A stretch of 43,646 bases of DNA from a virus, in the IMG/VR virus record IMGVR_UViG_3300037549_000085, positions 1-43,646 of that record. One strand, written 5' to 3'. Below, one piece after another: positions 1-43,646 of this stretch. The notes beneath the pieces are model-generated. The model did not search any database. It was not told where the DNA came from and saw only the letters and a list, made by a program, of their open reading frames with translations. Numbering within the stretch: the first letter of the stretch is position 1; every line of letters starts with the position of its first letter. Made by a program: the position numbers and the translations under genes.

Positions 1-127
1 CGTGCCGTCACCATTCACGATGTCGCTGGTGTCTTGCATGTTTTTGACCGTGGAGAGCGATTGCGCGAGCGCCTGCTGTTTGACGGTCTTTTGGATTACC
101 TGCGTCATATCCCCGATGTCTTGGGTG
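1..127. repeat. 127-bp exact direct repeat, left copy (assembly or terminal overlap)
   Basis: Bases 1-127 match 38,029-38,155 without a mismatch. The next base differs (C at 128, G at 38,156) and identity then falls to roughly 80%. The repeat lies in the same reading frame of the same ejection-protein gene in both places. A repeat that starts at the first base of the contig and is exactly 127 long is what a de Bruijn assembler with k=127 leaves when a path re-enters a shared node. That origin is inference; the identity itself is read directly. Confidence 0.9.
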
Positions 128-807
128 CTGAAATGCTGCGCAATAGCTGGGTCTTGCAGCATTTGAGCTGCCTTCTGTGGGTTGCTCTGCGCAACACCGG
201 CAATGAAGCTCTTGGCGTAATCGCCCTGGAAGTCCTTGAGGAAAGCTGCCGTTTTGTCTGCGCCCACCACGGGGTCAGCAAATTGGTGCATAGACTGCAT
301 TGCCTGCTGGTAATTCATGGCAGTTTGCAGGTCGCCGTCAGGGTCTTGTGCAAACGATTGGCCAGCTGCGTTGGCTTCATTGAGGTACGTAACGCGGCCA
401 GTTTGCAGGTTGTTCACGCCATTGCGGATTTGCTGCTTTGTACCCCATGCCGAATTAAGGTCATCGCTCTGCGTCGAGAGCTCAATAGCCTTGTTCTGAA
501 ACGCAGGCATGGCAATAGCAGGCACGTTGCTGCTGTTTGTGTCGATGATTTTCTGACGGTCAGCCTGGTACTGCTGCACAGCCTTTGGATTGGTTGGGTC
601 ATCGGCATTGTTGAGCCTGAATTGGCTATCAAGCTGACGAAACTGGCTTTGCGTCTGAGCTGTGGCGGCCAACGCTTTGCCATTGGCAGAGATAGACGCA
701 GCCTGCGCGGCCAAGTCGCCAGCAGCGTTGAGCTCCTCGCTGCCCGCGTCTTGTGTCGGCGTTACGGTGTTTACATCTGTATTAAAATCAAGGTTGCGAT
801 TTGCCAT
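1..807 (-). CDS. Ejection (internal virion) protein, gp15-like, allele A, 5' part only
   Basis: This is the first 269 codons of the middle ejection protein; the frame is open to the window edge. ATG is at 805-807, just upstream of the stop of the preceding gene. The sequence is polar, alanine- and glutamine-rich, helical and without a signal peptide, like T7 gp15-type internal proteins that leave the capsid and help form the periplasmic conduit. It is homologous over its whole length to the N-terminal half of the complete allele at 37,252-38,835, and residue numbering matches exactly. In a circular genome it continues at 38,028 and ends at 37,252. Function is inferred from position and composition, not from a specific motif. 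Confidence 0.75.
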   Translation of the reverse strand, partial: MANRNLDFNTDVNTVTPTQDAGSEELNAAGDLAAQAASISANGKALAATAQTQSQFRQLDSQFRLNNADDPTNPKAVQQYQADRQKIIDTNSSNVPAIAMPAFQNKAIELSTQSDDLNSAWGTKQQIRNGVNNLQTGRVTYLNEANAAGQSFAQDPDGDLQTAMNYQQAMQSMHQFADPVVGADKTAAFLKDFQGDYAKSFIAGVAQSNPQKAAQMLQDPAIAQHFSTQDIGDMTQVIQKTVKQQALAQSLSTVKNMQDTSDIVNGDGT

Positions 808-808
808 G

Positions 809-1315
809 TTACTGCATCCATGATGGGGGCTGATAAGGGCCAACAGGGCTAGGGTCGAGAGCACCACCCAGAGATTGACCAAGCGCATTGGTGTCACCCG
901 TTTGCAAGAAGCTGCCAAAGAAGCTGCCGCCAGACTGGGTGCCGTTGCCTTGATTGCCGCCGAACAGCTTGAGCGCAGAGCTGCCCAGACCACTCAGGGC
1001 GGCTGTACGGGCCGTGGCGTTGTTGTTCGAGATTGACGCAGCTGCATTGGCATTGTTGCGTTGGATGTCGGTGATGCCTTGGCCATACGCTTGCGTGATG
1101 ACGTTATTGACCGCCGTATTCGGGTCAAGAGCGATGCCAGATTGCAGGTACGAGGTTTGAAGGCTGCCAGCACGCCGTTGGGCGTTGTTGGAGATATTCG
1201 TATCCTGATACGTGGTTTCTTGGTTGATAGCCGTGTTTTTGCTGTTGGCAGTCGCAAATTGGTTTGCAGCACCAAGGAAGCCAGAGGCCGCGGTTACATC
1301 ACTTTCCCAGCCCAT
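809..1315 (-). CDS. Small ejection (internal virion) protein, gp14-like, allele A
   Basis: A 168-aa protein starting at ATG 1313-1315 (MGWESDVTAASGF...). It is rich in Ala, Asn, Ser, Thr and Gly. An N-terminal amphipathic stretch is followed by a QTSYLQSGIALDPNTAV segment and a hydrophobic AALSGLGSSALKLFGG patch near residues 110-125 that could insert in a membrane. The place between the acetyltransferase-like gene and the gp15-like gene corresponds to T7 gp14, which forms the outer-membrane part of the ejection channel. The start overlaps the end of the upstream gene by 22 bp; in allele B (38,845-39,351) the two genes do not overlap. Family assignment rests on synteny and composition. Confidence 0.7.
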   Translation of the reverse strand: MGWESDVTAASGFLGAANQFATANSKNTAINQETTYQDTNISNNAQRRAGSLQTSYLQSGIALDPNTAVNNVITQAYGQGITDIQRNNANAAASISNNNATARTAALSGLGSSALKLFGGNQGNGTQSGGSFFGSFLQTGDTNALGQSLGGALDPSPVGPYQPPSWMQ

Positions 1316-1725
1316 AAAGCCCCCTCTTTCACGATTGCCCAGCAATCATAGTCACGGTCGTTGATAAATTTGCGCTTAAGCCCCTCATGGGCGAAGCCTA
1401 GCCACTTGTGCCAAACCTGTATTTTGCGCACTGCCAAGCTCTCAGTTTGGAAGCGAACAGCGCCCAAATCAGCGATAGCTTGGTGCAGAAACGCCTTAAC
1501 CTCATGCGCCCATTGCAGGGTATAGCCTGCGCATAGCAACAGGAAACCTGACCAGCACCGGCCATGATAGTTGCGGAATACGATGAAAGCCCGCACGCGG
1601 TGGTCAACAATTTGCGTCTGCACATGAAAGCGGCCAGTGAGCAGCTCGCGCACGTCATCAATGGTTGAAAACTCGTTTGGCTCAAAGCCGTCAAGGTCGA
1701 TGTCCGTAAAGCGTCTAATCATCAT
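1294..1725 (-). CDS. GNAT-like acetyltransferase-type virion-module protein, gp13 position, allele A
   Basis: A 143-aa protein between the tail nozzle and the small ejection protein, a position often held in T7-like podoviruses by a gp13-like or acetyltransferase-fold protein. The core resembles a GNAT fold: VRAFIVFRNYHGRCWSGFLLLCAGYTLQ, then a helix and FQTESLAVRKIQVWHKWLGFAHEGLKRKFINDRDYDCWAIVKE, where the HKWLGF segment recalls the GNAT C-terminal YEKLGF motif. No clear acetyl-CoA loop (RxxGxG) is seen, so catalysis is doubtful. ATG 1723-1725 overlaps the nozzle stop (ATGA). Compared with allele B (39,354-39,761) the stop has been lost by a small deletion, adding about eight residues (LWAGKVM end) read from the next gene's start. 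Confidence 0.7.
   Translation of the reverse strand: MMIRRFTDIDLDGFEPNEFSTIDDVRELLTGRFHVQTQIVDHRVRAFIVFRNYHGRCWSGFLLLCAGYTLQWAHEVKAFLHQAIADLGAVRFQTESLAVRKIQVWHKWLGFAHEGLKRKFINDRDYDCWAIVKEGALWAGKVM
1515..1530. repeat. Palindrome copy inside a coding region (GCAGGGTATAGCCTGC)
   Basis: One-mismatch variant of the RCAGGYTATARCCTGY repeat, lying inside the acetyltransferase-like gene where it encodes AGYTL on the minus strand. The equivalent position in allele B (about 39,560) encodes DYSL with different codons and lacks the palindrome. This copy may therefore be a by-product of protein sequence. Confidence 0.4.
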
Positions 1726-3836
1726 TGCACCGAGTAATTGGCTTCGACAGCGTTGCTTGTCAGGATTGCGGGGAGAGGGTCAGATTGCACAACATAGACG
1801 TACTTATCTTCCTCGCTATCGTCCGTAATTTCAACATCATAGGTGCCGTCAAGCGGTGCTGGTGGCAGATAGTTGAGGTTTGGTGTGGTACGCAGCTGCA
1901 CGTCAGTCAGGTCATACAGGCTGGTGCCAGCTCTGACGCCCATGCTGGAGACAAAGCGCAGGCTGAATTTAGAGACAATCTTGAAGGTCACCTGAGTGTT
2001 TTTGCCCTGCATGACGAAGCCAAGGCTCATTGATTTCATGATGCCCGTGTATTGCAGGCCAATGACAATGCTGGTGGTCTGGTTTGGAAGCGTGATTGCG
2101 CCCCCGCTGACAGTCACAGCGTCGAGGAAACCGCCGTCAGTGATCAACCCTACCTGTTTGCCGTTGTATTGGCTCAGGCCGCTTATGGTGACGAAAGACT
2201 TGTACCAGGATGACCAGACATACAGGTTGGTGCTCACAGGCCCCGCGCTGTCGATTTTAGGGGTCTGCAAGACGGTTGCGCTCACGGTGGTGGCATTCGT
2301 ATAGGCCGTGATGATATAGCGCCCGCTTTCGTAGCCTGTGGCAGTTTTGTACGCGATATGCTTGCCAACGTCAGCGCTTGTGAAGTCATTGGCCGTTGAG
2401 ACAATCGTACCGCTGGGCTCATTTCCATAATTCGGGTCTGTGCCGGTAGGCGTGAAAGTGATGGTCGAGGTGCGGTAATCCTGAAACGTCAGGCTGTTAT
2501 CGAGGTAATTGCACCCGCGCAGCTGCTCGCTCACATAGCGCAGATACGCTTCTTGGTCGATGTCCTGATTTTGAGCCTGATTGGTGATGTCGGTTGAAGG
2601 CGTCCAAAAGTCTTGGAGCTTCTTAAACTCGACATAATCCGCTTGGCGCTCAACGTAGAAAGTGCCGTTGCGATTAACAAGAGCGAAAAGCTGAGGATTA
2701 CCAAGGTTATTGCCCATAACAGCGATGTCATTAAAAGTGCCTTGAGTGTTGCGCACATGCCAACCATTGATGTTTTCCTTCTCCTGGAATACGAGCGAGA
2801 TAATGTTCCCGTCACCACGCAGGCTGTAAATCAGGTTGTTGCGGTCATGCCGGTAACGGATTTTGCTGATGTTGCCGCGTGTCACGTCATACGCCTCAAG
2901 GTTGGCGTCCGATGACAGGAAAGCCTCAGTCAGAATATCGTACTTGAAGCTGTACATATTGCGGCTGGCGCGGCCCACGTAGAAAATGAGGCCGTCCTTC
3001 TTCAACGGGTAAAAGCCGTTGGTGGGCTCAGCAGAGCTGATGTTGGCCTGCACCGTCGAGGCGGTGATAGCCGTGTTGACCGTCCCGCCGTTGACCGCAA
3101 TGATGCCGTCAGTCGAGCCCACGATGAGGCTGTTATCACCTGGGAAAATCCACTCAATCTGCTGCACGATGTCGGTGCAGGTGAAGCTAAACGGCGATGC
3201 GTCCGTAACGGGGTTATCCGTCAGGGTGAAGTCATCATAGGCCGCAATGCGCGACATCCACAGCGTGGTGAGGTTTGTTGGCGTTGACCCGTACCACAGA
3301 CGCCCTTTGTAGAAACACACCGCACCAGGCCAATTTGGGCTCGTGAAGGGGTTATTTACCCAGCTGGGTGTTGTGATGGTGAAGGTGTTTGAGCTTGTGC
3401 GCGTAAGCACCCTGGGCTGGTAATTGCGATGCGCAAGGTACATCACGTCAGAGTTTTGCGTGAAAGCCCCGCGCTGAGCAATAAACTTGATGTCGGCCAG
3501 CGTCCAAGGCGTGGTCAGCTGGTACGGCGTACCGCCATTGAGCACCCAGCCAAAGTTGCCGTTGGTGTCATAGGCCAGAAACTGAAACTGCGCGTTGGTC
3601 GCGCAAATCAGGTAATCCTGGGTGATGCCAAACTTAAATTCGAGAAAGGCGCAGTCCTGAAAGGCAACCTCGCTGATGAAGCCAGACGAGAAAATGGCGT
3701 TGCCTTTGTAATTGCTTATCCAGTTGGTAAAGATGTCTTGGCCGGTGTTGTAGGTCGGCAGGTCATAACGGCCATTTAAGTCATGGTCGAGCTGCCCTTT
3801 GACGTAATTACCGAAGGCGGTGACAACGGTGCTCAT
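1722..3836 (-). CDS. Tail nozzle / tail tubular protein B-like, allele A
   Basis: A 704-aa beta-rich structural protein, close to the size of T7 gp12 (about 790 aa), lying directly after the adaptor gene. Recognisable features are an N-terminal VKGQLDHDLNGRYDLPTYNTG segment, the FKFGITQDYLICATN and FYKGRLWYGSTPTNLTTLWMSR blocks typical of podoviral stabilisation/nozzle proteins, and a central beta-propeller-like stretch (EWIFPGDNSLIVGSTDGIIAV, IRYRHDRNNLIYSLRGDG). The start ATG overlaps the adaptor stop (ATGA at 3,833-3,836) and the stop overlaps the next start. No signal or membrane segment. It is about four-fifths identical by eye to allele B (39,758-41,884). Confidence 0.9.
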   Translation of the reverse strand: MSTVVTAFGNYVKGQLDHDLNGRYDLPTYNTGQDIFTNWISNYKGNAIFSSGFISEVAFQDCAFLEFKFGITQDYLICATNAQFQFLAYDTNGNFGWVLNGGTPYQLTTPWTLADIKFIAQRGAFTQNSDVMYLAHRNYQPRVLTRTSSNTFTITTPSWVNNPFTSPNWPGAVCFYKGRLWYGSTPTNLTTLWMSRIAAYDDFTLTDNPVTDASPFSFTCTDIVQQIEWIFPGDNSLIVGSTDGIIAVNGGTVNTAITASTVQANISSAEPTNGFYPLKKDGLIFYVGRASRNMYSFKYDILTEAFLSSDANLEAYDVTRGNISKIRYRHDRNNLIYSLRGDGNIISLVFQEKENINGWHVRNTQGTFNDIAVMGNNLGNPQLFALVNRNGTFYVERQADYVEFKKLQDFWTPSTDITNQAQNQDIDQEAYLRYVSEQLRGCNYLDNSLTFQDYRTSTITFTPTGTDPNYGNEPSGTIVSTANDFTSADVGKHIAYKTATGYESGRYIITAYTNATTVSATVLQTPKIDSAGPVSTNLYVWSSWYKSFVTISGLSQYNGKQVGLITDGGFLDAVTVSGGAITLPNQTTSIVIGLQYTGIMKSMSLGFVMQGKNTQVTFKIVSKFSLRFVSSMGVRAGTSLYDLTDVQLRTTPNLNYLPPAPLDGTYDVEITDDSEEDKYVYVVQSDPLPAILTSNAVEANYSVQ

Positions 3837-4462
3837 TGCTTTTCATCCTGAGCGCCACCAAATCGGCCATAACGGCTGTCACGCATACGCGAGGTCGAGC
3901 GCCGGATAGGCTTGTTTTCCTGAGCGTTCTGCGCGGTGGTGTTGAGAAACTCCTGCAATGCGTCTTTCATCATGCTGGTCTTTTTGCTGGCGTCTTGCGT
4001 GCTGGCGAGCGCGGTGCATTTGCCCAGCACAAACACAAAGGCCATCGTGAAGTCAGGTGTAAAGCGCGTCACATCGGTCACATCGTCAATGATGCGGATT
4101 GGCATACCTGACGTGTAAAGGTCATTCGTGAAAATCATGCCGCTTTCGACTGTCGGAGGGCTGCGCACATCGTCAATACGGCCAACGCCCAGCAGCTTGA
4201 GGCAACGCACTGGGTATTCGTAGGCGTAGCCATAAAAGCCCACGTAGCCTGCTGGCAGTGTCACCTGGCTCACGATAAGACGGAACAGGGCAAAGTTGGG
4301 CATGAGCGACTTAAGCAGGTATTGCCGGATGAGGTCATACCAAAGGGCAAAGTTCTTTTCTTTATCCGATACCGGCGTGGTGATGTTGTTGATGCTGTTC
4401 TTCATCCCCAGCGAGCCGTTGGCTAGGTTACAAATCCATTCTGGGGTGTTGATTGCGGCCAT
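3833..4462 (-). CDS. Tail adaptor / tail tubular protein A-like, allele A
   Basis: A 209-aa protein matching the length of T7 gp11-like gatekeeper/adaptor proteins (about 196 aa) that link the portal ring to the nozzle. The N-terminus (MAAINTPEWICNLANGSLGMKNSINNITTP) leads into a helical YDLIRQYLLKSLMPNFALFR segment. The middle contains YEYPVRCLKLLGVGRIDD and RFTPDFTMAFVFVLGKCTALAS, the latter close to the adaptor signature in which an Asp-Phe pair precedes a helix that packs on the portal. The Shine-Dalgarno TTAGGAGA lies just before the ATG and abuts a terminator-like hairpin. Homologous to 41,887-42,513. Confidence 0.88.
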   Translation of the reverse strand: MAAINTPEWICNLANGSLGMKNSINNITTPVSDKEKNFALWYDLIRQYLLKSLMPNFALFRLIVSQVTLPAGYVGFYGYAYEYPVRCLKLLGVGRIDDVRSPPTVESGMIFTNDLYTSGMPIRIIDDVTDVTRFTPDFTMAFVFVLGKCTALASTQDASKKTSMMKDALQEFLNTTAQNAQENKPIRRSTSRMRDSRYGRFGGAQDEKQ

Positions 4463-4477
4463 ATAACGTCTCCTAAG

Positions 4478-4518
4478 AAAAAAGGGGCGATGCCGATTTA
4501 GTCACGGTCACCGCCCCT
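4478..4518 (-). terminator. Terminator-like hairpin between the 172-aa virion gene and the tail adaptor gene, allele A
   Basis: On the minus strand AGGGGCG (4,518-4,512) pairs with CGCCCCT (4,489-4,483). Six T follow (plus-strand A run 4,478-4,483) and then the adaptor ribosome-binding site TTAGGAGA. Allele B has a stronger hairpin at the same place. A leaky terminator here could lower tail expression relative to head genes. Confidence 0.65.
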
Positions 4519-4542
4519 GTATTAACCTTCACGGGCTACAGT

Positions 4543-5061
4543 TTAGCGCGTGGTGGCCTCGTCAATCATCGTATCAAGGTCAATCAGGCCGCCAGCGGTG
4601 TTGGCCGTAGGCAACGTGAGGACGAGATAGATACCACCAACCGGTGCCTGGTCAGGCCCGATGAGCAGTAAATCGCGGATTGGCTTGGTCGTATCGAGAG
4701 CACCGTTTTTAGCGGAGAGAACGTCAGACCATACCGTGACCGCGGTGGCCAAGGAAACACCTGACCAAAGCTCGTTACCGCCGCCCGACTTCACAGGCTT
4801 CAAGGTCTGTGAGTTCATGTCGAGGTAGTAAAAGCCAAGGTTGGCGTTGGTCGCCGTGGTGAGGGCCGCCATTGCCTGCGAGAAGATGCGGGCAATACGG
4901 TCATCAAGCGTCAACGGGCCAGCCAGTACGTACGTGTCGCCTGCCACACCCGTTGTAGGAACGGTGTAGCGAGCATTGACGGTACGATACCGCTTGCCAG
5001 GGCCGAAGGCAGGAGACAGCGGGTAAGCTGCTTTGCCGATTGAGTTAAGGTTCTGCGTCAT
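4543..5061 (-). CDS. Virion-module protein of unknown function, allele A
   Basis: A 172-aa protein I do not recognise by family. It lies between the presumed capsid decoration protein and the tail adaptor and is homologous along its length to 42,591-43,124. It is soluble and beta-rich, with a VNARYTVPTTGVAGDTYVLAGPLTLDDRIARIFSQAMAALT core and a GGGNELWSGVSL loop. Gene order (capsid, 154-aa protein, this, adaptor) suggests a head-completion or head-surface protein. It is followed by a terminator-like hairpin, so it is the last gene of the head sub-operon. Confidence 0.7.
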   Translation of the reverse strand: MTQNLNSIGKAAYPLSPAFGPGKRYRTVNARYTVPTTGVAGDTYVLAGPLTLDDRIARIFSQAMAALTTATNANLGFYYLDMNSQTLKPVKSGGGNELWSGVSLATAVTVWSDVLSAKNGALDTTKPIRDLLLIGPDQAPVGGIYLVLTLPTANTAGGLIDLDTMIDEATTR

Positions 5062-5102
5062 AGTGGTTACCTCTTAAAGTTTGTGTTGCATTAAACCAAG
5101 GC

Positions 5103-5567
5103 TTAGCTGAACGGCGTGACAGCGACACCAGAGCCCAGCATATTCGCTTCCACGCGCCACTCACCGTAATTGACATCTTCAATTTCGATGTAAGTGCCGA
5201 CGAGGCCGCCTTGGGTGCTACCATTCATGGTGATAGTGCCGTTGGCGGTTGCTGCGAAGGTGCCAGGGGTAGCGCCGGTGACAGTCGCAACGCCCCAAAT
5301 CTTATCTGTCGCGCCAGTCTTAGGGTTGTTACCCGTTTGGACTTTTAGCGTGGCAGTTCCGGTATAGGTCGTTTCGACATAAAGGCGGTACATACCACCC
5401 TTGCCGGTGGCGAAAGGAAGGACGAGAGCTTGACCTGCTGCCAGGTTCAAACGCACGTTCTGCCTGTCGCCTTGCTTAAGCTCGCTCAGCTGTAAGGCTG
5501 CGGCAGTGATACTGACGCGGCTGTACTTCTGTAGCTGGTCTAAGCGTTTCTTTTTGGGACGTGACAT
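5103..5567 (-). CDS. Probable head decoration/stabilisation protein, allele A
   Basis: A 154-aa protein directly downstream of the major capsid gene, the usual place of a capsid-cementing protein. A short basic N-terminus (MSRPKKKRLDQLQKYSR) is followed by a beta-rich domain with a conserved GGMYRLYVET strand and a glycine/threonine-rich FAATANGTITMNGSTQGG repeat-like hairpin. Starts at ATG 5,565-5,567 after AAGGAGGGTCAC. Allele B at 43,164-43,628 keeps the N-terminus, the FAATANGTITMNGSTQGGL block and the EANMLGSG end but differs in the middle. The decoration role is inferred from position, size and fold-like composition only. Confidence 0.6.
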   Translation of the reverse strand: MSRPKKKRLDQLQKYSRVSITAAALQLSELKQGDRQNVRLNLAAGQALVLPFATGKGGMYRLYVETTYTGTATLKVQTGNNPKTGATDKIWGVATVTGATPGTFAATANGTITMNGSTQGGLVGTYIEIEDVNYGEWRVEANMLGSGVAVTPFS

Positions 5568-5599
5568 GTGTGACCCTCCTTAAGGGTTAACGAGTTGCG

Positions 5600-6538
5600 T
5601 TAGATGGTCGTGGTCACGATGATGACACGCGGGCCTTCTGTACGCATTGCGTTAATCCAAAGGTCAATAGTGATGTCCACGGAGTTGACTTTCTGGGCTG
5701 ATTTCTCAACACCCATGTCGCCAATTTCCATAGCCATCAAGATGGACTGAGGAGCCAACACAACGCACGAGCGAGTGGTTGCGCCTTCTGGCAGAACCGG
5801 CTGAGCGACAGTACCGCCGCCAGTCGAGGAGCCAGCGAACATGGCAACCATGTACGTCTTGCCAAGCGATTGAGCAACACCAGCAACGTCATTCGGCGTA
5901 GCAATCATGTAATCCTGGTTGATAAACTGGTCTTCGCCCATGAGGTCGCTGTTTTCGTTGCCGGTCAAGCAGACAGTTGACCCACGGAACAGCGAATAAG
6001 GCAAATCGCTGTTGATGAATTGGGCAGTGATAGCCTGCACAATTTCGTAGGTGAAGCCGCCTGTACCGTCGATGGTCACAACGCCATCGGTAGCAGCGCT
6101 GATGCTGCTAGGCGTGGTGTCAGGGCCACCAACAAGGACGTTACCAACCGCTGCGGCGATAGCCACACGGTCAATGACGCGCTCTTTGGCGTTGTTGAGC
6201 TGTTGCAGGATGTCGCTTGTGGGGTCGGCAAGCAGCTCGTTGATGTCGTACTTCTTGTCGATTTGGATGGTCTTGGTGAAGCGGCGCTTTGTGAACAAGC
6301 GGTTATCCAGCGCGTAGTCGCCGTATTGCTTGTCAGGGTTGCGCGTGTTGACTTCATCAAGCTCGATGCGGCCAATACGGGCAAAGTTTGTGGTCTTGCC
6401 GCTGGACGGAGCCATTTTGATTGCCTTGCTGGAAACCAGCTGGCTATCGGTCTGTTGCGCCAACGCAAAGAAGCTGTCCTGAAAGTTCAGGCGAGCGCCC
6501 TGCGAAATGGACGGTGAGGTGGTGTACGAAAGTGTCAT
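5600..6538 (-). CDS. Major capsid protein (probable)
   Basis: A 312-aa protein, right size and place for a podoviral HK97-fold major head protein, downstream of the scaffold-like gene. I chose ATG 6,536-6,538 (MTLSYTTSPSISQG) because AAGGA lies 7 nt upstream; a TTG start 15 nt earlier would overlap that site. Features are an N-terminal arm, RFTKTIQIDKKYDINELLADPTSDILQQLNNAKERVIDRVAIAAAVGN (a long spine helix typical of capsid folds), and a C-terminal EGATTRSCVVLAPQSILMAMEIGDMGVE segment. Preceded by a terminator and a 280-bp gap, so it may have its own promoter. Only one allele is present because the B segment ends before it. Confidence 0.8.
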   Translation of the reverse strand: MTLSYTTSPSISQGARLNFQDSFFALAQQTDSQLVSSKAIKMAPSSGKTTNFARIGRIELDEVNTRNPDKQYGDYALDNRLFTKRRFTKTIQIDKKYDINELLADPTSDILQQLNNAKERVIDRVAIAAAVGNVLVGGPDTTPSSISAATDGVVTIDGTGGFTYEIVQAITAQFINSDLPYSLFRGSTVCLTGNENSDLMGEDQFINQDYMIATPNDVAGVAQSLGKTYMVAMFAGSSTGGGTVAQPVLPEGATTRSCVVLAPQSILMAMEIGDMGVEKSAQKVNSVDITIDLWINAMRTEGPRVIIVTTTI

Positions 6539-6720
6539 GTGACATTCCTTCAAAGGGTTGAAAACGAGGGGTTTAAAACGATTTGAAGGTGTCCAGGAAG
6601 CCTGGGCTTCTAGCCTGTATCGGGGGGCTTATTCCTCAGAAGGGCCATTGCTGGGTGTCCTTGAGGTGAGAATTTACCATATCTGGTGAAATTCGCAATA
6701 AAATAAACGCGGCATAAGTT

Positions 6721-6736
6721 GCAGGCTATACTCTGT
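6721..6736. promoter_or_regulatory. Operator-like palindrome upstream of the capsid gene (GCAGGCTATACTCTGT)
   Basis: Degenerate member of the dispersed 16-bp palindrome. It lies between the terminator at 6,744-6,773 and the capsid start at 6,538. On the minus strand it falls in the spacer of a possible weak promoter (TTGCGT, 17 nt, AACTTA). A promoter here would fit the independent capsid sub-operon, but the hexamers are poor. Confidence 0.45.
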
Positions 6737-6743
6737 AACGCAA

Positions 6744-6773
6744 AAGCCCCACGGTGCGTAATCCGTGGGGCTT
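6744..6773 (-). terminator. Rho-independent terminator upstream of the capsid gene
   Basis: A perfect 11-bp stem (AAGCCCCACGG at 6,744-6,754 pairing with 6,763-6,773) with an 8-nt loop. On the minus strand it reads out into CTTTTGCG. It follows the stop of the 253-aa gene (6,817) and separates it from the capsid gene. The 6,539-6,816 gap otherwise shows only the operator-like site and AT-rich sequence. Confidence 0.8.
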
Positions 6774-6816
6774 AAGGTGGTCGGCTCCTCTTACGCAGAG
6801 GCCCTACACAGCTGCG

Positions 6817-7578
6817 TTACGCTGCTTGGTCGGCAGGGTAAATCTTGTCATAGAGCTGCTTCCAGCCAATGGTCGAATGATATTTGATTTTCTTATCATC
6901 GGCAATGGCCTTGAGTTGGTCAAGCGTCAAAGGGCTGGCCTTCGCTGCATCACCTGCAACCTTGCGGATTGCGTCAGTGTCCTTCTTGTCGATTTGCTTG
7001 AGTGCCAGAGCCTCGCGGTCAATGGTTTCCTCAATCGTGGCGACATGACCATTGAAGCGGCGTATCCTGCCGTCTGCAACGATTGGCTCATGCTTAGCAG
7101 GGTTATAGCCCTCCTTGGTGTGGTCATATTCATCACCAACGAGCCCGTGGATTTTGCGGGCAGCTTCTGACCAGGCAACGCGGCGAGCGTGCTGCACTGA
7201 GCCCTTTTTGTACAAAGGGACACCTGACAGGTCATTGGCAGCTGCAAAGTCTTGGATTTCCTCATAGTTCATTTTGAGGATGTCCTTGCCAACGTATGAC
7301 AGCACTGCATCGGGGTTTTTCTCGTTGAGGTCGATGCTGTCGATAAACACCTCACGGACGCGCTTAACGGTCTTGTACTTGCGCTCGTCAGTGGGTTTGC
7401 CGTTGACCATCTTGCGTGCTTGACCAATCCAAATGGCGGCATAACGCCTAATCACCATCTGCATGGCCTTGTCCTCGTCAAGTGCGGGGATGATACCCAC
7501 AATGCCGTCAAAGCTCTCAGTGTCCTTATCGGTAGCGATAAAGCTTCCTGAGATAGTCACAATCAAAGTCTTGCTCAT
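6817..7578 (-). CDS. Head-module protein with a C-terminal HeH/LEM-like motif
   Basis: A 253-aa protein between the scaffold-like gene and the capsid. I do not recognise the N-terminal domain (MSKTLIVTISGSFIATDKDTESFDGIVGIIPALDEDKAMQM...RRYAAIWIGQARKMVNG). The last ~35 residues (LTLDQLKAIADDKKIKYHSTIGWKQLYDKIYP) match the helix-extended-loop-helix (HeH/LEM/SAP-like) pattern found at the ends of many phage head-module proteins. ATG at 7,576-7,578 follows AAGGGAAATACT. A terminator lies just downstream. It may be a minor head or head-completion protein; enzymatic residues are not apparent. Confidence 0.7.
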   Translation of the reverse strand: MSKTLIVTISGSFIATDKDTESFDGIVGIIPALDEDKAMQMVIRRYAAIWIGQARKMVNGKPTDERKYKTVKRVREVFIDSIDLNEKNPDAVLSYVGKDILKMNYEEIQDFAAANDLSGVPLYKKGSVQHARRVAWSEAARKIHGLVGDEYDHTKEGYNPAKHEPIVADGRIRRFNGHVATIEETIDREALALKQIDKKDTDAIRKVAGDAAKASPLTLDQLKAIADDKKIKYHSTIGWKQLYDKIYPADQAA

Positions 7579-7655
7579 AGTATTTCCCTTCTCTGGGTTT
7601 GTCCTGATTTGGACGGGTGTGGGTGGCTATAAACCGGCCACCCAACGGTATGTCC

Positions 7656-8720
7656 TCACTCCTGTTGTCGGGCGCGAGGGTCATTGGTGTAGGTGTCCGA
7701 AAGCTGCTTGACCAAATCGGCTTTCTGCTCGTGCGTGTGGAAACCAGAGGTCAGCTTTGCGAGCTGCCCGCGGATTGTTGCACGCTTGCCTTCGATGTCG
7801 CCACCAGCGTTGTTGGTCGCGGCAGGGTCGCTGAAATGAGCAAGCGCTGTTTCCTTAACGCCGTAACGCTTCATCATGTTTTGCGTGGCCTTATCCACGT
7901 TGATGAGCGTGCGGTAAATCATAGAAACGTACGGGTTGGGTAATGCGCCCATCATGGCTTGGTCTTCCGGCGACATCATGGCTTTGAGGTTATTGTAAGC
8001 CACACCTGTGGATTGCTCCCAGTTATCGCCAAAGGACGTTTTCATGGTGGTCTTGAAGGCCTCAGGGTCAAAGAGCTTTTCCTGCTCTGCTTGGCCCAGC
8101 TCTTGGTATTTGGCAATGACAGGGTTTGCCTGCGTTGCACTGATACCGTTCTCCATCATGGCCTTTGCGAGGCCTTCCTTGAGCGCTGGGACAGGCTCGC
8201 CAGCGAATTGGTACTCACTGACATCGGCAGGGCGCATTTGAGCGTAAAACGCTTCCCTGTCCTCTGGCGTGGCTGTCTTGAGGTCAGGCACGATGGACTT
8301 CTTGCCAATGAGCTCCTGGGTGTTGGCCAGCTGTTTCCACAGCTCAGCCTCGCTGGTGACCTTCGCAGCCCACGGCTTATCCTTGTATTCGTCAGGGATT
8401 TTAAACGAGGATTGCGGGGGTTGTTGGCCATCTGGGGCCGTGGGTTTCACAGAACCATCTGGCTGGGTAGGTTCTGTCGGCTTTAAGGTTGTATCCGTCC
8501 CAGGCGTCTTTGGGGCTTCGGGTGCAGCCGCGGGCGCAGCAGGTGAGGCGTTTGGGTCACCACCAGACGGCGCTGAGGGTGCAGCAGGAGCAGGATTACC
8601 TGACGCTGGCGCTGCTGGAGCGCTAGGCGTTGACGGCGCGGCTGGGGCGGCTGGAGCTGCGGCAGGAGCCGCTGGCGCTGCGCTGGGCGTGGCAGGCGCG
8701 ATGTTGGTGGGTTCTGACAT
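7656..8720 (-). CDS. Probable capsid scaffolding protein
   Basis: A 354-aa acidic, low-complexity protein. Residues 1-105 are almost entirely Ala, Pro, Ser, Gly and Thr. The rest is helical and charged (FKIPDEYKDKPWAAKVTSEAELWKQLANTQELIGKK...), ending in ATIRGQLAKLTSGFHTHEQKADLVKQLSDTYTND. The FKIPDEYKDKPWA...LWKQLANTQELIGKK segment is typical of podoviral scaffold/assembly proteins. The position after the portal and before the capsid fits. Starts at ATG 8,718-8,720 after AAGGAAGGGG. No protease motif is visible, so removal of scaffold from the procapsid is presumably by exit rather than self-cleavage (inference). Confidence 0.75.
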   Translation of the reverse strand: MSEPTNIAPATPSAAPAAPAAAPAAPAAPSTPSAPAAPASGNPAPAAPSAPSGGDPNASPAAPAAAPEAPKTPGTDTTLKPTEPTQPDGSVKPTAPDGQQPPQSSFKIPDEYKDKPWAAKVTSEAELWKQLANTQELIGKKSIVPDLKTATPEDREAFYAQMRPADVSEYQFAGEPVPALKEGLAKAMMENGISATQANPVIAKYQELGQAEQEKLFDPEAFKTTMKTSFGDNWEQSTGVAYNNLKAMMSPEDQAMMGALPNPYVSMIYRTLINVDKATQNMMKRYGVKETALAHFSDPAATNNAGGDIEGKRATIRGQLAKLTSGFHTHEQKADLVKQLSDTYTNDPRARQQE

Positions 8721-8723
8721 GGG

Positions 8724-8954
8724 TTATGCCCCTTCCTTCTGGTTGGCGGGTTTAAGGCACATCGCTTTCTTGGCGTAAAACGATGCGGTTTCAAGGTGGG
8801 TCTTAGCCAGCGCAAACTCGCGGCTATTGACCAAGCACTTGACCTTAAGCGCCTCAAGGAATGCGTCAAACGATGCAGCAATGTTGTTTGCTTCCTGCAC
8901 GCCCTGCTCGTTGAGGGCGATGGTAGCAAACTCTTGGTTCTTTGTTTTGGCCAT
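8724..8954 (-). CDS. Acb2/Tad1-hairpin-like small protein (possible anti-CBASS cyclic nucleotide sponge)
   Basis: A 76-aa all-helical protein. The second half (NSREFALAKTHLETASFYAKKAMC, residues ~43-66) matches the pattern I know from the Acb2/Tad1 hairpin family (S-R-E-x-[AS]-L-A-x-T-x-L-E-x-A-x-[FM]-[WF/Y]-A-x-x-A-I), including the T4 Vs.4-like members. Acb2 proteins bind and sequester cyclic di- and trinucleotides made by CBASS immunity and act in the host cytoplasm. Length fits the family (about 70-95 aa). It lies in the head operon with TAATG coupling to the upstream gene, an unusual place for a counter-defence gene. Family assignment is from memory of the motif; ligand binding is untested. 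Confidence 0.6.
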   Translation of the reverse strand: MAKTKNQEFATIALNEQGVQEANNIAASFDAFLEALKVKCLVNSREFALAKTHLETASFYAKKAMCLKPANQKEGA

Positions 8955-9169
8955 TATTCAGCTCCTGGTGTGTTTTTGGGGATGGGAGTGAAGGTTTGCA
9001 GGCTTGCTTTAGCGGCGGGGAATGCCTGCGCTGCCTCACTATTGGGGTAAACCTGGAGCGTGCCTGACGCCACTAACTGCTCGCTGGGCGTGAGAGTGAC
9101 ATCAACGCTACCCTCAAGCACCACAACGTGGTTGTTATTGCAGTTAAATGCGTACGGGCCACGCTCCAT
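8954..9169 (-). CDS. Hypothetical small head-module protein
   Basis: A 71-aa protein with a short beta-like N-terminal half (MERGPYAFNCNNNHVVVLEGSVDVTLTPSEQ) and an Ala/Pro-rich tail. No family recognised. The stop overlaps the next ATG (TAATG at 8,952-8,956) and the start lies 8 nt after the upstream stop, so it is translated within the head operon. It could be a small virion or assembly factor. Confidence 0.6.
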   Translation of the reverse strand: MERGPYAFNCNNNHVVVLEGSVDVTLTPSEQLVASGTLQVYPNSEAAQAFPAAKASLQTFTPIPKNTPGAE

Positions 9170-9177
9170 AGTTCACC

Positions 9178-9666
9178 TCAATTCTTGTTGAAGTATTTGG
9201 CGAAGGTGGCAGCGGCCATAAAGCCAAAGCCGTCATCGTCCTGCACGTAATAATCGCCCACATTCGTGCTGCTGTGGCATTTCACGGTCTGGCCGTTCTC
9301 CAGCGTTGCAACCTCAGCCTCGACCAATGTGACCGCGTCCGCGTGCACAACGAAAGGATTTGCTGTGTACGTTGGAAGGGCTGACAGCGTGCCGTCAGGT
9401 TGGGATTGAGCAGCGGGATTGGTTTCTGCCAGCTCGCCTGCGTCACCATCGGCCTCAGCTGTCGCTTTGGCGGCTTCTGCGGCCTGATACGTCAGGCGGT
9501 TGTTTTCCTCAACCATGAAGTCGCCAACCACGACAACGCCACCAGGAACAGCGGCAAGCCAGTCAGCGTTGACGTTGAAAGGCATATCGCGGGTCTTGCT
9601 GTAAAGCAGCTGCGAGCCGTCACCGGCAACGTCAGACACCTTCTCAATCTCATAAAACTTCTTCAT
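9178..9666 (-). CDS. Hypothetical head-module protein, acidic
   Basis: A 162-aa protein. I chose ATG 9,664-9,666 (MKKFYEIEKVSDVAGDG) because AAGGAAAT lies 7-12 nt upstream; the longer frame to 9,732 would run through the end of the neighbouring gene. The N-terminal half is globular (MPFNVNADWLAAVPGGVVVVGDFMVEE). An Ala/Glu linker follows, then a C-terminal half with a VEAEVATLENGQTVKCHSSTNVGDYYVQDDDGFGFMAAATFAKYF segment. No family recognised. Location between portal and scaffold suggests a minor head protein. Confidence 0.6.
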   Translation of the reverse strand: MKKFYEIEKVSDVAGDGSQLLYSKTRDMPFNVNADWLAAVPGGVVVVGDFMVEENNRLTYQAAEAAKATAEADGDAGELAETNPAAQSQPDGTLSALPTYTANPFVVHADAVTLVEAEVATLENGQTVKCHSSTNVGDYYVQDDDGFGFMAAATFAKYFNKN

Positions 9667-9676
9667 GGGGATTTCC

Positions 9677-9979
9677 TTACATGTTTTGGAGGTCGCTGAC
9701 CATTTCAGTGAGAACGTCAAGCAGTCGGTCAAGCGTCATCTGCTCAGCGTTGTATTGGGCAAAGAAGCCGGAAGGCACACCTTGCGGGCCATCTTTCTGC
9801 ACGTTCTGAGGACGCGAGCCTAAGAGCCTATCGCGTATGTCAGACAGGCGTTGCACCTGAATTGCCACACGTTCGTTATTGCTCTGCATCTGGCGCAGAA
9901 CATTATCAGGCGCAGAAAGCCTGTCGGTTGCTGCACTGCCTGCGTTTGCGTAGCCTGGTGAAGTCGGGGAATTAATCAT
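9677..9979 (-). CDS. Hypothetical helical protein downstream of portal
   Basis: A 100-aa protein with a long predicted helix (LRQMQSNNERVAIQVQRLSDIRDRLLG), a Gly/Pro linker and a second helix (YNAEQMTLDRLLDVLTEMVSDLQNM). No family recognised. The start (ATG 9,977-9,979) overlaps the stop of the upstream 120-aa gene by four bases. The two-helix shape could suit a small assembly chaperone; that is speculation. Confidence 0.6.
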   Translation of the reverse strand: MINSPTSPGYANAGSAATDRLSAPDNVLRQMQSNNERVAIQVQRLSDIRDRLLGSRPQNVQKDGPQGVPSGFFAQYNAEQMTLDRLLDVLTEMVSDLQNM

Positions 9980-10338
9980 TCGATAGCACTCCTCATGTCA
10001 GGGGTTAAGAACGGGCGAACCCATTTCAGATAAAACTCTGATTTACGGTTAACGTCCACCATTTTCACAGTATCCTTGTATCCGATAACTGAGAAAAGCT
10101 CTGAATGCTGAATGAGGCCGCGCAGGAGTTGCTCACCTGCTTCACTCGTCGCCACCATTCGCACTATACGTGACCACTCCTCAAGCTCAGCCTTGCGCTT
10201 TTCGGCGTTGGCCTCACGGTCTTGCAGCTTGCCAAACATCGCGTCAGCGGCCTTTAGCTGGCCGAATAGAGGGTGTCCTGTGTCCTGTTGCTCAGGCTCA
10301 GACGGTGCTTGGGATACCGGCTTTTTGGGTTTGACCAT
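9976..10338 (-). CDS. Hypothetical protein overlapping the portal 3' end
   Basis: A 120-aa protein whose first 14 codons overlap the portal C-terminus in another frame (41-bp overlap). A disordered start rich in Lys, Pro and Gln is followed by a coiled-coil-like KAADAMFGKLQDREANAEKRKAELEEWSRIVRMVA and a C-terminal SEFYLKWVRPFLTPDMRSAIE. No family recognised. The overlap points to coupled translation with portal. Confidence 0.6.
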   Translation of the reverse strand: MVKPKKPVSQAPSEPEQQDTGHPLFGQLKAADAMFGKLQDREANAEKRKAELEEWSRIVRMVATSEAGEQLLRGLIQHSELFSVIGYKDTVKMVDVNRKSEFYLKWVRPFLTPDMRSAIE

Positions 10339-12253
10339 TTCTTATAGCTCCAGCGCTCGCCATGAGTTGTTGCGCAGTGGCTCCATCTTTGGCGGCTGAG
10401 GCCATCTGCTGCATACCAGCGCCTTGTGCTTGCTGCTGGCGGGCTTGTGCAGCATTGGCGATGACAGCTTTGAAGTCATCGGCGCTAATCATAATCTTGG
10501 CGTCAATGTCAAGATTATCGTTGATGTCCTTGAGCAGCTGATACCAGTCAATCGCGTGGACAATATCGGGGTAAAGAGCAGCAACAGCCGTAATGGCCTG
10601 TATCATCTGCGTCAGGTTCTGAATTTTCTGGGTGCGCAGCAGGTTTTCGAGCTCGTTGTTGAACTCAATCTCGTACCACGGCTTGCCTGCCTCAAAGCAT
10701 TGCAGAACCGCGTCAGGGATGGTCTGCTGGGCTTTCTGCATGGGCGACATGGCTTTGGCCTTGTCGGGGTGCTTCTTGACGTTTACGCCCAGTTCACCGC
10801 ACTCCCAGCAAATGCTGACGGCGCGGCGCACGTCAGGAATGAGGCGCTCATTCTTTTGACGGATGAGGATACCGGCCAAGCTCTTGCCGCGGATATTGTA
10901 CCGCTGCAAGCTCTCTGTCGCCGTCATGGTGTTGTCGCTATTGAAGTCCAGCAGAGCGTCCACCTTGAAAGCGGTGGTAATTTTGTCATTCATGTACGGA
11001 ATGAGGAATTTGATAATCTCGCTGGGGTCGCCAACGTCATGCACCTGGAACACGGGAGATTGCGTGCCGGTGCTGAATTGCTGGTTGAAGATGGTCAGGC
11101 CGCCAGCGCTCGTATCGAGCACGCTGTCACCGAAAATGGCATTGCCGTACGCGCCAAGCGCGGGGTCAGCCATCTTTTCCATAATCTCTTGCGTGAGCGC
11201 AAACGTGTAATTCTGCGAGCTGATGGTGCTGAGCAGCAGGGTGCCAGAGCTACGGCCATAATCTTCACCGCGTACCTTGATTTGGCGGGCCATGTTGATT
11301 GGCCTGTCACGGAAACTTTCCTCACAGAAAATCTTGTTGTTGTTGCTGGAGCCATCCATAAACCAGCACATGCGCCATTTGTACCCGCGGCGGCCAAGCA
11401 GCTTGGGGTCAAAGTCCTCGCGGGGCATCCACAGAGAAACGAGGTCAAATTCCTGGGTGAGGTTCTTGTTTGTCCAGGAGTCTTGGATTTGCTGCGGCAG
11501 CTGCTGGAGCGCGGCGGTGGCAACAGTGCCGTCTGGCATACAAAATTCTTCGATGATGCGCGTGACATTCCAGTGATAAATTGCATAGCCGTAATCGGGC
11601 GCACCTGACTTGCCCTCTTTGATGCGCGTATTGTCGATACCGTAATTGCGGGCAACCATGCAATTTTCGTCAATGCCGCGCAGGAAGCCCTGATTTTTGA
11701 ACAGGCCAATACCGGACGTGCCAAAGCTGAATTGGTCATAGCTGTAAGGCTGGAGCGCGGCCACATACCCTGCGTCTGGGTGGTTCATGTGGTAAAGCGT
11801 CTGCTCAGTGATGTACCTGTACCAATCCTTGGTGGTGTTTTCATTGACCATCGCCTTGACCCAGCGCGAAGGCTTGAGCTTAAAGACGTTCTCGCCGGTT
11901 TCCCACATAATGCCGACGAGATAATCACCAGCCTGGTTGACGCTGAGCGCCGCGGTGGGGTCATCAACCAAATCGTCAAGCTGACGGCTCTTGACCGTCT
12001 GATTTGACCACTGGTAATCCGGCTCAACGGTCAGGCCACAAAGCTGGCTAATGCGCTTCCAAATGGGGGTGTATCGCTCGCCGTTGGCTTTGAGCTCTGT
12101 GTAAATCTTGTAGATTTTCTTAAAATCATCATCGTCAGGCGCGGGCGCTTGCTGATTTGGCACAACGGGGCCTGGTGGCGTACCAGGGCCTGGGGTAGGG
12201 GTAAGGTTGACCGGCGTGAGCTTTGACGGCGCGGGTGCGCGATTGCGGGCCAT
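10298..12253 (-). CDS. Portal / head-tail connector protein (T7-like)
   Basis: A 651-aa protein, larger than T7 gp8 (536 aa) by a Pro-rich N-terminal tail (residues 1-42) and an extra C-terminal Ala/Gln-rich region. The core matches the podoviral head-to-tail connecting family: YKIYTELKANGERYTPIWKRISQLCGL, then SRQLDDLVDDPTAALSVNQAGDYLVGIMW, FSFGTSGIGLFKNQG, WMPREDFDPKLLGRRGYKWRMCWFMDG, and the crown/wing helices DALLDFNSDNTMTATESLQRYNIRGKSLAGILIRQKNERLIPDVRRAV. It forms the dodecameric ring through which DNA is packaged and ejected. ATG at 12,251-12,253. Confidence 0.93.
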   Translation of the reverse strand: MARNRAPAPSKLTPVNLTPTPGPGTPPGPVVPNQQAPAPDDDDFKKIYKIYTELKANGERYTPIWKRISQLCGLTVEPDYQWSNQTVKSRQLDDLVDDPTAALSVNQAGDYLVGIMWETGENVFKLKPSRWVKAMVNENTTKDWYRYITEQTLYHMNHPDAGYVAALQPYSYDQFSFGTSGIGLFKNQGFLRGIDENCMVARNYGIDNTRIKEGKSGAPDYGYAIYHWNVTRIIEEFCMPDGTVATAALQQLPQQIQDSWTNKNLTQEFDLVSLWMPREDFDPKLLGRRGYKWRMCWFMDGSSNNNKIFCEESFRDRPINMARQIKVRGEDYGRSSGTLLLSTISSQNYTFALTQEIMEKMADPALGAYGNAIFGDSVLDTSAGGLTIFNQQFSTGTQSPVFQVHDVGDPSEIIKFLIPYMNDKITTAFKVDALLDFNSDNTMTATESLQRYNIRGKSLAGILIRQKNERLIPDVRRAVSICWECGELGVNVKKHPDKAKAMSPMQKAQQTIPDAVLQCFEAGKPWYEIEFNNELENLLRTQKIQNLTQMIQAITAVAALYPDIVHAIDWYQLLKDINDNLDIDAKIMISADDFKAVIANAAQARQQQAQGAGMQQMASAAKDGATAQQLMASAGAIRNGQTQKAGIPSTV

Positions 12254-12257
12254 TTAC

Positions 12258-12524
12258 CTAATTCCCAAAGATGTTGCCAGAACCTCCAACAGAGCCAGGG
12301 GCAAGCGGAGAGCCAGCACTTTGGCCTGCTGTCGATAAAAGCTGACTGCGTTGCTGGGATGCGGCTTGAGATTTGCTGGTTAAGCCGCTGAGCAAATCGC
12401 CCAAACTGCCCTGACCGGCGCTTGCGGCGCTTGCGTTGACGCCTGCATAAACGGCGCTGCCGACTGTTGCGGCTGTTGAGATTGCTGCGGCTGTGAAAGC
12501 GCCTGCTGATAGACCACCGGACAT
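12258..12524 (-). CDS. Small Gly/Ala/Ser-rich hydrophobic protein upstream of portal
   Basis: An 88-aa protein starting at ATG 12,522-12,524 behind a strong GGAGGT. Residues 5-32 (LSAGAFTAAAISTAATVGSAVYAGVNAS) form a small-residue, weakly hydrophobic helix; the rest is Ser/Gln/Gly-rich and disordered. Small proteins of this kind precede portal genes in several podovirus genomes, but I cannot name a family. The start overlaps the previous stop (TAATG). Confidence 0.65.
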   Translation of the reverse strand: MSGGLSAGAFTAAAISTAATVGSAVYAGVNASAASAGQGSLGDLLSGLTSKSQAASQQRSQLLSTAGQSAGSPLAPGSVGGSGNIFGN

Positions 12525-12985
12525 TATACCTCCTTGGCTGGCATGAGGCGCTCCCACTCCTCAGTAAATTCGCGTTCTGCATCCTTAACACTATCTGACT
12601 GTGTTGCAAACAACATTGTGCAGTGTGTCAGGGCGTGGGCATACCCCATACCTCGTCTGTTGGCCTCACAGCATACCAGCTGGTTTTCGCCGGTTATGCG
12701 CGTCCACTTCTCGCCGTTGTACAGCGACAAATCGCCCGTGATGCACATGATGGTGGGTACGCGGATAAATGAGCCACACAGCAGCCGAGCCTCTGGGATG
12801 TGGATGGTGCGGCTGTAAACGCCCGCGTGGATGAAATGTTCAGTGTCAAACTGCTCAGGCACGCCCTGCAACATCATGCCGTTGCCAACGTCGATTGAGC
12901 CTCCTGCGGCCATAATGTCGCTGATAGCCTCAATCTGTGCGACAACAGCGGGCGGCATCGCGTGGCGTGTGGTCAGCTCTGTCAT
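12524..12985 (-). CDS. Cupin-like hypothetical protein
   Basis: A 153-aa protein from ATG 12,983-12,985 (MTELTTRHAMPP), in ATGA overlap with the GNAT gene; the longer open frame to 13,066 would read through that gene. The segment HAGVYSRTIHIPEARLLCGSFIRVPTIMCITGDLSLYNGEKWTRI followed by YAHALTHCTMLFATQSDSVKDAEREF resembles the small phage cupin-type proteins encoded beside terminase in T7-like and other podoviruses. The usual metal-binding His/Glu set is only partly present. Role unknown. Confidence 0.65.
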   Translation of the reverse strand: MTELTTRHAMPPAVVAQIEAISDIMAAGGSIDVGNGMMLQGVPEQFDTEHFIHAGVYSRTIHIPEARLLCGSFIRVPTIMCITGDLSLYNGEKWTRITGENQLVCCEANRRGMGYAHALTHCTMLFATQSDSVKDAEREFTEEWERLMPAKEV

Positions 12986-13428
12986 GGTTTCCAGCAATAG
13001 CAAACGAGTTGAGGGGTGAAAGCTTCCTTTTCGAGGAGCTTTGCCAGCGGCGCACCGTATGGGCATTGCACCACGCAGACTTTGAAAGCTCTATTTCTGA
13101 CAAAATCCTTGGCAAGATGAATAAGCGCTTTCCCAGCACCCGTTGTACGATAATCTTTCATGACAAACAGACTTTCGACAATCGCCACACCTGGGCCAAA
13201 GTGCAGGCTATAACCTGCAATGATTGCCATGAAGCCCACCAGCTTACCGTCAACACGGACTGCCCAGCTGTCGAGCACACCGGCATCCTCACGGCTCTGG
13301 TAATCGGATTGCTTGAATACTGGGGTTGGCATGGTGGGGCTTGAGTGCAGGCTATACTCTGCGGTCATTGCCGCAAAATTTGGGTCTGCGTAAAGCTCGC
13401 GCACGCAGGAGGGTTGAATATCCATCAT
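12982..13428 (-). CDS. GNAT-family N-acetyltransferase
   Basis: A 148-aa protein with a GNAT core: WAVRVDGKLVGFMAIIAGYSLHF (strands 2-4), VESLFVMKDYRTTGAGKALIHLAKDFVR with the acetyl-CoA pyrophosphate-binding loop RTTGAGK (residues 94-100), and VQCPYGAPLAKLLEKEAF near the C-terminus. It lies between terL and the cupin-like gene, with ATGA overlaps on both sides. Many podoviruses carry such a gene here; the substrate is unknown. Two copies of the 16-bp palindrome lie inside the coding sequence and encode AGYSL and EYSL. Confidence 0.85.
   Translation of the reverse strand: MMDIQPSCVRELYADPNFAAMTAEYSLHSSPTMPTPVFKQSDYQSREDAGVLDSWAVRVDGKLVGFMAIIAGYSLHFGPGVAIVESLFVMKDYRTTGAGKALIHLAKDFVRNRAFKVCVVQCPYGAPLAKLLEKEAFTPQLVCYCWKP
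13203..13218. repeat. Palindrome copy inside the GNAT gene (GCAGGCTATAACCTGC)
   Basis: A perfect palindromic member of the dispersed repeat, differing only at one terminal base from the operator at 21,004-21,019. It is coding on the minus strand (AGYSL). It could bind the same regulator or be coincidental. Confidence 0.6.
13347..13362. repeat. Palindrome copy inside the GNAT gene (GCAGGCTATACTCTGC)
   Basis: Degenerate copy near the 5' end of the GNAT gene, 144 bp from the perfect copy. It has the same TATACTCTG variant half as the site at 6,721. It encodes EYSL on the minus strand. Confidence 0.5.
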
Positions 13429-14822
13429 ATCCGCTTTCTCCTGCTGGTGTTTTTGCGCTGTACGGTGCCGTCACCGCTGGTGTTGCTGTTTGGCTCCTTG
13501 CCGATGAAGCGAGCGCCCCATACGGCCATCATGAGACTGTCGGCCTCGTCAGGGCTGTGGCCGTGGTCAGCCTTGTATTCGGTCTTGAGGCGCACCTGGC
13601 GCAGACCGTCAGGCCTGAATTTCTGTTTGAGGCGCTCCAGCTGCTTGAGCACGTCAGCGCGGTATCCTTCCCCGATGCACAGCCACTTATTCTCAAACCA
13701 GTCCTTGAGGTTCCAGTATCCCTCAGCACGCAGGTTGATTGCGCGAGGCCCTACGCCGTCTTTGCTGCCGCCGTCAAAAGGCACAATCTGCACGCCTGAA
13801 ATTTTCTTGGCGATGAGGTCACAATAGACGTTGTAACCGCCGCTGCCGATGTCGATACAAACCACGTCAGGCTTAAACTCACCAATCATGCGGAAAATCT
13901 TACCCACGCTGATTGTGGTATCTGGCTCGTCCCACTTGATTTGCTGGGTGAGTTTCCAGTGCTCAGCGCTGGCGCGGTCAAGGATGGTGGCCACACACAA
14001 GTCATTGCCCTGAGCTGCCCAGTCGATACCGATGACGCGGGCCTTAAAGAACAAATCGCCATACGGCTGCACGCGCAGTGAGCCATAGAGCGCGTCTGTC
14101 TCGAAAATCATTTCATCGCCAGCCTTGACGGGCTGACCAAGCCAAATGTGGTTGTAATCGCGCTCAGAACGGTTACGGCACTTTTCGGCCTCGTCCAGCA
14201 ACGTCACTGGGCAAAATGGGTTTTCAAAATAGTCGATGTGGATTACCAGGCAATCGTCGCGGTCAGCCAGCTCCATTACAGCGTCATCGCGCATAAGCCT
14301 GTTGAGCGTGAAAAGGAATTTAACAGGGCTGTTTTTCTTACGCAGGGTCGGCAACATCTGGTCAAGCGTTGGCTTGGTGAGCGCCTGGGCTTCATCAACC
14401 CAGCAAATGTCAGCGCCTTCAATCCCCTTGATGTTGATAGCGCCACGCTCACGGAAGCCCTTAAAGTTGATTGTGCTGCCGCTGGTGAGGTGGCTGATGC
14501 GGTTCTTGCGTACCCGAAAGCCAAGGCTGTATTCAGACACCAAATCGGCAAAGAGCGTGTAAACGCTTTCCTCAATGGTGGCTTGGATTTCACGGCCACA
14601 GAACACGCGCACGATGCGCTTCTGCATGATGTACAGGATTAAGCGGGCAATTGAGTGCGACTTGGCGCTGCCGCGTCCACCCTCAATGATGATGATTTTG
14701 TACTGGTTGAAAAGCTCGAAAAGAGCCGTGACCTTAGGAGGGATACTTAGGAGCTCAGGCCCATCAATCTCCTTGATGTAATACGGCTCCTGCGGTTCAA
14801 CGCTTCTGGCGGGTGCATCCAT
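13425..14822 (-). CDS. terL: Terminase large subunit (PBSX/Sf6-type)
   Basis: A 465-aa packaging motor. Walker A is GGRGSAKS (residues 48-55) and Walker B is ICWVDEAQAL (VDE at 142-144), followed by a coupling FTLN motif (LFTLNR). The C-terminal RNase H-like nuclease shows GIDWAAQGND, VCIDIGSGGYN and HGHSPDEADSLMMA carrying the metal-binding acidic residues. The organisation matches PBSX/Sf6-family large terminases, which generally drive headful packaging and give circularly permuted, redundant ends. That agrees with the circular assembly inferred for this window. A short basic tail (RKNTSRRKRI) ends the protein. The stop overlaps the GNAT start (ATGA). Confidence 0.95.
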   Translation of the reverse strand: MDAPARSVEPQEPYYIKEIDGPELLSIPPKVTALFELFNQYKIIIIEGGRGSAKSHSIARLILYIMQKRIVRVFCGREIQATIEESVYTLFADLVSEYSLGFRVRKNRISHLTSGSTINFKGFRERGAINIKGIEGADICWVDEAQALTKPTLDQMLPTLRKKNSPVKFLFTLNRLMRDDAVMELADRDDCLVIHIDYFENPFCPVTLLDEAEKCRNRSERDYNHIWLGQPVKAGDEMIFETDALYGSLRVQPYGDLFFKARVIGIDWAAQGNDLCVATILDRASAEHWKLTQQIKWDEPDTTISVGKIFRMIGEFKPDVVCIDIGSGGYNVYCDLIAKKISGVQIVPFDGGSKDGVGPRAINLRAEGYWNLKDWFENKWLCIGEGYRADVLKQLERLKQKFRPDGLRQVRLKTEYKADHGHSPDEADSLMMAVWGARFIGKEPNSNTSGDGTVQRKNTSRRKRI

Positions 14823-14846
14823 TTTGTCCTGGCGGGGGAAGGTGAC

Positions 14847-15161
14847 TTAACGGCCCTCAATCATCATATTGCACGTTCCCGATGTGTAGGCCCCAGATTT
14901 CATACATAAACGCCAGTCTGCGCTCACTTCTGTGGGGTCAATCAGGTAATTGCCTGGTGCCGTCATGGTCTGCACAGCCCCAGCATTGTTGGTAAAATCA
15001 TACACGGTGCCGTCAGCTGCGCGGCGCTGGATGGTGGCCGTTCCCACAAATGTCCCTGACAACGTGGCGATAATGCCGTGTTTGGCCGACAGCCAGCCGG
15101 TGAAATTGCTCGCGCCGTCAGCGGTGACAGAGAATTTACGAAACCTTGCGAATGCAACCAT
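14847..15161 (-). CDS. Hypothetical beta-rich protein between terminase genes
   Basis: A 104-aa protein with a good ribosome-binding site (GGAGGCATAAGCATG). The sequence (HGIIATLSGTFVGTATIQRRAADGTVYDFTNNAG...TAPGNYLIDPTEVSADWRLCMKSG) looks like a small beta-sandwich, similar in style to head-fibre or decoration domains found in phage virion modules. No named family can be given. Location between terS and terL. Confidence 0.65.
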   Translation of the reverse strand: MVAFARFRKFSVTADGASNFTGWLSAKHGIIATLSGTFVGTATIQRRAADGTVYDFTNNAGAVQTMTAPGNYLIDPTEVSADWRLCMKSGAYTSGTCNMMIEGR

Positions 15162-15217
15162 GCTTATGCCTCCAGTGATAGGCTCCTAAGCGAATATGAC
15201 CTAGATGGTTAAGAAGG

Positions 15218-15766
15218 TCAATTTTTTAATGGCGGCTCAGGCGCTGGTCTGCCGACTTCAAAGATGATTTCCTTGCCCGATATGCGCAGGGTCGGCATCA
15301 TATTGAAGTTTGTGGCACCGGCCTCAAGGTCAGTATAGAGCTTGTAATGCTTGGCGAGCTTATCCAAAGCACCATCCTTGTTGTGCAGGCGCAAGCGCTT
15401 CTCTGGCTCAAATTCGCTGATGACCGATTGCTGGGCCTTGGTGAGCTCGTCCAGTTCTTTCATCACCCAGATTGTCTTTTTGCCTTTGGTGACCTTTTTG
15501 AAATAGTCGGCCAAATTCGACAGGGCAATGTTGCTTAGCTCCTGCAATACATCCTCGACCTTTGCCAGCGTCTTTGCGTGTAACTTTTCGAGCAGCGGCG
15601 CGAGATAGGCAATGACGCGGGGCCGCGCAAAGATGCGGTGAGCGTGGCTGTGGGCGCTGCGCTTGGAGTATCCGGCACGCATACACGCCTGCACGCGGTT
15701 ACCGTCTATGAGAAATTCGTGGCAGGCACGCTTCTCAATTTCGGTGACGGTATCGCGGCTGGTCAC
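15218..15766 (-). CDS. terS: Terminase small subunit
   Basis: A 182-aa protein with the terminase_2-type N-terminal DNA-binding region: EKRACHEFLIDGNRVQACMRAGYSKRSAHSHAHRIFARPRVIAYLAPLLEKLHAKTLAKVEDVLQELSNIALSN. This is a helix-turn-helix followed by the oligomerisation helices. The ring-forming small subunit recognises phage DNA and feeds it to the large subunit. The start is GTG at 15,764-15,766, in GTGA overlap with the upstream stop. The Lys-rich middle (KKVTKGKKTIW) and C-terminal beta segment suit a portal/TerL contact. Confidence 0.92.
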   Translation of the reverse strand: MTSRDTVTEIEKRACHEFLIDGNRVQACMRAGYSKRSAHSHAHRIFARPRVIAYLAPLLEKLHAKTLAKVEDVLQELSNIALSNLADYFKKVTKGKKTIWVMKELDELTKAQQSVISEFEPEKRLRLHNKDGALDKLAKHYKLYTDLEAGATNFNMMPTLRISGKEIIFEVGRPAPEPPLKN

Positions 15767-16122
15767 AGTTCTACCTTAGGCCCAAAGAAAACATCGTGCA
15801 TGGCGTCAATCTCGTCGTTGGTCTTTTTGACCATCGCCTTGCTCTCTGCATCATATCGGGCAACAACATCGCTGACAGCCAGATAATGCGCCACGTAGGC
15901 AGCATTTTCCTCGTCGCTGCCGTTGAGGGCCTCAGGCTCTAAATTCCAGGCCTTTGGCTTGCCTTGGTGGTCAAGGCTTTCCTCGTCGCGCACGCTGTAA
16001 TTGATGCGCGAGCTGACGCCGATAAGTTTGGCGACAACAACGCCGCTACCATAAATTGGCTGGCCGTCTGGCGTCATACGGACAAACGTAACTTTATCGG
16101 TCAGTTCAAAATTCTTGCTCAT
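15763..16122 (-). CDS. Hypothetical protein upstream of terS
   Basis: A 119-aa protein from ATG 16,120-16,122 (MSKNFELTDKVTFVRMTPDG), preceded by AAGGAGAAACC. The N-terminal half looks like a small beta barrel (DKVTFVRMTPDGQPIYGSGVVVAKLIG). The C-terminal half is helical and acidic (YLAVSDVVARYDAESKAMVKKTNDEIDAMHDVFF). No family recognised. A promoter-like sequence with an operator variant lies 30-60 bp upstream, so it may start a late transcript carrying terS and terL. Confidence 0.65.
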   Translation of the reverse strand: MSKNFELTDKVTFVRMTPDGQPIYGSGVVVAKLIGVSSRINYSVRDEESLDHQGKPKAWNLEPEALNGSDEENAAYVAHYLAVSDVVARYDAESKAMVKKTNDEIDAMHDVFFGPKVEL

Positions 16123-16511
16123 GGTTTCTCCTTGGCGGGTTTCGTGTTGCAGAGTGTAGCCTGTATCTTGCACGTTTCAAAGAGCAATTTGAGGTGGCCG
16201 TAAGCACCCTCCAAAATATCAAGTCGCTGGTGCATGTAGCCTATTGTCTCAATGAATTGCTCCAGTTTGGTGTTTTTGTCGATGATGTACGCCATATCAA
16301 GCCTGAGCTGCGCCATCTCTGCACCGGCTGTCATGCGCTGGTAAAGCGGGTTGTCCTCCTTGACCTTTTCAAGGGCCTTGCGCTTATCGTCTGCCTCCTT
16401 AGCCAAGGCTGCGCGGTTCGAGTATTTGTTGCGCATGAAGTTGTAAAAACGCTCGTCAGAGTATGCCCAAAACATACCGTTTTCGCTTTGTGGGTCGCTG
16501 TCGTGCATCAT
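16119..16511 (-). CDS. Hypothetical coiled-coil protein
   Basis: A 130-aa, strongly helical protein. Charged heptads run from NRAALAKEADDKRKALEKVKEDN to LRLDMAYIIDKNTKLEQFIETIGYMHQRLDILEGAYGHLKLLFETC. It overlaps the primase-helicase stop (ATGA) and the next gene by four bases. The 3' end carries the promoter/operator candidate for the following gene. Function unknown. Confidence 0.65.
   Translation of the reverse strand: MMHDSDPQSENGMFWAYSDERFYNFMRNKYSNRAALAKEADDKRKALEKVKEDNPLYQRMTAGAEMAQLRLDMAYIIDKNTKLEQFIETIGYMHQRLDILEGAYGHLKLLFETCKIQATLCNTKPAKEKP
16149..16180 (-). promoter_or_regulatory. Candidate leftward promoter with operator variant upstream of the packaging genes
   Basis: On the minus strand TTGAAA (16,180-16,175), 16 nt, TACACT (16,158-16,153), about 30 nt from the ATG at 16,122. 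The palindrome variant GCAGAGTGTAGCCTGT (16,149-16,164) overlaps the -10 box. Binding there would block RNA polymerase. Weaker match than the control-region sites. Confidence 0.45.
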
Positions 16512-18310
16512 TCAACCTCGTAAGTTTTGATTGCGTCATAATCATCGCCGTTGGATGCGGCCTTGAGCCTCTCAGCTGACGCGAGCTGCTGGGCGCTCAT
16601 TTCCTCCTCAATCGGGCTATAACGCCCGCTGTAGAGGTCATAACGCAGCTTTGTGCTGCCGCGTCTGCCGACATGCTTAAACCGGACTTTGTTTACCAGA
16701 ATTTCGCTGGTGTCATCGAGCGCGTCAGAGCGATGCACCACAATGCCGTTGTCGCACATGTTGACGAAGTGCGCAGAACCCGCCATGTCGTAAAGGCTTG
16801 GGGCATCAATCTTGCCTGTCTTTTGGTTTTTCTGCTGCTGTTTCGGATGGACAACCAGCCACACATGCACACCGTAATTGGCAGCAAAGCGCCTGATTTT
16901 CGGCAGGCATTCACCCACGTAATCGGTTTCGTTCTTTCCTGCCAGCATCTTCTCAATCAAATTCCAGGGGTCGATGATGAGGCCCTTAATGCCGAAACGC
17001 AGCACAGCGTCTTTGGCGCGGTCTAAAATCCAGTCGAGGGTGGGCATGGCGTCCTTGCTCTCGATAAACGTATAATGCTCGTTGACCCACGCAGCACCTG
17101 ATTTGAAGCTGTCAAAGCTCATGCGCCGCGCTGCGCGAGGGTCGGCTGGCATCTGCACACGCTTTTCAACCAGCTTGGTGGTCTGGGCTTCCTTGCCGTT
17201 TTCAGGTGAGAACATGGCAAAGCGCCAGTGAAACTCCAGCGCCAAGTTGACGCTGAGCGCGTCCAGCCACTCTGATTTGCCGCTGTTTGGGATACCGGTG
17301 ACCACGGTAAATTGACCAGGCATGACGGTGTACAGCTTATCAACATTTTTCCAGCCGGTTGTAACACCTGCATTCATGCCGTAATTGAAATAGGCATCAA
17401 GCTCAGGCTCAAAGTCATCGACTGAGAAAAGTCCAAGGATGGGCAAATCTTTGGCATCATGGATGTCGGCACATAGAGCGTCTGTTCCCAGCTCAACCTG
17501 CGTCTGTGGCACGCTGCCGCGGCTGAGGGTGGCGCTCGCGCACCGGCCAGAGCCCAAGCGTCTGGCGAGCTCTTGGCGAAGCCCCAAGCCCTCAGGCGTG
17601 CCGTCAAAGGCAAAGACCACCTTATGCCATTGCTTGGCCTTCTCTGTGGCTGAGGATAGGAAAGCAAACTGGTCAGGCGCTGTGTTGAAGTCGTCGCCTT
17701 TGGCTTTGATGTCGCCACCATTTGGCAAGCCGATGACGTTGAGGATACCGGCCCGCTTGAGCAGAATGGCGTCAATCTCACGGTGTGCGATAATGACGGG
17801 CTCGCTGTTCTGGCCCAGCTGGTCTATACCAAAGAAGGTTGCCTTTTCAGGATATTCCAGCTTGCTCTTGCCGTCAGTGATGCGAATGAGCGCATAATTT
17901 ACGATTTGACCGTTTTCTAGGTACGGTATCTTTATCGCCTTGCGCGTACCGTCCCAGCTGAGCCTGTGCTTTATCGCGTCATCTTCCGTCATCCCTTTTG
18001 CAGCAAGAAATGCGAGTGCGTCAGGCGGCAGGCTTTTAGGAGTGCGAGGGGCCGCGATGGGGGTATCATCCTCAGCCGCGGCCTCAGCCGCTTCTGGCTT
18101 CTCGCCAATATGGTCAGTCCACAAGCAATGACGGCAGCGCCACTCAGCATAATCTGGCAGGATGACTTCGCACTTGAGTGGGGTTTTATCTGAGGCTGGG
18201 CGGCTGGGCTTGCAATAGGACTGCGGGCAATCAATCTGGGCTGTGACGGTTCCGGTTTTTGGCTGTACGGGCATATCAATGCCCAGCTCCAGCAGTTGTT
18301 TGAAAATCAT
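16508..18310 (-). CDS. Primase-helicase (T7 gp4/Twinkle-like)
   Basis: A 600-aa replication protein starting at ATG 18,308-18,310, in ATGA overlap with the upstream gene. Order of parts: a zinc-binding region with Cys28, Cys33, Cys59 and Cys62; a TOPRIM-type segment from about residue 170 (PVIIAHREIDAILLKRAGILNVIGLPNGG, then VVFAFDGTPEG); and a RecA-like DnaB-family helicase with Walker A GIPNSGKS (339-346), GLIIDPWNLIE as Walker B and VWLVVHPKQQQKN as motif H3. It would unwind and prime phage DNA. No DNA polymerase is encoded, so synthesis presumably uses host enzymes. Confidence 0.93.
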   Translation of the reverse strand: MIFKQLLELGIDMPVQPKTGTVTAQIDCPQSYCKPSRPASDKTPLKCEVILPDYAEWRCRHCLWTDHIGEKPEAAEAAAEDDTPIAAPRTPKSLPPDALAFLAAKGMTEDDAIKHRLSWDGTRKAIKIPYLENGQIVNYALIRITDGKSKLEYPEKATFFGIDQLGQNSEPVIIAHREIDAILLKRAGILNVIGLPNGGDIKAKGDDFNTAPDQFAFLSSATEKAKQWHKVVFAFDGTPEGLGLRQELARRLGSGRCASATLSRGSVPQTQVELGTDALCADIHDAKDLPILGLFSVDDFEPELDAYFNYGMNAGVTTGWKNVDKLYTVMPGQFTVVTGIPNSGKSEWLDALSVNLALEFHWRFAMFSPENGKEAQTTKLVEKRVQMPADPRAARRMSFDSFKSGAAWVNEHYTFIESKDAMPTLDWILDRAKDAVLRFGIKGLIIDPWNLIEKMLAGKNETDYVGECLPKIRRFAANYGVHVWLVVHPKQQQKNQKTGKIDAPSLYDMAGSAHFVNMCDNGIVVHRSDALDDTSEILVNKVRFKHVGRRGSTKLRYDLYSGRYSPIEEEMSAQQLASAERLKAASNGDDYDAIKTYEVE

Positions 18311-18747
18311 AAGTTTATGCCCCTTGTGTGGATAACGGTTTCGTGGCGTTCGGCCAGACACTCCCTGAATTTTTTGGAGAGGTAGCCCTTAGTCAGGTAG
18401 GTCTGAAAGGCCATTTTGAAATTGGCGTATTGTTTGCCCTTTGCCTGCATTTCGGCGCGGAACTCCTCAATCATCAACCTGACCTGAAACTCAATAAGGC
18501 CTGTTTTGAATATCCAGTCTTTGAAGTCCGTGAAGTGCAGCTCCTTGCCGCGGGCAGCCTCCCACTGCTCCAGCGTCAACAGCTGCGTACCAGTTTTGAC
18601 GGCGCGGATTTTCTTGGGCTTGCTGTCCAGCTGGTTTTGCGCCTTGAGCGCGTAGGTGCCAATCTGGTCAATGAGAAAAGCCTTGCGGTTAGGCCCAAGC
18701 GTTTCGTCGGCTCGTATAACGGCGAGCACCTGCCTGATGGTTGGCAT
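18307..18747 (-). CDS. Hypothetical replication-module protein (possible helicase partner)
   Basis: A 146-aa basic helical protein from ATG 18,745-18,747 (MPTIRQVLAVIRADE). The C-terminal half (FTDFKDWIFKTGLIEFQVRLMIEEFRAEMQAKGKQYANFKMAFQTYLTKGYLSKKFREC) resembles in style the tail regions of phage replication proteins that recruit helicases, with a W-containing YANFKMAFQTYL block. It is coupled by ATGA to the primase-helicase gene. The loader idea is inference from position and weak resemblance. Confidence 0.6.
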   Translation of the reverse strand: MPTIRQVLAVIRADETLGPNRKAFLIDQIGTYALKAQNQLDSKPKKIRAVKTGTQLLTLEQWEAARGKELHFTDFKDWIFKTGLIEFQVRLMIEEFRAEMQAKGKQYANFKMAFQTYLTKGYLSKKFRECLAERHETVIHTRGINL

Positions 18748-18748
18748 G

Positions 18749-18985
18749 TCAGCCTGCCTTGCTGAGGATGGTAAACTCTCCAACGCGGAAATTCATACAG
18801 CGTTTCTGGTGCTCAGGCTGCACTTTGATGACGCCGTTTTTGTAAATCTCAACGATGACGCCCCGCGGCGCTGGGCGAGAATGCTTTTCGAGGAGTGCGC
18901 CGCGCTGTCCGGAAACAACAAACTCAGTTTCTTCTGCTTTGCCCCACTCAACGGTATCGCCAATTTCCGGTGTTAAATCATCCAT
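18749..18985 (-). CDS. Small beta-barrel-like hypothetical protein
   Basis: A 78-aa protein (MDDLTPEIGDTVEWGKAEETEFVVSG...RGVIVEIYKNGVIKVQPEHQKRCMNFRVGEFTIL) with alternating short strands as in SH3/KOW-like barrels. Good ribosome-binding site (GGAGGGTCACT). It is the first gene after the noncoding block, and a promoter with an overlapping operator lies 40-75 bp upstream, so it likely begins the replication sub-operon. Function unknown. Confidence 0.65.
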   Translation of the reverse strand: MDDLTPEIGDTVEWGKAEETEFVVSGQRGALLEKHSRPAPRGVIVEIYKNGVIKVQPEHQKRCMNFRVGEFTILSKAG

Positions 18986-19030
18986 AGTGACCCTCCAAAG
19001 TTATGCAGGTTTCCAAATCTGCGTAAGGTG

Positions 19031-19059
19031 AGAATAGACTACAGGCTACAACCTGTAAA
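19031..19059 (-). promoter_or_regulatory. Leftward sigma70-like promoter overlapped by operator
   Basis: Minus strand: TTTACA (19,059-19,054), 17-nt spacer, TATTCT (19,036-19,031), giving a start near 19,024 and a leader of about 40 nt to the ATG at 18,985. The palindrome ACAGGCTACAACCTGT (19,041-19,056) covers the -35 edge and most of the spacer, the same arrangement as in the control region. Confidence 0.65.
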
Positions 19060-19080
19060 GTGAAACTTGTGGTTTCAAGT

Positions 19081-19116
19081 TGCCAGAGGGCAACATTTTT
19101 GGAAACTGCCCTCTGG
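19081..19116. repeat. Perfect 11-bp inverted repeat (hairpin)
   Basis: GCCAGAGGGCA at 19,081-19,091 pairs with TGCCCTCTGGC at 19,106-19,116 around a 14-nt loop. No T-run follows on either strand, so it is not a standard terminator. A smaller AACTTG/CAAGTT repeat lies next to it (about 19,065-19,081). It could be an RNA structure, a protein site or part of an origin. Confidence 0.7.
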
Positions 19117-19539
19117 CGGTGCCTTGGAGGTCTGGCCTTGGCTTTGGGCAGAATATGTCCTTGAAACTCAAACTGCAACCCTCTTGGCTACGTGGGTAAG
19201 GGCATTCGTGGGTGAGCTCACATTTCGAGGCCGTTTCGTTACTTGCGTCTTTTGCACTATCGCCAACGTGAGATAGGACGCCCCCCTACCCCCCTTTATT
19301 TTTGAGCATGTTGCATTTAAGCAAAAATCGGGAAGGATTTGTTTTTGTGGACATTGGGACGAAAGAAGGGGTTGCACCGGTTCGCCTACCAACGGGCCAT
19401 GACGCAAGTGGTGACACGGCAATCATGGCTGGGGGTGTGGTTGCGGCGGTGTGTGCTGCCGGTTTTATCCGGCTGATTTGACCCTCTGCACACGGCGCGA
19501 TGGTGCCGCTATATCCGTGTGTGGGGAATTGTTCAGTGC

Positions 19540-19568
19540 TTGTTTTTTATGCGCGAATGGCATAAATT
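19540..19568 (+). promoter_or_regulatory. Candidate rightward promoter for a small RNA
   Basis: TTGTTT (19,540-19,545), 17-nt spacer, TAAATT (19,563-19,568). Transcription would start near 19,575, antisense to the surrounding operon and directly upstream of two hairpins. Sequence-only prediction. Confidence 0.4.
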
Positions 19569-19574
19569 GGAGCT

Positions 19575-19645
19575 CTGAATAACACCGCCGCGAACGGTCT
19601 GTTATTCTCTGAGGGGGGGATGGGAGTCCTCCCCTCTTCATTTTC
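19575..19645 (+). ncRNA. Candidate ~70-nt small RNA with two hairpins
   Basis: Downstream of the predicted promoter, GAATAACA (19,577-19,584) pairs with TGTTATTC (19,600-19,607). A second GC-rich hairpin, GAGGGG (19,611-19,616) with CCCCTC (19,631-19,636), follows and is trailed by TTCATTTTC, a weak intrinsic-terminator pattern. There is no credible open reading frame. The second hairpin could instead terminate the leftward resolvase transcript, which ends at 19,644. Confidence 0.4.
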
Positions 19646-20204
19646 AGGATACGTCCTGAGCTTTGTATTCGTCAATGACAATATCGACCTGCATCAATTT
19701 TGGGTTTTGATGCAGGAAACTGGGCTGCACACCGCGCCGCGAGCTAATTACCCAGTACAGCGCAATTGCGTCAGCCTCGTTGTTGTTGGTGTCCGTTCCT
19801 TCTCTGCCGTTTTTCCAGCCGAGGTTTGTTGCCACTTGGCAAATCTCATTCTTTTTCGCAACACCACTGCCGGTAAAATCTTTTTTCACCTGACCAGGCG
19901 TAAGGCTCGCCATGCGCTTCTTGTGCGCGAGAGCAAAGATTTGCAGTATGCCGAGGAGTGCGCCGTACACGCGCATAGCAAGAACACCGTTCTTTGCCAT
20001 AAACATCACGTCCTCAAATAAAATCTCGTCCACCTGGTGAAACTGAAATAGCCAGTTTTGAAAACGCAGCCAGCGGTGGCCAGGGTGCGCGTCTTTGCCA
20101 GAGGAAAGGGTGACTTCACCACTGTCGATAATCACGCCGTTATTGGCCAAGCACCAGCCAGTGGTGCTGCCGAGGTCGAGCGCAAGCGTGGTAAAGTCAC
20201 CCAT
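19644..20204 (-). CDS. RuvC-like Holliday junction resolvase
   Basis: A 186-aa RNase H-fold protein. LALDLGSTTGWCL near the N-terminus supplies the first catalytic Asp and the glycine-rich turn. DEILFEDVMF gives the catalytic Glu after strand 4. VKKDFTGSGVAKKNEICQVATNLGW is the basic helical part. NNNEADAIALYWV gives the last acidic residue. These match RuvC/phage resolvases, which cut four-way junctions to debranch DNA before packaging. Located 5 nt after the GapR-like gene; the role fits headful packaging of branched concatemers. Confidence 0.88.
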   Translation of the reverse strand: MGDFTTLALDLGSTTGWCLANNGVIIDSGEVTLSSGKDAHPGHRWLRFQNWLFQFHQVDEILFEDVMFMAKNGVLAMRVYGALLGILQIFALAHKKRMASLTPGQVKKDFTGSGVAKKNEICQVATNLGWKNGREGTDTNNNEADAIALYWVISSRRGVQPSFLHQNPKLMQVDIVIDEYKAQDVS

Positions 20205-20209
20205 TGCCG

Positions 20210-20701
20210 TTATCCTTCGCGTTCGATGCGCTGGGGCTGTTTGTCCTCTGCGTCATCTTCATCGTCGTTGACTTCAAAGCCTGCACCGGCATTGCCACCA
20301 GCAAGCGCAGCCTCGCTAGGCTGAGCCTTCTGGCTGGCCTTGGTCGGCGTGCCTTCCACGAAGTCGAGCTGCGGCTGATAGCCCAGCATTTTCTTAAAGT
20401 CCTCGTGGTTGCTTTCGACCTGCACGCGCACATCGGGGTCAAGTTTGCGCAGAGCGACTTCACGCGCCACCGAGGTGCTGAGAATACCAAACTCAGTTTT
20501 CAGGCGATTGCGGCAATCGCGCTCAGCTTTGGCGATGCTCTTTTTCTGGTCTTGGAAAGCCATAATCTCGTTGATGAGATTGACAGCTTCGGGGCTTATT
20601 TCCCCATTGCTGTTATGACCTATATTGGCAACAGGCTTTGGGCCAGCCGGTTTCTTTTCAGCCTTGTCCTTCTTGGCTTTCGGCGGGACTTTATCGCTCA
20701 T
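20210..20701 (-). CDS. GapR/DUF2312-like nucleoid-type protein (probable)
   Basis: A 163-aa protein with a Lys-rich start, the NIGHNSNGEIS motif common to alphaproteobacterial phage and GapR-like proteins, and a coiled-coil AVNLINEIMAFQDQKKSIAKAERDCRNRLKTEFGI resembling the GapR helical core that clamps overtwisted DNA. The remainder (ALRKLDPDVRVQVESNHEDFKKMLGYQPQLDF) is followed by a disordered acidic tail (NDDEDDAED). GapR assists replication in Caulobacter; a phage version near resolvase and primase genes fits. Similarity is judged by eye. Confidence 0.6.
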   Translation of the reverse strand: MSDKVPPKAKKDKAEKKPAGPKPVANIGHNSNGEISPEAVNLINEIMAFQDQKKSIAKAERDCRNRLKTEFGILSTSVAREVALRKLDPDVRVQVESNHEDFKKMLGYQPQLDFVEGTPTKASQKAQPSEAALAGGNAGAGFEVNDDEDDAEDKQPQRIEREG

Positions 20702-20991
20702 GGTATGCTCCTTCTTTTGATGACTAACGGTTTGAGTGGTAGGAGCCTTGTCTCACCCTTACGGTTGCCCCTGGGAATGACCGTAACAGGATTTTGCATG
20801 AAGGACAAAGACGCTTCCATAATTCGCACAGAAACGTCTTTGCCATCACGCAGGCGGGTAACGAGGTCTTTGTCGTGCATGACGTACCAACCAAACTGGT
20901 TGCCGTCATTGTCCATATCGTTGATGGTTAAAAATTCCTCAATCTGTTCGAGGAGCCATTCTGATAGGGTTTGGGGTGCTGTGTTTTCCAT
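20698..20991 (-). CDS. Divergent helix-turn-helix-like regulator, first gene of the leftward operon
   Basis: A 97-aa protein from ATG 20,989-20,991 (MENTAPQTLSEWLLEQIEEFL). The segment QFGWYVMHDKDLVTRLRDGKDVSVRIMEASLSFMQNP fits the small alphaproteobacterial family whose core reads FGxxxxxDPxxVxxLRxGRxxxxxTxxRVxxFM, an HTH-type DNA-binding domain. There is no Shine-Dalgarno. The predicted -10 box (20,999-21,004) ends only 7 nt before the ATG, so the mRNA would be leaderless, like lambda cI from PRM. Being promoter-proximal to two operators makes it a good repressor candidate. The family call is from pattern memory. Confidence 0.6.
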   Translation of the reverse strand: MENTAPQTLSEWLLEQIEEFLTINDMDNDGNQFGWYVMHDKDLVTRLRDGKDVSVRIMEASLSFMQNPVTVIPRGNRKGETRLLPLKPLVIKRRSIP

Positions 20992-20998
20992 AAATCGT

Positions 20999-21027
20999 AC
21001 TATACAGGTTATAGCCTGCATTGACAA
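20999..21027 (-). promoter_or_regulatory. Leftward control-region promoter (leaderless)
   Basis: Minus strand: TTGTCA (21,027-21,022), 17-nt spacer, TATAGT (21,004-20,999). The next 7 nt lead straight to the ATG at 20,991, so transcription should start at or within a base of the start codon. The operator GCAGGCTATAACCTGT (21,019-21,004) fills the spacer and touches the -10. Confidence 0.75.
21004..21019. promoter_or_regulatory. Operator palindrome, left site (ACAGGTTATAGCCTGC)
   Basis: Near-perfect 16-bp palindrome within the spacer of the leftward promoter. Its centre is 25 bp from that of the right-hand site, so the two repressor dimers would not be on exactly the same helical phase. Confidence 0.75.
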
Positions 21028-21049
21028 GACAGGTTATAGCCTGTAATAT
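21021..21049 (+). promoter_or_regulatory. Rightward control-region promoter
   Basis: TTGACA (21,021-21,026, consensus), 17-nt spacer, TAATAT (21,044-21,049); predicted start near 21,056 and a 46-nt leader to the ATG at 21,102. The -35 box overlaps the leftward -35 by five bases, so the two promoters are exactly back-to-back and probably compete for polymerase. An operator lies in the spacer. Confidence 0.8.
21029..21044. promoter_or_regulatory. Operator palindrome, right site (ACAGGTTATAGCCTGT)
   Basis: A 16-bp palindrome, symmetric apart from the central T/C-A/G pair, between the -35 and -10 of the rightward promoter. It differs from the left site at one terminal base. Confidence 0.75.
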
Positions 21050-21101
21050 ACAACCCATAGCTGATGTCTTGGAAACCATCGGCGCACACTTTGGAGGTCA
21101 C

Positions 21102-21311
21102 ATGTCAAATCAATATAGGCCAGTTAGAGGTCGCCCGTTTGTTAGCGACAGTAAACTTGCGCAACAAACATCAAAGCCCAAATTCAGCTGCGAATACTGC
21201 GGTTCGCCATGTTCTCCGCACCACTCACTTTGTTTCAAGTGTGCTGAAAGCGGTTACCCTGAGGGTGGCTTAGAGCCCTTGGACGAAAACGGCCCGTGGG
21301 GCGCACCATGA
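21102..21311 (+). CDS. Small zinc-ribbon protein, first gene of the rightward operon
   Basis: A 69-aa protein behind a strong TTGGAGGTCAC. A single zinc-ribbon-like core, CEYCGSPCSPHHSLCFKC, carries two CxxC pairs. A basic N-terminus (RPVRGRPFVSDSK) may contact nucleic acid. No named family. ATGA overlap with the next gene. Confidence 0.7.
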   Translation: MSNQYRPVRGRPFVSDSKLAQQTSKPKFSCEYCGSPCSPHHSLCFKCAESGYPEGGLEPLDENGPWGAP

Positions 21312-21481
21312 GCCGCGTAGCACATCTCCAAGCCCTCTACCTCAAAATGGTCTATGCAATGGAGGAGGAGCGCAAACAGTCCCAGCCCAGCGAATGCGTG
21401 CTTGAGGCTTGCCAAATAGCTAAACGCGCAATTTACCGCGAATATAACCAGCTGGCTCAACAGCGAGGAGCCCACCCATGA
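21308..21481 (+). CDS. Hypothetical 57-aa helical protein
   Basis: ATG 21,308 overlaps the previous stop (ATGA). The product (MSRVAHLQALYLKMVYAMEEERKQSQPSECVLEACQIAKRAIYREYNQLAQQRGAHP) is helical, charged and soluble. No family recognised. Tight coupling supports expression. Confidence 0.55.
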   Translation: MSRVAHLQALYLKMVYAMEEERKQSQPSECVLEACQIAKRAIYREYNQLAQQRGAHP

Positions 21482-21597
21482 GATACGCGATTGTCCTTTG
21501 TTTGCTGGCCCTGGCTGCCTGCGATGATGCAGCTGCGATGACGCAGTGCGAAAAGACCCACAGCCATGACGAATGTTTTTACGCTTTGAACAGGTGA
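21478..21597 (+). CDS. 39-aa lipoprotein
   Basis: A tiny open frame with ATGA overlap to the upstream gene. MRYAIVLCLLALAAC is a lipoprotein signal with a LAAC lipobox (Cys15). The +2 residue is Asp, which in E. coli keeps lipoproteins in the inner membrane. The mature part is only about 25 residues with two more Cys (TQCEKTHSHDECFYALNR). It could act in superinfection exclusion or envelope change; that is speculation. Confidence 0.6.
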   Translation: MRYAIVLCLLALAACDDAAAMTQCEKTHSHDECFYALNR

Positions 21598-21600
21598 CCC

Positions 21601-21804
21601 ATGAAAGCCATTCTGATTGCAGCCCTTTTACTTTCCGCGTGCGCACCCAGCAAAGAGCTGTGTGACTGCGTCAAATCGCACACTGGCTATTACACAAGCT
21701 TTGTTTTTGTCGGCGGCGTCATCATCCCTCAGGTCAACACGGACGAGGAATGTGACCAGCAGGTGTGCCGTCCAAACCCTGATTTTCATGGGGATGGGCA
21801 ATGA
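21601..21804 (+). CDS. 67-aa lipoprotein
   Basis: MKAILIAALLLSAC carries a lipobox (LSAC, Cys14) with Ala at +2, which suggests outer-membrane sorting by E. coli rules. The mature part has four more Cys (CDC...CDQQVC), probably forming disulfides in the periplasm. Start is 3 nt after the preceding stop; ATGA overlap with the next gene. Phage lipoproteins placed early are often receptor-blocking or exclusion factors; no specific homolog recognised. Confidence 0.7.
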   Translation: MKAILIAALLLSACAPSKELCDCVKSHTGYYTSFVFVGGVIIPQVNTDEECDQQVCRPNPDFHGDGQ

Positions 21805-21914
21805 GAAACCGCACAACGCACTTGTGTCGCCGTTACCTTAACGGCTTCAATATCGCCGGAACCATCGTAACCATTTTTATTCTATGGGCAATTCTCAAAT
21901 GGCCGAATTACTGA
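21801..21914 (+). CDS. 37-aa single-pass membrane peptide
   Basis: ATG 21,801 overlaps the stop of the lipoprotein gene. A basic N-terminus (MRNRTTHLCRRYLNG) is followed by a hydrophobic helix FNIAGTIVTIFILWAIL and KWPNY. Positive-inside topology puts the N-terminus in the cytoplasm. Function unknown. Its end overlaps the start of the nuclease gene. Confidence 0.55.
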   Translation: MRNRTTHLCRRYLNGFNIAGTIVTIFILWAILKWPNY

Positions 21915-22813
21915 AACAACCCGCTGGCTTGCCTGAGGGCATGTATTTTAACCGGAATATCCCGCTTTCAAACGAGGATTACCACAATGACCCTGCGCTG
22001 TCGCACAGCGGCATGACCAAGCTGATGATAAGCTGGCCGGATTATTGGGTTAACAGCTCGCTCAACCCAAAGCGCAAGCAGTTTAACGCCACGGCGGCCA
22101 TGCTGTTTGGCCAGCGCTCAGGCATGTTGCTGCTGGAACCTGACAATTTCTACAAGGCCTTTAACACCGCGGGCCGGAAACCTAACGCCAAGTCGCTTTT
22201 CCTTTCCAGCATTGAATACCAGACGCTGACCGACAGCCGCGATGCGGTCATGGAAATGGAGCTGGGCCGCCAGTATATCGCGCAGGGTTACCCTGAGGTT
22301 TCGATATTCTTCAACATTGACGGTATCCGCGTGCGCGTGCGTATCGACTACCTGCGCACCTTTGGCTGCATCGACTACAAGCGTATTGCCGAGGTCAATA
22401 ACTGGGCCATAGGTAAAGCCGTCAAAAACCAAGGGCTGGATATTCAGCAGTTTTTGTACCTGGAAGCGGTCAAGTGGGCGCGGCTCTGGCTGGCCAAGAT
22501 GACGCCCGCGCAGCTGACGGCGTTTGCCATGCGCGAGGGCGTTGATGAAGGCTGGCTTAAAGACTTCCGCGATGACCAAGATTTGTTTTTCATGTTTCTC
22601 TTTCAGCGCTCCACGCCCCCGTATATCTGGGAATTGCGTGACCTAGAGCCTGAGGTTGTCAATGACGGCGCACATGCGGTTTTCACCGCCGTCAATCGCT
22701 ATCGTAACGGCCTTGAGCAGCATGGTCTGGGCAAGCCGCCGATGGGGCCAAAGAAGGTGAAAACCGTATCACAGTACCATGTCCCAAGGAGGGATTACGA
22801 TTATGAGGAATAA
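21899..22813 (+). CDS. RecE-like PDDEXK exonuclease
   Basis: A 304-aa nuclease of the exodeoxyribonuclease VIII/PDDEXK family. LSNEDYHNDPALSHSGMTKLMISWPDYW is the typical family opening. VRVRIDYLRTFGCIDYKR contains the D...DxK catalytic pair, and LDIQQFLYLEAV the QxxxY helix. It resects duplex ends to 3' single strands for the annealing protein encoded next. Start is uncertain: ATG 21,899 is used, but 21,884 or 21,941 are possible and none has a strong ribosome-binding site; coupling with the upstream membrane-peptide gene is likely. Confidence 0.88.
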   Translation: MAELLKQPAGLPEGMYFNRNIPLSNEDYHNDPALSHSGMTKLMISWPDYWVNSSLNPKRKQFNATAAMLFGQRSGMLLLEPDNFYKAFNTAGRKPNAKSLFLSSIEYQTLTDSRDAVMEMELGRQYIAQGYPEVSIFFNIDGIRVRVRIDYLRTFGCIDYKRIAEVNNWAIGKAVKNQGLDIQQFLYLEAVKWARLWLAKMTPAQLTAFAMREGVDEGWLKDFRDDQDLFFMFLFQRSTPPYIWELRDLEPEVVNDGAHAVFTAVNRYRNGLEQHGLGKPPMGPKKVKTVSQYHVPRRDYDYEE

Positions 22814-23828
22814 GGCCAAAAAGCACCAACAGCGCAAACCAGCGCAAGCCCCCCAGGTTGAGCGTACAGAGCCTCAGACCATCGAGGGTACTGCGCACCG
22901 CATTGAGCGCCCAACAACGGCAGCAGCCAGCCTGCCTGCCCGTCTGATGCAGGAGAACCGCACCAACAGCAGCAACATCATCGTGGCGCTGACCGGCGCT
23001 GTGAAGGCGTTGCAGGGCAAAGGCGAGAACCCGTTGCAGCAGGTCGAATTTATGGAGCGTATGCTGGCCCTCCAAACCAGTGTCGAAAATCGACAGGCTG
23101 AGCGTGAGTTTGGTGCGGGCAAGCACGCTCTCGCTATGGAGCTGCCCACCATCCCCAAGCGTCACAAGATTGAGTTTGTGGACAAGAATAACGTGAAACA
23201 GGAGCGCGAATACGCTGACCGCGTTGACATCGAAAGCGTCCTTGACCCTCTCTGCCGCAAGCATGGTTTCAGCAAGGAATACAGCGCTGAAACGGATGCG
23301 CGTGGCTGGTCTTGCCAGGTGCTGACGGTGCGCCATGCTGGTGGCCATAAGGAGGTTTACAAATCGCCTTTCATGCCGCTGGACACTTCCGGTGCCAAAA
23401 ACAACAACCAAGGCGCGGGCTCAACGGCTGAATACGGCAAGCGTTATGCCGTTGTCGGCGCGTTCAACATCCTGGGCGTGGATTGGGATGATGACGGCGC
23501 GGGCGGCAAAGGTGGTGGCTCGACAACCGTGGGTGACAAGTTCAATGACCGCGTTAAGTCTGACGCCGCCAAAACGCCTGCACCTGAGCAGCCAAAGGCT
23601 GAAACGCCACCCGCAGGCGGCAAATTGACGCTTGCGCAGGCAGCCGTTGCACTTGAGGAAAAGTTGGTGGCCGCCACTCAGGACAAGCGTGGTGCCATCC
23701 TGATGGGCCATATCAACATCATCGAGGCGATGCAGGCAGACGAGAAGTTTGCGGCAAAAGCTGCTGAGCTGCGCAAAATGGCCAGCGCTGCTCCAGCGCC
23801 TAAGGGTGAAGCCAATGCAGCAGCTTAG
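22803..23828 (+). CDS. erf: ERF-family single-strand annealing protein
   Basis: A 341-aa protein starting at ATG 22,803 behind AAGGAGGG, overlapping the nuclease stop. The core (ERQAEREFGAGKHALAMELPTIPKR, then DRVDIESVLDPLCRKHGFSKEY, LTVRHAGGHKEVYKSPFMPLDTSGAKNNNQGAGSTAEYGKRYAVVGAFNILGVDWDDDG) follows the ERF superfamily pattern, including the AxxYGKRY block. An Ala/Pro-rich linker and a helical C-terminus follow. It pairs single strands exposed by the RecE-like enzyme and can circularise terminally redundant genomes. Confidence 0.93.
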   Translation: MRNKAKKHQQRKPAQAPQVERTEPQTIEGTAHRIERPTTAAASLPARLMQENRTNSSNIIVALTGAVKALQGKGENPLQQVEFMERMLALQTSVENRQAEREFGAGKHALAMELPTIPKRHKIEFVDKNNVKQEREYADRVDIESVLDPLCRKHGFSKEYSAETDARGWSCQVLTVRHAGGHKEVYKSPFMPLDTSGAKNNNQGAGSTAEYGKRYAVVGAFNILGVDWDDDGAGGKGGGSTTVGDKFNDRVKSDAAKTPAPEQPKAETPPAGGKLTLAQAAVALEEKLVAATQDKRGAILMGHINIIEAMQADEKFAAKAAELRKMASAAPAPKGEANAAA

Positions 23829-24051
23829 CGTCGATGTAGTCATGGGTCAGAACCTGCGCAGCCTGCGGGCTGTGGCAGGCCTGTCTCAGGCTGAGCTGGG
23901 CGCTCGCTGCGATGACAACCTGAGCAGCCAGCAAATCAGCAAATACGAGCTGGGGGATAACTCTATTTCTTGCGCTCGCTTAATCGAGTTTGTCGGTATC
24001 CTGAATTGTCGAGTGCTCGACTTTTTCAAAGGGGTAACGCCACATGCTTGA
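23815..24051 (+). CDS. Cro/Xre-type helix-turn-helix repressor
   Basis: A 78-aa protein from ATG 23,815 (AGGGTGA upstream), overlapping the ERF stop by 14 bp. It has a clear HTH_XRE domain: MGQNLRSLRAVAGLSQAELGARC...LSSQQISKYELGDNSISCARLIEFVGILNCRVLDFF. There is no protease or dimerisation domain, as in Cro. It is expressed from the rightward operon, so it is the natural candidate for feedback on the operators at 21.0 kb; this is inference. Confidence 0.9.
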   Translation: MQQLSVDVVMGQNLRSLRAVAGLSQAELGARCDDNLSSQQISKYELGDNSISCARLIEFVGILNCRVLDFFKGVTPHA

Positions 24052-24220
24052 AAATGTCCCAGATAGCGAGCTGGCCGTCATGATACGTGCAACCGTTGCA
24101 CACCTCAACACGCTTGGCGTGGAGGCGCATAAGCGCGAGCTGATAGTGCGCTATGACGTGAAGCCATTGAACAACGGCAACCCTGTTTTGCGGTGCCAAA
24201 TCCTTACGGAGGTCGCATGA
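24044..24220 (+). CDS. Hypothetical 58-aa protein
   Basis: ATG 24,044 lies 8 nt before the end of the repressor gene. The product (MLENVPDSELAVMIRATVAHLNTLGVEAHKRELIVRYDVKPLNNGNPVLRCQILTEVA) is a helix plus beta hairpin. ATGA overlap with the next gene. No family recognised. Confidence 0.55.
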   Translation: MLENVPDSELAVMIRATVAHLNTLGVEAHKRELIVRYDVKPLNNGNPVLRCQILTEVA

Positions 24221-24456
24221 AAGTGCTTTTTATGCTGCCTGAGAATGGGCTGGAGGCTGGCCCTAAGTTTGAGCGTATCGTAGCCCGTGTGCGTTTCTTC
24301 CTGCTTGCAGGTCATGACGTGCAGCTGCTTCATTCCACACCCCACCTCAACAGCCTTCCCATTGACAGTATCTTTGTCGATGAGGCCAATGACCTTACCG
24401 AAAGCGACATCAATGACGTTCTCACAGCACAAAGTAATCAAAAGCCTGCCGCCTAA
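24217..24456 (+). CDS. Hypothetical 79-aa protein
   Basis: ATG 24,217 overlaps the previous stop and has GGAGGT eight bases upstream. The sequence (MKVLFMLPENGLEAGPKFERIVARVRFFLLAGHDVQLLHSTPHLNSLPIDSIFVDEANDLTESD) suggests a small alpha/beta fold. Role unknown. It overlaps the next gene by 44 bp. Confidence 0.6.
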   Translation: MKVLFMLPENGLEAGPKFERIVARVRFFLLAGHDVQLLHSTPHLNSLPIDSIFVDEANDLTESDINDVLTAQSNQKPAA

Positions 24457-24844
24457 CTTTTCCGACATCGTAAAGGTTTTCTCTATGGCCCGCGGCCAGA
24501 GGGTGATTTTTGCGTACGCGCCCAACATTTACACGATGGGCGATACCAACCTGCCGCCTGACCTTATGGCGCATGAGAGCGTGCATATCGAGCGCCAGCA
24601 GGTAATCGGCGTCAAGGTCTGGTGGGACAAGTACCTGACAGACCCACAGTTTCGGTATGACGAGGAGCTGCTGGCGCACGTTGCCGAATACAAGCAGCTG
24701 TGCTCCATGCTGGCCGTTGCCGCGAAGCGCGAGAAGGCGCTTAAGCACGTCACCAACAAGCTGGCGTCAGGCCTGTACAACAACATGGTGACGCCCAAAA
24801 TGGCGCGTGAGGCTATCCTTGCGGGGGCGCGTGATGGGGCTTAA
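24413..24844 (+). CDS. Small putative metallopeptidase-like phage protein (HESVH motif)
   Basis: A 143-aa protein. LPPDLMAHESVHIERQQVIGVKVWWDKYLTDPQFRYDEELLAHVAEYKQL has an HExxH zinc-binding pattern (HESVH), with Glu residues 25-35 positions later (DEELLAHVAEY) that could supply the third ligand as in gluzincins. Similar 'VHIxRQ' proteins occur in many alphaproteobacterial phages without known function. Start at ATG 24,413 is chosen because the conserved KVIKSLPPNF region begins at once; the ribosome-binding site is weak. Activity is unproven. Confidence 0.65.
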   Translation: MTFSQHKVIKSLPPNFSDIVKVFSMARGQRVIFAYAPNIYTMGDTNLPPDLMAHESVHIERQQVIGVKVWWDKYLTDPQFRYDEELLAHVAEYKQLCSMLAVAAKREKALKHVTNKLASGLYNNMVTPKMAREAILAGARDGA

Positions 24845-25118
24845 GGCACCAACCAAGGCTGAGCGCATGTTTTGGGAAGCTCTGCGGGTTCTGGGATGCA
24901 TCGTGCGCGGCCCAGGTTGCGAGGGTGCAACCCAGATACATCACTGCGGTACGGGTGGTGGTGGAGGCAAGAAACACCGCTTTGTCATCCCTCTTTGTTA
25001 CGGCCACCATGTCGGGCGTGCCGGTATCCACACCATCGGGCGCAGAACATGGCAGGCCAAACACGGCACTGAGCTTGAGCTGCACCAAAAAGCTGAGGCG
25101 CTTCTGTATGCCCCATAA
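24834..25118 (+). CDS. Ref-family RecA-dependent HNH-type nuclease
   Basis: A 94-aa protein: KAERMFWEALRVLGCIVRGPGCEGATQIHHC...KKHRFVIPLCYGHHVGRAGIHTIGRRTWQAKHG. The His-rich IHHC, PLCYGHH and GIH elements match the phage P1 Ref/DUF968-type fold, which cuts DNA where RecA filaments form displacement loops. It is short compared with P1 Ref because the N-terminal RecA-binding extension is absent. It fits the adjacent recombination genes. The start overlaps the previous stop. Confidence 0.8.
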   Translation: MGLKAPTKAERMFWEALRVLGCIVRGPGCEGATQIHHCGTGGGGGKKHRFVIPLCYGHHVGRAGIHTIGRRTWQAKHGTELELHQKAEALLYAP

Positions 25119-25284
25119 AAAGCGCTGCCCACACTGTGACGGCACAGGAATTGTCTATTTCAGGCAAATCCCCAAGCCTTCAAATCCTCAGACTGACCAC
25201 TTGATTAACCCACAGCCTGAGCAATGCCCAACCTGTAATGGTACAGGCTGGAAACGTAAACCAAGGGAGATAAGAAATGTTTGA
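25108..25284 (+). CDS. 58-aa DnaJ-type zinc-finger protein
   Basis: ATG 25,108 overlaps the Ref stop. The product has two CxxCxGxG motifs (CPHCDGTG and CPTCNGTG) that together bind zinc as in the DnaJ cysteine-rich region, and a basic end (WKRKPREIRNV). Such stand-alone fingers are common in phage early operons; role unknown. Confidence 0.65.
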   Translation: MPHKKRCPHCDGTGIVYFRQIPKPSNPQTDHLINPQPEQCPTCNGTGWKRKPREIRNV

Positions 25285-25879
25285 TTTGGTGATATATTAC
25301 CGGATGGTCGGCGGCTTCATAGGAACCGGCTCAACCACGCTTGGCCGCTTGCGCTGGGCTTTGACGATGGGCGCGTACATGGCCTTGGTCAGCCTAGTGC
25401 ATCATGAGGGATGGGCTCAGACGCTCATTGTGTGGGCCGCCTGCTCTGTCATGGCCTTTCTGGGCCGTCTTATCAGCCATAGCCGGTTTCAGGCCACAGC
25501 GAGCTTTGGCAACAGCCTGGGCATGACCTTGGTGAACCTCCTGCGCATGTTGCTGATTTTGGCACCGTACGCAGTGGCTGACTGGCTCAACCTTGCTGGT
25601 TTCGATTACTGGCGTTTGTTTGGCGCGGTTTTCTGCGTCATGTCAGGCGTTGGTTACTATGTCGGCAACAAATACCTCAATGGCAAGGATTGTGGGATTT
25701 ACTTCCGCAACAACCACAGCCAGTGGCGTATCAATCCCCAGACCATCGTACCCACCTCTGTGCCGCTTGACCCTGCCTGCATCCTCGACCAGGCCGCGGT
25801 TGGTGGCAGCGAATGGGGCGAGCTGATTACAGGCTTCGGGTATCAGGCAATGTTTATCATGACGTTGGTGATGCTATGA
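25277..25879 (+). CDS. Multi-pass inner-membrane protein
   Basis: A 200-aa protein, with GGGAGATAAGAA before the ATG. Hydrophobic segments lie around residues 28-44, 48-62, 80-100 and 110-128 (WALTMGAYMALVSLV, TLIVWAACSVMAFLG, SLGMTLVNLLRMLLILAPYAVADWL, LFGAVFCVMSGVGYYVG). A hydrophilic part follows, then a last hydrophobic end (FIMTLVML). It resembles phage-encoded membrane proteins of unknown function. The C-terminus overlaps the next gene by four bases. Confidence 0.7.
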   Translation: MFDLVIYYRMVGGFIGTGSTTLGRLRWALTMGAYMALVSLVHHEGWAQTLIVWAACSVMAFLGRLISHSRFQATASFGNSLGMTLVNLLRMLLILAPYAVADWLNLAGFDYWRLFGAVFCVMSGVGYYVGNKYLNGKDCGIYFRNNHSQWRINPQTIVPTSVPLDPACILDQAAVGGSEWGELITGFGYQAMFIMTLVML

Positions 25880-26046
25880 TTGCAGCCCCAAAAGAACAGC
25901 CAACTACGGCCATGCTGGCCAGGGAATGGTCAAAGGTGTTGCGTGGTGGCGCAGAAATGGGCTTGCAGCCCTCTATCGAGCCAGCTGCTGCTTTCAAACT
26001 TGCTGATTTGCTGGACAAATTGGCAGCTCTCAGGGAGGTCAAATAA
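25876..26046 (+). CDS. Hypothetical 56-aa protein
   Basis: ATG 25,876 in ATGA overlap. The product (MIAAPKEQPTTAMLAREWSKVLRGGAEMGLQPSIEPAAAFKLADLLDKLAALREVK) is helical and soluble. No family recognised. Confidence 0.5.
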   Translation: MIAAPKEQPTTAMLAREWSKVLRGGAEMGLQPSIEPAAAFKLADLLDKLAALREVK

Positions 26047-26303
26047 TGCTTGACGAAAACAACAGAGCCGCCAATCAGTTGTTGAGTGATTTTATGAGGG
26101 TACACAACCGGCTCGCACGCGAGAAAAAGGCTGCACATTCGGGCAAACAGCCGCGCCGCAACAAACCGCCCGTACACGCATGGAGGTCAGACGATGGATT
26201 GGAATTACGACATGACAAAAGCGCCGCACGAAACGCGGGTGCTGCTCTATTTCAAGGGGCTCAAACTGGTCACTCTGGGCATGTTTCACCCAAAACCGTA
26301 TAA
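26046..26303 (+). CDS. Hypothetical 85-aa basic protein
   Basis: Starts at ATG 26,046 behind AGGGAGGTC. The first 45 residues are helical and basic. The last 37 overlap the next gene in another frame for 110 bp and look unstructured (SDDGLELRHDKSAARNAGAALFQGAQTG). The start is credible; the C-terminal half may be an accident of frame or a lost stop. Confidence 0.45.
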   Translation: MLDENNRAANQLLSDFMRVHNRLAREKKAAHSGKQPRRNKPPVHAWRSDDGLELRHDKSAARNAGAALFQGAQTGHSGHVSPKTV

Positions 26304-26430
26304 GAGCCGCGGGCAATGTGGGTGGCGGGCAAGCCTCTACCCAGGAAATTCCTGGGCGTGGATGTCCCACCCGACAGCTTGGGCTGCTGTGCCAGTGCCA
26401 GAGGGGGTGCCAAATGCTCCAGGTCAGTAA
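26194..26430 (+). CDS. Hypothetical 78-aa Trp-rich protein
   Basis: Preceded by TGGAGGTCAGACG. The product (MDWNYDMTKAPHETRVLLYFKGLKLVTLGMFHP...WRASLYPGNSWAWMSHPTAWAAVPVPEGVPN) follows a pattern seen in short phage proteins with an N-terminal 'W.TAP..TxVLL' motif and an end 'PTAWxPxPxPP' (DUF551-like). Similarity is by eye. Function unknown. Confidence 0.6.
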   Translation: MDWNYDMTKAPHETRVLLYFKGLKLVTLGMFHPKPYKSRGQCGWRASLYPGNSWAWMSHPTAWAAVPVPEGVPNAPGQ

Positions 26431-26728
26431 CGCCACGCAGTGGTGGCCGCCAAAGGACAAGGAGGATGGGAAGGCCCGCAAGGGCTCTCCTGTCGCGGGC
26501 GTGGTCTATATCCCCGCCAAGCGCGTCACAGACGCGGCCAGGGGCATTGCCTACGATACCGCGGGCGGCTGGTATGCCCAGACCATCGCGGGCAACGTGC
26601 AGCTCGCGCCTGGTGACTGGGTGGTGCGCTGCGGCTCAGGCCATGTGTACGCAATCCGGCAGGTTGACTGGTGGCCTAAATTTGGGCCAGCTGGTCTGCG
26701 GGCTTGGCTGAGGAGTCACTTTACGTGA
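26414..26728 (+). CDS. Hypothetical 104-aa protein
   Basis: ATG 26,414 lies inside the end of the previous gene (17-bp overlap), with GAGGGGG upstream. The product (SNATQWWPPKDKEDGKARKGSPVAGVVYIPAKRVTDAARGIAYDTAGGWYAQTIAGNVQLAPGDWVVRCGSGHVYAIRQVDW) is beta-rich, with a GDWVV turn typical of small phage proteins of unknown role. Confidence 0.6.
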   Translation: MLQVSNATQWWPPKDKEDGKARKGSPVAGVVYIPAKRVTDAARGIAYDTAGGWYAQTIAGNVQLAPGDWVVRCGSGHVYAIRQVDWWPKFGPAGLRAWLRSHFT

Positions 26729-26931
26729 TTGCCCGACAAAGAGCGCTCGACATCATCAAAAACTTTCAGGCTGAATATGCTGGTGGCGAGCAGCTCTTTG
26801 TCAAGCGCGGGGGTGCCATGATTAACGTCACGGTGCTTTCCGATATTGAGCTGGCCGATGTGGCCAATTATTGCGTGGGCGTCATGAAAGACCTAGCCAT
26901 GCAGGAAAAAAAGGGAGCGACGATACAATGA
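26725..26931 (+). CDS. Hypothetical 68-aa protein with GTG start
   Basis: GTG 26,725 overlaps the upstream stop (GTGA), and AGGAGT lies about 10 nt before it. Product: MIARQRALDIIKNFQAEYAGGEQLFVKRGGAMINVTVLSDIELADVANYCVGVMKDLAMQEKKGATIQ. Helix, beta hairpin, helix; soluble. No family recognised. Confidence 0.55.
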   Translation: MIARQRALDIIKNFQAEYAGGEQLFVKRGGAMINVTVLSDIELADVANYCVGVMKDLAMQEKKGATIQ

Positions 26932-27113
26932 AGAAAAACCATGATTTGGCCGACATCACGGCTGTCTTGAAGCGGGAAACCGAAAAGGCTTTTTTGCTCA
27001 AATCTATCGACACTGGCAAAGAGGGTTGGGTGCCTAAGTCCCAAGTCGAAAACAACGGTGACGGCACTTTCACGATGCCACAATGGCTGGCCGAGGATAA
27101 GGAGCTGGTATGA
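26928..27113 (+). CDS. Hypothetical 61-aa protein
   Basis: ATG 26,928 in ATGA overlap, with AAGGGAGCG upstream. The product (MKKNHDLADITAVLKRETEKAFLLKSIDTGKEGWVPKSQVENNGDGTFTMPQWLAEDKELV) is a small barrel-like protein in which 'EKAFLLKS...WVPKSQVE...TFTMPQWLA' repeats a pattern known from many phage early genes. Function unknown. Confidence 0.6.
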   Translation: MKKNHDLADITAVLKRETEKAFLLKSIDTGKEGWVPKSQVENNGDGTFTMPQWLAEDKELV

Positions 27114-27451
27114 GGAATATGAGCTTTGCGCTGACCGAGCCACAATTTGTTGACGGCAGCAAGGATGTCACCCGCCGCTTTGGGTGGTGGTTTCTCAAGC
27201 CTGGTGACCGCGTGCGTGGCGTGCGCAAGGCTATGGGGCTGAAAAAGGGCGAGAAAGCCGTTGAGCTGGGAATTATCGAGATTGTCAGCACGCGCCCAGA
27301 GCCCCTAAATGCCATTACCGAGGATGATTGCAGGCGTGAAGGCTTCCCCGATTATTCACCAGGCATGTTTGTGGACATGCTGCAAGACCATTACGAGTGC
27401 GAGCCTGATGCCGTCTGTAACCGCATTGAGTTTAAGCGGGTGTCATCATGA
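27110..27451 (+). CDS. ASCH-domain-like protein
   Basis: A 113-aa protein: MSFALTEPQFVDGSKDVTRRFGWWFLKPGDRVRGVRKAMGLKKGEKAVELGIIEIVSTRPEPLNAITEDDCRREGFPDYSPGMFVDMLQDHYEC. The 'K-DVTRR', 'LKPGDRV', 'ELGIIEIVS' and 'REGF' elements are those of ASCH (PUA-like) domains, which bind RNA or modified nucleotides. ATGA overlap with the upstream gene. A phage role is not established. Confidence 0.72.
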   Translation: MRNMSFALTEPQFVDGSKDVTRRFGWWFLKPGDRVRGVRKAMGLKKGEKAVELGIIEIVSTRPEPLNAITEDDCRREGFPDYSPGMFVDMLQDHYECEPDAVCNRIEFKRVSS

Positions 27452-27615
27452 TGCTCAAGGCCGACAAGGAGGCGATTGTTGACCGGCTGGGCAATATCGC
27501 TGATGAGCTGGTGGCGTATGAGTTCTGGGACGAGATACGCATTTTGCGCCAGCTCCAGGTGCGCATGAGGCGCAAACACACCGCTAACCGCCGCATAGGA
27601 GAAAAAGAGCAATGA
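27448..27615 (+). CDS. Hypothetical 55-aa helical protein
   Basis: ATG 27,448 follows the ASCH gene with ATGA coupling. The product (MMLKADKEAIVDRLGNIADELVAYEFWDEIRILRQLQVRMRRKHTANRRIGEKEQ) forms two amphipathic helices with a basic tail. No family recognised. ATGA overlap with the next gene. Confidence 0.5.
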   Translation: MMLKADKEAIVDRLGNIADELVAYEFWDEIRILRQLQVRMRRKHTANRRIGEKEQ

Positions 27616-27740
27616 TAACTATAACTTTCCCGCCAGACGCAGCAGAGCGCTTACTGCATATTTTCCTGCTCATTGGGGCAGTTTGGGGCGGCTGCTCTGC
27701 GCTGCTTGTCGGCTTTATTTACTGGAGGTCACGCAAATGA
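27612..27740 (+). CDS. 42-aa single-pass membrane peptide
   Basis: ATG 27,612 in ATGA overlap. After MITITFPPDAAERL comes one hydrophobic helix (LHIFLLIGAVWGGCSALLVGFIYW) and a basic RSRK end, so the C-terminus should be cytoplasmic. Function unknown. Confidence 0.5.
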   Translation: MITITFPPDAAERLLHIFLLIGAVWGGCSALLVGFIYWRSRK

Positions 27741-28108
27741 CTGTCAATAACCCAGAGAGCCTTGGCGCTCAGCTGACCGATGCCATGCGCAAGCGCCTTG
27801 GTGACGGCGTGGCCGAGAGCGTCTTTAAACATGACCTGTGGCCTGTCCTTGAGGCTGCCATGAAGAATGGTGAGCTGCTGGTGTCACGTAACACCGCGCC
27901 GCGTATCCCCGTCCACGAGGCCGTTGTGGGCTGGCTGGAGGGTGTGCTGGTGGTGATGCGCAGGGTGAAGGCTGACCAGGCCACCATAAGCCGTGGCAAG
28001 CTGCTGAGCATGGTATTGCAGCTGGGCGAGATAGGCGAGCAGGCGCTTAAGGACAGTCAGGCTCAAGACCCGATGAATGCCATACGCGCCAAAGGCACGC
28101 GCCACTAG
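27737..28108 (+). CDS. Hypothetical 123-aa protein, last gene of the rightward operon
   Basis: ATG 27,737 with GGAGGTC upstream and ATGA overlap. A helical, soluble protein (LGAQLTDAMRKRLGDGVAESVFKHDLWPVLEAAMKNGELLV...VHEAVVGWLEGVLVVMRRVKADQATISRGKLLSMVLQLGEIGEQAL). No family recognised. Its stop is 2 nt before the terminator. Confidence 0.65.
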   Translation: MTVNNPESLGAQLTDAMRKRLGDGVAESVFKHDLWPVLEAAMKNGELLVSRNTAPRIPVHEAVVGWLEGVLVVMRRVKADQATISRGKLLSMVLQLGEIGEQALKDSQAQDPMNAIRAKGTRH

Positions 28109-28109
28109 G

Positions 28110-28146
28110 CACAGAAAAACCCCCGCCGTTTCCAGCGGGGGCTGTG
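28110..28146 (-). terminator. Terminator between the converging operons
   Basis: CCCCCGC (28,120-28,126) pairs with GCGGGGG (28,135-28,141) around an 8-nt loop. On the minus strand the stem is followed by five T (28,119-28,115), so it is a good terminator for the leftward late transcript. Outer CACAG/CTGTG arms could extend the stem when read rightward, but no T-run follows on that side. Confidence 0.85.
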
Positions 28147-28159
28147 TATCAATCCTGAC

Positions 28160-28444
28160 TTACGATTTAGCGGCTGGCGTATTCGCAACCACGGCAGCTG
28201 CAAGCGCCTGGTCATCGTTGCCCAGCGTCTGGCTGAGAGCTTCGAGCTGGCTGTCATCACCACCCTGCGAGGCCGCAATAGCTGCGTCAAGCTGGGTTTT
28301 CAGGTTACCAAGCAGCGTAACGGCAGATTGTACGGCGCTGGTGTTTTGGGCCACATTGGTGGTCAGGTCAGTAAGTCCGGTCATAAGTCTCTCCATAAGT
28401 TGGGGTTGGGTGAAAGTAATCTTGTGCTCGATAACAATGCGCAT
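28160..28444 (-). CDS. Hypothetical 94-aa coiled-coil protein, last leftward gene
   Basis: After a short basic start (MRIVIEHKITFTQPQLMERLMTGL) it is a helical Asn/Thr/Ala-rich repeat (DLTTNVAQNTSAVQSAVTLLGNLKTQLDAAIAASQGGDDSQLEALSQTLGNDDQALAAAVVANTPAAKS). This is the typical short virion-region coiled-coil pattern found next to lysis genes in many phages. Ends 14 nt before the terminator. Function unknown. Confidence 0.6.
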   Translation of the reverse strand: MRIVIEHKITFTQPQLMERLMTGLTDLTTNVAQNTSAVQSAVTLLGNLKTQLDAAIAASQGGDDSQLEALSQTLGNDDQALAAAVVANTPAAKS

Positions 28445-28452
28445 ATAGCCTC

Positions 28453-28692
28453 TTATCCGAGCATGGGATAAAACGCCATACCTAATACGCGGCGGTGCAG
28501 GTCAAAACCACCCATGAGGCCCCAGATACCGGCCACAACGATGATAAGCACCACAATGCACAAGGCTTGCAGGCACCAGCTCAAGACAGGTGGAGCGCTG
28601 GGAAACTTGCCCGCATGTGCGTAAGCCACGGTGAAAAGCCAAAAGGCGATGCCGGTTAAAAACAGGCACATCAAGATTTGTAAAATGTCCAT
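28453..28692 (-). CDS. 79-aa two-pass membrane protein
   Basis: Two hydrophobic segments, ILMCLFLTGIAFWLFTVAYAHAG and LQALCIVVLIIVVAGIWGLMGG, separated by a short polar loop. Late position next to the lysis cassette allows an accessory holin role, but no family is recognised. Confidence 0.6.
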   Translation of the reverse strand: MDILQILMCLFLTGIAFWLFTVAYAHAGKFPSAPPVLSWCLQALCIVVLIIVVAGIWGLMGGFDLHRRVLGMAFYPMLG

Positions 28693-28762
28693 AAAAAACC
28701 CCGCGCTGGTGAGGTAGTCACCATGACGCAGGGCTTATAAGAAAACTGTGGGTTTCTGATTT

Positions 28763-28778
28763 GCAGAGTGTGGCCTGT
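28763..28778. promoter_or_regulatory. Operator-like palindrome variant (GCAGAGTGTGGCCTGT)
   Basis: Degenerate member of the repeat family in the 113-bp gap between the membrane-protein gene (28,692) and the DUF6527-like gene (28,806). Only weak promoter hexamers are seen around it. Confidence 0.4.
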
Positions 28779-28805
28779 AATCAATCGACAACACCACCAA
28801 AATCC

Positions 28806-29108
28806 TCAGGGGGCGTGCGGCCAGTCAGGTATCTCGACAGTTTTCCCCGTCAAGTGATGGGTGCAATCATTGAGAAATTCAATCTTACCGTCCCTAACCC
28901 ATGAATGGCATACGTCAGGCGGCTTGTCCTCACCATTGCGCCAGCGTCTTGAGAGAATTGACGGCTGGAAGGTTGGCTTTACAGGGTCACCGTTATATTC
29001 CCAGCTAGGCCGTCCTGTTGACGTGCCGCGCATAGGCAATACATGATAACCCTTGCAGCCTGGGCATTTGAAAATCTTGCAACCGTCTGTGGTTGTTTTG
29101 ACCTTCAT
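28806..29108 (-). CDS. DUF6527-like protein
   Basis: A 100-aa protein from ATG 29,106-29,108, overlapping the Rz stop. Pattern: CKIFKCPGCKGYHVLPMRG...WEYNGDPVKPTFQPSILSRRW...CHSWVRDGKIEFLNDCTHHLTGKTVEIPDW. This reproduces the DUF6527 family layout (CPGC, FNGD..PTxxPS, CHxxVxxGxIxFLxDCxHxLxGxTVxLP). The four Cys and three His suggest a bound metal. Often found near phage lysis genes; function unknown. Confidence 0.75.
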   Translation of the reverse strand: MKVKTTTDGCKIFKCPGCKGYHVLPMRGTSTGRPSWEYNGDPVKPTFQPSILSRRWRNGEDKPPDVCHSWVRDGKIEFLNDCTHHLTGKTVEIPDWPHAP

Positions 29109-29542
29109 TGCTGGGGCTGGCGTTCCTTGTCGAGAAAGCTGGTACATACGCTTAATTCGCTTCTGTAGGTTTCTGCGGTTGCGGCGAAGGTGTTGAGCCA
29201 GCTGGTTGTGAGGCCGGTGGCAGCAGGGCTTTGGTCATTTCGTCCTGCATGTTTGGCCCCACTGGCGCAAACGTGGGTGGGTCGGGCAACAGGCACGCAG
29301 GCTGCGGGCTGGCGCACGCTGTCAGCGAGCTTAGCAGCAATAGCGTCACGGTCTTTCTGTAAATCATCGTTTGAGCCTTTCGTGATGTCTTGGGTTTTGG
29401 CGCACGCTTGCGTGTCCACCACCTGCTGAGCCGTCAGCTCTGCCGGTACTTTGCTGGCGCGGTACTGATAGCCAAAAAAGCCACCGACGATAAACGCCAC
29501 GATAACTGCGCCCAAAGCGCCAATGATTAAATAGGGGTTCAT
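29105..29542 (-). CDS. Rz: i-spanin (Rz-like)
   Basis: A 145-aa protein with an N-terminal membrane anchor (IIGALGAVIVAFIVGGFFGYQY, residues ~5-27). A periplasmic helical region and a Cys-containing part follow (CAKTQDITKGSNDDLQKDRDAIAAKLADSV...). It overlaps the endolysin stop (ATGA). An Rz1-type lipoprotein is embedded in another frame, the classic nested arrangement. With the outer-membrane partner it fuses the two membranes at the end of lysis. Confidence 0.82.
   Translation of the reverse strand: MNPYLIIGALGAVIVAFIVGGFFGYQYRASKVPAELTAQQVVDTQACAKTQDITKGSNDDLQKDRDAIAAKLADSVRQPAACVPVARPTHVCASGAKHAGRNDQSPAATGLTTSWLNTFAATAETYRSELSVCTSFLDKERQPQQ
29152..29367 (-). CDS. Rz1: o-spanin lipoprotein (Rz1-like), nested in Rz
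   Basis: A 71-aa protein read in a different frame wholly inside Rz. MIYRKTVTLLLLSSLTAC has a LTAC lipobox (Cys18). The mature part is Pro-rich (PQPACLLPDPPTF...PPASQPAGSTPSPQPQKP), as expected for o-spanins. +2 Ala suggests the outer membrane. Confidence 0.85.
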   Translation of the reverse strand: MIYRKTVTLLLLSSLTACASPQPACLLPDPPTFAPVGPNMQDEMTKALLPPASQPAGSTPSPQPQKPTEAN

Positions 29543-30069
29543 GCTGCATCCTGTCCGGTTAAAACCATGCTGACGTAACGCTCACCGCGTTTACCTGTCT
29601 GACCATACCACGCGCTATTTTGCAAGTCACGGCTGGCCAGCGCTGCCAGGTCTGCCGTTGGGGTGTTGGACATTTCGCACATGTCGGTCATGAAGTGGAC
29701 AAACTCGCTTAATTTCTCAGCCCCCATATTGAAGCATAGGCCGATAAGCACGCGAGCGCGAACGTCATCAAGATTTGACCACCAAGGCCAACGGTGCGTC
29801 AGGTCATTCATGGCGTCCACCTCGTCGCAGTGGAGCAGCCAAATAGCCTGGTCATGGGTGATGGGCAGCGTGCGGCCATCATGGCCTATAACGGCCTTCT
29901 GCGCGGCGCTGAGGGGCTTTGCGTCGAGGTTGTGGCCAACACCTGTGGTGAGATTGCCTTGGCATACGCCACCAGGAGGGATGGGGTGACCCGTTTTATC
30001 GTCGTAGGGGTAAAGCTCTAGCGCCTCGTCACGAATTAGCTGTGTATCGAGTTTTACGCGGTCTAGCAT
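29539..30069 (-). CDS. Endolysin, T4-type lysozyme (GH24)
   Basis: A 176-aa muramidase. The catalytic Glu is Glu15 (IRDEALEL), Asp is 23/24 (PYDDKTG), and Thr is 41/42 (NLTTGVGHN), as in the E-D-T triad of T4 lysozyme; the Asp-Thr loop is longer than usual. LCFNMGAEKLSEF and GKRGERYVSM match the C-terminal lobe. No signal or SAR anchor is present, so release needs a holin. GAGGTAAACC precedes the ATG. Confidence 0.92.
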   Translation of the reverse strand: MLDRVKLDTQLIRDEALELYPYDDKTGHPIPPGGVCQGNLTTGVGHNLDAKPLSAAQKAVIGHDGRTLPITHDQAIWLLHCDEVDAMNDLTHRWPWWSNLDDVRARVLIGLCFNMGAEKLSEFVHFMTDMCEMSNTPTADLAALASRDLQNSAWYGQTGKRGERYVSMVLTGQDAA

Positions 30070-30346
30070 GGTTTACCTCAGATTGGGCAGAGCGCTCATG
30101 ATGCCGCCTATCCCAGAGCAATGGCCTGCCAGCGGGCTTGCGGTAATAGGCATACAATAACCCAATCACCAGTAAAACGCCAGAGGACAGCGTTGCCCGC
30201 ATATTGTAATGGTCTAGGACAACCAAAAAGGCTGTGATAGCCGACAGGCTGAGAAATGCCTTGGCAATAACGCCGTCAGTAAAATGGCGGCTCAGCACGC
30301 ACCATGTCGAAAACGCGAATATGAAACAACCGAGCGTAAACTGCAT
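30029..30346 (-). CDS. Probable holin or antiholin, three-pass membrane protein
   Basis: A 105-aa protein with three hydrophobic segments (TLGCFIFAFSTWCVLS, KAFLSLSAITAFLVVL, LSSGVLLVIGLLYAYY) and a basic tail (RRHHERSAQSEVNHARPRKTR). It lies directly before the endolysin and overlaps it by 41 bp. GGAGGCGAATA precedes the ATG. Size and topology fit a holin; the preceding gene is a second candidate. Confidence 0.6.
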   Translation of the reverse strand: MQFTLGCFIFAFSTWCVLSRHFTDGVIAKAFLSLSAITAFLVVLDHYNMRATLSSGVLLVIGLLYAYYRKPAGRPLLWDRRHHERSAQSEVNHARPRKTRYTANS

Positions 30347-30714
30347 TATTCGCCTCCTGGAGCTGGCGTGGGTGGTGGCGGCTGTGGGATGTCTTGGGTG
30401 TTATTGTTGCCACCCCACCTGCGCATTATGAAATTCCAAAGGTCAGAGCTTTGGATTGCTCGAAAAATGGCTGCGGTGATAGACATACCAAATAGCCCTA
30501 TAAGGAAGCCAATCGTTTCTGCGTAATTGTCCTCTGCGTACATGTGGGCAATCAGCGGGGTCAGGTAATGCGCCATGATGGTGCCAGCCATAACGGCCAC
30601 AAAACGCTGCCTTTTGCCCATGCCGTCGATGAAGGTGAGCGACATAAGGCTACCCAGCAAACCGGCAATAACAATGGCCTTTGGAGCGTCCACTGTTGTG
30701 TCGATTGTTCCCAT
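30346..30714 (-). CDS. Membrane protein of the lysis cassette, second holin candidate
   Basis: A 122-aa protein from ATG 30,712-30,714 (MGTIDTTVDAPKAIV; GGGTGA upstream). Hydrophobic parts are AIVIAGLLGSLMSLTF, FVAVMAGTIMAHYLTPLIAHMY and IGFLIGLFGMSITAAIFRAI. The end is Pro-rich (IPQPPPPTPAPGG). Similar putative holins with a GLFGMSI-like third helix occur in podoviruses. TAATG overlap with the next gene suggests a holin/antiholin pair. Confidence 0.62.
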   Translation of the reverse strand: MGTIDTTVDAPKAIVIAGLLGSLMSLTFIDGMGKRQRFVAVMAGTIMAHYLTPLIAHMYAEDNYAETIGFLIGLFGMSITAAIFRAIQSSDLWNFIMRRWGGNNNTQDIPQPPPPTPAPGGE

Positions 30715-30738
30715 GAGCTTCACCCTGATTTATGGCTT

Positions 30739-31083
30739 TTAAGTGGCGTTTTGCATGGCTGCAATCTGCGCTGCGATTGCACTTAACTGAGCCTGCAAGT
30801 CTGAAAGAGTTGGGGCAGGCGCTGGGGTTGCGACAGGAGCAGGAGGGTTGGGGTCTGTAAAATCAGTCCCGTTGAACAGCCAGCCCATTTGTGCTGTGTC
30901 GCTCACCTCAAATGAGCAGCCCTCAGGAGGATGATTGGCTGGAGGGTTTTTCAATTGGTTGCCGTCATCATCGAGCACAGGGTTGCCGTCAGCGTCCAGT
31001 GCGTCAGTTTCCAACAAGTTTTGCGGGTCAATATCCACGATGTTAATGACCACGCCATTTTTTATGATTGCTGTGCGTTGCAT
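30739..31083 (-). CDS. Tail-fibre-associated small protein
   Basis: A 114-aa protein from ATG 31,081-31,083 (MQRTAIIKNGVVINIVDIDP), with AAGGGGGG upstream, beginning 10 nt after the tail-fibre stop. An N-terminal beta segment is followed by an acidic loop (DADGNPVLDDDGN) and a GWLFNGTDFTDP motif, seen in many small proteins encoded after tail fibres. The tail is a Pro linker plus a coiled-coil (LSDLQAQLSAIAAQIAAMQ). Possibly a fibre assembly factor or accessory adhesin. Confidence 0.65.
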   Translation of the reverse strand: MQRTAIIKNGVVINIVDIDPQNLLETDALDADGNPVLDDDGNQLKNPPANHPPEGCSFEVSDTAQMGWLFNGTDFTDPNPPAPVATPAPAPTLSDLQAQLSAIAAQIAAMQNAT

Positions 31084-31093
31084 GATACCCCCC

Positions 31094-32272
31094 TTAAACG
31101 TATTCAATGATGATGACACCAGAGCCACCGGTGCCACCGCTTGACGCGGAGCTAGTTGCAGTACCAGCTGCACCAACCGCATAAGCGTATGATGACGCAG
31201 CTGACGCAATATAAGTCTCGAAATAACCACCTGCTCCGCCACCAGAGCCCGAAGATGTCGAAACGTTGCCATTGCCGCCACCGCCGCCTGAACCTGAATT
31301 TACAGCGGCAGCTATGCCGGATGAGCTGACACCTCCAAGACCTGCACCGCCTAGTGGAGAAACACCGCCATTGCCGCCACCGATGACGAAAGAGCTGGAC
31401 GTGGCAAAAGCGCCGCAACCTGCGCCCCCTTGAATGTTGATGGTTGTTCCGTTGGTTGCAACACCACCAGTCCCGCCGTTGGGTGAACCCGTACCAACGC
31501 CACCAGTCCCGCCGAGAGCATTCCCTAAAGCACCTGAGGTGCCGAATGAGGTTGTGCCACCAGTACCGGCTAAAGAGCCGCCACCACCTGCGCCGCCGCC
31601 ACCGCCTCCAACCCCGCGCACACGAATTGGCTTTCCTACACGGGCGGTTGGGATGGTGAATGTCCCGCTTCCGCTTGTAAGGACTGAGGGAGCGCCGTTC
31701 ACTGCGAGCAGGTTAAACGCAGCCAAAACCGTGGCAGCCTGCACCACAGGCACCATTGCTGCGCTGATAGCGATGTTTGAAATGCCTGCCGATACCGTCA
31801 CATTGCCGGAGGCATCAAAGCTCAGAAACTGATTTGCTCGTACCGAAGCCTGCGGCAAGACCAGATTTGTGGCGTCACCAAGCAGTACGCTGATATTGCG
31901 GCTCAAAACGTTGGCATTTTCCTGCACAATCGCGGTCAGCTTATCAAAGCTGTTTTCTTCGACTTCGCCCTGAAAACCTTTGGAGGTGCGGTAACTGTCG
32001 GCTTGGTCAAGAGAAGTTGACCGGCTGACGTTGATGAATTGCGAGCTCGTGGGTGCCGTTCCCATAGTCACAGTCCAGCCGCTGTTGGTCAGCGCAATCT
32101 GATACTGGTTTGCGCCAGCACCTTGGGTAACGGGCGTGAGCGCGTGCGTGGTCGCGTCCTCAAGCTGCACAACCGCATAGGTCGCGCTAATCATCTGCCA
32201 GAGAGCAGAGAATTGCGTGGTTGTCCCGTTGCCGAGCTGGCGTAATGGGGCGTAATTGTTGGCTAACGTCAT
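31094..32272 (-). CDS. Tail fibre protein with T7-type N-terminus and glycine-rich tip
   Basis: A 392-aa protein from ATG 32,270-32,272 (MTLANNYAPLRQLGNG) behind GGAGGG. Residues 1-130 match the T7 tail-fibre collar-attachment type (TYAVVQLEDATTHALTPV...RSTSLDQADSYRTSKGFQGEVEENSFDKLTAIVQENANVLSRN). The middle is short. Residues ~225-390 are a glycine-rich domain (GVGGGGGGAGGGGS, GGNGGVSPLGGAGLGG...GSGGSGVIIIEYV) like the polyglycine sandwich tip of short tail fibres that bind the host receptor. Much shorter than T7 gp17 (553 aa). Confidence 0.88.
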   Translation of the reverse strand: MTLANNYAPLRQLGNGTTTQFSALWQMISATYAVVQLEDATTHALTPVTQGAGANQYQIALTNSGWTVTMGTAPTSSQFINVSRSTSLDQADSYRTSKGFQGEVEENSFDKLTAIVQENANVLSRNISVLLGDATNLVLPQASVRANQFLSFDASGNVTVSAGISNIAISAAMVPVVQAATVLAAFNLLAVNGAPSVLTSGSGTFTIPTARVGKPIRVRGVGGGGGGAGGGGSLAGTGGTTSFGTSGALGNALGGTGGVGTGSPNGGTGGVATNGTTINIQGGAGCGAFATSSSFVIGGGNGGVSPLGGAGLGGVSSSGIAAAVNSGSGGGGGNGNVSTSSGSGGGAGGYFETYIASAASSYAYAVGAAGTATSSASSGGTGGSGVIIIEYV

Positions 32273-32296
32273 TTTTTCCCTCCAACGTAGTTTTAC

Positions 32297-32316
32297 CACA
32301 AACCGCCTGGTTTGTG
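32297..32316. repeat. 8-bp perfect hairpin before the tail fibre gene
   Basis: CACAAACC (32,297-32,304) and GGTTTGTG (32,309-32,316) flank a four-base loop between the stop of the large ejection protein and the tail fibre start. There is no T-run on the leftward side, so it is more likely an mRNA stabiliser or processing element than a terminator. Confidence 0.6.
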
Positions 32317-32317
32317 T

Positions 32318-35300
32318 TTACTGTTTTTCTCCATGAGCCGCATGATAGGTACGGTTTGCGCTTTCAACGATGCTTTGGATAATCGCCTGCCGCTGAGCAA
32401 TTTGTGCGGCCTTCTGGTCGCCCGACAGCTGAGGGTTTTGCGTAATCATCCGTATCTCGTGCTCTTGGGCGTGAACCTGATTATTGGCAGCCTGCATGGG
32501 TGGATAAACCGCCAAATCTTGGTGGTTGTCCCGCGCAAAGTCAGCCTGGTCTTTGCCCTTGGCTTCCTTGTACCGGTTCTGCTGCTGCTCAGTGTCCTCG
32601 ACATGCTGGTTAAATTCCTGAAACGAGGCGCTGTTTGTGCCGACAGGAGCTTGCTGGAGCAGAGGGCCATAAATCGGATTGTCAGAGCCCTTGGTGGGGC
32701 GCTGGTTGACCTGCTGGCCCTGCATACGGCGAGCCGTGTTAATCGCCATATCGCCCAGCTGCTCACCATAGACGCCGATGTGCGCAGCCATGTCATAGGC
32801 CGTGTTGTCGATGTCGGCAGGCGAGATACCGAACAGTTTGCCCAGCGCTTTGGCGCTTTCGCTCGTACCGCTGTTAAACTGGTTTTCTGGCGCGGTCTTT
32901 TTGATGTCGCCTGAGAAAATCGGCATATCGCGGTAAAAGTTGAAATTGGCCTTGGCTTCAATGGCCGCTTTCATCAATGGCGGGATTGTCTGCGTCCAGT
33001 CGGTTGAAGGGCTGACCGAGTTGATGGTGTCGCCAATCAAGCCCAGCCAGAAGTGCTTGAGCTCAGGATGCGCGATGCCCGACATGTGTATCATGAATTT
33101 CTCAGGCAAAGCGCCAAACACGAAACCAGGCGCGAAGGCACGCGGGAACGGTATCCAGCGCCCGTCAATCTTGATATTCATGGCCGCTGAGCGCCGGAAG
33201 TCATTGAGGTTGAGATATTCCTGGCGCGTTTTATCGTCAGCCGCAAACAGGTAATAACCGCTGACCAGCAGCTGCGGCATGGTGATGAGGGCGATTGCAC
33301 GCAGGCTATAACCTGCGGGGTCACGTTTGACGGCGCGAATGAAGCGGTCAGCACCTTGCAGACGGTCATTGAAGAACGGCGAATAGGCGTTGATTTCCTT
33401 GCCCAGAGAGCCGTGACGGATGTAATTGCCTGTTGCCTCAAGTGACAGGAAACCGGCCTCTAAATCGCTGTAGCCCGCGTCCTTGAGGCGCTCATAGGCC
33501 GCGATACGTGGGGCATAATCGGACACCTGCTTTGCCGTATCCCAACCCTGACCGGCCAGCTTGGCCCAGTTGCGCGGGTCAAGGAATTTGGCCATGTCGT
33601 TGCTCTTAAAAAGCTCGTCATGGATTTTGGACAAGCCTTTGTCGCTGGTATCCATCGCGGTGCGCAATGCGCCTGAGCTGCTGGCCCATTCGCGGTAAGC
33701 GTCAGTCTTGCCGATGACGGCGGCGATGCCCTTGGGGATTTCCACCACAAAGTGCTGGAGGAAGCCCATAGGCCCAGCCTTGAGAGGCGTGTTGACGAAT
33801 GATGATTGAGCGCCGCGCAGAAAATGGCGAGCGATGAAATACGGGTTATTGGTCGCACCAAACTGCAACAGGCGTGCCTGCGCTTTGCCGATTTTGGCGA
33901 GGAAGCCACCAACCATTGTGCTCTGCACCTGGTCAAGGCCCTTGAATGCCCGCGTCAGGTCATCATCCATGTGGATGAATTTGAGTTTGCCGTTATCGTA
34001 AAACGGCAGGCTGTTTTTGGGGCCTTTGAAGTCCAAAAGCTCTTTCTGAATTGTCTCTTGCGCACGTTGGGTGCTGGGCTCAATCTGCTTGAGCGCAGCC
34101 AGGTCTGGTTTGTTGTCGATGAATTTCTCAAACAGCACCTTGGCAAGCGGTGCTTTACGCTCCACCTGCTCTGGGCTGTTAACCCATGCGTCGAAGAAAT
34201 TGGCCAGCACCTCGTCATCATTTTTAACGTAATCCACGTATTTTTGCGGGTTACGTTCAAACGCTTCGGCAAACTCTGTTTTGCCTTCTGGGGTGCGCTC
34301 CAGGGTGATGTTGCTGCGCAGCCTATCCTCAGCGAGGCCTTGCAGCTCCTCTTTGATTTTTGCGCTGCCCAGCATCTTCTTTTTCAGGCCGTACTTGTAA
34401 TCCAGCATGTGGCCGATTTCGTGCGTAAGGGTGCCTTCTGTGGTGCCTGGGCGCAGATATGTCTTTCTGGTGCTGGGCTCGTATGCGCCAAGGTTGCCCT
34501 TGAGCTGTGGGGTGTTTTTTACGTCATCTTGTTTCGGACGTACCACCTCACCACGCATGGCAGTTGCGATTTGCTCCAGCTTGGTGCGCAGCTTCGGGTC
34601 ATAGCTATGCTCAACCTTGGCGCGGATAATCATGGGCGGTTTTACCTGCACCTTTTCAGGGTAGTATTCCGCATATTTGGCCACGTCACCGCGCACCTTG
34701 TTGAGCGCCGCACGCTTCAAAATGATTGAGGTGTTGCGGATACGGCTTTGGGTCTTGTCCATAATCTCGCGCTTAGACCCACCGCGCTCTTTCAACGCGC
34801 CGATATTGGCAGGGTTTACGTCAGAGCCGAGGCCTTTGCCCTTAAGCGCGGCCACATCCTCTGGGTATTCTGTCTCAACCACACGCGCCGTGGAGCTGTA
34901 CCACTCGCGTTTGCCAATGAGGTCATCGTACCAGGCTTGGCTCTTGAGGCCAGAGGTGACCAGATTGTGCAAAATGCGGTTATCAAAATCGGTTTCCTCT
35001 TTGGCGAATGTCTCAAACCAAGGCATTTTCTCGCCGTATTTTTCGTTGAGGCGCTGCACCGTGGCTTGGCTTTCGGCATAATCCTTGTCGCTCACCTGGC
35101 CGTAACCCTTGTTTTTGTCCTCAAGCAACGTCATTGCGTTCTCGAAAGCGTCAAGGTCATCGTGGCGCGTGTCGCGGTTGGGCTCGACCTGCGAAAACAT
35201 GTTGTCAAAGTCATCGCGGATTTGCTTGAGGCCTTTGCCGGTGACAACCTGGTTGCCTTCATTGTCCCAGCTGGTGGTGCCGGTGGTCAGCTGACGCTCG

Positions 35301-37252
35301 ACCAGCGCAGGCGTGCTCTTGGCCATGCTGAGCGCCGCGGGCGTGAGCTCTGTGGGGCTTATGTCAGCGCCGCCCTCTTTAGCGATGGTATGCAAGTCCT
35401 CAATGGGCTGGATGTCATTCCAAAACTCATTGTAGGCCTTGTCCTTCATCACCTGAAACTTGGCGTTAAATCCGGATTGCTCTGCCGGAATGGGGGGCGG
35501 GCTGGCAGCGTTTTCCGAGTTTGTAGCAGCTGCAATGATGTTTTGAGCAGCAGCTGGGCCTTGGGGTGCTTTGCGGGCGGCTTGAAGTGCCTCAGGCGCT
35601 GTGTCTGCAAGCGTGGGGGCTTCGGATTGCGGCAATGGGAGGTTTTGCTGTACATAGGCGTCTTTCTCCATTGAGGTCATGTTGGCAGCGGTTTCGGTAG
35701 CCTGCGCAGGTGTTGCACCTTTGGTTTCCATAAAATGCGTGGCCAGACCTGTGGAGGCGTGCAGGCCGCCAGCGATGCTGATAAGCCCCGCGTTTACCAG
35801 CTCCTCATCCTTGGACGGTGTGAGCGCATCCAGATAATGGTCATAATCCTTAATGTCACCGCCTGCGTAGCCCACAGAGGCTTGCAGCGCATGGTCGAGG
35901 TGCGCAACGCCAACCTGCTCAGCCATTCCATTCCAGCCCGCCGCGGTGAACATCTTGGACACTGTGGCGTTGGGCTGCACAGCTGACCATGCTTTGTACA
36001 GGCCTGCGGTGATTTCAGGGCTCAGGTCTTTGGCTGCTGCCGTCACAGGGCTCAGGAGCATACCGCCAGCCTTGGTGAAGCCTGGGGCCATCATTTGGCT
36101 GATAGCGTCAGCGCTGGTGTACCCAAGTGTCATGAGCGCGGCTTTCTGCGGGCTTTCCGTTGCATCGTGCATAATCAGCTGCCCTTTGTCGGTCACCGCG
36201 CTGATGTCGTTAAGCTGGCGCTCGCCATACGCGGCGCTGTAGTGCATCGCGTCCCATGTCGCCAACGTGCCTGCGCTGCGCACAGCGAGGTTGGTGATGG
36301 TGTTTTCGGCAGTCGTGAGGGCTGCCTTCTGCACGCCTGTTTCAATCAGTTTGCCGACACCGCCAGAGGCCGCAAACTGCGCGGCGAATGAGGGGATAAT
36401 CGAGGCACCATTGGCAATCTTACCACCCCAGCTATAACCGCGGGCAGCAGCCTCAATCTTGTTGTCGAGGTAATTGTTGAGCGTGCTTTGGTCATTGGGC
36501 GTTAAATCCTGTCCAGCCTTCACTTTGAGCGCGATGGGAAGGATTTTCAGAGCGTCAGCGTCTGTGTCACCAACAGCGTAATCGAGCGCTGACAGACGTT
36601 TAAACGCTTCAAAGAAGCCGATAGGGTTTGCCTTCATCTGAGCCAGCTGGTCTGGCGTGTATTTGCTGTACGCCAGCGTCATGAGTTGCTGTTGCTGGTT
36701 TTGAGCGAAAGCACCAGGCGCTGTGGTCTGTTTGCTCGCGTCAGGCCCGTTGGAGCCAATCGGCACAGTTTCCGCGCTGAAAGGGACTGGCTGACCATCC
36801 TTGGGCTCGCTGACCGGTGGCACCGGCACGCCTTGGCCAAAGGCGTTGCTGTTTACCTGAGCAGGGAGAGGAGACGCTGTGGGCGCTTGAATACCTGATT
36901 TTTGGAGCAGGTCATTGTCATCCTGTTGCTCAAGCGGATTGGCTGACGGGTGCGGAGGAGCTGCCGCACCCGCGCCTGCCCCCAAATCACCGTTACCCGC
37001 CAGGTTAGCGGCAATCTGTGATGGGGTAGGAGGGGCTGGAATTGCAGAGCCAGCATTGTTGTCATCCGGCGCGGTTGGTTGCAGCTGTGAGGCTGGCACA
37101 GCCGGAATGGTGGGGTTTACAGTGGGGTCAGCTGGCAGCTTTAGGCTGGGCGCTGGGATAGGCGCAGGATTGGCAGACGGCGCAGTTGAAGCCTGCGACG
37201 AGCTGAAAAACGTCATCCCTTGGCCTTCTAAAACATCATTCGCGTCAGCCAT
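32318..37252 (-). CDS. Large ejection (internal virion) protein, gp16-like, with zinc-metallopeptidase-type motif
   Basis: A 1,644-aa protein in the place of T7 gp16 (1,318 aa), with the same very large size. The first ~200 residues are Pro/Ala/Gln-rich and disordered. No transglycosylase motif is seen. Around residue 944 is TLTHEIGHMLDYKYG (HExxH: HEIGH 944-948), followed ~85-95 residues later by NDDEVLANFFDAWV, whose Glu could be the third zinc ligand. The rest is helical, with weakly hydrophobic stretches (SLRAIALITMPQLLVSGYYLFA near 1,300) consistent with membrane passage. It starts in TAATG overlap with the gp15-like gene. A palindrome copy lies at 33,301. Confidence 0.82.
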   Translation of the reverse strand: MADANDVLEGQGMTFFSSSQASTAPSANPAPIPAPSLKLPADPTVNPTIPAVPASQLQPTAPDDNNAGSAIPAPPTPSQIAANLAGNGDLGAGAGAAAPPHPSANPLEQQDDNDLLQKSGIQAPTASPLPAQVNSNAFGQGVPVPPVSEPKDGQPVPFSAETVPIGSNGPDASKQTTAPGAFAQNQQQQLMTLAYSKYTPDQLAQMKANPIGFFEAFKRLSALDYAVGDTDADALKILPIALKVKAGQDLTPNDQSTLNNYLDNKIEAAARGYSWGGKIANGASIIPSFAAQFAASGGVGKLIETGVQKAALTTAENTITNLAVRSAGTLATWDAMHYSAAYGERQLNDISAVTDKGQLIMHDATESPQKAALMTLGYTSADAISQMMAPGFTKAGGMLLSPVTAAAKDLSPEITAGLYKAWSAVQPNATVSKMFTAAGWNGMAEQVGVAHLDHALQASVGYAGGDIKDYDHYLDALTPSKDEELVNAGLISIAGGLHASTGLATHFMETKGATPAQATETAANMTSMEKDAYVQQNLPLPQSEAPTLADTAPEALQAARKAPQGPAAAQNIIAAATNSENAASPPPIPAEQSGFNAKFQVMKDKAYNEFWNDIQPIEDLHTIAKEGGADISPTELTPAALSMAKSTPALVERQLTTGTTSWDNEGNQVVTGKGLKQIRDDFDNMFSQVEPNRDTRHDDLDAFENAMTLLEDKNKGYGQVSDKDYAESQATVQRLNEKYGEKMPWFETFAKEETDFDNRILHNLVTSGLKSQAWYDDLIGKREWYSSTARVVETEYPEDVAALKGKGLGSDVNPANIGALKERGGSKREIMDKTQSRIRNTSIILKRAALNKVRGDVAKYAEYYPEKVQVKPPMIIRAKVEHSYDPKLRTKLEQIATAMRGEVVRPKQDDVKNTPQLKGNLGAYEPSTRKTYLRPGTTEGTLTHEIGHMLDYKYGLKKKMLGSAKIKEELQGLAEDRLRSNITLERTPEGKTEFAEAFERNPQKYVDYVKNDDEVLANFFDAWVNSPEQVERKAPLAKVLFEKFIDNKPDLAALKQIEPSTQRAQETIQKELLDFKGPKNSLPFYDNGKLKFIHMDDDLTRAFKGLDQVQSTMVGGFLAKIGKAQARLLQFGATNNPYFIARHFLRGAQSSFVNTPLKAGPMGFLQHFVVEIPKGIAAVIGKTDAYREWASSSGALRTAMDTSDKGLSKIHDELFKSNDMAKFLDPRNWAKLAGQGWDTAKQVSDYAPRIAAYERLKDAGYSDLEAGFLSLEATGNYIRHGSLGKEINAYSPFFNDRLQGADRFIRAVKRDPAGYSLRAIALITMPQLLVSGYYLFAADDKTRQEYLNLNDFRRSAAMNIKIDGRWIPFPRAFAPGFVFGALPEKFMIHMSGIAHPELKHFWLGLIGDTINSVSPSTDWTQTIPPLMKAAIEAKANFNFYRDMPIFSGDIKKTAPENQFNSGTSESAKALGKLFGISPADIDNTAYDMAAHIGVYGEQLGDMAINTARRMQGQQVNQRPTKGSDNPIYGPLLQQAPVGTNSASFQEFNQHVEDTEQQQNRYKEAKGKDQADFARDNHQDLAVYPPMQAANNQVHAQEHEIRMITQNPQLSGDQKAAQIAQRQAIIQSIVESANRTYHAAHGEKQ
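33301..33316. repeat. Palindrome copy inside the large ejection gene (GCAGGCTATAACCTGC)
   Basis: A perfect palindromic copy identical to that at 13,203-13,218, lying about 3.9 kb into a 4.9-kb gene where it encodes AGYSL. Identity to an operator far from any promoter is unusual. Confidence 0.6.
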
Positions 37253-38835
37253 TATTGCTCCTCAGGCGGTACGCCCTGTAAAAGAATGCCAGGGTCTGGA
37301 CTTGGCGATTTGGTGCTTCCAATATCGTCGCCAGTGTCAAGAGGCTGCGCCTGGCGGGTCGCTGGCTTCTTGGCGGCATTTTGACGCAGCATTTGGATGA
37401 CTTGCTGCTGGCTCATGCCGTGTTTCTGCGCGGTGTATGCGAGCTGGTCAGGTGTGTAACCCAAGCCTTGCAGGAAAGCCGTATCGCTGCCTTGCAGATT
37501 TTGTAGGGTCGATTGTGCGGCACCGCGGCGCTGCTTGTTCACCTGGTCGATAATCTGGTTGGCTTGGTTGCTAAGCTGAGCGTCCGTCATGTTCTGGCCA
37601 TGCGATGCATAGAACAGCGCACGAGTGGCCTGACCGCGGTATTCAGGCGGCAGCGTGTTAAACTTCTGGTTGGCGTCATAAAACTCGTTGCCAGCCGTAT
37701 TGGTGGCCGATGCGAGCTTTGCGCTGGTGAGCCCCCCGATTTCCTTGTTGAGCTTCTGCGCGTCCTGCGCGGTGAGCTCGTTGTTGGCCTGCATCTGCAT
37801 AACCTGGTCTTGGATGTTTTTGACACCCACCAGGTAATCGTCAGGGTTCATGGAGGCTGAGGCGTTGAGGTCATAAACGCTGTTGATGACTGTAGCCATT
37901 TTGGGTGTGTCGGTCTGCGCGTCGAGGTCTGTGCGCGATGTCAGCACGCGGCGAGCAATGGCTGCATCCTTGGGCGCAATAGTGCCATCCATTTCGCCTT
38001 GGTCGAGCTGAGCGCGTTTCTGGTAATACGTGCCGTCACCATTCACGATGTCGCTGGTGTCTTGCATGTTTTTGACCGTGGAGAGCGATTGCGCGAGCGC
38101 CTGCTGTTTGACGGTCTTTTGGATTACCTGCGTCATATCCCCGATGTCTTGGGTGGTGAAATGCTGGGCAATGGCAGGGTCTTGCAAGAGCTGCGCGGCA
38201 CGCACGGGGTCGCTCTGCGCAACACCGGCAACAAACGATTTTGCATAATCGGCGTTAAAGTCCTTGAGGAAGGCGCCGGTTTTGTCTGAGCCAAGCACAG
38301 GGTCAGCAAACTGGTGCATCGAGCTCATGGCTTGCTGGTAATTCAAAGCACTTTGCAGGTCAGCGTCAGGGTCTTGCGCAAATGCCTGCCCAGCCACATT
38401 GGCCTCATTCAAATACGTCACGCGGCCAGTCTGGAGGTTGCTGACGCCGTTGCGGATTTGTTGCTTTGTTGCCCATGCCGCGTTGAGGTCATCGCTCTGC
38501 GTTCCCAGCTCGACGGTCTTATTGGTAAAATCGCGCATGGCGATGGCAGGCACATTGGCGCTCTGTGCGTCCACAATCTTCTGACGGGCTTGCTGGAGGT
38601 TTTGTAGCGCAACAGGATTGGTGGGGTCATCGGCATTCTGCAAGCGGTATTGGCTGTCAAGCTGACGAAACTGGCTTTGGGTGGCTGCTGTCGCTGACAA
38701 GGCCTTCCCTGCTGCCGACATCGTTGCAGCTTGCTCTGCCACCTGCCCAGCGGCATCGGCAAGCGCCGTGGTCTGGTCTTGCTCTGGCGTGACGTTTGTT
38801 ACGGTTGGGTCAAAATTGAGGTTTCTATCGGCCAT
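37252..38835 (-). CDS. Ejection (internal virion) protein, gp15-like, complete (allele B N-terminus)
   Basis: A 527-aa, helical, Gln/Ala/Asp-rich soluble protein (MADRNLNFDPTVTNVTPEQDQTTALADAAGQVAEQAATM...), shorter than T7 gp15 (747 aa) but in the same position between the gp14- and gp16-like genes. The C-terminal half (37,252-38,028) is single-copy in the window. The N-terminal half is the B allele of 1-807. The switch from shared to diverged sequence lies at 38,155/38,156, about codon 227. Stop overlaps the next ATG (TAATG). Function by synteny. Confidence 0.8.
   Translation of the reverse strand: MADRNLNFDPTVTNVTPEQDQTTALADAAGQVAEQAATMSAAGKALSATAATQSQFRQLDSQYRLQNADDPTNPVALQNLQQARQKIVDAQSANVPAIAMRDFTNKTVELGTQSDDLNAAWATKQQIRNGVSNLQTGRVTYLNEANVAGQAFAQDPDADLQSALNYQQAMSSMHQFADPVLGSDKTGAFLKDFNADYAKSFVAGVAQSDPVRAAQLLQDPAIAQHFTTQDIGDMTQVIQKTVKQQALAQSLSTVKNMQDTSDIVNGDGTYYQKRAQLDQGEMDGTIAPKDAAIARRVLTSRTDLDAQTDTPKMATVINSVYDLNASASMNPDDYLVGVKNIQDQVMQMQANNELTAQDAQKLNKEIGGLTSAKLASATNTAGNEFYDANQKFNTLPPEYRGQATRALFYASHGQNMTDAQLSNQANQIIDQVNKQRRGAAQSTLQNLQGSDTAFLQGLGYTPDQLAYTAQKHGMSQQQVIQMLRQNAAKKPATRQAQPLDTGDDIGSTKSPSPDPGILLQGVPPEEQ
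38029..38155. repeat. 127-bp exact direct repeat, right copy
   Basis: Identical to bases 1-127. The distance between copies, 38,028 bp, is the predicted unit length of the circular genome. To the left the sequence is single-copy; to the right it is a diverged second version of 128-5,567. Confidence 0.9.
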
Positions 38836-38844
38836 AGCTGCCCC

Positions 38845-39351
38845 TTAAAACGGTGATTGGTACGGGCCGACAGGTGAAGGGTCGAGAGCCCCACCAATCG
38901 ACTGCCCCAGCGCATTCGTGTCGCCGGTCTTCAAGAAGCTACCCAGGAAAGAACTATCGCCGGTGTTGCCGCCTGGCGTTGCCGCTGTGCTGCCGCCAAA
39001 GAGCTTGAGGGCTGAGCTGCCAAGACCGCTGAGCGCTGCGGCGCGGGCTGCTGTGTTGGCGTTGGAGATTGCCGCATTGGCGTTGTTTTGCGTGCGCGTG
39101 ATGTCGGTCTGACCCTGGCCAAATGCTTGCGTGATGACTTGGTTGACCGCCGTATTGGGGTCAAGCGCGATGCCAGATTGCAGGTATGAGGTTTGGAGCG
39201 TGCCAGCGCGGCGCAGCGTGTTGTTGGCGATGTTTTGCTCTTGGTAATTCGCCTCTGTCTGTGTGGCAGTGTTCTTTGAGTTTGCCGTCGAGAAATTCGA
39301 GGCTGCGCCCAGAAACGATGATGCCGCGGTTACGTCACTTTCCCAGCTCAT
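38845..39351 (-). CDS. Small ejection (internal virion) protein, gp14-like, allele B
   Basis: 168 aa from ATG 39,349-39,351 (MSWESDVTAASSFLGAASNF), exactly the length of allele A (809-1,315). Conserved blocks are QTSYLQSGIALDPNTAV, ITQAFGQGQTDI and the hydrophobic AALSGLGSSALKLFGG patch. Differences cluster between residues 85-105 and 126-145. It starts 2 nt after the upstream stop, without the overlap seen in allele A. Confidence 0.7.
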   Translation of the reverse strand: MSWESDVTAASSFLGAASNFSTANSKNTATQTEANYQEQNIANNTLRRAGTLQTSYLQSGIALDPNTAVNQVITQAFGQGQTDITRTQNNANAAISNANTAARAAALSGLGSSALKLFGGSTAATPGGNTGDSSFLGSFLKTGDTNALGQSIGGALDPSPVGPYQSPF

Positions 39352-39353
39352 TT

Positions 39354-39761
39354 TTACGCCCCCTCTGTAACGATTGCCCAGCAATCATAATCACGGTCAA
39401 AGATGAATTTCTTCTTGTGGCCTTCGTAGGTAAACCCCAGCCATTCGTGCCAGGCTTTGATGGTCGGATGGCTCAGGCTTTCGGTCTGGAAGCGCTGGGC
39501 GCCAAGGTCGCGGATGGCGTCATGCAGGAAGCGCTTGAGCTCGCGGGCGCATTGAAGACTGTAATCCGCACAAATCAGCAGGAAACCTGACCAGCACCGG
39601 CCCCAATAATTGCGGAAAACGATGATTGCCTGCACCTTATCGGCATGCACCTGGCTTTGCACGCGGAAGGCTGGATTTGTCAGCACCGTGAAATCAGGCA
39701 ATTGCGAGAATTCGTTTGGTGTGAAGTGCTCTAAATCCTTGATGTTAAACGGTCTAATCAT
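39354..39761 (-). CDS. GNAT-like acetyltransferase-type virion-module protein, gp13 position, allele B
   Basis: 135 aa (MIRPFNIKDLEHFTPNEFSQLPDF...), ATGA overlap with the nozzle gene. Same core as allele A: QAIIVFRNYWGRCWSGFLLICADYSLQCAREL and AWHEWLGFTYEGHKKKFIFDRDYDCWAIVTEGA. The protein ends at a TAA that allele A has lost. The palindrome found in allele A is absent here although the encoded YSL is kept. Confidence 0.7.
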   Translation of the reverse strand: MIRPFNIKDLEHFTPNEFSQLPDFTVLTNPAFRVQSQVHADKVQAIIVFRNYWGRCWSGFLLICADYSLQCARELKRFLHDAIRDLGAQRFQTESLSHPTIKAWHEWLGFTYEGHKKKFIFDRDYDCWAIVTEGA

Positions 39762-41884
39762 GAGCTGCTCGCATAGTCTGCCTCGACGGCGAAATTGGTT
39801 ACACAGGCGGGAAGTGGTTGGTCTTGCACAATGTACACGAATTTGTCTTCTTCGCTATCGTCAGTTACTTCAACATCATGCGTGCCGTCGATGGGTGAGG
39901 GCGGCAGATAATTGATGTCTGTCGGCGTGCGAAGCTGCACGTCTTGGAGGTCATAAAGGCTAGTGCCAACCTTCAAACCCGCGCTGTTGACGCAACGCAC
40001 GCTGAATTTGCTGACTTCCTTGTACGTCACCTGAGTGTTGTGGCCTTGGAAAGTGAAACCAAGCTGCATGCTCTTGATGATGCCGGTGTATTGCAGGCCG
40101 ACAACGATGCTGCATGATTGGTTTTGCAGGGTGACTGTTCCACCAGAAACAACGACACTGTTCTGGAAACCGCCATCGGTGACCAGACCAACGCTCTTGC
40201 CGTTATATTGCGTCAGGCCGCTGACGGTGATGAAAGACTTGTACCAGCTCGACCAGACGTAAAGCGGCGTGCTGACAGGCCCAGCGCTGTCGATTTTGGG
40301 TGTCTGCAACACGGTAACGCTGACGGTCGTGCCATTCGTGTATGCCGTGATGATATAGCGCCCGCTTTCGTACCCTGTGGAGGTTTTATAGGCGATGTGC
40401 TTGCCAACATCCCCACTGGTAAAATCGCTTGCAGAGCTCACCAGCGTGCCGCTGGGCATGTTCCCAAAGTTGGGGTCTGTACCGGTAGGGGTGAAGGTGA
40501 TTGTCGAGCTGCGCAGGTCTGAGTAGGTCGTGGCGTTGTCCAGATAGACGCAAGAGCGCATTTGCTCGCTGACGTAGCGCAGATATGCCTCTTGGTCTAT
40601 GCTCTGGTTTTGCGACTGGTTGGTGCTGTCGGTCGTTGGCGTCCAGAAATCAGCCTGCTTTTTGAATTCGATGTAATCAGCCTGGCGCTCGACGTAAAAC
40701 GTGCCGTTGCGGTTGACGAGCACAAAGAGCTGGGGATTGCCCAGATTGTCACCAATCACGCCAACATCGCGGAAACCACCCCCAACGCCACCTGGGGTGT
40801 TGCGCTCGTGCCAGCCGTTGATGTTTTCCTTTTCTTGGAATACAAGGCTGACGATGTGGTTGTCGCCACGCATGGCATAAATCAGGTTGTTGCGGTCGTG
40901 ACGATAACGGATTTTGCTGAGGTTGCCGCGGGTGATGTCATAAGCCTCAAGGTTGGCGTCTGAGCTCAGGAAGCTCTCACTCAAGATGTCATATTTGAAG
41001 CTGTAAATGTTGCGGCTGGCGCGGCCCACATAGAAAATCAGGCCGTCTTTTTTGAGCGGGTAATAGCCATTTGTCGGCTCAGCGCTGGAGATGTTGGCCT
41101 GCACCGTCGATGGCGTGATGGCCGTGTTGACCGTGCCACCATTGACAGCAATGAGGCCGTCAGTCGAGCCGATGATGAGGCTGTTGTCGCCTGGGAAAAT
41201 CCACTCGATTTGCTGCGTGATGTCTGTGCAAGTAAAGCTGAAACCTGAGGCATCGGTCAGAGGGCTCTGCACCGTAAAATCGTCATACGAAGCGATGTTT
41301 GACATCCACAAGGTAGTGAGCTGCGTGGGTGTTGACCCGTACCACAGGCGCCCTTTGTAGAAGCACACAGCACCTGGCCAGTTTGGCCCCGTGAAGGGGT
41401 CAGCCGTGCGCGTGAAGGTGTTGAGCGTGAAAGATGAGGCGCCGGTGCGCACCAGCTTCATTGGCGCATAGTTACGGTGCGCGATGTACATGGTGTCAGA
41501 GTTTTGCGTGTAGCTCTGGCGCCCAGAGATAAACTTGATGTCTGCCAGGCTGTAAGGCGTGACCACCTGCAATGGCGTGCCGCCGCTGAGCACCCAGCCA
41601 AAGTTGCCATTGGTGTCATAGGCGAGGAATTGAAACTGCAAATTGGTGGCACAAATCAGGTAATTCTGGGTGATGCCAAACTTAAACTCGATAAATGCGC
41701 AATCCTGAAAGGCAACCTCACTAAGGAAGCCGCTGGAAAAGATGGCGTTGCCCTTATAATTGCTGATGAAGTTGCTGAAAATATCCATGCCGGTGTTGTA
41801 GCTCGGCAGCTCATAACGGCCATTGAGGTCATGGTCGAGCTGACCTTTGACGAAATTGCCGTAAGCGGTGACAACCTTGGCCAT
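39758..41884 (-). CDS. Tail nozzle / tail tubular protein B-like, allele B
   Basis: 708 aa, collinear with allele A (704 aa). Strongly conserved over GQLDHDLNGRYELPSYNTG, FYKGRLWYGSTPTQLTTLWMS and SLIIGSTDGLIAVNGGTVNTAITPSTV. It varies in residues ~130-170 and gains a few residues in the GGVGGGFRDVGVIGDN loop. Such loops are where host-contact or neighbour-contact differences would be expected. ATG 41,882-41,884, two nt after the adaptor stop. Confidence 0.9.
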   Translation of the reverse strand: MAKVVTAYGNFVKGQLDHDLNGRYELPSYNTGMDIFSNFISNYKGNAIFSSGFLSEVAFQDCAFIEFKFGITQNYLICATNLQFQFLAYDTNGNFGWVLSGGTPLQVVTPYSLADIKFISGRQSYTQNSDTMYIAHRNYAPMKLVRTGASSFTLNTFTRTADPFTGPNWPGAVCFYKGRLWYGSTPTQLTTLWMSNIASYDDFTVQSPLTDASGFSFTCTDITQQIEWIFPGDNSLIIGSTDGLIAVNGGTVNTAITPSTVQANISSAEPTNGYYPLKKDGLIFYVGRASRNIYSFKYDILSESFLSSDANLEAYDITRGNLSKIRYRHDRNNLIYAMRGDNHIVSLVFQEKENINGWHERNTPGGVGGGFRDVGVIGDNLGNPQLFVLVNRNGTFYVERQADYIEFKKQADFWTPTTDSTNQSQNQSIDQEAYLRYVSEQMRSCVYLDNATTYSDLRSSTITFTPTGTDPNFGNMPSGTLVSSASDFTSGDVGKHIAYKTSTGYESGRYIITAYTNGTTVSVTVLQTPKIDSAGPVSTPLYVWSSWYKSFITVSGLTQYNGKSVGLVTDGGFQNSVVVSGGTVTLQNQSCSIVVGLQYTGIIKSMQLGFTFQGHNTQVTYKEVSKFSVRCVNSAGLKVGTSLYDLQDVQLRTPTDINYLPPSPIDGTHDVEVTDDSEEDKFVYIVQDQPLPACVTNFAVEADYASSS

Positions 41885-41886
41885 GT

Positions 41887-42513
41887 TTATTCCTTCGTTT
41901 CAGTGCCACCAAAGCGGCTGTAACGGGCAGTGCGGAAACGTGAATGCGATACGCGCACAGGCTTGTTTTCCTGAGCGTTTTGGGCGGTTGTGTTGAGGAA
42001 TTCGGCAAGCGCGTCTTTCATCATGCTGGTTTTCTTGCCAGGGTCTTGTGTGTTCGACAGCGCCGTGCATTTGGCCAGCACGAAAACAAAAGCCATTGTG
42101 AAGTCTGGCGTGAAGCGCGTCACGTCTGTCACGTCATCGACAAAGCGCAGCGGCGCACCATCGGCATACAGGTTGTTGGTCAAAATCATGCCGCTCTCGA
42201 CCGTGGGAGGGTCGCGGGTGCAGTCAATGGCGCCCAGGCCAAGCAGTTTGAGGCAGCGCACGGGGTATTCGTACCCATAGGCATAATAATCGGTGTAGGC
42301 GTCAGGCAACGTGATTTGGCTGACCTTGAGGCGGTACAGCGCGAAGTTGGGCATGAGGGTCTTGAGCAGGTACTGACGAATGAGGTCATACCACTGTGCG
42401 AAGTTGATTTCTTTGTCGGTGCGCGGCGTGGTGATGTTGTTGATGCTGTTCTTGAGGCCCAACGAGCCGTTGGCCAGGTTGCAAATCCATTCTGGGGTAT
42501 TGATTGATGCCAT
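41887..42513 (-). CDS. Tail adaptor / tail tubular protein A-like, allele B
   Basis: 208 aa (MASINTPEWICNLANGSLGLKNSINNITTP), collinear with allele A. YDLIRQYLLKTLMPNFALYR, YEYPVRCLKLLGLGAID and RFTPDFTMAFVFVLAKCTALSN are conserved; the DAYTDYYAYG and YADGAPLRF loops differ. The ribosome-binding site TTAGGAGGC follows a terminator-like hairpin. Confidence 0.88.
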   Translation of the reverse strand: MASINTPEWICNLANGSLGLKNSINNITTPRTDKEINFAQWYDLIRQYLLKTLMPNFALYRLKVSQITLPDAYTDYYAYGYEYPVRCLKLLGLGAIDCTRDPPTVESGMILTNNLYADGAPLRFVDDVTDVTRFTPDFTMAFVFVLAKCTALSNTQDPGKKTSMMKDALAEFLNTTAQNAQENKPVRVSHSRFRTARYSRFGGTETKE

Positions 42514-42528
42514 CGTGTGCCTCCTAAG

Positions 42529-42561
42529 AAAAAAGGGCAGCGGTTGATGCCGCCGCCCTTT
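42529..42561 (-). terminator. Terminator-like hairpin upstream of the tail adaptor, allele B
   Basis: Minus strand AAAGGGCGGCGG (42,561-42,550) pairs with CCGCTGCCCTTT (42,543-42,532) through one G-U pair around a six-base loop, followed by six T (plus-strand A run 42,529-42,534) and TTAGGAGG. The loop and stem differ from allele A but the position is the same, which supports function. Confidence 0.75.
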
Positions 42562-42590
42562 CTGTTTGCTCTACAGTCGAGCCATCCCGA

Positions 42591-43124
42591 TTAACGGGTT
42601 GTTGCCTCGTCAATGAGCACGTCCATATCGAGCGTGCCACCAGCGGTGTTGGCAGTCGTTGTGTTGGTCAGCACCAGATAGATGCCGCCGACAGGTTCCG
42701 CGTCAGGCCCAAGGCTGAGCAAGTCACGGATGGCCTTGGTATTGTCCAACGAGCCGTTTTTGTTGGTCAGCACATCCAGGAAGGTCGTGACGGCGGTGAC
42801 AAGCGAAACGCCTGACCACAGCTCGTTACCACCACCCGACTTGACCGGCACCAAACCGGCAGCCGTGGCAAGCTGGTCTTTGGAGTAATAAAACCCCAAA
42901 TTCCAAGTCGTTGCGCTGGTGAGGGCCGCCATTGCCTGCGAATAGATGCGGGCGATACGGTCATCAATGCTCAACGGGCCTGCTAATACATACTGGTCAC
43001 CGATGTTACCCGTAGTTGGTACGGTGAATTTAGCATTGACCATGCGCATTCTCTTGCCAACCGAAAAGCTGGATGACAAGGGGAATGCGACTTTTCCGAT
43101 GCTTTGGGCGATTGCTGCAACCAT
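42591..43124 (-). CDS. Virion-module protein of unknown function, allele B
   Basis: 177 aa (MVAAIAQSIGKVAFPLSSSFSVGKRMRMVNAKFTVPTTGNIGDQYVLAGPLSIDDRIARIYSQAMAALT), homologous to 4,543-5,061. The GGGNELWSGVSL loop and IDEATTR end are conserved. Variable around YYSKDQLATAAGLVPV, where it is five residues longer. GAGGTAAAC precedes the ATG. Confidence 0.7.
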   Translation of the reverse strand: MVAAIAQSIGKVAFPLSSSFSVGKRMRMVNAKFTVPTTGNIGDQYVLAGPLSIDDRIARIYSQAMAALTSATTWNLGFYYSKDQLATAAGLVPVKSGGGNELWSGVSLVTAVTTFLDVLTNKNGSLDNTKAIRDLLSLGPDAEPVGGIYLVLTNTTTANTAGGTLDMDVLIDEATTR

Positions 43125-43163
43125 TTTTGTTTACCTCGTAAGTTAGAGTTGTTGTGACCAGGC

Positions 43164-43628
43164 TTAGCTGAAACAGGTGGCAGTCGTGCCAGAGCCCAGC
43201 ATATTCGCCTCGACGCGCCAAATGCCCACATCGACATCTTCGATTTCGATGTAAGAGCCTTTGAGGCCTCCTTGTGTGCTACCGTTCATGGTGATTGTAC
43301 CATTAGCGGTAGCGGCGAAGGTGCCAGGCGTTGAGCCGGTCGTTGTTGCCACCCCGTAAATCACGTCAGCAATACCAGTCTTAGGGTTGTTCGTCTGAGC
43401 AACCTTCAAGGTGGTCGAGCCTGTGATGGTGGTTTCAACAAAGATACGGTACATGCCGCCTTTGCCTGTGGCGTACGGCAAGAGCAATGCCTGACCTGCT
43501 GCCAAGTTCAAGCGCATGCTCTGCCGGTCGCCGTGCCGAAGCTCGCTCAAGGTCAGAGTTGCAGCCGTGATGTTCACACGGCTCCTTTTCTGAATTTGGT
43601 CGAGCCTTGTTTTTTGTGGACGTGACAT
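43164..43628 (-). CDS. Probable head decoration/stabilisation protein, allele B
   Basis: 154 aa (MSRPQKTRLDQIQKRSRVNITAATLTLSELRHGDRQSMRLNLAAG), same length as 5,103-5,567. FAATANGTITMNGSTQGGLKGSYIEIEDVDVGIWRVEANMLGSG is nearly unchanged. Differences lie in the TTITGSTTLKVAQTNNPKTGIADVIYG strands. Ribosome-binding site GGAGGG. The window ends 18 bp upstream of its ATG, so the capsid gene of this strain is not seen. Confidence 0.65.
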   Translation of the reverse strand: MSRPQKTRLDQIQKRSRVNITAATLTLSELRHGDRQSMRLNLAAGQALLLPYATGKGGMYRIFVETTITGSTTLKVAQTNNPKTGIADVIYGVATTTGSTPGTFAATANGTITMNGSTQGGLKGSYIEIEDVDVGIWRVEANMLGSGTTATCFS

Positions 43629-43646
43629 GTTTTAACCCTCCTTTGT

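Follow-up and report, generated by a model that had tools for sequence, protein, structure and literature searches.

In phage lambda, the small HTH protein Cro, made from PR, represses PR and the promoter that diverges from it. In phage P1, a single phage repressor, C1, governs a regulon of 22 dispersed operators (PMC8546580), and in L5 the repressor sites lie at promoters as well as scattered in transcription units (PMC9283540). A regulated switch on overlapping divergent promoters has been described for pLS20 (PMC4207663), and the small C-protein C.Kpn2I can act as a roadblock to elongation (PMC6237814).

Here we analyse a pair of divergent promoters, PR and PL, in the record of an uncultured virus; the window refers to the whole stretch of DNA that was analysed (43,646 nt). 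In principle, and by analogy, P1 C1 and the L5 stoperators would be the nearest known systems. As in P1, a single phage repressor would act on many operators across the genome, but the P1 operators are asymmetric 17-mers in a temperate phage, whereas here there are about eight near-palindromic sites and no temperate functions were found. As in L5, sites occur both at promoters and dispersed; the L5 sites, in contrast, are asymmetric 13-mers, more than 20 in number, oriented with transcription and bound by a monomeric repressor of 183 residues, whereas those of the window are near-palindromic and the candidate regulator is a 69-aa protein, expected to be a dimer. The likeness to lambda lies in a small HTH protein from PR that would repress PR and the divergent promoter. 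Unlike in lambda, there are two operators, one per promoter, the -35 boxes overlap, no CI was found, the regulator gene lies approximately 2.8 kb downstream, and operators are present also at a further promoter, P2, and elsewhere. pLS20 differs in being a Gram-positive conjugative plasmid that uses DNA looping. The C-proteins of restriction-modification systems (C.BclI, C.AhdI, C.Kpn2I) are likewise short stand-alone XRE proteins, but the sites described here lie on phage operons instead of genes for a restriction enzyme and a methylase. The locus stands apart from the known systems in that its sites are near-palindromic, its candidate regulator is very small, there is nothing to suggest lysogeny, and the operator letters are re-specified at matching places in relatives.

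Divergent promoters and dispersed operators

The left arm of the window (minus strand) carries gp97, gp163, a RuvC-like gene, gp78, gp158 and a DnaB-like helicase/primase, followed by the terminases and then by GNAT, portal, scaffold, capsid and tail genes. On the right arm, small genes are followed by those for an exonuclease VIII-like protein, for an ERF annealing protein and for the XRE protein. Cultured phages gave distant matches to the portal and exonuclease only. Three promoters are considered here:

21021-21049, plus strand: PR promoter, -35 TTGACA (21021-21026), 17-bp spacer, -10 TAATAT (21044-21049)
20999-21027, minus strand: PL promoter, -35 TTGTCA (21027-21022), 17-bp spacer, -10 TATAGT (21004-20999)
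19036-19064, minus strand: P2 promoter ahead of gp78, gp158 and the helicase, TTCACT (19064-19059), 17-bp spacer, TAGTCT (19041-19036)

PR and PL occupy 51 bp (20999-21049), each matching the sigma70 consensus at 10 of 12 positions, with -35 and -10 hexamers at the 16-18 bp spacing of a sigma70 pair on both strands. The preliminary description had claimed two near-consensus divergent promoters whose -35 hexamers overlap by five bases; its coordinates proved exact (the overlap is 21022-21026), and this is the sole overlapping -35 pair with at least 10/12 matches on both sides in the window, none being found in 150 dinucleotide shuffles. A second, weaker overlapping -35 pair, with 9/12 matches on each side and 18-bp spacers, is seen at 29016-29023; a quarter of shuffles contain such a pair. 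Since the -35 region is shared, polymerase bound at PR would exclude polymerase from PL and vice versa, as had been suggested. PR is predicted to drive the right operon, with its recombination and regulator genes, and PL to drive the left operon, beginning with gp97. As the gp97 ATG is 7 nt beyond the PL -10, this mRNA may be leaderless.

The operators and operator-like sites of the window, to which no strand is assigned, are as follows:

21029-21044: operator O_R in the PR spacer, ACAGGTTATAGCCTGT, 7/8 symmetric pairs
21004-21019: operator O_L in the PL spacer, ACAGGTTATAGCCTGC, 6/8 symmetric pairs
19041-19056: P2 operator in the P2 spacer, ACAGGCTACAACCTGT
16149-16164: operator-like site at the gp130/gp120 junction, 3 mismatches
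13347-13362: operator-like site in the GNAT gene, 66 nt from the gene start
13203-13218: operator copy in the GNAT gene, a palindrome match
6721-6736: operator-like site upstream of the major capsid gene
1515-1530: operator copy in a second GNAT-like gene (gnat2), a palindrome match
33301-33316: operator copy in the 1644-aa gene, a palindrome match

It had been stated that each spacer contains the same 16-bp palindrome. More exactly, O_R and O_L are near-palindromes, identical at 15 of 16 positions and 25 bp apart, which fill the spacers and each extend one base into the -10 box. With two operators between PR and PL, the contrast drawn earlier with the three-operator layout of lambda holds. 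The term minimal, which had also been applied, does not, as O_R and O_L belong to a genome-wide operator set with more copies than were first listed. The palindrome RCAGGYTATARCCTGY has eight copies with at most two mismatches in the window, against 0.075 expected (starting at 1515, 6721, 13203, 13347, 19041, 21004, 21029 and 33301), and the size of the largest palindrome family is matched by none of 100 shuffles. The window thus holds many copies of one operator above chance, as does a dispersed-operator phage regulon of the P1 C1 or L5 type. An exact match to the spaced palindrome pair was sought in IMG/VR and none was found. A LexA box, which has the form CTGT-N8-ACAG, was rejected as the orientation is wrong.

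Four of the operator copies lie within genes, where no clear promoter was found. It could be argued that the palindromes serve in replication or packaging, or are a coincidence of protein coding, with the promoter overlap incidental; indeed, some copies encode the similar peptides AGYSL, AGYTL and AEYSL in GNAT-like proteins. Against this, exact copies number two compared with a mean of 0.024 in codon-preserving shuffles, none of 500 of which reaches two, and the non-coding copies fill promoter spacers. We therefore give this explanation almost no credence.

Operator positions in related genomes

Six viral contigs have a gene order in common with the window: G001 (L005/L021), G002 (L008/L022), G003 (L009), G004 (L010), G005 (L026) and G006 (L027). 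These and the window form the comparison set, in which all genomes were turned to one orientation for position matching; four of the six are short fragments. PR is kept in all seven genomes as a TTGAC-N17/18-TATAAT-like element, and in the window, G001, G003 and G006 the site matching O_R fills a sigma70-like spacer that ranks in the top 0.6% of random positions or better. PL was dropped as a conserved promoter, its near-consensus hexamers being present in the window and not in the relatives. Counterparts of O_L on the leftward side are found in G001, G002, G003 (degenerate), G005 and G006, and as a 16-bp repeat in G004, such that PR/PL sites recur in 7/7 genomes (degenerate in G003; a leftward-side 16-mer in G004). 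The P2 operator has counterparts in the ruvC-gp158 gap of G001, G002, G005 and G006, and again as the 16-bp repeat in G004, whose exact 16-mer, ACGAAAATAAATTTGT, occurs at exactly two places, the leftward promoter region and P2. In five genomes the site in this gap fills the spacer of a leftward, sigma70-like P2 within the top 0.1-2.9% of random positions. In G003 the same gap holds a tRNA gene (L023, 9472-9543).

Matching positions are not limited to promoters. The site at the gp130/gp120 junction is common to the window, G001, G003 and G006, that 5' of the capsid gene to the window, G001 and G003, and that 66 nt into the GNAT gene to the window and G001, where a version particular to G001 falls on the same codon position. 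The capsid-gene operator comes directly after a terminator-looking inverted repeat (AAGCCCCACGG-N8-CCGTGGGGCTT, window 6744-6773), immediately upstream on the minus strand; comparable terminator-like repeats stand before the matching site in G001 and G003. Such an arrangement brings to mind stoperators, that is, a protein at dispersed sites that halts polymerase during elongation on the left arm, with silencing of the structural genes as the main effect, and that would serve superinfection immunity or a carrier state. The sites in the GNAT and 1644-aa genes exceed codon shuffles, in three genomes a likely terminator ahead of the capsid gene is immediately followed by a site, and a small C-protein can be a roadblock, as is known for C.Kpn2I (PMC6237814). 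However, the best conserved sites are those at the promoters PR and P2, the sites are fewer than the more than 20 13-mers of L5 (PMC9283540), and there is no sign of a temperate phage, all of which leads us to regard silencing of this kind as very unlikely.

The letters of the operators change from one relative to the next. The divergent locus of G001 reads GAAGATTATAATCTGT-tgactt-GAAGATTGCAATCTGA, with changed half-sites, and a family-blind scan of G001, G002, G005 and G006 returned dispersed palindromes that keep the geometry but differ in their letters (GAAGATTATAGTCTTC, TCAGAATAAATTCTGA, ACAAAATAAATTTTGT and ACAAAATATATTTTGT). The size of the palindrome family was reached in 0/100 shuffles for G001, 1/100 for G002, 4/100 for G005 and, at no more than two mismatches, 1/100 for G006, where at three mismatches a different GC-rich palindrome is commoner than the operator family. 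G003 has degenerate copies only and its family does not rise above shuffles; the 23 sites that a loose profile gave in this genome were mostly noise and were discarded. In a distant relative, an array of near-palindromes (CTGTCCTTGAGGACAC / GTGTCCTACAGGACGC, with 18 and 22 bp spacing) is present upstream of the helicase gene (L034, 5045-5158), and the same contig carries an HTH_3 gene. The promoters, the operators, their enrichment and the matching positions with altered half-sites are features of the sequences themselves.

These differences bear on who reads the sites. Each of the 14 control genomes that were searched contains XRE proteins, which would suit a host regulator rather than a phage protein as the reader. 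Yet the half-sites of related phages differ in their letters, and the family of sites follows the phage genome, as would be expected of a reader that the phage itself encodes; the XRE gene, too, is retained in the operon that it would control. The chance that a host regulator is responsible appears to us extremely small. Should the letters have been re-specified relative by relative at matching positions, the evolution of operator specificity would be testable with natural variants.

Both ends of the window (1-5581 and 38028-43642) hold homologous copies of a tail module, gp154 to gp178 with the start of gp527, that are 72.8% identical, whereas G003 and G006 have a single copy. The paired modules are either a diverged duplication or the mark of a chimeric contig.

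Candidate regulators and the mode of control

Two phage proteins come into question as binders of the operators:

23842-24051, plus strand: XRE (HTH_3) regulator, 69 aa, in the PR operon behind the exonuclease and ERF genes
20698-20991, minus strand: gp97, first gene of the left operon, with a predicted fold resembling lambda-repressor-like HTH proteins

We propose the XRE protein as the best candidate. It matches PF01381 (E 2.3e-6, 28 bits against a cut-off of 23) and phrog_3, and its closest solved relatives by sequence, found by profile match, include a MutR-family regulator, C.BclI and C.AhdI. The AlphaFold model is a five-helix HTH fold (pLDDT 87; helices 5-12, 16-22, 29-37, 44-54 and 58-61), and an in-frame ATG at 23815 is also possible as the start. 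The gene occupies the same operon slot, behind ERF, in five genomes (the window, G001, G003, G005 and G006), in which the variable recognition-helix residue that precedes QQ is S, A, F, S and Y, respectively. No XRE gene was detectable on the 20-kb contig of G004, though the repeated site is kept there at both promoters.

Both proteins had been taken for HTH proteins, which holds by sequence for the XRE protein, whereas gp97 has no sequence family match and is HTH-like at the level of the fold. Two opposing HTH regulators, as in lambda, would thus comprise one clear member and one assigned by structure prediction. Most proteins matched by the gp97 model (pLDDT 81.5) are HTH proteins of the lambda-repressor-like kind, and the scores are weak to middling; among them are HipB, C.Esp1396I, ClgR and P22 c2 (Foldseek E 0.25, prob 0.80; VIA Z 5-6). 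From this model, gp97 may be a second DNA-binding protein, and it may bind the operators instead of or together with XRE. Its neighbour gp163 (20210-20701, minus strand) is kept in all relatives and has no family match; its lysine-rich middle is reminiscent of GapR-type DNA-binding proteins of Alphaproteobacteria.

The 51-bp element is real; it looks functional and is larger in extent than was reported, and its mechanism is likely rather than proven. From gene position and operator geometry we infer the identity of the binder, repression by binding and its timing, as follows. The element would consist of divergent host sigma70 promoters with one dimer-type operator in each spacer. On entry, PR would fire strongly and PL in the opposite direction, with the shared -35 region holding one polymerase at a time. 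As XRE accumulates, it would bind O_R, O_L and the P2 operator and block polymerase at all three, thereby limiting the left and replication operons as well as its own. The in-gene copies and the site past the likely terminator before the capsid gene could be operators of weak promoters or elongation roadblocks. The earlier suggestion that one protein could act on both promoters is well accommodated by this geometry, and PR is paired with an operator in relatives too, where the letters have changed but are mostly symmetric. We consider it reasonably probable that PR/PL and O_R/O_L are the centre of a phage regulon in which XRE drives a Cro-like early shut-off by one regulator.

The main competitor of this model is a two-protein switch, in which gp97 and XRE bind both operators with opposite preference, in the style of CI and Cro, to give mutually exclusive states; a bistable switch would need gp97 as the opposing protein. 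In its favour are the retention of gp97 as the first left-operon gene in 7/7 genomes, the structural matches listed above and the steric exclusion between PR and PL. On the other hand, these matches are weak to middling and a common fold proves no function, gp97 lacks a CI-like dimerisation or peptidase domain, and the PL hexamers are not conserved. Furthermore, searches of the seven records, four of them short fragments, gave no match to an integrase (PF00589) or a resolvase (PF00239), and no opposing CI-type repressor was found. Due to the lack of an integrase or resolvase, a Cro-like early shut-off fits better than a lysogeny switch; with no opposing CI-type repressor either, bistability is not indicated and a one-way shut-off is simpler. 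For the same reasons, and since near-consensus PL hexamers are limited to the window while PR is found in 7/7 genomes, we would not retain the word switch from the preliminary description, and we judge the two-protein alternative unlikely. No relatives of gp97 or of the helicase were found in bacterial and archaeal genomes, and therefore neither prophages nor a host were found. With early shut-off by XRE, one small phage protein would probably damp many genes at once, and a possibly virulent phage lineage might in this way coordinate its operons through a single, very small regulator and dispersed operators.

A hairpin in the leaders behind PR and P2

The transcripts from PR and P2 have a second element in common:

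21060-21083, plus strand: PR leader hairpin, GCUGAUG-ucuuggaaac-CAUCGGC, just 5' of the Shine-Dalgarno sequence GGAGG (21093-21097) and the ATG at 21102
19005-19022, minus strand: P2 leader hairpin, GCAG-auuuggaaac-CUGC, before GGAGG and the gp78 ATG (18985)

A hairpin of this type is found directly downstream of PR and P2, close to the Shine-Dalgarno sequence, in 7/7 genomes (in the relatives at L021, L022, L023, L025, L070 and L068). It combines a conserved loop of 8-10 nt near UUGGGAAAC (one member has UCUGGAAG) with a variable stem. The stem covaries strongly: across the four inner pairs covered by the covariation test, 54 of 56 were canonical, whereas 20,000 permutations averaged 27 and reached at most 44, in a test somewhat favoured by hand-picked hairpins and a free loop length (8-10 nt). 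Folding energies are indistinguishable from those of shuffles in most sequences; as they do not stand out, it is covariation and not energy that supports the hairpin. A covariance model gave confident matches limited to its seven training sequences, and in Rfam nothing matched at the gathering threshold or, over 18900-21200, with E<=1. A likeness of the leader to a hammerhead core was dropped, as there is no matching stem II. The leader hairpin is a previously undescribed element.

T4 gene 43 provides a known example of a phage operator in the form of a hairpin that precedes a ribosome site (PMC3014915), and the comparison with the hairpin described here is one of analogy only. Tentatively, and as a possibility rather than an expectation, the early operons could be under double control, with XRE acting on the re-specified PR, PL and P2 operators and a second factor reading the leader hairpin on the PR and P2 transcripts, where the hairpin might act as a translational operator, stabilise the transcript or signal antitermination. 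In G002, approximately 100 nt separate the operator from the P2 hairpin downstream of it, farther than in the other genomes. Because two operons have it in common, the leader hairpin would give a further and independent means of approaching early gene control.
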